DNA of 32,101 nucleotides from Pseudomonadota bacterium. GTDB lineage: Bacteria > Pseudomonadota > Gammaproteobacteria > Steroidobacterales > Woeseiaceae. The translations under genes were made by a program, and so were the position numbers. The notes below the pieces were generated by a model that did no database searches, was not told the DNA's origin, and saw only the letters and a program-made list of their open reading frames with translations. Below are positions 1 to 32,101 of this stretch, one piece after another. The stretch spans positions 1-32,101 of the forward strand of contig JAQCAD010000038.1 in assembly GCA_027621915.1 (NCBI GenBank), given 5' to 3'. How positions within the stretch are numbered: the stretch's first letter is position 1; each line of letters begins with the position of its first letter.

Positions 1-732
1 CATCGTCGCATCGAATGTCATCGGCGAATTGGCGTTAATCAGGCTGGTGATCACCGTGTTTTGTTCGACGAACTCGTCACCAAAGACGATTTTCGCCATA
101 TCGACGGAATCCTGAGCCCTTTCAGGTGCCGTGACAGAACCCATGAATGGTTTGTCGCTGTACTTGATATGGCTGTACACCATATCGAAATGTCGTTTAT
201 TGACAGGCAGATCGACGGGTTCGCATACCGTACCGCCGGAATGGTGCAAGCCCGGACTCATATAAGCCAGCTTGACGAAGTTACGAAAATCTTCGATCGA
301 TGCGTAGCGTCGGCCCTTGTCGAGGTCCCGTACAAACGGCGATCCGTAGGCCGGCACAAGCACGGTTCGTTTGCCACCAATAACGACGTTGCGGCCGGGA
401 TTACGCGCGTGCTGTGTGTACTCGGATGGCGCGGTAGCCTGCACAATGGATCGGCATAAGCCACGCGGAAATCGCACGCGCTCACCGTCTATATCGGCGC
501 CTGCATCCTTGAACAATTTCAGCGCCCGCGGAAACTCCTTGAATTCGATGCCGATTTCCTGCAACACGGTTTCCGCATTGTGCTCAATCAGTTGCAGCGC
601 TTCTTCCGAGAGCATTTCGAAGTACGGAATTTTGCGGTCAATATAAGCAGCCGTCGATGTTGGCATCTTCTGGCGCGCGATGCGCCGGGCCTCGCGACCA
701 GCACTTCGTTTTCTGGGTGGATTGCTGCTCAT
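1..732 (-). CDS. MttB-family methylamine/betaine:corrinoid methyltransferase, N-terminal part, cut by window edge
   Basis: The reading frame is open for 244 codons from ATG at 732 to the first base of the window, so the C-terminal half lies outside. The protein matches the N-terminal half of the trimethylamine methyltransferase (MttB) superfamily, usually about 480-520 residues; the stretch reading SPGLHHSGGTVCEPVDLP and the following DKPFMGSVTAPERA are typical of non-methanogen members. Family members move a methyl group from a quaternary or tertiary amine to a cognate corrinoid protein in the cytoplasm. Substrate cannot be read from this half; glycine betaine, carnitine, gamma-butyrobetaine or proline betaine are candidates given the carnitine genes upstream. 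The pyrrolysine codon of archaeal MttB would lie beyond the window, so it cannot be excluded, but I expect a non-pyrrolysine member. A weak AGGTG site precedes the ATG. It differs clearly from the second MttB homologue at 13.7-15.2 kb, so the two probably have different substrates. Confidence 0.85.
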   Translation of the reverse strand, partial: MSSNPPRKRSAGREARRIARQKMPTSTAAYIDRKIPYFEMLSEEALQLIEHNAETVLQEIGIEFKEFPRALKLFKDAGADIDGERVRFPRGLCRSIVQATAPSEYTQHARNPGRNVVIGGKRTVLVPAYGSPFVRDLDKGRRYASIEDFRNFVKLAYMSPGLHHSGGTVCEPVDLPVNKRHFDMVYSHIKYSDKPFMGSVTAPERAQDSVDMAKIVFGDEFVEQNTVITSLINANSPMTFDATM

Positions 733-937
733 GATTGCACCTGGTCTGTAGCCCAAAATAAATACTAATCGCTTGGTTTGAAAAACATTTTTTGGCAGCG
801 AAGTGTGTTCCAGTTACCGTCCCGCTGCATGGTCAATTGCGACATTGTTCTGGTCAAAAGCGACAATTATCGCGGCTGGCGAACCCCGGCAGGGACCATC
901 TCGGCCGCGCCGCCGGCGTCAGTATGGCCGGCATGAA
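733..937 (-). promoter_or_regulatory. Intergenic region with AT-rich tract, possible promoter for the MttB-family gene
   Basis: About 205 bp separate the aldehyde dehydrogenase remnant from the MttB-family start. Roughly positions 755-795 are markedly AT-rich in a GC-rich setting, and on the minus strand contain TAGTATTTAT-like -10 material, but no clear -35 box. This suggests the methyltransferase can be transcribed independently of the upstream carnitine operon. The rest of the stretch shows no gene. The promoter is inferred from composition and spacing only. Confidence 0.3.
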
Positions 938-1385
938 TCAGAACGTTCTCGGTACGCTCCCAAGGTTCGCGTAAATCGTCTTTACCTGTGTGTAGTACTG
1001 AATCGCCTGGATTCCGTTTTCCCTGCCCAGGCCGGACTGTTTATAGCCACCGAAAGGCACTTCGGGCGGCGTTACGTTGTAATCATTGATCCAGACCGAG
1101 CCTGCCTGGAGCCGGTTAGCAACTCGATGTGCGCGACTGAAATCCCTCGTGAATACAGCACTCGACAGGCCAAACCGGGTGTTGTTCGCCCGATCGATCG
1201 CTTCGTCCTCCGTCTTGAACGACAAAACAGACATTAAAGGTCCGAACACTTCTTCGCGCACGAAACTCATATCGTCGCGACAATCGGCAAAAATTGCTGG
1301 TGACATAGGCACCGCCGACATAGTTCCGCTGTTTCGGCAGCGTGGTCCCGGGTCCGCAGATGTTGGGCATATCAAGCTTTGTCAT
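938..1385 (-). pseudogene. Betaine-aldehyde-type aldehyde dehydrogenase, internally deleted and frameshifted
   Basis: Two pieces of one aldehyde dehydrogenase lie in different frames. The N-terminal piece starts with ATG at 1385, whose bases overlap the upstream TGA in an ATGA junction, and reads through LPKQRNYVGGAYV, a normal start for a BetB-like enzyme. At about 1298-1303 it meets, in another frame, the family's C-terminal portion: PAIFADCRDD, VREEVFGP, FGGYKQSGLGRENG, ending at TGA 938-940. About 350 residues are missing, including the nucleotide fold and the catalytic Cys and Glu. An intact enzyme has about 490 residues; here about 28 plus 115 remain. Both breakpoints fall at a GAYV-type motif that occurs near both ends of such enzymes, so a deletion between short repeats is plausible. 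The intact ancestor might have oxidised trimethylaminobutyraldehyde or betaine aldehyde; this is inferred from its neighbours. An assembly error is the alternative. Confidence 0.8.
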
Positions 1386-3454
1386 TGGGTAGCCTGATCC
1401 TCGTCACTTCGCCTGCGAATGAATGCATCGACCGCGACGACGCCTTTTGGTAACACCAGTAAAGGATTTACGTCGAGTTCGAGCAATGAATCATGATGCT
1501 GGACAGCATAACGGCCAATTGCCTCGATGGCATCCAGGAGCGCCTGCCGGTCACCGGCCAATTGGGTGCGAAATCCCGCTAACAGCCGGTTTGCCTTGAG
1601 TGACCCGATCGCCACGTCTATTTCGTGACGTTGTGCCGGCAACAGTACGGGGACGGTGTCATCGAGCAACTCGACCAGGGTGCCGCCAACTCCAATCAAC
1701 ATGGTAAGACCGAAGGTCCTGTCTCTGCTGACGCCGACGATCATTTCGACCACTGTCGGGCCCACCATTTTTTCGATCAGGAACCGGTCAAATCGGTCGC
1801 TCATTCTGTGCAACGCGGCGGCTACGGCTTCACTGCTACCCAGATTGATGGCGACGGCACCTGCCTCGCTCTTGTGGGCAAGTTCGCTGGAAACTGCTTT
1901 CAATACGAGCGGATAGCCCAGCGTCTCGGCGGCATCGAGCACTTCAAGAGCGCTGCACAGGCGGCCGTCCGGCACCTCCAGGCCACAACCAACCAGTTCC
2001 TGCTTGCTGTCCCATTCATCCAGCGCAGTCGCTGGTCCGTCGTACCCGGCTGCAGCCATCACGGGTAACACGATTTCAACATTGCGTTGTGCCCGACCGA
2101 TGAAAGCCGCGGCCCGAATGGCATACAGACAATCGTCGATGCCTTGCATCGGTGCGATACCGGCAGCTTTAAGGCGGTTTCTGGCGCTTTGGGGCATTGT
2201 TTCCGGCAGTGAGGACACAATCACCGCATGGCGACCGGTAGCCGCTACTGCGCCGACCAATGCACGCTCGGCGATCTCCCAGTTTGCGGTTCGGTCGCCG
2301 TCACCGGGTGGGTAGTCGAGTACGAGCAGGGTGCAGGCGAATTGATTATTGAGTACCTCGGCAAAGCAGTCGCGCAACTTGTCGTAATTGCCCCAGACGT
2401 AAAGGTGATAGTCCAGCGGATTCGAGATGTGCACGTTAGGCCCGAGTAATTTCTGCAGCGTCGCGGCGGAATGATCGGAGAATGACGGCGTACTCAAGTG
2501 CAACGCTTCGGCACAATCAGCAACCAGCGACGCATCGCCGCCGGAGCAGCTCATCGATCCTATCGTGTCATCGGCCAACGGACCGACAAGAGACAGGAAC
2601 TTGAGTGTTTCAACAAACTGCGACAAAGAATCGCAGCGTGCGATGCCCACCCTTTTGAATAATGCAGTGTAAAGTTTATCGGATCCGGACAGTGAACCCG
2701 TATGGCTCAAGGTTATCTCAGCACCGCGTGATGAGCGCCCGGTTTTAAGCGCGACGATCGGAATACCTTGGTGCAATGCCCGAATGGCTGCACTGGAAAA
2801 TGCCGCAACATCATCTATGCCCTCGATGTGCAGACCAATTGCAGTGACGCGTGGGTCCATAAGCAATGCGTCAATGTAGTCGTGGATTCCCAGTGTGCTG
2901 TTGTTTCCCACCGAAATGACATAGCCATAGTCGAGGCCACGTTGCTGCATGGTCAGGTTGATCGCTATGTTGCCGCTTTGCGAGATCAGGGCGACACCGC
3001 GATCGACCCGATTGCCACCGTGTTGATCCGGCCAAAGCGCAACGCCGTCAAGATAATTCAGGTAACCATGGCAATTCGGTCCGATCACCGCCATGTGTCC
3101 GGCCGCGTCCCGAAGGCGTCGCTGCAATCCGGCCCCATCGTCACCGATTTCCGCGAAACCGGCAGCGAAGCAAACGGCCCCCGGTGCACCCAGCGCCGAC
3201 AATTCCCGAACGATCTGAAGTGATGCCTCCGGAGGTGCCGCGATGAAGCTTGCATCGGGGACTGAGGGCAGGTCATTGACGCTCGCCACGCATGGAACGC
3301 CGGCCAACTCTTTCCTGCCAGGGTTAACGGCCCAGAGTTCTCCCCCAAAACCAATGGCTTTGCACTGGCGGATAACCTCCGCTGCGCTCTCGCCACCGAT
3401 TACTGCGATCGATCCGGGAGTTAGCAATCGCATCAGCGCGCGTGCACGAGACAT
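1382..3454 (-). CDS. Acyl-CoA synthetase, NDP-forming (ADP-forming acetyl-CoA synthetase family)
   Basis: A protein of 690 residues with the fused ACD architecture: CoA-binding Rossmann domain (about 1-130, with SIAVIGG and the GPNCHGYLN segment), succinyl-CoA-synthetase-like domains with phosphohistidine motif SHTGS (His at about 251), and a C-terminal ATP-grasp domain (about 470-690, with VLKAVSSELAHKSEAGAV). The family interconverts acid + CoA + NTP and acyl-CoA + NDP + phosphate through a phosphohistidine. Between caiD and the aldehyde dehydrogenase remnant, the likely job is activation of gamma-butyrobetaine or crotonobetaine, replacing CaiC. Because the reaction is reversible it could also recover NTP from betainyl- or carnitinyl-CoA. 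I chose ATG 3454, preceded by AGGG seven bases upstream, over an in-frame TTG at 3469. The gap to caiD is 18 bp. Its stop overlaps the next start (ATGA). Family is secure; substrate is inferred. Confidence 0.9.
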   Translation of the reverse strand: MSRARALMRLLTPGSIAVIGGESAAEVIRQCKAIGFGGELWAVNPGRKELAGVPCVASVNDLPSVPDASFIAAPPEASLQIVRELSALGAPGAVCFAAGFAEIGDDGAGLQRRLRDAAGHMAVIGPNCHGYLNYLDGVALWPDQHGGNRVDRGVALISQSGNIAINLTMQQRGLDYGYVISVGNNSTLGIHDYIDALLMDPRVTAIGLHIEGIDDVAAFSSAAIRALHQGIPIVALKTGRSSRGAEITLSHTGSLSGSDKLYTALFKRVGIARCDSLSQFVETLKFLSLVGPLADDTIGSMSCSGGDASLVADCAEALHLSTPSFSDHSAATLQKLLGPNVHISNPLDYHLYVWGNYDKLRDCFAEVLNNQFACTLLVLDYPPGDGDRTANWEIAERALVGAVAATGRHAVIVSSLPETMPQSARNRLKAAGIAPMQGIDDCLYAIRAAAFIGRAQRNVEIVLPVMAAAGYDGPATALDEWDSKQELVGCGLEVPDGRLCSALEVLDAAETLGYPLVLKAVSSELAHKSEAGAVAINLGSSEAVAAALHRMSDRFDRFLIEKMVGPTVVEMIVGVSRDRTFGLTMLIGVGGTLVELLDDTVPVLLPAQRHEIDVAIGSLKANRLLAGFRTQLAGDRQALLDAIEAIGRYAVQHHDSLLELDVNPLLVLPKGVVAVDAFIRRRSDEDQATQ

Positions 3455-3472
3455 AGCGTTGCCCTGCAACCG

Positions 3473-4258
3473 TTACTTGCCTTGCCAGACCGGGTCGCGT
3501 TTTTCTGCAAACGCACGCGCACCCTCGAGCTGATCTTCACTGGAGTAGAGCGCATCGACGGTTGAAAATTCACGACCGGTTATTTTTTTAAGCGCCGGCA
3601 GGAATTGCATGTTTTCAGCTTCCCGCACGACTTCCTTGATTGCCGCATAAACCAAAGGTGGTCCCGCTTCGATTACCCGTGCGATCTCCCAGGCCCGTTC
3701 CATCAATTGCGCAGCCGGCACGATTTCATTCACGAATCCCCAGCGATTGCCCTCAACGGCGTCGAGCCAGCGACCGGTTAACAACATCTCCATGGCAATG
3801 TGATACGGAATGCGTTTCGGCAATTTGATTGACGCGGCGTCGGCTACCGTGCCGGAACGAATTTCCGGTAATGCAAACGTTGCGTGATCGGCCGCAATGA
3901 TGATGTCGGCGCACAATGCGATTTCAAACCCACCGCCGCAGCAGATGCCATTCACCGCGCAGATCACCGGCTTGTTGAAATTCTCCAGTTCCTGGATGCC
4001 ACCGAACCCGCCGATGCCGTAGTCACCATCGACCTCTTCACCGCCTGCAGCCGCTTTGAGGTCCCAACCTGCAGAAAAAAACCGGTCGCCGCCACCGGAA
4101 ATGATTGCGACTCGCAGCTTCGGGTTGTCCCGAAAATCGGAAAAAATCTCACCCAGGCGAGTGCTGGTTGCGCGATCGATAGCGTTGGCTTTCGGGCGAT
4201 CGATGATGACTTCGAGAATACCACCGTCCGTACGCGTTTTAACTTCTGCTGCTGTCAT
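3473..4258 (-). CDS. caiD: Crotonobetainyl-CoA hydratase / carnitinyl-CoA dehydratase (CaiD-like)
   Basis: A 261-residue crotonase that resembles E. coli CaiD throughout: RPKANAID near 21, FFSAGWDLKAAA at about 60-71, GGGFEIALCAD at about 108, and the C-terminal AFAEKRDPVWQGK that is nearly diagnostic of CaiD. The two glutamates used by CaiD are present (about E112 and E132). The enzyme adds water to crotonobetainyl-CoA to give L-carnitinyl-CoA, reversibly, in the cytoplasm. It starts at ATG 4258, 14 bp after the acyl-CoA dehydrogenase stop, and is followed by the synthetase gene. In this cluster it probably runs toward carnitinyl-CoA so that carnitine can be oxidised by the dehydrogenase two genes upstream. 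In enterobacteria the same enzyme serves anaerobic carnitine reduction instead. No CaiB CoA-transferase is present in the window. Confidence 0.92.
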   Translation of the reverse strand: MTAAEVKTRTDGGILEVIIDRPKANAIDRATSTRLGEIFSDFRDNPKLRVAIISGGGDRFFSAGWDLKAAAGGEEVDGDYGIGGFGGIQELENFNKPVICAVNGICCGGGFEIALCADIIIAADHATFALPEIRSGTVADAASIKLPKRIPYHIAMEMLLTGRWLDAVEGNRWGFVNEIVPAAQLMERAWEIARVIEAGPPLVYAAIKEVVREAENMQFLPALKKITGREFSTVDALYSSEDQLEGARAFAEKRDPVWQGK

Positions 4259-4272
4259 GTTGAGTTTCCGGA

Positions 4273-5433
4273 TCAGGATTCCAGGGGCCGCAATAATTCA
4301 CGACTGATTATGTGCCTTTGTATCTCGGATGTGCCGTCCCAGATCCTTTCGACGCGCGCATCGCGCCAGAAGCGTTCGAGCGGTAAATCACTCATCAGTC
4401 CCATGCCACCAAAAATCTGCAGCGCCTCGTCTGTGACCCGAGCCAGCATTTCTGTCGCATAGAGTTTCGCGCTCGCGATCTCACGATTGCACGGTAAGTC
4501 CCTGTCGACACGCCAGGCTGCCGACAGCGTCAGCCAGTCAGCGGCATCAATCTCGGTAATCATGTCCGCCAGCTTGAACGAGATGCCCTGGAATTTGCCG
4601 ATCGACTGCCCAAATTGCTTGCGCTCGACGCAGTAAGGCACGGCCAGGTCCAGGACACGTCGCGCCCGGCCTACGCTCATCGTAGCAACGGTGAGCCGGG
4701 TCGCTCGCAACCAGCGATTGGCCAGTTCAAATCCGCGATGCGGTTCACCAAGCATCTGCGTCCCGGGTAAACGGCAATTGTCAAAGTTCAATATAGAGTT
4801 GTGATATCCCCGGTGCGACACGGATTCGTACCCGGTTCGAATTTCGAAACCGGGAGTTCCCCGGTCAACCAGGAAGCAGCTTATTTTCTTTTTCGGTCCT
4901 CGAGAGGTTTCCTCCTCGCCGGTGGCGACAAACACGATGACAAAGTCCGCAATATCGGCATGGCTGATAAAGTGCTTGCTGCCATTGACAACCCAGTCGC
5001 TTCCATCCTCGCGGGCATTGCACTTCATGCCTCGCACATCGGATCCGGCATCAGGCTCGGACATCGCCAGCGCGTCAAATTTTTCGCCTGCGATCGCCGG
5101 CAACAAATAACGCTCACGTTGTTCACCCTCGCAGGCAACGAGAATTCCGGAGGGTCGCCCGAAATAAACACTGAGCGCCATCGAGGCTCGCCCCAGTTCC
5201 CGTTCCAGCAAGGTGAAGTCCAAATGATTCAGCCCACCACCACCGAATTCCTCAGGCATGTTGGCAGCAAAAAAACCGATTTCCTTGCACTTCGCGGCAA
5301 TCGACTGTCCCAGTTCGGGCGAGACCTTGCCGGTTCGCTCAACTTCGGCTTCGTGCGGATACAGTTCATTTTCAACAAACGACCTGACGGTATCCACGAT
5401 CATTTGCTGTTCGTCGCTCAGTGCAAAATTCAT
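4273..5433 (-). CDS. Acyl-CoA dehydrogenase, probable gamma-butyrobetainyl-CoA (CaiA-like) dehydrogenase
   Basis: A 386-residue flavin-dependent acyl-CoA dehydrogenase with the three standard domains: N-terminal helices (LSDEQQMIVDTVRSFV), the middle FAD region (AMSEPDAGSD at about 123-132), and the C-terminal bundle (RKQFGQSIGKFQ, LQIFGGMGL, WDGTSEIQRHI). I start it at ATG 5433, where the conserved N-terminus begins, rather than at an in-frame start upstream that would overlap the previous gene. By context it desaturates gamma-butyrobetainyl-CoA to crotonobetainyl-CoA, passing electrons to an ETF not seen here. It sits 13 bp after the carnitine dehydrogenase gene and 14 bp before caiD. The residue aligned with the usual catalytic Glu of short/medium-chain enzymes (YEGTSEIQR) is Asp, at about 366. 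No alternative Glu of the isovaleryl-CoA dehydrogenase type is apparent. Function is inferred from context. Confidence 0.85.
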   Translation of the reverse strand: MNFALSDEQQMIVDTVRSFVENELYPHEAEVERTGKVSPELGQSIAAKCKEIGFFAANMPEEFGGGGLNHLDFTLLERELGRASMALSVYFGRPSGILVACEGEQRERYLLPAIAGEKFDALAMSEPDAGSDVRGMKCNAREDGSDWVVNGSKHFISHADIADFVIVFVATGEEETSRGPKKKISCFLVDRGTPGFEIRTGYESVSHRGYHNSILNFDNCRLPGTQMLGEPHRGFELANRWLRATRLTVATMSVGRARRVLDLAVPYCVERKQFGQSIGKFQGISFKLADMITEIDAADWLTLSAAWRVDRDLPCNREIASAKLYATEMLARVTDEALQIFGGMGLMSDLPLERFWRDARVERIWDGTSEIQRHIISRELLRPLES

Positions 5434-5446
5434 AGTGCTTTGCCCG

Positions 5447-6907
5447 TTATCGCTGGCCAACAAATCGACCTGCTGTCTCTGGTTTCGGCAAAGTCGAATG
5501 TGCACTCGACATTGCCATCAGTTTTGCCGTCGCAGCGCTTTGGGCAGCTGCAACCTTGCCCGACTGCGTATTTACGTGCAGGTACATCGCCTCCAGTGTC
5601 GCCAGCAGTCGGTCATCGGCGGCGGCGTGCATGCGATAGAAAACATGCAGCCTTTTTGCATCCGCCATCAGAATCTGTGCGGTTGTGTAATAAGGCTCGT
5701 TCGCGCCGACCTCATCGTAGTATTGATTGTGCGTTTCAGCGGTGTAGTAACTGTGGCCAGCCGCTACATAGTCGTCATGCAGCCCGACTCGTCTTAGCAA
5801 CGCTTCGCAGCTATCGCTGAACACCTGGACGTAACGAAACTCAGTCATGTGACCGTTGTAATCGATCCAGGCGGGCAGAACGGTGGATTCAAGCAGGCGC
5901 GTTGGTGCCGAATCGTCAATCGACGCTGCATCACCGGTCATTTTGGCGAGTCGTTTGTCATTCTGATTCAGAATTCGGCCTGCGCCCCAGTCACGTTCTT
6001 TCAGGGAACGCAGGAATCCGACGAGGTTGCGATCACGTATCGCCTCAAGTTCGCGTATCCCGTATTGGCCGGACTGCGCATCGGACTGGCTGGCAATCTT
6101 CTGCACCAGTTCCTCATCGAGATCCGGCACATCGGTCAATTTGGTCCATGGCCACGCGAGGCACGGTCCGAATTGACGAATGAAATGCGCCATGCCTTCT
6201 TCACCGCCGGCCAGACGATAAGTTTCGAAAAGTCCCATCTGTCCCCAGCGCAGGCCGAAGCCGTAACGAATCGCGTTATCGATTTCTTCGGTCGTCGCAA
6301 TGTCGTCCTTGATCAGCCACAACGCTTCGCGCCACACGGCTTCCAGGAATCGATCCGCGATATGGGCGTCGATCTCGTGGCGGACTACCAACGGCTCCAT
6401 GCCGATCGAACGCAATAACTCGCAGGCCCGATCCCGAACGTCGTCGCTGCAACCGGGACCGGCAACGACTTCGGCTAACGGCAGCAGGTAAACCGGGTTA
6501 AAGGGATGTGCAACCAGTATCTGTCCGGGCCTGATCGCGCCGGCCTGCAACTCGCTGGGTTTGAAACCCGACGTAGACGAGCCAAGGATCGCGTGTGCCG
6601 GTGCATGCTTTTGAATTTCGGCGATGACTTTGTGTTTCAGCGCGAGCTCTTCCGGAACGCTTTCCTGAATCCAGTCGGCCTCGGCTACCGCCTGGGCCAA
6701 GGATGCCGCATAGCTCAGCTTGCCTCTCGCTGGCATCGGTACGTCGGCCAGTGCGGGCAGACTTTTGCCGGCGTTTGCCAGGATCTCTGCTATTTGCGTC
6801 CTGACCCGCGGATTCGGATCGGACACGGCCACGTCCCAGCCGTGTAACAGGAATCGTGCAGCCCAGCCGCCACCGATTACGCCGCCACCAACAATGGCTG
6901 CTTTCAT
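5447..6907 (-). CDS. lcdH: L-carnitine dehydrogenase fused to a betainyl-CoA thioesterase-type domain
   Basis: A 486-residue two-domain protein. Residues 1-325 are a 3-hydroxyacyl-CoA-dehydrogenase-type NAD oxidoreductase: dinucleotide motif GGGVIG at 7-12, SSTSGF at about 110, and the HPFNP catalytic-His region at about 134. This is the L-carnitine dehydrogenase subgroup, which makes 3-dehydrocarnitine. Residues about 335-486 are a hot-dog thioesterase with LPAWIDYNGHMTEFRY; Asp349 is the likely catalytic acid. In Pseudomonas these activities are separate genes (cdhA and cdhB); fusions are known elsewhere. The thioesterase should release glycine betaine from the betainyl-CoA made by the BKACE enzyme encoded just upstream, with which this gene shares a 4-bp ATGA overlap. 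A role for the thioesterase on carnitinyl-CoA is also possible, since no CoA-transferase is nearby. Cytoplasmic. Confidence 0.9.
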   Translation of the reverse strand: MKAAIVGGGVIGGGWAARFLLHGWDVAVSDPNPRVRTQIAEILANAGKSLPALADVPMPARGKLSYAASLAQAVAEADWIQESVPEELALKHKVIAEIQKHAPAHAILGSSTSGFKPSELQAGAIRPGQILVAHPFNPVYLLPLAEVVAGPGCSDDVRDRACELLRSIGMEPLVVRHEIDAHIADRFLEAVWREALWLIKDDIATTEEIDNAIRYGFGLRWGQMGLFETYRLAGGEEGMAHFIRQFGPCLAWPWTKLTDVPDLDEELVQKIASQSDAQSGQYGIRELEAIRDRNLVGFLRSLKERDWGAGRILNQNDKRLAKMTGDAASIDDSAPTRLLESTVLPAWIDYNGHMTEFRYVQVFSDSCEALLRRVGLHDDYVAAGHSYYTAETHNQYYDEVGANEPYYTTAQILMADAKRLHVFYRMHAAADDRLLATLEAMYLHVNTQSGKVAAAQSAATAKLMAMSSAHSTLPKPETAGRFVGQR

Positions 6908-7815
6908 CGCGGCGCGCGTTTCGTCAGTTGCAGTTTTTCGCGCACTGCCGCTGGCGTCATTACCCTGGCACCCATCGCCTCGATAATCGTCACCGCGCGT
7001 TCAACCAATTGCGCGTTAGTAGCCAACACACCTTTGTCGAGATACAGGTTGTCTTCGAGCCCGACGCGCACATTGCCGCCCGCCAGCACGGCCGCGGCAA
7101 CATATGGCATTTCATTTCGACCCAGGGAAAAGGCAGAGAAATGCCAATCACCGGGAACGTTCGCGACCATTGCCATAAAAGTATTGAGATCATCCGGCGC
7201 ACCCCAGGGAACGCCCATGCACAACTGTACGAGGATTGGTGATTTGATTATTCCCTCAGCGGCCAGTTGCTTGGCGAACCACAAATGCCCGGTGTCGAAT
7301 GCCTCTATTTCGACGCGCACGTCAAGGTCGGTCATCATTTGTCCCATCGCACGCAGCATGCCGGGTGTATTGGTCATGACGTAGTCGGCTTCGGCGAAAT
7401 TCATTGTGCCGCAGTCGAGCGTGCAGATTTCGGGCAGACATTCGGCCACATGTTCGACGCGCTCGGCCGCTGACGCCATGTCGGTGGCAGCTTCATTCAA
7501 TGGTAGCGGCGCTTCGGCCGGCCCGAATATCAGGTCGCCGCCCATTCCGGCCGTCAGGTTGATGACGACATCGGTATCCGCTGCGCGTATACGTTCGGTA
7601 ACCTCGCGGTAGAGGTCGACGCGACGGGAGTGCTTGCCGGTTTTTGGATCGCGTACGTGACAATGTACGATCGCGGCACCCGCTTTGGCCGCGTCAATCG
7701 CACTGTCCGCGATTTCTTTGGGCGTTCGCGGCACATGCGGCGACTTGTCTTGTGTATTGCCCGAACCGGTTACGGGGCAGGTAATAAATACTTCTCTGTT
7801 CATTGCCAAAGGCAT
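6904..7815 (-). CDS. cdhC: Beta-keto acid cleavage enzyme (BKACE/DUF849), dehydrocarnitine-cleaving
   Basis: A 303-residue TIM-barrel BKACE. Expected metal ligands are visible: H51 and H53 in VHCHVRDP and E254 in VGLEDN. BKACE enzymes condense a beta-keto acid with acetyl-CoA and split it into a CoA ester and acetoacetate. The 3-dehydrocarnitine member gives betainyl-CoA plus acetoacetate. Assignment to dehydrocarnitine rests on the directly coupled carnitine dehydrogenase/thioesterase gene (4-bp overlap) and the N-terminal ITCPVTGSG and TQDKSPHVPRTP segments common in this subgroup. It is the first gene of the minus-strand catabolic operon. ATG 7815 is preceded by a strong GGAGG about seven bases upstream, which favours it over the second ATG at 7803. 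The divergent region on its upstream side carries palindromes that may control it. Confidence 0.88.
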   Translation of the reverse strand: MPLAMNREVFITCPVTGSGNTQDKSPHVPRTPKEIADSAIDAAKAGAAIVHCHVRDPKTGKHSRRVDLYREVTERIRAADTDVVINLTAGMGGDLIFGPAEAPLPLNEAATDMASAAERVEHVAECLPEICTLDCGTMNFAEADYVMTNTPGMLRAMGQMMTDLDVRVEIEAFDTGHLWFAKQLAAEGIIKSPILVQLCMGVPWGAPDDLNTFMAMVANVPGDWHFSAFSLGRNEMPYVAAAVLAGGNVRVGLEDNLYLDKGVLATNAQLVERAVTIIEAMGARVMTPAAVREKLQLTKRAPR

Positions 7816-8084
7816 GGTGTTTCCTCCACTGGATGGGAGACTGAATAAAGGCTTGTTGTGGCGCAGGCGTCAGGAACGGGTCTGGAAATCAGTCTGGTAA
7901 ACCGTTGTCGGGTTTACAACGGCGGCGGCCACCAATCGAGCACTTTTTCGTAGCACCACAAAATTTTCATGACTTTGACTGCAGGAGTAGAGCGTTCGAG
8001 CTTAGTGCATACCTTAACTGCCGACAAGATGCGTGCAAAAAGATTGTCTGCAGAGGTTGTTTTCTGGCAGCGCGATGAAGCACG
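7816..8084. promoter_or_regulatory. Divergent promoter region with two overlapping palindromes
   Basis: This 269-bp region separates the leftward carnitine operon from the rightward dehydrogenase pair, so it should hold promoters for both. GTAAACC at 7897-7903 and GGTTTAC at 7911-7917 form a perfect inverted repeat with a 7-bp spacer. CGTTGT at 7903-7908 and ACAACG at 7916-7921 form a second one overlapping the first. The 21-25 bp symmetry suits a dimeric regulator such as a GntR, LysR or AraC type, but none is encoded in the window. A Shine-Dalgarno GGAGG for the leftward gene lies near 7822-7828. I could not fix -10/-35 boxes with confidence. No convincing gene is present. Confidence 0.45.
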
Positions 8085-10538
8085 ATGTGGCTTCTGGTTT
8101 CGGGGGAGACGATCATTCAAACGCATGCCCAAATTGTCATCATAGGCGGCGGCATTATGGGTGTCGGTCTCCTTTATCACCTGGCGGAGGAGGGCTGTTC
8201 CGAGCTCTTGCTGATCGAAAAGGGCGAGCTGACGTCCGGCTCGACCTGGCATGCGGCAGGCCAGTGCCCCAGCCTTGTCGGCAATTACAATCTCGCCAAG
8301 ATTCACGCGTATGGCAATAATCTTTACCCACGCCTCGAGGGTTTGACCGGCCAGTACGTCAGTTGGCATGCATCGGGTGGCATCCGGCTGGCGCGCGAGC
8401 AGCAGGATCTGGACTGGTTCAAGTATTTACGTGGCATCTCGCAAAGTGTTGGATTCGAGATGGAAATCATTGGCCCGGACGAGATCAGGCGCATCATGCC
8501 GCATATGAACATGGCCGGCGTTATTGCGGGCGCCTACACGACGGAAGATGGTCACGCTGATCCTTCCGGGCTTACCAATGCAATGGCGCGCGGCGCGACC
8601 AACATGGGCGCGAAAATCGTGCGCCACAATCGTGTTCTTGACATCAATCTCCTGCCGTCCGGCGAGTGGGAAGTCGTGACCGAGCAAGGGAACGTCATCG
8701 CCGAAACGGTCGTCAATGCGGCCGGTTGCTATGCGCGCCAGGTTTCACAGATGGTCGGCAGCGATATGCCGCTCGTCAACATGGAACACCAGTACATTGT
8801 CACCGGCAACGTGCCCGAATTCGTCGCCAGCGATGTCGAAATACCGGTGATTCGCGATCCGCGTGCATCGTCCTACATACGACAGGAACAGAAATGCGGC
8901 CTTATCGGAATCTACGAAGGCGAACGCATGACCGAGGCCTGGGCACCAAACGGGTATCCACCGTGGGAATCCGATAGTGAGTTGTTTCCTGATGATCTCG
9001 ATCGACTGATGCCATGGCTCGGGCATGCGATGGAACGATTGCCGATACTCGAAGACGCCGGCATCAAGCGGATTGTGAATGGTGCTATTCCTCATCCGCC
9101 CGACGGGCCGCCGTACCTCGGCCCGGTCGCCGGCCTGAAGAATTTCTGGTTGTGCTGTGGCTCGTCGTTCGGCATCGCCCAGGGTGCGGGATGCGGCAAA
9201 TACCTCGCGCAATGGATGGTGCATGGCGATGCAGAAATCAACATGACCGGATTTGATCCGCGCAGACTCGGTGTTTTTGCCGACGAAAACTATGCGCGCG
9301 CCAAGGGCTTCCAGGACTATCGGATGACGTACACGACGCCGCTGCCCGGCGAGGAGTTGCCGGCCGGTCGGCCGCGGCGAACGAGCCCGCTATACGAAAA
9401 ACTTAAGAGTAAAGGTGGCGTGTTCACGGAGACATTCGGCTGGGAGCGACCGAAATGGTATTCGCCTGATGGCCGTGAGGAAAATTACAGTTACCGCAAC
9501 AACAATGTTTTCGAAATCGTTCGCGACGAATGCCTCGCAGTCAGAGAACGAGTCGGCATTCTGGATCTCAGTGGATTTGCCAAATACGACGTGAGTGGAC
9601 CAGACGCCGGAAATTTCCTGAATCGGTTATGTGCCAACAGTATGCCGGCGAAGAATGGCGGCATTGTGCTTGCACACATTTTATCCAAAAACGGACGCAT
9701 TCTTGGCGAGGTGACGGTCACCCGACTGGGTGATGATCGTTACTATTTATTGTCTGCCGCGGCAGCAGAGCTTCGCGATCTCGACCACCTGATGCAAGGG
9801 CGCCTTCCTGCCGAGGAGGTCACGGTCGAAAACGTCACTGATGGTCGTGGCGTACTGGTGCTGGCCGGGCCCAGGGCCCGTGAGGTATTGGCGAAACTGA
9901 CCAGGACGGATCTCACCAACGCATCGTTTCGCTGGCTGACGGCGAGGGAAATTTCAATTGCGGGCATCCCGCTTCGGGCCTTGCGCGTCAACTATGTTGG
10001 GGAACTTGGCTGGGAGTTGCATCCGGCAATGCAGGATCTGCCCAGGTTGTACGAGGCTTTATCGGAAGCTGGCAGCGAATTCGGTATCGCCGATTTTGGT
10101 TTGTATGCAGTGAACAGTCTTCGTATGGAAAAAGGCTATAGAGGCTGGGGTGGCGAGCTGACCAACGAAGTGACGATGCTGGATGCAGACATGGAACGAT
10201 TCCTGAAACTCGACAAAGATCACTTTACCGGCAAAGAGGCGACGCTCGAACAACTGAAAAAGCAGCGACTGTTGCAGTTGGTCTACTTCGAAGTTGACGC
10301 CGGCGATTCGGACGTACGGGGAAACGAGCCGATTTTTTCCGGTCAAACCTGTGTCGGCGTTACGACGTCAGGTGGCTATGGGCACTTCGTCAGGAAGAGC
10401 CTCGGTTTCGGATATGTGACACCCGGTCTTTCGAGCCCGGGCACCGAGCTGGAAATCGGACTCCTGGGCGAGCGACGCATGGCGCGAGTGCGAAAGGACG
10501 CAGCGCACGATCCGGACAATGACAGACTGCGGGCCTGA
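8085..10538 (+). CDS. FAD-dependent dimethylglycine/sarcosine dehydrogenase-like protein with GcvT domain (first copy)
   Basis: An 817-residue protein with an N-terminal FAD oxidoreductase (GGGIMG near 21-26), a flavin-linking His in STWHAAG (about H56), a linker domain ending near 430, and a C-terminal folate-binding GcvT/GCV_T_C region (about 440-800, with NYVGELGWELH and NSLRMEKGYRGWGGELTNE). Such enzymes oxidatively demethylate dimethylglycine, sarcosine or related N-methyl compounds and transfer the one-carbon unit to tetrahydrofolate. By context it acts downstream of glycine betaine. The start is uncertain: ATG 8085 has only weak upstream support, whereas GGGGGAG at 8102-8108 stands just before in-frame ATC 8112 and ATT 8115, which would give an N-terminus typical of the family (IQTHAQIVIIGGG). 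The second copy follows after 3 bp, so both are probably cotranscribed. Confidence 0.88.
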   Translation: MWLLVSGETIIQTHAQIVIIGGGIMGVGLLYHLAEEGCSELLLIEKGELTSGSTWHAAGQCPSLVGNYNLAKIHAYGNNLYPRLEGLTGQYVSWHASGGIRLAREQQDLDWFKYLRGISQSVGFEMEIIGPDEIRRIMPHMNMAGVIAGAYTTEDGHADPSGLTNAMARGATNMGAKIVRHNRVLDINLLPSGEWEVVTEQGNVIAETVVNAAGCYARQVSQMVGSDMPLVNMEHQYIVTGNVPEFVASDVEIPVIRDPRASSYIRQEQKCGLIGIYEGERMTEAWAPNGYPPWESDSELFPDDLDRLMPWLGHAMERLPILEDAGIKRIVNGAIPHPPDGPPYLGPVAGLKNFWLCCGSSFGIAQGAGCGKYLAQWMVHGDAEINMTGFDPRRLGVFADENYARAKGFQDYRMTYTTPLPGEELPAGRPRRTSPLYEKLKSKGGVFTETFGWERPKWYSPDGREENYSYRNNNVFEIVRDECLAVRERVGILDLSGFAKYDVSGPDAGNFLNRLCANSMPAKNGGIVLAHILSKNGRILGEVTVTRLGDDRYYLLSAAAAELRDLDHLMQGRLPAEEVTVENVTDGRGVLVLAGPRAREVLAKLTRTDLTNASFRWLTAREISIAGIPLRALRVNYVGELGWELHPAMQDLPRLYEALSEAGSEFGIADFGLYAVNSLRMEKGYRGWGGELTNEVTMLDADMERFLKLDKDHFTGKEATLEQLKKQRLLQLVYFEVDAGDSDVRGNEPIFSGQTCVGVTTSGGYGHFVRKSLGFGYVTPGLSSPGTELEIGLLGERRMARVRKDAAHDPDNDRLRA

Positions 10539-10541
10539 GCT

Positions 10542-12986
10542 GTGACTGAACTTCCAAAAAAAGCGAACGTTGTCGTTATCGGGGGAGGCGTCATTGGTTG
10601 TTCGATTACCTATCACCTGGCCAAACTTGGCTGGTCCGACGTTGTTCTTCTTGAGCGTCAACAGCTGACCAGTGGCACAACCTGGCATGCTGCTGGCCTG
10701 GTCGGACAACTTCGCAGTTCCATCAATATGACCAGGCTCGCAAAATATACGAGCGAGTTGTATCGGGGTCTCGAAGCGGAAACGGGGCAGGCGACCGGGT
10801 ATCGACAGTGCGGATCAATTTCGGTCGCTACCAATGCCGAGCGTTTCGAAGAACTGAAACGCAGTGCATCGATGGCGAAAGTGTTTGATCTTGAAGTTAA
10901 TGTCGTTGCGGCCGATGAAATCGCCAGGCGCTATCCGCTGGTCAACGACGAGGATCTGCTTGGCGGAATTCATATTCCCTCGGATGGCTATGCCAATGCC
11001 GTCGACATCACCCAGGCGCTTGCGAAGGGTGCGCGCAGTAACGGCGCGCAAGTTTTTCAAAACACCAGGGTCACGCAGATCAGGCACGACGGTTCGCGTG
11101 TGACAGGCGTATCTACGCCATCCGGCGATATCGAAGCAAAGTATGTCGTGATTTGCGGTGGCATGTGGTCACGGGATCTCGCCGCCAGCATCGGCGTTAA
11201 CCTGCCACTGCACGCCTGCGAGCACTATTACGTTCTGTTTGAATCGGTCGAAGGGCTAAGCCCGGACTTGCCGGTCTTACGCGACTACGATGCCTGCACG
11301 TATTACAAGTACGATGCCGGCAAACTGCTCGTGGGCGCTTTCGAACCAACTGCAAAACCCTGGGGCATGGACGGCATCGCCGATGATTTCTGTTTCGATG
11401 AAATCGCCGGTGATTTCGATCACTTCGAACCTGTGCTGCAGGGTGCGATGCATCGGGTGCCGGCGCTGCAAAATGCAGGCATACAGAAATTCTTTTGCGG
11501 CCCCGAGAGCTTCACACCGGATGTCCGCTATCACCTGGGCCAGGCGCCGGAGCTCGAAAATTGTTATGTGGCAGCCGGCCTGAACTCGATCGGCCTGCAG
11601 TCGGCTGGCGGCATTGGCAAGGTCATGTCGGAATGGATCCGGGACGGTTACCCGCCGGCGGACCTTTGGGAAGTGGATGTGCGGCGCAATATGCGCTTTC
11701 AGGGTAATCGCAAGTATTTACGCGAGCGCGTCAGTGAAAGCCTTGGACTGCTGTATGCAACGCATTGGCCGTATCGGCAGTACGAAACCGCTCGCGGCGT
11801 ACGAAAGTCTGCCATACACGATCGACTGGTCGCGGCGGGTGCCTGCCACGGCGAGGCCTTTGGCTGGGAACGCCCGAACTGGTACGCGCCCAAAGGGGTC
11901 GATGCGAGATACGAGTACAGCTACGGCAGGCAGAACTGGTTCGAATTCTCCGCCGCCGAGCACGCGGCTGTGCGTAGCGGCGTTGGCTTGTTCGATCAGT
12001 CCTCATTCGCAAAGTTTCGACTGGAAGGACGGGATTCGACCAGAGTTTTAAACCGGATTTGTGCGAACGATATCGATCGTCCGATCGGGCGCCTCGTCTA
12101 TACACAATGGCTTAACGAAAGAGGCGGTATCGAGGCAGATCTGACGGTGACACGAATCGACGAGCATTCGTTTTTGGTCGTGACTGCGGCCGAAACGGAA
12201 GTTCGCGATTTCTCGTGGCTCAAAACGCACATTCCGGCTGATGCGCATTGTGTACTCACGAATGTAACGTCGGGAATGGGCGTAATCTCGATTATGGGTC
12301 CGCGCGCTCGCGAGCTGTTGCAATCGCTTACGCCGGCGGACATGAGCGACGCTGCATTTCCGTTCGCGACCAGCCAGGAAATTGAGTTGGGCTACGCGAT
12401 CGTACGCGCATCAAGAATCACCTTCGTAGGCGAACTCGGTTGGGAACTGTATGTGCCCACTGAGTTCATGCCTGGTGTCTACGACGAGATTATTGCGGCA
12501 GGGGTCGAATTTGACTTGGTGCACGCCGGCTACCACGCCCTCAACTCGCTGCGTATCGAGAAAGCGTATCGGCACTGGAGTCACGACATTACAGACGAAG
12601 ACACGCCGCTCGAAGCAGGATTGGGATTTGCTGTAAAAATGGCAAAGGCCGGAGGGTTTATCGGCCGCGACGCCCTGATGACCCAACAGGAACGAGGTCT
12701 CGACAAGCGTCTTTTGCAGTTCAGGCTACAGGATCCACAGCCGCTCTTGTATCACAACGAACCGATCTGGCGTGACGGAAAGCTGGTAGGGCACATCCGG
12801 TCCGGCGCCTACGGACACACGCTGGGAGGCTGCATCGGGCTCGGTTACGTCAGTACGGAACCGGGTATGAATTCAGGCGAAATTCTGGATAGCAATTATG
12901 AGATTGAAATCGCCGGTGAGCGCGTCGCGGCCGATGCATCTTTTCGACCCATGTATGACCCGGGTAACCAGCGAATCCGCACTTGA
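10542..12986 (+). CDS. FAD-dependent dimethylglycine/sarcosine dehydrogenase-like protein with GcvT domain (second copy)
   Basis: An 814-residue paralogue of the preceding protein with the same domain order: GGGVIG at 14-19, flavin-linking TWHAAG (about H49), a catalytic region containing GPESFTPDVRYHLG at about 325, and a GcvT portion with FVGELGWELY and NSLRIEKAYRHWSHDIT. Predicted role: oxidative removal of an N-methyl group and its transfer to tetrahydrofolate, in the dimethylglycine to sarcosine to glycine segment. It begins with GTG 10542, 3 bp after the previous stop. The HYHLGQAPEL-like segment is closer to classical dimethylglycine dehydrogenase than is the first copy, so the two may take successive substrates. 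It ends 12 bp from the convergent corrinoid gene with no obvious terminator between. Exact substrate is inferred. Confidence 0.9.
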   Translation: MTELPKKANVVVIGGGVIGCSITYHLAKLGWSDVVLLERQQLTSGTTWHAAGLVGQLRSSINMTRLAKYTSELYRGLEAETGQATGYRQCGSISVATNAERFEELKRSASMAKVFDLEVNVVAADEIARRYPLVNDEDLLGGIHIPSDGYANAVDITQALAKGARSNGAQVFQNTRVTQIRHDGSRVTGVSTPSGDIEAKYVVICGGMWSRDLAASIGVNLPLHACEHYYVLFESVEGLSPDLPVLRDYDACTYYKYDAGKLLVGAFEPTAKPWGMDGIADDFCFDEIAGDFDHFEPVLQGAMHRVPALQNAGIQKFFCGPESFTPDVRYHLGQAPELENCYVAAGLNSIGLQSAGGIGKVMSEWIRDGYPPADLWEVDVRRNMRFQGNRKYLRERVSESLGLLYATHWPYRQYETARGVRKSAIHDRLVAAGACHGEAFGWERPNWYAPKGVDARYEYSYGRQNWFEFSAAEHAAVRSGVGLFDQSSFAKFRLEGRDSTRVLNRICANDIDRPIGRLVYTQWLNERGGIEADLTVTRIDEHSFLVVTAAETEVRDFSWLKTHIPADAHCVLTNVTSGMGVISIMGPRARELLQSLTPADMSDAAFPFATSQEIELGYAIVRASRITFVGELGWELYVPTEFMPGVYDEIIAAGVEFDLVHAGYHALNSLRIEKAYRHWSHDITDEDTPLEAGLGFAVKMAKAGGFIGRDALMTQQERGLDKRLLQFRLQDPQPLLYHNEPIWRDGKLVGHIRSGAYGHTLGGCIGLGYVSTEPGMNSGEILDSNYEIEIAGERVAADASFRPMYDPGNQRIRT

Positions 12987-12998
12987 AAAGGTTTTGAG

Positions 12999-13697
12999 TC
13001 AGGCGCGTTTCTTTGCCATGAGGGCCAACGCAGTCTCGACTGCGATACCCGCATCACGACAGTACGCATCTGCGCCAATCGCTTTGCCAAATTCTTCGTT
13101 CAACGGCGCGCCGCCGACCATGACGATGTAGTCGTTACGCATGCCTTTCTCAATAAGCGTATCGATGACGACTTTCATGTACGGCATGGTTGTCGTTAAC
13201 AACGCAGACATCCCCAGTATGTCTGGTTTGTGTTCTTCGAGTGCGCCGAGATAATCGTCCACCGAGTTGTTGATGCCGAGATTGACAACCTCGAAACCGG
13301 CACCTTCCATCATCATGCTGACCAGGTTCTTGCCGATGTCGTGAATGTCGCCTTTGACCGTTCCGATAACCATCTTGCCTACGGGCTTCGCGCCGGTTTC
13401 CGCCAGCAGCGGTTTAAGGATCGCCATGCCGCCTTTCATCGCATTCGCGGCGAGCAGTACTTCGGGCACAAACAGGATGCCGTCGCGAAAATCAATACCG
13501 ACGATTGTCATGCCGTCGACCAGCGCAGTGTTCAGTACTTTTTCGGGTGACCAACCCCGCGCGAGCAGGATCTTCGTACCCTCGATAATTTCGTCGAGCA
13601 TGCCGTCGTACAGATCGTCATGCATTTGCAATACGAGCTCATCGTCAGGAAGTGCTGCCAGATCAATCTCGTCATCAAAGTCCTTGTCATCACTCAT
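12999..13697 (-). CDS. Methyltransferase corrinoid protein (MttC/MtgC-type)
   Basis: A 232-residue cobalamin-binding protein. It has an acidic N-terminal extension, the helical methionine-synthase cap domain (about 20-100, including FVPEVLLAANAMKGG), and a B12-binding Rossmann domain with the DxHxxG motif GDIHDIG (D117, H119, G122), where the His is the lower cobalt ligand, then a VGGAPLNEEFG loop. It accepts the methyl group from the MttB-family enzyme encoded immediately upstream and hands it to a methyltransferase acting on tetrahydrofolate. I prefer ATG 13697 (AGGA ten bases upstream, 1 bp after the MttB stop) over GTG 13706. No corrinoid reductive activator and no methylcorrinoid:folate methyltransferase are present in the window. 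Confidence 0.92.
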   Translation of the reverse strand: MSDDKDFDDEIDLAALPDDELVLQMHDDLYDGMLDEIIEGTKILLARGWSPEKVLNTALVDGMTIVGIDFRDGILFVPEVLLAANAMKGGMAILKPLLAETGAKPVGKMVIGTVKGDIHDIGKNLVSMMMEGAGFEVVNLGINNSVDDYLGALEEHKPDILGMSALLTTTMPYMKVVIDTLIEKGMRNDYIVMVGGAPLNEEFGKAIGADAYCRDAGIAVETALALMAKKRA

Positions 13698-13698
13698 G

Positions 13699-15243
13699 TC
13701 AGGCACGTCCTACTGATTCTGGAGACAAAGCGATCGGGAATTGTTCGCGAACCCTTCGATCTGTCTCGTCACTGATGTGTTTCGGAAAATGACTGGCGAG
13801 AATTTCATCCCGCCGTTCAATCGCTTTTTGCAATAAGACCGGTTTGCCGTGATCCGCCCAAACCGTTGGGCTGTGACGGTCACTGAATTCGGGATAGATG
13901 TATTCGCTCTGCATAACCTCGAGCGTCTGGTCCGAACCCAGGTAGTGGCCGGTTCCGCTGGTGCAAACGTCGTGCAGATTATCAAAACCCAGCGTCTTTT
14001 CATTGACTTCGATGCCGCGCGTAATCCGTAGCGCTGCGCCGAGGATGTCGTTATCGAGCAGCAGGCTCTCGGGACATGCACCCAGCAGACTTGCATACAT
14101 ACCGGCGGCCTCATAAATAATGTTCGCGCCGGAAAGGGCAGGTGGCAGCACGGTATAGGCACGCTCGGCGCCAGCCTGTAAATCGGGAAACTTCGAATCC
14201 GTCATGCCGCAGGCCGTACCGAATGGCAAATCGAAATGATTTCCCATCTGCGCACACGCCGCCGACAACAATCCCTGCTCCGGCGATCCGCCACTCATGG
14301 CACCGGTTCGTAAATCTGAAACGAATGGCCACGCACCGAGAATTGCCGGCGCGCCCGGTTTGATTGCGTTCAGGTAAACAAGTCCGCCGAGGCATTCTGC
14401 CCAGGCCTGCGACACAGCTCCAGCGAGGCATGCGGGCGTGGTCGCGCCGGCTTGTCCCGCAGATAACAACAGAATTGGCATGCCGCCTTCAACACCGACC
14501 CGCAGGCACTCAAGCGCATCCTGCGCGAATTTCATCGGTGGGACGACAAAACAATTGGACTGGCTGACGAAGGGTCGGGCTCGCCACTTGTCTTCGCCGC
14601 CTGCGATGATGTGCAGCATCTCGAATGTCTTCTCGAGATGCGTGTAGTGCGTCCAGCTTGCACCGACATGTTTGCTTGTTCCGGCGACGGAGCAATAGGT
14701 CGTGTTCAGATCCATCTCGTAATTGTTGGTGACATCGCGCAACACGCACATGCGCTGGAACATATGAATATGCTCGCAGGTATCTACAATGCGAGCCATG
14801 TCGTACAAGTCTTGTGCTTTGGATTCGCGATAACTGTTACTGGCCGGATCGGCAATCATCACCGCAGCGCCCGCTGTCGAAAAGTGCACACGTTGCCCGC
14901 TGATATCCAGATCGTGGTCCGGATCCTGTCCATGAAGAACGAGATTGCGATTCGTTTGTTGCAGAGACTTTTCGACGACCGATCGGGGCATGCGCAATCG
15001 ACCGTCATTGCCGAGTATCGCGCCAACCGCTGTGCAGGCTTCTATGCAATGCGGCGTCGCGTCATTGAATCCGACTTCTTCGAGGATTCTGAAAATATTT
15101 GCATCAATTGCGGCGACGCCGACGTCATCAAGCGGTCGGTACCGACCACCCAGCTCGCCGGCGTGTACGGGTTTTGCAGCGTCAGTCAACGGCGCGCTGC
15201 GCAACGCTTTGCGCGCTTGTCTTCCACCGGATCGTCTGGCCAT
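13699..15243 (-). CDS. MttB-family, non-pyrrolysine methyltransferase (glycine betaine methyltransferase-like)
   Basis: A full-length 514-residue member of the trimethylamine methyltransferase superfamily with no internal TAG, hence of the non-pyrrolysine type whose known members demethylate glycine betaine, proline betaine, carnitine or gamma-butyrobetaine. The C-terminal half shows family segments such as GMTDSKFPDLQAGAERAYT and the SGTGHYLGSDQTLEVMQSEY block. The reaction moves a methyl from the quaternary amine to the corrinoid protein encoded 1 bp downstream. The BCCT transporter gene lies upstream on the same strand, 117 bp away, giving a transporter-methyltransferase-corrinoid unit. 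Start ATG 15243 has AGAGG about eight bases upstream. Glycine betaine is the most likely substrate because the carnitine operon ends in betaine, but carnitine itself is possible. Confidence 0.9.
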   Translation of the reverse strand: MARRSGGRQARKALRSAPLTDAAKPVHAGELGGRYRPLDDVGVAAIDANIFRILEEVGFNDATPHCIEACTAVGAILGNDGRLRMPRSVVEKSLQQTNRNLVLHGQDPDHDLDISGQRVHFSTAGAAVMIADPASNSYRESKAQDLYDMARIVDTCEHIHMFQRMCVLRDVTNNYEMDLNTTYCSVAGTSKHVGASWTHYTHLEKTFEMLHIIAGGEDKWRARPFVSQSNCFVVPPMKFAQDALECLRVGVEGGMPILLLSAGQAGATTPACLAGAVSQAWAECLGGLVYLNAIKPGAPAILGAWPFVSDLRTGAMSGGSPEQGLLSAACAQMGNHFDLPFGTACGMTDSKFPDLQAGAERAYTVLPPALSGANIIYEAAGMYASLLGACPESLLLDNDILGAALRITRGIEVNEKTLGFDNLHDVCTSGTGHYLGSDQTLEVMQSEYIYPEFSDRHSPTVWADHGKPVLLQKAIERRDEILASHFPKHISDETDRRVREQFPIALSPESVGRA

Positions 15244-15299
15244 TTAGCAAACCTCTTGTAAATCGAGGCTCAGGTTCTTGAGCGCAAAGGAGTTTGGCG

Positions 15300-15358
15300 A
15301 TTTCAGCGGATAACTTCAACTGAAATAAATCAGTGTGTTGCCTGGTTTTCGAACAGGC
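15300..15358 (-). other. Two short inverted repeats between BCCT and MttB-family genes
   Basis: On the minus-strand transcript, GCCTG/CAGGC (15340-15344 with 15354-15358) forms a short stem directly after the BCCT stop. ATTTCAG/CTGAAAT (15300-15306 with 15320-15326) forms a second with a 13-base loop. Neither is followed by a U-run, so these look more like processing or stability elements than intrinsic terminators. This would fit a single transcript in which the transporter and methyltransferase are expressed at different levels. Confidence 0.3.
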
Positions 15359-15360
15359 GG

Positions 15361-16914
15361 CTAAGTGCTTTCTTCCCGCAGTCCTTTATAGAGGCTCACA
15401 CACATTAACAGGAGCACGAAGCAAAACGGCAGGCCAACCGATATGGCCAGAGCCTGAAGTGAGGCCACCCCGCCGCCGAGCAACAATACGATAGCGACCA
15501 GGCCTACCAGCACGCACCAGAAAACTCTCTGACGCACCGGCGCATCCATTTTCCCACCCGCCGTGATCATATCGACGACCAGTGATCCCGAATCGGCCGA
15601 GGTGACAAAAAATATCGCGATGAGGACCAGTCCCGCAGCAGAAACGAACTCGGTAAACGGCAGGCCTTCGAGCATCTTGAACAACGCGAGCTCCGGTGCC
15701 GAGTCTGCGACGCCTCGGTAACCATCGACGAGAAGCTGTTGCAATGCTGTGCCACCGAAAGTTGACATCCAGATAATGCCAATAACGGTCGGTATGAGCA
15801 AAACCCAGATTACGAATTCACGTGCAGTCCGTCCGTAACTGATACGCGCGATGAACATGCCGACAAACGGTGACCAGGAAACCCACCAGGCCCAGTAAAA
15901 CGTCGACCAGTCGTGGTAGAAAGCGGTGTCTTCGCGGCCGATCCAGTTGCTCAGGCGCGGCAGGTAATAGAGGTAGTCGACAGTTGCTGTTACGAATGTT
16001 TTTAAGAGAATCAGTGTTGGCCCCGCAATGATGACAAACAGGACCAACACACCGGCCAGGACCATGTTGATTTCACTGAGCAGTTTTACGCCCCTGTCCA
16101 ATCCTGTAACGACGGAGACCAGCGCGATGGAAATAATTCCGGTAACAAGGACAACCTTGGTTGTTCCGGTAGGTGAAATACCAAACAGGTAATTGAGCCC
16201 GCCGGCCATTTGTTCTGCGCCCAGTCCCAGGGACGTCGCCAGTCCAAATATCGTCGCCAGCACGGCAGTGACATCAATGACGTGACCTAACGGCCCCCAA
16301 ACGGCCTTGCCGAAGAGCGGATAAAATGCCGAGCGCATCGTGAGCGGCAGGCCACGGTTGAAACAGAAAAACGCAAGCGCGAGGCCGACGAGTGCATAGA
16401 CACCCCAAGCGTGCAGGCCCCAATGCGCGATCGCTGCCGACATCCCGGCCGCGGTTGCTGCAGCGGTATCTTCCGGATCAATGCCCAATGGCGGATGCAG
16501 GGAATGCGTGACCGGTTCAAGGACGCCGAAGAACATCAGTCCAATGCCGACGCCGGCCGCAAACAGCATGGCAAGCCAGCCCGCGTACCCGTAACGAGGC
16601 TTGGCGTCCGGCCCACCCAACCGCACTCGCCCTAACTTGCTGACCGCGATGTAGATGCAAAAAAGCACGAATACGTTCATTGAGATCATGAACGTCCAGT
16701 CAAATTTTGTGGTGATCCAAACCTTCAGGTTCGCAAAAGCAACGCCAGCAGTATCGAGAAAAATGAGCGTTCCGGCGACGAACGCGACCACAAGAGCGGC
16801 AGACACCGGGAATACGACGTGATGAAAATCAAGACCGAGAAACCGGACATTGTCCTGGCCGATTTCATAGTTGACGACTGTCTTTTGTTCGGTGGAATTG
16901 TTATTGACAGGCAA
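15361..16914 (-). CDS. BCCT-family betaine/carnitine/choline transporter
   Basis: A 517-residue inner-membrane protein with about twelve hydrophobic segments. BCCT hallmarks are the GVGIG glycine-rich stretch of TM3 (about 121-125, followed by LMFFGVLEP) and the aromatic signature WAWWVSWSPFVG at 341-352 in TM8, which lines the quaternary-ammonium site. It imports betaine, carnitine, gamma-butyrobetaine or a relative for the adjacent catabolic genes. There is no long C-terminal osmosensing tail, consistent with a nutritional rather than osmotic role. The N-terminus requires a TTG start at 16914, which is well placed seven bases after GGAG; no ATG or GTG lies nearby in frame. The exact substrate and coupling ion cannot be decided by eye. 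Confidence 0.92.
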   Translation of the reverse strand: MPVNNNSTEQKTVVNYEIGQDNVRFLGLDFHHVVFPVSAALVVAFVAGTLIFLDTAGVAFANLKVWITTKFDWTFMISMNVFVLFCIYIAVSKLGRVRLGGPDAKPRYGYAGWLAMLFAAGVGIGLMFFGVLEPVTHSLHPPLGIDPEDTAAATAAGMSAAIAHWGLHAWGVYALVGLALAFFCFNRGLPLTMRSAFYPLFGKAVWGPLGHVIDVTAVLATIFGLATSLGLGAEQMAGGLNYLFGISPTGTTKVVLVTGIISIALVSVVTGLDRGVKLLSEINMVLAGVLVLFVIIAGPTLILLKTFVTATVDYLYYLPRLSNWIGREDTAFYHDWSTFYWAWWVSWSPFVGMFIARISYGRTAREFVIWVLLIPTVIGIIWMSTFGGTALQQLLVDGYRGVADSAPELALFKMLEGLPFTEFVSAAGLVLIAIFFVTSADSGSLVVDMITAGGKMDAPVRQRVFWCVLVGLVAIVLLLGGGVASLQALAISVGLPFCFVLLLMCVSLYKGLREEST

Positions 16915-17112
16915 TCCGTATCTCCAGGCGTCGGCGCCGTTTGTTAACCAAATCCAGCGCCAGTATACGGAAAGAGGGCGTGCGGCATACAGGGTTGTGC
17001 CTCACGGCGTTTTATCGGCCAGAGGACGACATTCAGCAATTCAATCAGCAAAGCAACCCGCCTTAATACAAATACGTTGGGAGTCAAAAAGACCACTGAA
17101 ACCAAAACGTAT
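16915..17112 (-). promoter_or_regulatory. Intergenic region: glpV 3' hairpin and probable BCCT promoter
   Basis: AAATACGTT at 17070-17078 and AACGTATTT at 17106-17114 form a perfect 9-bp inverted repeat that begins at the glpV stop codon and has a 27-base loop. No U-run follows, so termination is only a possibility. Nearer the BCCT start, TATACT (minus strand, 16962-16967) could be a -10 box about 48 bp before the TTG, with no good -35. An imperfect palindrome around GTTAAC (16943-16948) lies between this box and the start, where an operator would sit. Confidence 0.35.
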
Positions 17113-18852
17113 TTATGGCTGATTGGTCTGCCACGTCTGGATGAGTTCGTCGTAGGGTACGGTTTCGCCGCGGGGTTTTTCATCAGCCAGTTTGGGCTTC
17201 GGCGAGCCCGGCTGTTGCAGCCAGTATTCCGCCTCGCGGGGTTCGTTGAGTTGCGGTCCGCACTCGCCCAGGACCCCATGCTGCGCCAGGCGTTCCATCA
17301 CTCTGTCCTGTTGCTCGGCCAACGAATCCATCGCCGCCTGCGGCGAAACTTCGCCACTAACGGCGTTGGCTACATTGGCCCACCACAACTGGGCGAGTTT
17401 GGGATAGTCCGGCACGTTGGTACCTGTCGGTGTCCAAAGCGTGCGCGCCGGACTGCGATAAAATTCGACCAGTCCGCCCAGCTTGGGTGCTATCGCTGAC
17501 ATGGCTTCAGAGTTAATGTCGGAATTGCGAATCGGAGTCAAACCGACCAGGGTCTTTTTCAGCGACACCGTCTTCGAAGTGACGAACTGCGCATACAACC
17601 AGGCCGCCTTGCGACGCTCCAGCGGCGTACTCTTCAGGAAAGTCCAGGAACCCGCATCCTGATACCCGAGCTTCATGCCTTCCTGCCAGTAAGGACCGTG
17701 GGGCGATGGCGCCATTCGCCACTTGGGTGTTCCATCGGCATTAACGACATCCAGCCCTGGCTCGATCATGTCCGCGGTAAACGTCGTGTACCAGAAAATT
17801 TGTTGGGCAATGTGGCCCTGGGCTGGTACCGGCCCCGCCTCTGAAAAGGTCATACCGCCTGCTTCCGGTGGTGCAAAGCGCTTCAACCAATCCATATATT
17901 TTTGCAACGCATACACAGCCGCCGGGCCGTTGGTTGCACCGCCGCGTGTTACAGAGGAGCCCACGGGGCGGCAATTTTCCACGCGAATGCCCCATTCATC
18001 CACAGGCAATCCATTGGGGATTCCGGCGTCGCCTGCTCCGGCCATCGACAGCCAGGCGTCGGTGAAACGCCAGCCGAGGGAAGGGTCTTTTTTGCCGTAG
18101 TCCATATGGCCGTACACGCGCTCGCCATCAATCTCTTTAATGTGCTCGGTAAAAAACTCGGCAATGTCTTCATAGGCAGACCAATTGACCGGCACGCCGA
18201 GGGGATAACCGTATATCGCCTCGAACTGATCCTGAAGCTCCGGCCTGTTGAACCAGTCATAGCGGAACCAGTACAGATTGGCGAACTGCTGGTCCGGCAA
18301 CTGGTAGATCTTGCCGTCCGGGCCGGTGGTAAAGCTGATGCCGATAAAATCGTCGAGGTCCAGGGTAGGTGAGGTGACATCTGCGCCTTCCCCGCTCATG
18401 AAATCGCTAAGCGGCACCACGTAACCATACCTTGAATGGGTGCCGATCAAATCCGAATCATTGACGTAGCCGTCATAAACGTTTTCTCCGGATTGCATCT
18501 GGGTCTGCAATTTTTCGATCACATCACCTTCCTGGATCAGGTCGTGTGTGACTCGAATGCCGGTAATGTCGAAGAAGGCCTTGGCAAGTGTCGTGCTTTC
18601 GTACTCGTGGGTTGTCAGTGTTTCCGACACAACATTTATGGATAAACCGCGCAATCCATCTGCGGCTCCAGAGAACCATGCCAGCTCCGCGAGCTGTTCC
18701 GCTTCGCTTAAAGTTGAAGGCTGAAATTCCTCGTTAACCCAACGCGCCGCGTTGGCCGCATAGTCAACGTTACTTGCCTGTTCTTGCTGACCGTCCTGGT
18801 CCGAACAGCCGGACAACAACACCGCCAATAATAGGGTTCGCCACGCTTTCAC
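17113..18852 (-). CDS. glpV: GlpV-type ABC transporter substrate-binding lipoprotein (glycerol importer)
   Basis: A 579-residue periplasmic binding protein with a lipoprotein signal: hydrophobic LLLAVLL and lipobox LSGC, Cys at 16. It is longer than typical sugar-binding proteins (about 430 residues) and matches the long GlpV-type protein of the rhizobial GlpSTPQV glycerol importer. Conserved-looking stretches include VYDGYVNDSDLIGTH, QLPDQQFANLYWFRYDWF and PAVYALQKYMDWL. It should deliver the solute to the GlpP/GlpQ permeases. GTG 18852 is supported by AGGAG about five bases upstream. It is the last gene of the operon, after the small DUF2160 gene. The substrate glycerol is assigned by operon type; no glycerol kinase or glycerol-3-phosphate dehydrogenase lies in the window, so another polyol or small solute remains possible. 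Confidence 0.85.
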   Translation of the reverse strand: MKAWRTLLLAVLLSGCSDQDGQQEQASNVDYAANAARWVNEEFQPSTLSEAEQLAELAWFSGAADGLRGLSINVVSETLTTHEYESTTLAKAFFDITGIRVTHDLIQEGDVIEKLQTQMQSGENVYDGYVNDSDLIGTHSRYGYVVPLSDFMSGEGADVTSPTLDLDDFIGISFTTGPDGKIYQLPDQQFANLYWFRYDWFNRPELQDQFEAIYGYPLGVPVNWSAYEDIAEFFTEHIKEIDGERVYGHMDYGKKDPSLGWRFTDAWLSMAGAGDAGIPNGLPVDEWGIRVENCRPVGSSVTRGGATNGPAAVYALQKYMDWLKRFAPPEAGGMTFSEAGPVPAQGHIAQQIFWYTTFTADMIEPGLDVVNADGTPKWRMAPSPHGPYWQEGMKLGYQDAGSWTFLKSTPLERRKAAWLYAQFVTSKTVSLKKTLVGLTPIRNSDINSEAMSAIAPKLGGLVEFYRSPARTLWTPTGTNVPDYPKLAQLWWANVANAVSGEVSPQAAMDSLAEQQDRVMERLAQHGVLGECGPQLNEPREAEYWLQQPGSPKPKLADEKPRGETVPYDELIQTWQTNQP

Positions 18853-18894
18853 ATCGACTCCTGAATTTTTCTATCCTCGCACAGTATAGAGACC

Positions 18895-19167
18895 TTATCC
18901 CCATCGCATAAGTAGTGCCGCCCAAATCACGGAAAGGGCGGAGGCGATAACAAGACCGTCCGCAACGGTGCCCAGCCACAACAGATGAATGAATGCAGCA
19001 CTCAACAGGCTGATAAAGAAACGGTCGCCCCGAGTGGTGGCCATAGGCAAAAAACCGCGGGCTGACTCGGTAGGTTGCAGCACCTCCCAAACGGTCATCA
19101 GCACCAGGGCGATGCCGACGCCGGCAAAAAAAATTGCAGTCTCGGTAGTCCACGCCATCCAGTTCAT
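18895..19167 (-). CDS. DUF2160 small integral membrane protein of the Glp ABC importer locus
   Basis: A 90-residue protein with three hydrophobic segments (about 10-30, 48-65 and 68-88) opening MNWMAWTTETAIFFAG. This small DUF2160 membrane protein is characteristically encoded between glpQ and glpV in GlpSTPQV loci, and that is its position here. Its role is unproven; it may be an accessory subunit of the importer. Start ATG 19167 lies 24 bp after the glpQ stop, and glpV follows after 42 bp. The family assignment is strengthened by the exact gene order. Confidence 0.8.
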   Translation of the reverse strand: MNWMAWTTETAIFFAGVGIALVLMTVWEVLQPTESARGFLPMATTRGDRFFISLLSAAFIHLLWLGTVADGLVIASALSVIWAALLMRWG

Positions 19168-19191
19168 CGTTGCCGTCTCAAAACGCGCATT

Positions 19192-19998
19192 TCATGACAC
19201 ACGCCCCAGTGCAAAACCCTTCGCAAGATGTTTGCGTACAAACCAGACTACCAGCGCACCAGGTAACACCGTCAAAACGCCGGCAGCAGCCAACACGCCC
19301 CAATCCATACCCGACGCGCTGACCGTGCGCGTCATGACAACGGCGATTGGTTTCGCGGTCGATCCTGAGAGCGTGCGCGCGAGCAACAGTTCAACCCAAC
19401 TGAACATGAAGCAAAAAAACAGCGTAACGCCAATTGCGCCGCGATTGATGGGCAGGAATACACGAAAGAAAAAGTAGAGAAAGGAGTGTCCGTCGATCTT
19501 TGCCATCTCGTCCAGTTCTCTTGGCACGCCGGAGAAGAACCCTTCGAGAATCCACACGGATAGTGGCACCGTGAACAGGCAGTGCGCGAGCGCAACGGCG
19601 AATGGTGTATCGAACAGGCCAATAGCAGAATAAAGCTGAAAGAAGGGCAACAGAAAAACGGCAGGCGGCGCCATGCGATTGGTCAGCAGCCAGAAAAACA
19701 ACTGTTTATCGCCCAGGAACCGATAGCGGGAGAACGCGTACGCAGCCGGAATCGCGACGGTGAGGGAAATAATCGAATTGATAGCCACATAGGTCAGCGA
19801 GTTGCCAAATGCCTGGTACCAAACCGGGTTGGAAAATATTTCCGCAAAATTAGCCAAAGTGGGTGAGCGGGGCAGTACCGAGAAGTCACCTGCGATGTCG
19901 GCGTTGCTGCTAACGGCCATCGATAGCAACCAATAAAGCGGCAGAAGCAGATATACGACGTAGGTGGCCAGTACCCAGCGGCTTGAGCTACGATTCAT
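19192..19998 (-). CDS. glpQ: GlpQ-type ABC transporter permease
   Basis: A 268-residue inner-membrane permease of the MalG-like (carbohydrate uptake CUT1) type with six hydrophobic segments. The EAA loop that docks onto the ATPase reads ELDEMAKIDGHSFLYFFFRV followed by LP, at about residues 160-183. It pairs with the product of glpP; their genes overlap by 11 bp (19988-19998), indicating translational coupling. Start ATG 19998. Role: one half of the transmembrane channel of the GlpSTPQV importer. Confidence 0.9.
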   Translation of the reverse strand: MNRSSSRWVLATYVVYLLLPLYWLLSMAVSSNADIAGDFSVLPRSPTLANFAEIFSNPVWYQAFGNSLTYVAINSIISLTVAIPAAYAFSRYRFLGDKQLFFWLLTNRMAPPAVFLLPFFQLYSAIGLFDTPFAVALAHCLFTVPLSVWILEGFFSGVPRELDEMAKIDGHSFLYFFFRVFLPINRGAIGVTLFFCFMFSWVELLLARTLSGSTAKPIAVVMTRTVSASGMDWGVLAAAGVLTVLPGALVVWFVRKHLAKGFALGRVS

Positions 19999-20857
19999 CG
20001 CGCTTCACCACCGTCGTATAAAATAACCAGCAGAACAACAAGATAAACAAAAAGTAGATCACGGAGAAGGCTGCCGCCGGCCCGAGATCAAACTGCCCGA
20101 CCGCCATCGTTGCCAGATGCTGGCTGAGAAACGTGGTGGCGTTCCCCGGCCCACCGCCGGTGAGGACAAAAGGTTCGGTATAGATCATGAAGCTGTCCAT
20201 CAAACGCAGCAAGACGGCGATGATCAGCACACCTCGCAGACGCGGCAGCTCCACCAGCGTGAACAGTTGCCACCTGTTTGCGCCGTCAAGTTCGGCAGCC
20301 TGGTAGAACGGCAGCGGGATCGACGTCAGGCCGGCAAAGGTCAGCAATACGACCAGTGAGGTCCAGTGCCACACGTCCATCGCGACCAGCGTCAGCCACG
20401 CATGCAGCGGTTCGGCGGTGTAGTTATATGAAATACCCAACGCGTTTACCCCGACACCCAACAAGCCAATGTCCGGACGCGCGAAGATCTGCCAGATGGT
20501 TGCCACGACATTCCAGGGGATGAGCAGTGGCAGGGCAAGCAGGATGAGTATGAAAGGTGTGAGTCTGCCGGTTTTCGGAATGCTTTTGGCAACGGCAATG
20601 CCCAACGGAATTTCAATCATCAGCACCGTCAGGCTGAAAACCACCTGCCGCAAGAACGCAGCCAGGAAGCGCGGATCGTTCAATGTTTCGCGGTACCACT
20701 CAAAGCCAACAAAAAACCGCGTGTTCAGATCCAAAATGTCCTGAACCGAATAATTGACTACAGTCATCAATGGAATAACCGCGCTAAAGGCGACAATCAA
20801 TACGACCGGCAGCACACCGAGCCAGGCACGGTTATTGTGCGGCTTAAACGAGCTCAC
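19988..20857 (-). CDS. glpP: GlpP-type ABC transporter permease
   Basis: A 289-residue MalF-like permease with about six membrane segments, the first at about 15-35. The EAA loop reads AAELDGANRWQLFTLVELP near 190-210. It overlaps the upstream ATPase gene by 14 bp and the downstream permease gene by 11 bp. GTG 20857 is the start; no better alternative was seen. It forms the channel heterodimer with GlpQ. Confidence 0.9.
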   Translation of the reverse strand: MSSFKPHNNRAWLGVLPVVLIVAFSAVIPLMTVVNYSVQDILDLNTRFFVGFEWYRETLNDPRFLAAFLRQVVFSLTVLMIEIPLGIAVAKSIPKTGRLTPFILILLALPLLIPWNVVATIWQIFARPDIGLLGVGVNALGISYNYTAEPLHAWLTLVAMDVWHWTSLVVLLTFAGLTSIPLPFYQAAELDGANRWQLFTLVELPRLRGVLIIAVLLRLMDSFMIYTEPFVLTGGGPGNATTFLSQHLATMAVGQFDLGPAAAFSVIYFLFILLFCWLFYTTVVKRDES

Positions 20858-21863
20858 CTTCGCCTACTTTTTGTTGGTCAGCAAAAGCGACGTAGCGATG
20901 CACGCGAAGCGCGGTGTTCGTGCCAACCTCGATGTCAGTCGCACCGCGCACAGACAGTTCGCCGTGCAGAGTAGCCAGCGTCACCAAGCCGTATGGAATA
21001 CTGTCGTGAGTTCTCTGAACGCGGGTTCGTGTCACTACACCTTGTACCGGTCCGCTCTCGTCGATTACGGCCCATTCCGGACGAAAACCCAGGCGTTCGC
21101 CCATGGATACGTTAAGTGCTGAATTCGGCACGAAGTTCATGCCGGGGCTGCCCACAAAGTGACCGACAAATTCGTGACCAGGTGTTTCATAGATCTCAGC
21201 GGGTGTGCCCGTTTGCAATATGCCGCCTGCGGTCAGAACGGAAACGCGATCTGCAAATGTCAGTGCCTCGGTTTGATCGTGCGTGACGTAGATCATCGTT
21301 ACGCCTAAATCTTCCTGTACTTTTCGCAGCGTTTGTCGCAACCGCCATTTTATCCGCGGCTCAACGGCGGTCAGTGGTTCGTCAAGCAACACCAAAGACA
21401 AATCCGCCCGGACCAGCGCCTTGCCCACGGCCACCAGTTGTTTTTCAAATAACGACAAAGCGCCGGGTTTATGCTCGCGCAACGGAGAGATCGCCAGTTC
21501 ATCGCAAATGTAATCGACACGCTCTGCAATTTGTGACGCAGCAACACCTCTGCTTTTGAGCGGGAAGGCAAGATTTTCTGCCACGCTGAGCGATTCGTAG
21601 AGAACAGGAAACTGAAAGACCTGCGCAACATTCCGGGCATGACCGGCTAATTGAGAAACATCCTGTCCATCGAACAACAATTTCCCTGCGGTTGGTGATA
21701 ACAGGCCGGACAGCAGGTTTAGCAGCGTTGTTTTACCGGCACCGCTCGCGCCCAGCAAGGCATGCGCTTCCCCGTTGGCTATTTCCAGATTCAGCCCGCT
21801 CAGAGTGTCCTGCACCGCACCGGGATAATGGAATCCAATATTCTCGAGGGTAATTCGCGCCAT
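20844..21863 (-). CDS. glpT: GlpT-type ABC transporter ATPase with degenerate signature motif
   Basis: A 339-residue importer ATPase with a C-terminal regulatory/OB-like domain (about 240-339). Walker A is intact (GASGAGKTT, about 37-45), as are Walker B (LVLLDEP) and the switch histidine (VTHDQTEA). The ABC signature, normally LSGGQ, is replaced by LSLFEKQ, and the D-loop reads AVEP. GlpT proteins are known to lack a canonical signature, so this is a family trait and not decay. Because ATP sites form between one subunit's Walker A and the partner's signature, GlpS must provide the working signature. ATG 21863 lies 1 bp after the glpS stop. The symbol follows the rhizobial GlpSTPQV system and is not the E. 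coli glycerol-3-phosphate antiporter GlpT. Confidence 0.88.
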   Translation of the reverse strand: MARITLENIGFHYPGAVQDTLSGLNLEIANGEAHALLGASGAGKTTLLNLLSGLLSPTAGKLLFDGQDVSQLAGHARNVAQVFQFPVLYESLSVAENLAFPLKSRGVAASQIAERVDYICDELAISPLREHKPGALSLFEKQLVAVGKALVRADLSLVLLDEPLTAVEPRIKWRLRQTLRKVQEDLGVTMIYVTHDQTEALTFADRVSVLTAGGILQTGTPAEIYETPGHEFVGHFVGSPGMNFVPNSALNVSMGERLGFRPEWAVIDESGPVQGVVTRTRVQRTHDSIPYGLVTLATLHGELSVRGATDIEVGTNTALRVHRYVAFADQQKVGEGELV

Positions 21864-21864
21864 T

Positions 21865-22821
21865 TCAGAAACTCACGACGTCGGCGGTACGTGCGTAAAG
21901 GCTAAGCAGGGAACCCGCACGCACCTCCTGCATGCCATAACTGCGGACCACCCAATCACATTCATCCACGCGACCATGGATAAATGAATCATCGCCGTTG
22001 GTCTCACAGGCCGTCACGCTCATGTCGAAACGAATCATATTGGCGGCGTCGACGTCCCCACCCACGGTCACATGCTCCGGGCGCAATGCGCACGTTTTAC
22101 CTGCTCGCGTGAATCGATTGATGCAGGGTTCTGCCAACAACTCCATGGCGACAAAGTTAATTGGGCGGCGATACACTTCGATCGGCGTTCCAGCCTGAAC
22201 TTTTCGACCGCCCTCCAGAAGCAAAACCTGGTCACCCAGCGCAAAGGCATCCCGCGGATCACTGCTCGTATAGATGACAACCGTATCGGTCGATCGCAAC
22301 AGGTCGCGCAACTCGTATTCCAGAGCTTCGCGCAACTTGAAGTCGAGATTCACCAGGGGTTCGTCGAGCAGCAGGGCGCGGGCGTCTTTGGCCAGCGCGC
22401 GGGCGATCGCCAGTCGTTGTTGTTGACCACCGGATAGCTCATGCGGATACCGTTCCAGAAGGTCGGCTATCTGCAGCATAGTGGCTAACTGGTTCACCCG
22501 ATTGCGCCGGGCGGCGGCGGTCATCCGCCTGGCACGCAAGGGTGAGGCGATATTTTCAGCGACCGTCAGGTTCGGATAATTAACGAATGCCTGGTACACC
22601 AGGCTGACCGACCTTTGTTGTGGTTTCAGACCGTCCAAGTCCGAGTCATCAAGACGAATCTCTCCGCGGGCACAGGTGTGCAGGCCTGCAATTAGTCGAC
22701 ACAGATCAGTTTTTCCGGCGTGATTCGCTCCCAGTACGACGGTGATTTCCCCGGCAGCAAATCTGTGATCGAAGTGCTCTGCGCCGTCAACCGTGAGGGA
22801 TACGCCAGCAACATCAAGCAC
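21865..22821 (-). CDS. glpS: GlpS-type ABC transporter ATPase with altered switch loop
   Basis: A 318-residue ATPase. It has a canonical signature (LSGGQQQRLAIARAL) and Walker B (ALLLDEP). The Walker A reads GANHAGKTD, with Asp after GKT, and the H-loop reads YTSSDPRDA, so the usual switch histidine is absent. It is complementary to its partner GlpT, whose signature is degenerate. It should be the first gene of the importer operon, starting at GTG 22821, with only a weak ribosome-binding site visible. The 160-bp upstream gap to the Atm1 exporter gene shows no certain promoter, so read-through from that gene is possible. Confidence 0.87.
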   Translation of the reverse strand: MLDVAGVSLTVDGAEHFDHRFAAGEITVVLGANHAGKTDLCRLIAGLHTCARGEIRLDDSDLDGLKPQQRSVSLVYQAFVNYPNLTVAENIASPLRARRMTAAARRNRVNQLATMLQIADLLERYPHELSGGQQQRLAIARALAKDARALLLDEPLVNLDFKLREALEYELRDLLRSTDTVVIYTSSDPRDAFALGDQVLLLEGGRKVQAGTPIEVYRRPINFVAMELLAEPCINRFTRAGKTCALRPEHVTVGGDVDAANMIRFDMSVTACETNGDDSFIHGRVDECDWVVRSYGMQEVRAGSLLSLYARTADVVSF

Positions 22822-22981
22822 GGGGCGTCAAATCTCTTTTCAGTGTTGTCACTCTCATCGCCGTCAGATCCTACACGTTGAATCGGCCAAAAGCCCTGCT
22901 TGGTCATCGCACAGTTTGTCCGGGGCCGGAATCGGGTTTCGCCCCATCACAGCGCCAGCAAGATTCCCTTCGATACTGAAT

Positions 22982-24853
22982 TCAACGCACAGTCTCCAGC
23001 TCCCTTTGCTGCTGCTGCAGCTGCCACATGTGGGCGTAATGCCGGTCCGCGGCCAGCAATTCTGCGTGGGTGCCGCGCTCGACGATCCTGCCGTTGTCCA
23101 TCACCAGGATTTGCCCGGCGCCCATGACGGTCGAAAGGCGATGCGCAATCACAAGTGTTGTGCGTCCGACCTGAATGCGGTCAAGTTCAGCCTGGATGGA
23201 TTTCTCCGATTGCGAATCGAGTGCGGAGGTTGCTTCGTCGAATATCAGTATGGCCGGGTTTTTTAATAATGCACGTGCGATTGCGACGCGTTGTTTCTCG
23301 CCGCCCGACAGTTTCAGGCCGCGCTCCCCAACCTCCGTTTCATAACCATCGGGCATGCGCAGGATGAAGTCGTGGATGTGCGCGGCACGCGCGGCAGCCT
23401 CGACTTCTTCGCGACTCGCGTCGGTGCGGCCATAACGGATGTTGTAGAAAATCGTGTCGTTGAATAGCACCGTATCCTGCGGCACGATCGCGATCGCCGC
23501 GCGCAGTGTTGCTTGCGTGTAATCCCGAATGTCCCGACCGTCGATCAGGATTTTTCCAGCGTCGACATCGTAAAAGCGATACAGAAGGCGGGTGAGTGTC
23601 GATTTGCCGGAGCCCGAGTGACCGACAACGGCGATTGTTCCGCCCGGCGGAATTTCGAAGTCGACGTCGTCCAGGATCTGGCGTCGTTCGTCATAACCGA
23701 ACCGTACACTTTCAAAACGCACTTCAGGATGTGTGGCTTTAAGTGGAACCGCATCGGGTCGGTCATTGACGTCCCTGCGCTGGTCGAGCAGGCTGAAGAG
23801 GCGCTCCATATTCGTCAGCGCCTGCTTCACTTCGCGATACACCATGCCGAGCAGGAACAACGGCGCCGACAATTGCAGCAGGTATGCATTGACCAGCACC
23901 AGGTCGCCGATTGTCAATTGTCCGGAAACGACGCCGGCTGCGGCGCGCCACATCATGGCCGTAACGCCGATGGATACGACAATCGTCTGACCGAGGTTCA
24001 AGGCTGCAAGCGATGTCTGCGCCTTGACTCGTGCATCCTCGAGGTGCTTCAGGTTTTCATCGTAACGGGTCGCCTCATGGGCTTCGTTGTTAAAATACTT
24101 GACCGTTTCATAGTTCAGCAACGAGTCCACCGCCCGTTCATTGGCGCGAGTGTCGGCCTCGACCGCGGCGCGGTAGAAACGCGTACGCCATTCGGTGACG
24201 GAAAACGTCCAGAGCATGTAGGCGATCAGCGTGCCGAGCGTGATGAATGCAAAGCCCCAGTCATAGGCCCACACGAGTACTGCGGTAACCAGCGTCACTT
24301 CGATTACTGTCGGAATGATTGTATACAGTGACCAGTCGAGCAGGTCGGACACCGCACTGCCGCCACGCTCAACATCTCGGGCGATGCCACCGGTACGACG
24401 GCCAAGGTGAAACCTGAGGCTTAAGCCGTGCAGGTGCCGAAACACTTTCAACGTGATCTCGCGTGAGGCTCTTGCCATGACGCGGGCGAAAACGACCTGC
24501 CGCAATTCCGTGAACAGCGTAACGCTGATGCGCGCTGCGCCATAAGCGACCAGCATCGCCAATGGCAGGATCAGCAGGGTGGGCTCGATATTGAGCCGGT
24601 CGACGATGCGCTTCAACGCGAGCGGCACCAAGAGATTCGCAAGTTTTGCCAAAAGGATCAGGAACAGCGCAAGCGAGATTCGGCCGGCGTACGGGCGAAG
24701 ATAGGGAAGGAGCTCCGCAAAGGCATTCATGTCTCCCCGCGCATCGTTAGCGCGCGCCACCGGGATCACGGCGCCGGGAATGTCAATGTCGCCAGTTGTC
24801 GCGTCAGTCTCGCTGTCTGTCCCGTCGGTGGCGCCGTGATTCAAGAGTTGCAT
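22982..24853 (-). CDS. Atm1-type ABC exporter (fused membrane and ATPase domains)
   Basis: A 623-residue half-transporter: a poorly conserved N-terminus (1-40), a six-helix exporter membrane domain (about 50-345), and an ATPase domain (about 375-610) with GHSGSGKST, LSGGEKQRVAIARALL, ILIFDEATSALD and IAHRLST. The stretch NYETVKYFNNEAHEATRYD is characteristic of the Atm1/ABCB7/HMT1 branch, which exports glutathione-linked sulfur or metal conjugates. It should work as a homodimer in the inner membrane. ATG 24853 has GAGGA directly against it, too close for an ordinary site; a start at the Met before NAFAELLPYLRPY (about 24730) is an alternative. Its link to the flanking glycerol importer is probably only positional. 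Confidence 0.9.
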   Translation of the reverse strand: MQLLNHGATDGTDSETDATTGDIDIPGAVIPVARANDARGDMNAFAELLPYLRPYAGRISLALFLILLAKLANLLVPLALKRIVDRLNIEPTLLILPLAMLVAYGAARISVTLFTELRQVVFARVMARASREITLKVFRHLHGLSLRFHLGRRTGGIARDVERGGSAVSDLLDWSLYTIIPTVIEVTLVTAVLVWAYDWGFAFITLGTLIAYMLWTFSVTEWRTRFYRAAVEADTRANERAVDSLLNYETVKYFNNEAHEATRYDENLKHLEDARVKAQTSLAALNLGQTIVVSIGVTAMMWRAAAGVVSGQLTIGDLVLVNAYLLQLSAPLFLLGMVYREVKQALTNMERLFSLLDQRRDVNDRPDAVPLKATHPEVRFESVRFGYDERRQILDDVDFEIPPGGTIAVVGHSGSGKSTLTRLLYRFYDVDAGKILIDGRDIRDYTQATLRAAIAIVPQDTVLFNDTIFYNIRYGRTDASREEVEAAARAAHIHDFILRMPDGYETEVGERGLKLSGGEKQRVAIARALLKNPAILIFDEATSALDSQSEKSIQAELDRIQVGRTTLVIAHRLSTVMGAGQILVMDNGRIVERGTHAELLAADRHYAHMWQLQQQQRELETVR

Positions 24854-25586
24854 TCCTCAATGAATGGTTTTATCGAGCGGGAGTTTAGTCGCATTCGAAA
24901 GTGTCCGGTATTGAATGGTCGATTTTGTAGCGCCGGTTCAGTTCGATAATCGACCATACGGGATCCTGAGCGGTCTGATGATCGCGGTAATCTTCTTTAT
25001 CAGATGCTCCCCCTTCGTCGCCAATGATTTTTGCAGGAGCGAGGTCAGATACACGTTTGGCCATTTCGTCACGTCGGCCTCGTTCCTCGTCGCGCCTACG
25101 CGGCGCATACTGAGCGAAATCCGGTATACCAAATAGTGCAATTCCGTCCGCAACAGGCCGCCAACCGGTCGATATCGCCTTCTGGATAAACTTGAATCTA
25201 ACGTAGTTGGAAAGTGCAACTTAATGAAAAACAGTATTAAAGTCGCGCCGACGATGGATCGGACGGGAACAATCGAATCAGCGGCTCCGGGTCAATCGCG
25301 CATGAATTCGCTGTATCGGCGTGTCGCACCAGAGTCGCACCGGGGAGTCTTGTAAGTCGAGAGCGCAATCGGCCTCGCGTTGCCGAGATTGATCGAATCA
25401 GCCTGGAGTCTCAATTCAAGCGTCCGTATCTTCGAGCGCCAATCCTGCGGCGCCCATCACGGTCGCTCCGACCGTTCTGACAACGATTGCGGCAGTGTCG
25501 TTGCTGTTGCCTGGTTATTTGAAGGTCAGCTGAGACGCTCAAATGCAGCCGGTCGTGCACCAGGGCCGCAGCAACAGATTGAGGGC
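24854..25586. other. Gene-free stretch between the Atm1-type exporter and the integron integrase
   Basis: No convincing coding region is seen on either strand over about 730 bp; open frames here are short and lack family features. It contains the 10-bp inverted repeat listed separately and an 11-bp direct repeat, ATCGAATCAGC, at 25272-25282 and 25392-25402. It probably marks the boundary between stable chromosome and the integron, and may contain decayed sequence. Confidence 0.6.
24915..24957. repeat. Perfect 10-bp inverted repeat upstream of the Atm1-type exporter
   Basis: ATGGTCGATT at 24915-24924 and AATCGACCAT at 24948-24957 are exact reverse complements around a 23-bp centre. The element lies 62-104 bp upstream of the exporter start and could be a regulatory site, a hairpin in the 5' leader, or a mobile-element trace. 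Confidence 0.5.
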
Positions 25587-26579
25587 TCAGCCTAACGGGC
25601 TGCGTACACCGGCGAATCCCTGTCCAAGGACGTGCGTGTAGATTTGCGTGGTTCGCAAATCCTTGTGACCGAGCAGTTCCTGAACGGTGCGGATGTCGCT
25701 GCCACGGTGCAATAATTCGGTCGCGAACGTGTGCCGGAAAGTATGACAACCTGCCGGCTTCTCGATCTTTGCGCGCCTTACCGCAATTTTGACCGCTTTT
25801 TGAACACTGCTCGTGTGGAGGTGATGGCGCACGACCATGCCACGGTCATCGCGGCACAGGCCGTTCGATGGAAACAACCATTGCCATGGCAGCGAACAGG
25901 CCGCGTCCGGATACTTCCGTGCGAGTGCAAAGGGGAGTGTCACCGGGATCCGATTCCCGGCGGTTTCTGCCCGGTGCATATTGCGGATGGCCGCAACCTG
26001 ATTGCGAAGCACCTCGTCGAGGCTCTGTGGCAGGAGTGTCGTGCGGTCCTTGCCACCCTTGCCGTTCCGGACCGTGATGACACGCCGCGAAAAATCGACA
26101 TCCTTGACCCGCAGGCGGACCGACTCGACCACTCGCAGTCCGGCGCCGTACATCAGCGAGGCCAGCAGCCGGTAGGGCATTTCCAATTCCGCGATGATGG
26201 CCAGTGCCTCCTCGTGCGTCAGGACAACCGGCAACCGGGGCGGCCGTTTCGCGCGCACGGTTTCACCGATGTTGCCAAGCGGTTGCTGCAAGACCTTGTC
26301 GTAGAGAAACACCAGCGCGTTAAGGGCCTGGTTCTGGGTGGCGGCCGCGACATTGCGCCGGACCGCGAGCCAGCTCAGGAACGCGCGCACCTCTTCAGGC
26401 CCCATCGTCGACGGATGGCACAGACCGTGGAAGCGGATGAAGTAACGGATCCAATACCAGTACGATTTCTCAGTGCGGATGCTGTAACGCCGCAGGCGGA
26501 TCACGGCTTGAAACTGATCGTGCAGTCTCGGGGTACGATTTCCGGATGACAAAACAGCGCTCGGTAATGCCTGCTTCAT
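25587..26579 (-). CDS. intI: Integron integrase (IntI-type tyrosine recombinase)
   Basis: A 330-residue tyrosine recombinase. The N-terminal SAM-like domain (about 20-105) has [25 protein letters not shown]-type sequence typical of IntI. The catalytic set is complete: Arg in GAGLRVVE, Lys in NGKGGKD, HTFRH, LGHKD, and the tyrosine nucleophile in QIYTHV. The extra alpha-helical insert specific to integron integrases is present before the HxxR box ([24 protein letters not shown] split around 205-230). It recombines attI with attC sites to capture and shuffle cassettes. It faces away from the array, the normal layout. I use ATG 26579, although an in-frame TTG at 26618 exists and neither has a clear ribosome-binding site. 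It appears intact and probably functional. Confidence 0.95.
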
Positions 26580-26618
26580 AATGCGAGGACAGTAACGCAG
26601 CGGCAAAAGAAGCGGCAA

Positions 26619-26764
26619 CGATATTACATGGCAAACTCGGTAGAAATGCAGTAAGGTACTGACTTCAAAGCAGTTTTACATACTTTGTCTATGTTACAGA
26701 TTCGTACTTATTACGCGCTCCCGTTGATTCAATATCGCGGAACGCGGTCTATGAACTGTTATAC
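26619..26764 (+). promoter_or_regulatory. attI region and probable integrase/cassette promoters
   Basis: This segment lies between the integrase start and the first cassette, where attI, the integrase promoter and the cassette promoter belong. The core site GTTATAC occupies 26758-26764, with crossover between 26758 and 26759. The promoter for the array cannot be fixed; TTGTCT at 26685 with a TTATTA-like box at 26708 is the best of several weak pairs. No standard LexA box is evident. Confidence 0.75.
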
Positions 26765-26770
26765 GCCATC

Positions 26771-27308
26771 ATGACCGTATCGAGTGACCTTTATCGATCG
26801 TGGCGCTCTGAAGGTAGCTATTTCAGCGATATGCTTGATTGCGGTGATCGATACAATCGTTGGGTTGAAATCGCGCTCGAACACGTGCCACCAAATATTC
26901 TCGACGAGTACAAGGAGCGTCTAGTCTACGTTTCGACTGCCGACCGCGATGGATGCCGTCTGGCTCGAAAGTATTGCGAGGAGCGCGAAGTAATACTGGT
27001 CTCAGAAAGGATATTGCCCAAAAAGGGTGTGAGCCTCGGGGATCCCGACGTTCGGTACTTTGTTTTCGTAATTCTTCACGAGACTGTCCATGCCATAAAG
27101 CGTCACCAATCGCCGAAATTCGATTCATTGTCAGAATCCGACAATATAAGCTCAGGAAAACGAAGCGGATGCCCTAGCACTAGAGTGGTTCAACTCCTAT
27201 GTGGCAGCTCAGGAAAATCCCTATATGCAACGATTAACAATGGAAGAAGTAAAAGACGCCCAAGCGCGAAGTCGAGAAAGGATGAATGACCTGTACAATG
27301 GCGTATAA
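26771..27308 (+). pseudogene. Cassette 1: zinc-metalloprotease-like protein, frameshifted
   Basis: The first frame runs from ATG 26771 and encodes about 120 sensible residues including the zinc-protease motif HETVH (ILHETVHAIKRH). It then drifts into low-quality sequence ending at 27289. The next frame, opening after 27149, continues naturally as AQENEADALALEWFN and SYVAAQENPYMQRLTMEEV, and stops at TAA 27306-27308 inside the attC R'' box, as cassette genes often do. One extra base between about 27120 and 27156 explains this. The joined protein, about 178 residues, would have HExxH plus a downstream Glu in ENEAD, a gluzincin-like arrangement. I know no named family for it. A sequencing or assembly indel is possible, in which case the gene is intact. 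Confidence 0.75.
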
Positions 27309-27422
27309 CAAATCGCTGCAGCGGTCGCCGGACGGCATCAGTCGCGCTTCTTGCAGTGGTTTCTACTTTTGCGGGCAACAAGCGCGCCAGCTGCCTGGCG
27401 CCGCTGAGCTCAAGCGTTATGC
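27303..27422 (+). other. attC site of cassette 1
   Basis: R'' GTATAAC (27303-27309) and R' GTTATGC (27416-27422) bracket a 120-bp imperfect palindrome. The inner arms include CGCTGCAGCGG near the left and CCGCTGAGCTCAAGC at the right. R'' is the exact reverse complement of GTTATAC at the cassette's own left junction. Confidence 0.92.
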
Positions 27423-27440
27423 CCACAAAAGATCGAGATT

Positions 27441-28010
27441 ATGGAAAATTACATAACATTCCAAGAAATTGCAGAAGAAAATGGTATCGGAATCGATACT
27501 GTGCGTAGGAACGCAAAGAAATTAGATCTGGAAATTACACGGAGAAAAACGCCAAAAAGTAAAGGTGCTTTAGTTAACTGTTTGTCCAGAGGCGACGCTG
27601 ACCAATTAAAAGCATTTTTCGATCAAAAGCAAAACTATGAGTTTGTGCCTAGTGAAAGTGGCCTTTCTGTTCAAAGGTATGGTTATTTTTATTTAATTCA
27701 ATTGGTTCCTGAAGCACTACCAGACAGAATGAAAATCGGATACACAGACAATCTTGAGCAGAGACTAAGTGAGCACAGAACGTCTGCGCCAACATTAAAG
27801 CTTATAAAAAGCTGGGAGTGTAAACGTACATGGGATCAAGCCGCAATGGATTCAATTACTAGAGAAAACTGCAAACACGTTTTAAATGAAGTCTATGAGG
27901 GCAATGTTGAAGGCTTTATTGAAAGAGGTGACAAATTCTTTGGCAATATGCCAAACAGCAATAGTGAAGTTGTTTTTTCTGAACATTCACCATTAAATGA
28001 AAATGAATAG
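27441..28010 (+). CDS. Cassette 2: T5orf172/GIY-YIG-like domain protein with N-terminal helix-turn-helix-like segment
   Basis: A 189-residue protein. Residues 5-35 (ITFQEIAEENGIGIDTVRRN and on) resemble a small DNA-binding or excisionase-like helix-turn-helix. Residues about 78-145 contain GYFYLIQL, then MKIGYTDNLEQRLSEHRTS, which follow the T5orf172 (MUG113) pattern: a tyrosine-rich strand, KIG.T.N, then an Arg-containing helix. These domains belong to the GIY-YIG nuclease superfamily. A later Glu in MDSITREN could complete the site. Visibly lower GC and different codon use from the neighbours mark it as foreign. Its stop abuts the attC. Possible roles are phage defence or DNA processing; this is inference. 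Confidence 0.75.
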   Translation: MENYITFQEIAEENGIGIDTVRRNAKKLDLEITRRKTPKSKGALVNCLSRGDADQLKAFFDQKQNYEFVPSESGLSVQRYGYFYLIQLVPEALPDRMKIGYTDNLEQRLSEHRTSAPTLKLIKSWECKRTWDQAAMDSITRENCKHVLNEVYEGNVEGFIERGDKFFGNMPNSNSEVVFSEHSPLNENE

Positions 28011-28072
28011 GCATAACAATCGCTTTAAAAAGGACGCGCAAAATGCGCGCGCCTTTTAAGCGGGCGTTATGA
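28011..28072 (+). other. attC site of cassette 2
   Basis: R'' GCATAAC (28011-28017) and R' GTTATGA (28066-28072) bracket a compact 62-bp hairpin with arms CGCTTTAAAAAGG and CCTTTTAAGCG and a GC-rich tip. R'' is the exact reverse complement of GTTATGC at this cassette's left junction. Confidence 0.93.
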
Positions 28073-28087
28073 GTGAAGGAGAGCATC

Positions 28088-28681
28088 GTGTCGCCCGAGG
28101 ATAAGGTCAAAGAATTTCTGGAGACGTACCAGCTCCGACCTGAACGATTCACGGCTACTGAAATGGCCGCCGGCAAGACCCCAGACTTTCTGGTTTTTAG
28201 TGGAAACGATTTGGAGCTTTACTGCGAAGTGAAAAGCCCGGAGGAAGATACTTGGCTCGACGACCACCTGGATAATGCGATTCCAGGAGAGATTGTTGGC
28301 GGCTTGAGAAACGATCCGATCTTTAATCGCCTCACCGCTCATATCCACAAGGCAAGGAAGCAGTTCGATGCTGTAAATCCTATGGAAGCGCTCCCCAATG
28401 TGCTTGCCTTCTATAACCAAGACACGAACTCAAGCTTCTTGGATCTTTTGGCGGTAACCACCGGCAATTTCTTTTCCGAAGACGGCAGCGTATTTCCAAT
28501 TTATAAGAATTATTCTGAGGGTCGCGTGAAAAAGGATATTGAGAAAATCCATTTATTCATATGGCTGGATGTGCATAAGCCCCACCGGTTTCTGTTTAAT
28601 ACAATAAACTCCAAATTCCAGAGTGGTTTGTGCCAGCGGTTCGGATTCGATCCGGAGAAATTGCAGCTTGTTCACTCATAA
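28088..28681 (+). CDS. Cassette 3: PD-(D/E)XK nuclease-like protein of unknown function
   Basis: A 197-residue protein from GTG 28088, preceded by AAGGAG six bases upstream (better placed than GTG 28073). Near residues 30-55 the sequence GKTPDFLVF, then LELYCEVKSPEED, gives the PD...ExK pattern of restriction-like nuclease folds: Asp in PDF, Glu and Lys in EVK. The remainder is alpha/beta-like, with FLDLLAVTTGNF and HLFIWLDVHKPHRF. I do not recognise a named family. The stop codon lies inside the R'' box of its attC. A role in defence or DNA repair is plausible but unproven. Confidence 0.75.
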   Translation: MSPEDKVKEFLETYQLRPERFTATEMAAGKTPDFLVFSGNDLELYCEVKSPEEDTWLDDHLDNAIPGEIVGGLRNDPIFNRLTAHIHKARKQFDAVNPMEALPNVLAFYNQDTNSSFLDLLAVTTGNFFSEDGSVFPIYKNYSEGRVKKDIEKIHLFIWLDVHKPHRFLFNTINSKFQSGLCQRFGFDPEKLQLVHS

Positions 28682-28780
28682 CAAGGCGTTCCAAACGGAC
28701 AAAGTTGCCGTGTCACACCTTTTTAAAAAGGCGCAAAAGCTGCGCCACAACAACTTCGCCGTTGAACAGCGGCGTTAGAC
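28676..28780 (+). other. attC site of cassette 3
   Basis: R'' TCATAAC (28676-28682) and R' GTTAGAC (28774-28780), 105 bp apart end to end, enclose arms AAGGCGTTCCAA and TTGAACAGCGGC. R'' is the exact reverse complement of GTTATGA at this cassette's left junction. Confidence 0.92.
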
Positions 28781-28786
28781 GGCTCT

Positions 28787-29128
28787 ATGGCGGACGAAGG
28801 TTTTTCCAGATCGGATTGGCTTAGACTGATATCTGGCATTGCTTGGCTCGCGATCCTCGTGTCCTGGCCCCGACCCACGCTCGCCGCGACGCTGCTGATC
28901 ATTGGCGGCGCCATGATTGCTTTCAACGCGATGATCTTCTGGCTCGCGGTAGTTCGCGGACAGGAGGCCTCTTCCGTGGCACCCATCTTCGGGGGCATCC
29001 TAGCTGCTGCAGGGGTCGCCCTGCTCCCGTTCCCTGGGAGCTGGCATTGGGCCTGGGTGCCATTGCTAGTCGACTGGGGCGGAATACCTAAGTTTATGGT
29101 GGCTTTGTTTAATGAGCCTCCGCGATAG
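28787..29128 (+). CDS. Cassette 4: small membrane protein
   Basis: A 113-residue protein from ATG 28787, 12 bp inside the cassette, with four hydrophobic segments (about 12-27, 32-56, 64-82 and 87-108) and a short charged start MADEGFSRSDWLR. No family recognised and no catalytic motif seen. Inner-membrane location is expected. There is no clear ribosome-binding site, so expression may depend on translation of the upstream cassette. Small membrane proteins of this sort are common integron cargo. Confidence 0.7.
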   Translation: MADEGFSRSDWLRLISGIAWLAILVSWPRPTLAATLLIIGGAMIAFNAMIFWLAVVRGQEASSVAPIFGGILAAAGVALLPFPGSWHWAWVPLLVDWGGIPKFMVALFNEPPR

Positions 29129-29159
29129 GCCACATGCCGCCTAATACGCTCCCACAGCC

Positions 29160-29240
29160 GTCTAACTACGCGATGGACAGCGACACCATTCGCTCCGCGC
29201 TACGCGCGTCGCATGGTGCGCGTCATCGTGAACGTTATGC
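29160..29240 (+). other. attC site of cassette 4
   Basis: R'' GTCTAAC (29160-29166) and R' GTTATGC (29234-29240) bracket 81 bp with an imperfect palindrome, including GACACCAT opposite ATGGTGCGCGTC. R'' is the exact reverse complement of GTTAGAC at this cassette's left junction. Confidence 0.9.
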
Positions 29241-29277
29241 GCCTCCGAAGCCTTTCCTGGATGCCTGAGTTCGCACC

Positions 29278-29306
29278 TTGACTTAAGTATCAATAGTGAT
29301 ACCATT
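29278..29306 (+). promoter_or_regulatory. Cassette-borne hicAB promoter with palindromic operator
   Basis: GTATCA (29287-29292) and TGATAC (29297-29302) form a perfect palindrome with a 4-bp spacer. It lies inside a promoter-like pair, TTGACT (29278-29283) and TACCAT (29300-29305), spaced 16 bp. This is what is expected for an autoregulated toxin-antitoxin operon, where antitoxin binding covers the promoter. Confidence 0.6.
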
Positions 29307-29311
29307 CCCGG

Positions 29312-29563
29312 GTGGCATCCGTTGAGGACATTCTGGCCAATATGAGGCGAAACCCGAAAGGGGTACGCTTCAAAGACTTGTGCAAGGTTTGTGACCACTT
29401 TTTTGGGGAACCCCGGAAGCGGGGTACCAGCCACAGGGTCTATCGTACGCCGTGGTCCGGAGATCCCCGAGTCAACATTCAAAGTCACAAGGGCGAGTCG
29501 AAGGCGTATCAGGTTCGTCAGGTCCTCTTGGCAATCGAACGTTTAGAGATGAGAAATGGCTAA
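29312..29563 (+). CDS. hicA: Cassette 5: HicA-like mRNA interferase toxin
   Basis: An 83-residue protein ending in VRQVLLAIERLEMRNG, with the dsRBD-like HicA core and the catalytic histidine in RGTSHRVYRT at about residue 41 (HicA usually reads GSHH-like there). HicA cleaves mRNA until neutralised by HicB. It overlaps the downstream gene by 8 bp, in the usual toxin-first order. The start is taken as GTG 29312, only about 6 bp after the putative -10 box, so the transcript may be leaderless. It is somewhat longer than minimal HicA (about 60 residues). Toxin-antitoxin cassettes are thought to stabilise integron arrays. Confidence 0.82.
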   Translation: MASVEDILANMRRNPKGVRFKDLCKVCDHFFGEPRKRGTSHRVYRTPWSGDPRVNIQSHKGESKAYQVRQVLLAIERLEMRNG

Positions 29564-29882
29564 GGAAGTTGATAGATTTACATACCGTGTTACCTGGTCT
29601 GACGAAGATCAGGAGTACGTTGGTCTGTGCGCGGAGTTTCCAAGCTTAAGCTGGCTCGAAGCGTCGCCTGAAAAATCCCTGCAGGGTATTCGGAAACTTG
29701 TGAAGGAAGTGGTTGCGGATCTCAAGCGCAGCAAAGATCCGGTTCCGGAACCGATATCAACGCGTCCATTCAGCGGCAAGTTCATGGTACGTATCCCGCC
29801 GGAAGTACATCGAATGCTCGCGATTCAAGCTGCAGAATCCGGAGTCAGCATTAATCGATTGGTATCAAGCAAGCTTGCGTGA
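29556..29882 (+). CDS. hicB: Cassette 5: HicB-like antitoxin
   Basis: A 108-residue protein with an N-terminal partial-RNaseH-like HicB fold (FTYRVTWSDEDQEYVGLCAEFPSL and on, about 8-55). Its C-terminal ribbon-helix-helix DNA-binding tail has SGKFMVRIPPEVHRMLAIQA and SGVSINRLVSSKLA. It neutralises HicA and should repress its promoter through the palindrome at 29287-29302. The start ATG 29556 overlaps the hicA end. It stops 7 bp before the attC. Confidence 0.88.
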   Translation: MAKEVDRFTYRVTWSDEDQEYVGLCAEFPSLSWLEASPEKSLQGIRKLVKEVVADLKRSKDPVPEPISTRPFSGKFMVRIPPEVHRMLAIQAAESGVSINRLVSSKLA

Positions 29883-29889
29883 AAGAGCC

Positions 29890-29991
29890 GTATAACAAGT
29901 CGCTGCACCCGCCGCCGGACGCATCTGTCACGGCGCTTGCATTCGCAATCGCCGCGCCAGATGCTGGCGCGGGTGAGCTCAAGGGTTAGGC
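29890..29991 (+). other. attC site of cassette 5
   Basis: R'' GTATAAC (29890-29896) and R' GTTAGGC (29985-29991) bracket 102 bp with arms beginning AAGTCGCTGCACCCG and ending CGGGTGAGCTCAAGG. R'' differs at one position from the complement of this cassette's left junction (GTTATGC). It is the same R'' sequence as in cassette 1. Confidence 0.9.
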
Positions 29992-30008
29992 GACAAGAGG
30001 AGGACTCA

Positions 30009-30311
30009 ATGAACACGACATTCAACAATCTCATCATGCGGAACAACGTGTTCGCCTGGATTGCTCTGGCGACTTGTGTGATCTTGCTGGTGCCCTTTGG
30101 GGCAATGCAGTTCACAAATGCGGTGCACTGGGGCGTCATGGACTTCATTGCCATGGGTCTCCTTGTCTTCGGTGCGGGTACGGTGTTTGTACTGGCTGCG
30201 AGGAACGTACCTCAAAGGTATTGGGTGGCTCTCGGCACCGTCGTCGCGGCTGCGCTTCTTTACGCGTGGGCAGAACTCGCGGTCGGTATCTTTACAAATC
30301 TGGGCAGCTGA
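30009..30311 (+). CDS. Cassette 6: small membrane protein
   Basis: A 100-residue protein from ATG 30009, preceded by GAGGAG about six bases upstream, which decides the start over an earlier in-frame one inside attC. Three hydrophobic segments lie at about 15-35, 42-64 and 70-92. No family recognised. It is translated from its own good ribosome-binding site close to the cassette edge. Confidence 0.75.
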   Translation: MNTTFNNLIMRNNVFAWIALATCVILLVPFGAMQFTNAVHWGVMDFIAMGLLVFGAGTVFVLAARNVPQRYWVALGTVVAAALLYAWAELAVGIFTNLGS

Positions 30312-30343
30312 GCAGCCTTGCAGGCTTCAGGTCGAGCGATGTC

Positions 30344-30465
30344 GCCTAACACTTATGAGGCCTCCCGTTGTCAATAGGCAATAGCGTATTGGCGGCGATC
30401 TTGGTTTCGCCGTGCTTGAAGCATTCGCGTCGTTCTCCGACTTGGTTTCACAAGCGGCGTCAGGC
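30344..30465 (+). other. Atypical attC site of cassette 6
   Basis: R'' GCCTAAC (30344-30350) is the exact reverse complement of GTTAGGC at this cassette's left junction, so the left end is firm. The right end is unclear. GTCAGGC at 30459-30465 is the best R' candidate and would need C for the second T. TCACAAG (30448-30454) can pair with CTTATGA (30352-30358) with one mismatch. The site may be mutated or rearranged. Confidence 0.5.
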
Positions 30466-30730
30466 AATGCCTGCACCAAACACTTATCGAGGCTCAATCA
30501 TCCGTTCAGGATGATGCGCGTCGATCACGACGCACGGCCTGGAAACAATTCCGTACCCTCATCCGTTCCTAATCATGCGGTCGGGCGCGATGGCGCCAGT
30601 TCGTTACGGGCTTTGGCGAGGGGCAGACAACGAAAAGCGAATGCGAAGTGGCGGAGCAGGACCGCGATCCAGTCAAACGGAACGGGTGAGCGGGCGGATG
30701 GCACAGGACCGATGGGCGCTCGTGGCGCAG
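30466..30730. other. Unassigned stretch between last attC and the insertion sequence
   Basis: About 265 bp without a believable gene. It contains AACACTTATCGAGGC (30479-30493), nearly repeating AACACTTATGAGGC inside attC6 (30348-30361). It could be a relic of another cassette or sequence brought in next to the IS. An open frame crossing it and entering the IS end has no recognisable family features. Confidence 0.5.
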
Positions 30731-30757
30731 TGAACCGCCCCGGGTTTACCGGAGACT
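30731..30757 (+). repeat. Left terminal inverted repeat of the IS3-family element
   Basis: Begins TGAACCGCCCCGGGT and ends CCGGAGACT. It matches the reverse complement of the right end at 24 of 27 positions. Confidence 0.9.
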
Positions 30758-30780
30758 CCATTTCTTGAGAGGATGGAGTT

Positions 30781-32006
<1,226 letters not shown>

Positions 32007-32018
32007 CTCAAACTAACG

Positions 32019-32045
32019 AGTCTCCGGAATACCCGGGGCGATTCA
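32019..32045 (-). repeat. Right terminal inverted repeat of the IS3-family element
   Basis: Reads AGTCTCCGG through CCCGGGGCGATTCA on the plus strand and mirrors the left end with three mismatches. The remaining 56 bp to the window end show no recognisable feature. Confidence 0.9.
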
Positions 32046-32101
32046 TTCATTCGTTGGTTGTGTTCTCGGGGGATTGCGAGCTGAAGACGCTCATGCCAGC
32101 G

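Follow-up and report, generated by a model that had tools for sequence, protein, structure and literature searches.

In the soil bacterium Sinorhizobium meliloti, a route from gamma-butyrobetaine (GBB) or L-carnitine to glycine betaine has reportedly been characterised, by Bazire et al. in 2019, with the same set of five enzymes that we describe here. PMC12482172, which cites Bazire 2019, reports that the S. meliloti dehydrogenase oxidises carnitine and also yields glycine betaine from betainyl-CoA, and in PMC8364193 the BcoAB of the same species served as the GBB:CoA ligase for making GBB-CoA. We have analysed a window of 32,101 bases (the whole stretch of DNA under study) from a marine-type, Woeseiaceae-like gammaproteobacterium, and, judging by orthology, the operon that it contains is very likely a catabolic operon of the S. 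meliloti kind, which would lead from GBB through carnitine to glycine betaine.

Two other described systems act on the same compounds. The caiTABCDE genes of E. coli, which serve anaerobic carnitine respiration, resemble the window in encoding a dehydrogenase/reductase together with a hydratase for the CoA esters of GBB, crotonobetaine and carnitine. However, the ligase in the window comes from a different family, the net direction would be the opposite, and searches for CaiA, CaiD and CaiT orthologues gave only 170, 309 and 235 bits on the respective models (cut-offs 540, 500 and 541). A domain search of the five operon proteins detected no class III CoA transferase, be it CaiB or the BbuB and BbuC of the Emergencia timonensis bbu cluster. 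According to PMC8364193, the bbu cluster works with class III CoA transferases and splits off trimethylamine, whereas the window has a ligase and the nitrogen would be kept; both have GBB as a CoA ester, an enzyme of the acyl-CoA dehydrogenase family and a BCCT transporter nearby.

The operon is real, and its gene order, protein families, orthology and genome context were established here (Table 1). The ORF map and the profile searches gave five closely packed genes on the minus strand, from 7815 to 1382, in the 5' to 3' order BKACE, carnitine 3-dehydrogenase-thioesterase fusion, acyl-CoA dehydrogenase, CaiD-type crotonase and CoA ligase. The first two overlap by 4 bases and the following spacings are 13, 14 and 18 bases (from the sequence, with the ligase ATG taken at 3454), while at the 3' end the ligase overlaps the broken aldehyde dehydrogenase, again by 4 bases. 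An earlier note on this DNA had claimed a tightly spaced operon of six genes. All the functions that it named are indeed encoded within this interval, by five genes, as the dehydrogenase and the thioesterase are a single fused protein in which a 4HBT_2 domain (PF13279) makes up the C-terminus (residues 343-462).

Table 1. Features of the window, with coordinates in bases from its first letter and the main evidence for each.
Feature	Coordinates	Strand	Evidence
MttB-superfamily methyltransferase, 5' part, MtgB-like (associated)	1..756	-	PF06253 319 bits; cut by contig end at window base 1
Aldehyde dehydrogenase remnant	938..1385	-	About first 30 and last 122 codons kept, middle missing, two frames
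ADP-forming CoA ligase, BcoAB-like, predicted gamma-butyrobetaine:CoA ligase	1382..3454	-	CoA_binding_2 + Succ_CoA_lig + ATP-grasp_5
CaiD-type crotonase, predicted crotonobetainyl-CoA hydratase	3473..4258	-	Best NCBIfam model NF002936, 309 bits, below cut-off 500
Acyl-CoA dehydrogenase, clade A of two	4273..5433	-	Acyl-CoA_dh domains; 79% identity to S. meliloti
Carnitine 3-dehydrogenase fused to 4HBT-type thioesterase	5447..6907	-	NF005716 728 bits, cut-off 592; 3HCDH domains
Beta-keto acid cleavage enzyme (BKACE)	6904..7815	-	PF05853 336 bits; 75% identity to S. meliloti Ak57 neighbour
Divergent spacer between operon and demethylation genes	7816..8084	.	ORF map; no regulator gene within
Two dimethylglycine/sarcosine dehydrogenase-like genes (associated)	8085-10538, 10542-12986	+	DAO + FAO_M + GCV_T + GCV_T_C in both
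Corrinoid protein, MtgC-like (associated)	12999-13706	-	NF047996 (MtgC) 196 bits, below cut-off 370
Second MttB-superfamily protein (associated)	13699-15243	-	PF06253 360 bits
BCCT-family transporter, candidate uptake system	15361..16914	-	PF02028 592 bits

The same gene set was found in the loci of S. meliloti Ak57 and Rhizobium sp. Pop5. The Ak57 locus shares with the window the five protein families in adjacent genes, the dehydrogenase-thioesterase fusion (52% identity) and the clade of the acyl-CoA dehydrogenase. The crotonase shares 75% identity with the gene annotated as caiD in S. meliloti, whose score on the same hydratase model is practically equal (310 bits). The ligase aligns in two pieces, with 47% and 42% identity, to a stretch of the Ak57 locus that from its place there would be bcoAB, and is only 38-49% identical to its counterparts in the named alphaproteobacterial loci. 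Its SHTG motif lies at residue 250 from the ATG (251 in the search query), and the domain search found no AMP-binding (CaiC-type) domain in it. There are also differences from S. meliloti: the last two genes are swapped, with the hydratase before the ligase, no ABC transporter stands directly behind the operon, the host is a gammaproteobacterium and the demethylation genes adjoin the operon. The divergent spacer, whose length between match ends ranges from ca. 106 to 310 bases over the window and the six relatives measured, lacks in the window the GlxA-family regulator present in the three Rhizobiales loci compared; this being a regulator and not an enzyme, we do not consider its absence defining.

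The reactions and the direction of flow proposed here are all deduced from orthology or taken over from what has been described for S. meliloti. The ADP-forming ligase would activate GBB with CoA and ATP, the acyl-CoA dehydrogenase is predicted to oxidise gamma-butyrobetainyl-CoA to crotonobetainyl-CoA as a flavin enzyme, with the electrons passing via ETF to quinone, and the crotonase would hydrate the product to carnitinyl-CoA, from which the thioesterase domain of the fusion would free L-carnitine. The dehydrogenase half would oxidise L-carnitine to 3-dehydrocarnitine, from which BKACE is predicted to form betainyl-CoA and acetoacetate with acetyl-CoA as the second substrate, and glycine betaine would finally be released by the same thioesterase, making seven steps with five proteins. 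This route is very probably right, and the route itself is already known. Its oxidative direction, also proposed in the earlier note, is well supported by the S. meliloti orthology and fits the matches to an ETF-quinone oxidoreductase (ETF-QO) and a haem-copper oxidase in the same genome. Two elements of that proposal have to be revised: with the low CaiA and CaiD scores and an ADP-forming ligase, the GBB half is no reversed version of the anaerobic cai system, and the pathway that the note assembled by inference is reportedly the five-enzyme route of S. meliloti. One could also think of an operon that, in the manner of the E. coli cai genes, disposes of electrons by converting carnitine over crotonobetaine into GBB, since all the steps can in principle be reversed and there are reductases in the dehydrogenase family, an acryloyl-CoA reductase being the best model (below cut-off). 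Against this, carnitine would be drawn off to betaine by the carnitine dehydrogenase and BKACE that the operon also encodes, the three Cai models all stay below their cut-offs, and the genome has the ETF-QO and oxidase matches; we regard such a reverse flow as highly improbable.

The survey of genomes for co-occurrence that had been suggested supports the grouping. The full set of five genes stands together in 14 of the 19 loci of relatives and, among the named loci (the best 80 of at least 590 candidates), in 40 of 80; in the same 80 loci the carnitine half was alone in 33, and BKACE and the carnitine dehydrogenase were together in 77. Gene presence in the named loci was scored by bit cut-offs that we set ourselves, and the two counts overlap (L046-L048 appear to match G081, G008 and G049). 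As the five-gene set is kept together in relatives, we do not consider it a chance juxtaposition. In three of the 14 complete loci the dehydrogenase lacks the fused thioesterase, so that the release of carnitine there would need another enzyme. This conservation bears on another explanation, namely that ordinary short-chain fatty or hydroxy acids are the substrates of the first three CoA enzymes, whose place in an operon with carnitine genes would be incidental. Indeed, the dehydrogenase scores best on generic NCBIfam models (acryloyl-CoA reductase, 297 bits, cut-off 640), and the ligase on models of acetate or hydroxy-acid CoA ligases, below cut-off. Yet the three enzymes adjoin the carnitine dehydrogenase and BKACE across two classes, no thiolase is found among the five operon proteins, for the crotonase the crotonobetainyl-CoA hydratase model exceeds the next-best model by 92 bits, and the S. 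meliloti ligase is the one used for making GBB-CoA in the accessible part of PMC8364193, all of which makes this explanation very unlikely.

Within the GBB-to-betaine operon, the acyl-CoA dehydrogenase slot is occupied by two distinct enzyme clades, one or the other in each locus. In the tree, the window and rhizobial enzymes share a clade of 34 rows with support 100/100. The two clades differ in their active-site loops: one has FGRPSG or FGRPQ and a base that is mostly Asp, the other WTCVARPSN and Glu; the window enzyme has Asp at the alignment position that we take to be the catalytic base of the family. Among close relatives the clades have apparently been swapped in place. There is, in our judgement, an even chance that this slot has been exchanged in place repeatedly, across classes, between the two clades, while the rest of the operon was steadily inherited. 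If true, recombination would swap one enzyme of a pathway and leave its neighbours where they are, perhaps altering the electron acceptor or the substrate range. The two-clade slot may be a new detail, and the interchangeable dehydrogenases offer a natural comparison for what selection acts on at one step of a pathway.

The genes around the operon probably take the route further, with a corrinoid-dependent demethylation of glycine betaine in which the MtgC/MttB and dimethylglycine dehydrogenase-like proteins would take part. The described counterpart, the MtgBCD system of Ruegeria pomeroyi (PMC12478193), covers the product end only. Beside the operon the window has MtgC-like and MttB-type genes together with the dimethylglycine dehydrogenase-like genes; the MtgC-like protein falls below the model cut-off, the MtgB-like copy is cut by the contig end, and the second MttB is divergent, reaching 187 bits against structures of glycine betaine methyltransferase and 173 against trimethylamine methyltransferase. 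The two different MttB-superfamily genes near the operon, with 26-27% mutual identity in the full copies of relatives, could alternatively demethylate GBB or carnitine directly and by-pass the operon, like MtyB and MtcB of Eubacterium limosum, the former being a GBB methyltransferase according to the accessible part of PMC8604678. However, the five-gene CoA route would then become superfluous. Moreover, the MttB behind the operon, through a full copy in a relative (L028, 88% identity over 221 residues), resembles the glycine betaine methyltransferase 9yce (440 bits) and is closer to 4yyc, a "putative trimethylamine methyltransferase" of unassigned function (779 bits). We regard direct demethylation as highly improbable.

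The CoA route through carnitine places a complete path from GBB to glycine betaine in Woeseiaceae-like bacteria, adjoining corrinoid betaine demethylation genes, and GBB and carnitine could in this way feed their one-carbon metabolism without release of trimethylamine. Our literature search found no earlier report joining butyrobetaine, carnitine dehydrogenase and acyl-CoA dehydrogenase in a marine setting, the titles and abstract beginnings on Woeseiaceae and betaine contain none of this pathway, and the accessible parts of PMC12143400 and PMC5806209 hold nothing on the GBB half. We also considered whether Psychrobacter pP32BP2 is an earlier case of aerobic and anaerobic carnitine modules joined together, and rejected this; its CAR module is described as the monooxygenase route to trimethylamine, a different system.

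Concerning uptake, the BCCT candidate reached 501 bits on the betaine BCCT model (cut-off 650), and it is this protein that gave the 235 bits on the CaiT model. An ABC transporter at 17113-22821 was rejected as a carnitine or GBB importer. In Paracoccus seriniphilus a cluster next to carnitine genes matches its binding protein and two permeases at 61-68% identity and its small membrane protein at 42%. However, relatives of the binding protein occur on 261 plasmid records, and in both contexts examined they have glpD alongside, and glpK also in one, a company that makes glycerol the most likely substrate.

The aldehyde dehydrogenase remnant behind the ligase may be another new detail. What is left of this betaine-aldehyde-type enzyme matches, at 80% identity over 122 residues, the C-terminal end of a protein of 500 residues that stands intact at the same place in a relative and scores 755 bits as a betaine-aldehyde dehydrogenase (cut-off 593).

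The window covers bases 1 to 32,101 of contig C47, in a genome of 3.56 Mb and 101 contigs, and it holds five open frames packed in one tight run on the minus strand, from 7815 to 1382. The dehydrogenase fusion passed a curated cut-off (NF005716) and the other four were placed by domain or best model. All six functions that the earlier note had listed are encoded, but by five genes and not six, since the carnitine dehydrogenase protein carries the thioesterase at its C-terminus. The operon is real, well conserved and of a known kind.

Genes of the operon, with their coordinates in the window and the basis of their identification
Gene	Coordinates	Strand	Identification
BKACE	7815-6904	minus	Pfam and NCBIfam scans, placed by domain or best model
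Carnitine dehydrogenase-thioesterase	6907-5447	minus	NF005716 "carnitine 3-dehydrogenase", 728 bits, cut-off 592
Acyl-CoA dehydrogenase	5433-4273	minus	Pfam and NCBIfam scans, domain or best model
CaiD-type crotonase (hydratase)	4258-3473	minus	Best model crotonobetainyl-CoA hydratase, 309 bits, under cut-off 500
CoA ligase	3454-1382	minus	ATP-grasp and succinyl-CoA-ligase-type domains

The route proposed for these genes, from gamma-butyrobetaine (GBB) through carnitine to glycine betaine, is probably correct, and it is already known from Sinorhizobium meliloti, as judged by orthology with the locus of that species and by the enzyme work cited below, as far as the consulted parts of it go. In strain Ak57 the row comprises a GlxA-family regulator, BKACE, carnitine dehydrogenase, acyl-CoA dehydrogenase, a ligase stretch and caiD, with identities to the window of 75% (BKACE), 52% (carnitine dehydrogenase), 79% (acyl-CoA dehydrogenase) and 75% (hydratase). 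It differs from the window in being headed by the regulator and in that the ligase stretch precedes caiD, whereas in the window the hydratase precedes the ligase. The ligase matches the Ak57 record (L041:11370-13402) at 47 and 42% identity in two pieces; as these fall in different frames and no gene is listed there, the ligase may be broken in this record. Five S. meliloti enzymes reportedly convert GBB into glycine betaine in seven steps (said to be the work of Bazire et al., J Bacteriol 2019). The consulted part of one paper assigns to SM2011_c01638 (a tag of S. meliloti 2011, a different strain from Ak57) the oxidation of carnitine and the conversion of betainyl-CoA to glycine betaine, and has KCE taking part in the conversion of 3-dehydrocarnitine to betainyl-CoA (PMC12482172). 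GBB-CoA, in an excerpt of another, was made with S. meliloti BcoAB, called GBB:CoA ligase, plus ATP and CoA (PMC8364193).

The cai-type family labels of the earlier note need correction. The CaiA, CaiD and CaiT models scored far under their cut-offs (170/540, 309/500 and 235/541 bits), and the Pfam scan found no AMP-binding domain in the ligase. With the S. meliloti proteins the scores are similar (184 bits for CaiA, 310 for CaiD), so these models leave out the rhizobial family as well. A bbu cluster was ruled out, since the domain scan found no class III CoA transferase among the five operon proteins. The same genome has one ETF-quinone oxidoreductase match (167 bits), and PF00115, the family of haem-copper oxidase subunit I, is matched five times in it (46 to 533 bits); both suit the oxidative direction suggested for the pathway.

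Co-occurrence of these genes, a check that the earlier note had suggested, was surveyed in relatives and in named genomes. The dehydrogenase model (E <= 1e-100) matched 22 of 149 relatives' genomes, the window's own included, and wider stretches were taken from 19 of them (all but the own genome, G031 and G033). The five genes were complete in 14 of these 19 loci; in three of the 14 (L035, L036, L038) the carnitine dehydrogenase lacks the fused thioesterase, none being detected in the fetched stretches at E <= 1e-3, with the cluster otherwise similar. Contig ends cut two loci (L027, L031) with three of the five genes in place, and three (L022, L039, L040) have the dehydrogenase with the other four genes missing. 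Of 590 candidate places in named genomes the best 80 were kept, a sample that leans to close relatives, and gene presence was judged by cut-offs in bits that we set ourselves. Among these best 80, 40 loci hold all five genes, 36 of them in the order BKACE, dehydrogenase-thioesterase, acyl-CoA dehydrogenase, ligase, hydratase; three, from metagenome-assembled genomes titled Gammaproteobacteria, Woeseiaceae and Proteobacteria, have the order of the window, and in one the GBB half (ligase, acyl-CoA dehydrogenase, hydratase) is divergent. The juxtaposition of these genes is not chance. BKACE and the dehydrogenase alone were found in 33 of the best 80 (four with less than 1.6 kb behind the dehydrogenase), so the carnitine half is often a stand-alone unit and the GBB half an addition to it. 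Other subsets occur in seven of the 80, six on contigs ending nearby.

The acyl-CoA dehydrogenase in this slot comes in two forms. A row was obtained from 62 of the 101 loci examined, L046-L048 having been dropped as probable duplicates. The limits, set by us, were 350 bits, over 330 residues and absence of a stop; with the window there are 63 rows, L043 and L078 being the same record. In their tree 34 rows form one clade and 29 the other, at 100/100 support. Clade A contains the window and most rhizobial rows; the Hoeflea row (L089) sits in clade B. At the alignment position that we take to be the catalytic base of the family, 31 of the 34 clade A rows have Asp and three have Glu, and in clade B all 29 have Glu. 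Both clades have members in Alphaproteobacteria as well as in the family of the window. The same operon slot can hold either one, 4273-5433 in the window versus L028:9467-10627 and L030:9489-10649 in close relatives, and this is also seen across classes.

In a tree of BKACE, dehydrogenase-thioesterase and hydratase (27 hand-chosen rows, quick search), the window joins L028 and L030 (SH-aLRT 96), though both carry clade B. The clade label needs six changes on this tree, at least five of them forced by well-supported branches; since shuffled labels need 8.2 on average and as few as six in 33 of 500 cases, the label is also partly inherited. In 200-base DNA bins the window and L030 are 71-86% identical over the first two genes, 52-72% over the acyl-CoA dehydrogenase and 72-84% over the hydratase, and against L029 (clade A) the acyl-CoA dehydrogenase gene is at 65-78%. 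The ligase gene is also low, under 72% against all three relatives compared, therefore low identity as such is not limited to the swapped gene. Over the first 30 alignment columns, identity to local clade A is 97% for L030 and 93% for L028, against 73 and 77% with five clade B rows from Alphaproteobacteria, a pattern that a crossover near codon 30 would leave; it is missing in the three remaining clade B relatives (L027, L032, L034). Ten genomes searched, five of each clade, gave one match each at E <= 1e-90. In-place replacement within the operon slot is the simplest reading of these sequences, with an old duplication followed by loss as the alternative.

Directly behind the ligase (1385-938) lies an aldehyde dehydrogenase reduced to about its first 30 and last 122 codons, the start being a weak match (44% over 18 residues, E 0.009). 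The relative G007 has an intact counterpart in the same place (L026:3419-4921, 500 residues, betaine-aldehyde dehydrogenase 755 bits, cut-off 593), and in L023 a 33-residue trace was found and nothing more. The missing middle may be an assembly fault. Our guess is that the intact enzyme may have been a former source of GBB, made from 4-trimethylaminobutyraldehyde.

Upstream and divergent are two dimethylglycine/sarcosine dehydrogenase-like genes. Ten of the 19 relatives' loci, every one from the genera g1 and g11, have at least one of the two next to the operon. They are followed in the window by an MtgC-like corrinoid protein (196 bits, under its cut-off of 370), then by a protein of the MttB superfamily (13699-15243) and a BCCT transporter. 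This MttB-superfamily protein, one of two in the window, reaches only 187 bits with glycine betaine methyltransferase structures and 173 with trimethylamine methyltransferase. Downstream, the other MttB-type gene is cut by the contig end, which leaves its 5' part; the full copy in L028 scores 779 bits with an unassigned "putative trimethylamine methyltransferase" structure and 440 with glycine betaine methyltransferase. By analogy, these neighbours would fit a corrinoid demethylation of glycine betaine like that described for Ruegeria pomeroyi in the consulted part of PMC12478193. Next to the betaine genes is also a six-gene ABC transporter (17113-22821), probably a glycerol importer, with homologues accompanied by glpD in both contexts examined and by glpK in one.

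The window also carries an integron integrase (25587-26618, TIGR02249 415 bits, cut-off 265). Small frames follow from ca. 26700 to 30700; in a scan of three of them, two had no match and one had a weak T5orf172 match. Inverted repeats in this stretch have GTTAGAC/GTCTAAC-like cores, presumably the attC motif, and suggest the attC sites of a cassette array. Behind it is an IS3-family element (30731-32045), with its transposase in two frames (30781-31101 and 31098-32006) and terminal inverted repeats of 39 bases that are 79% complementary.
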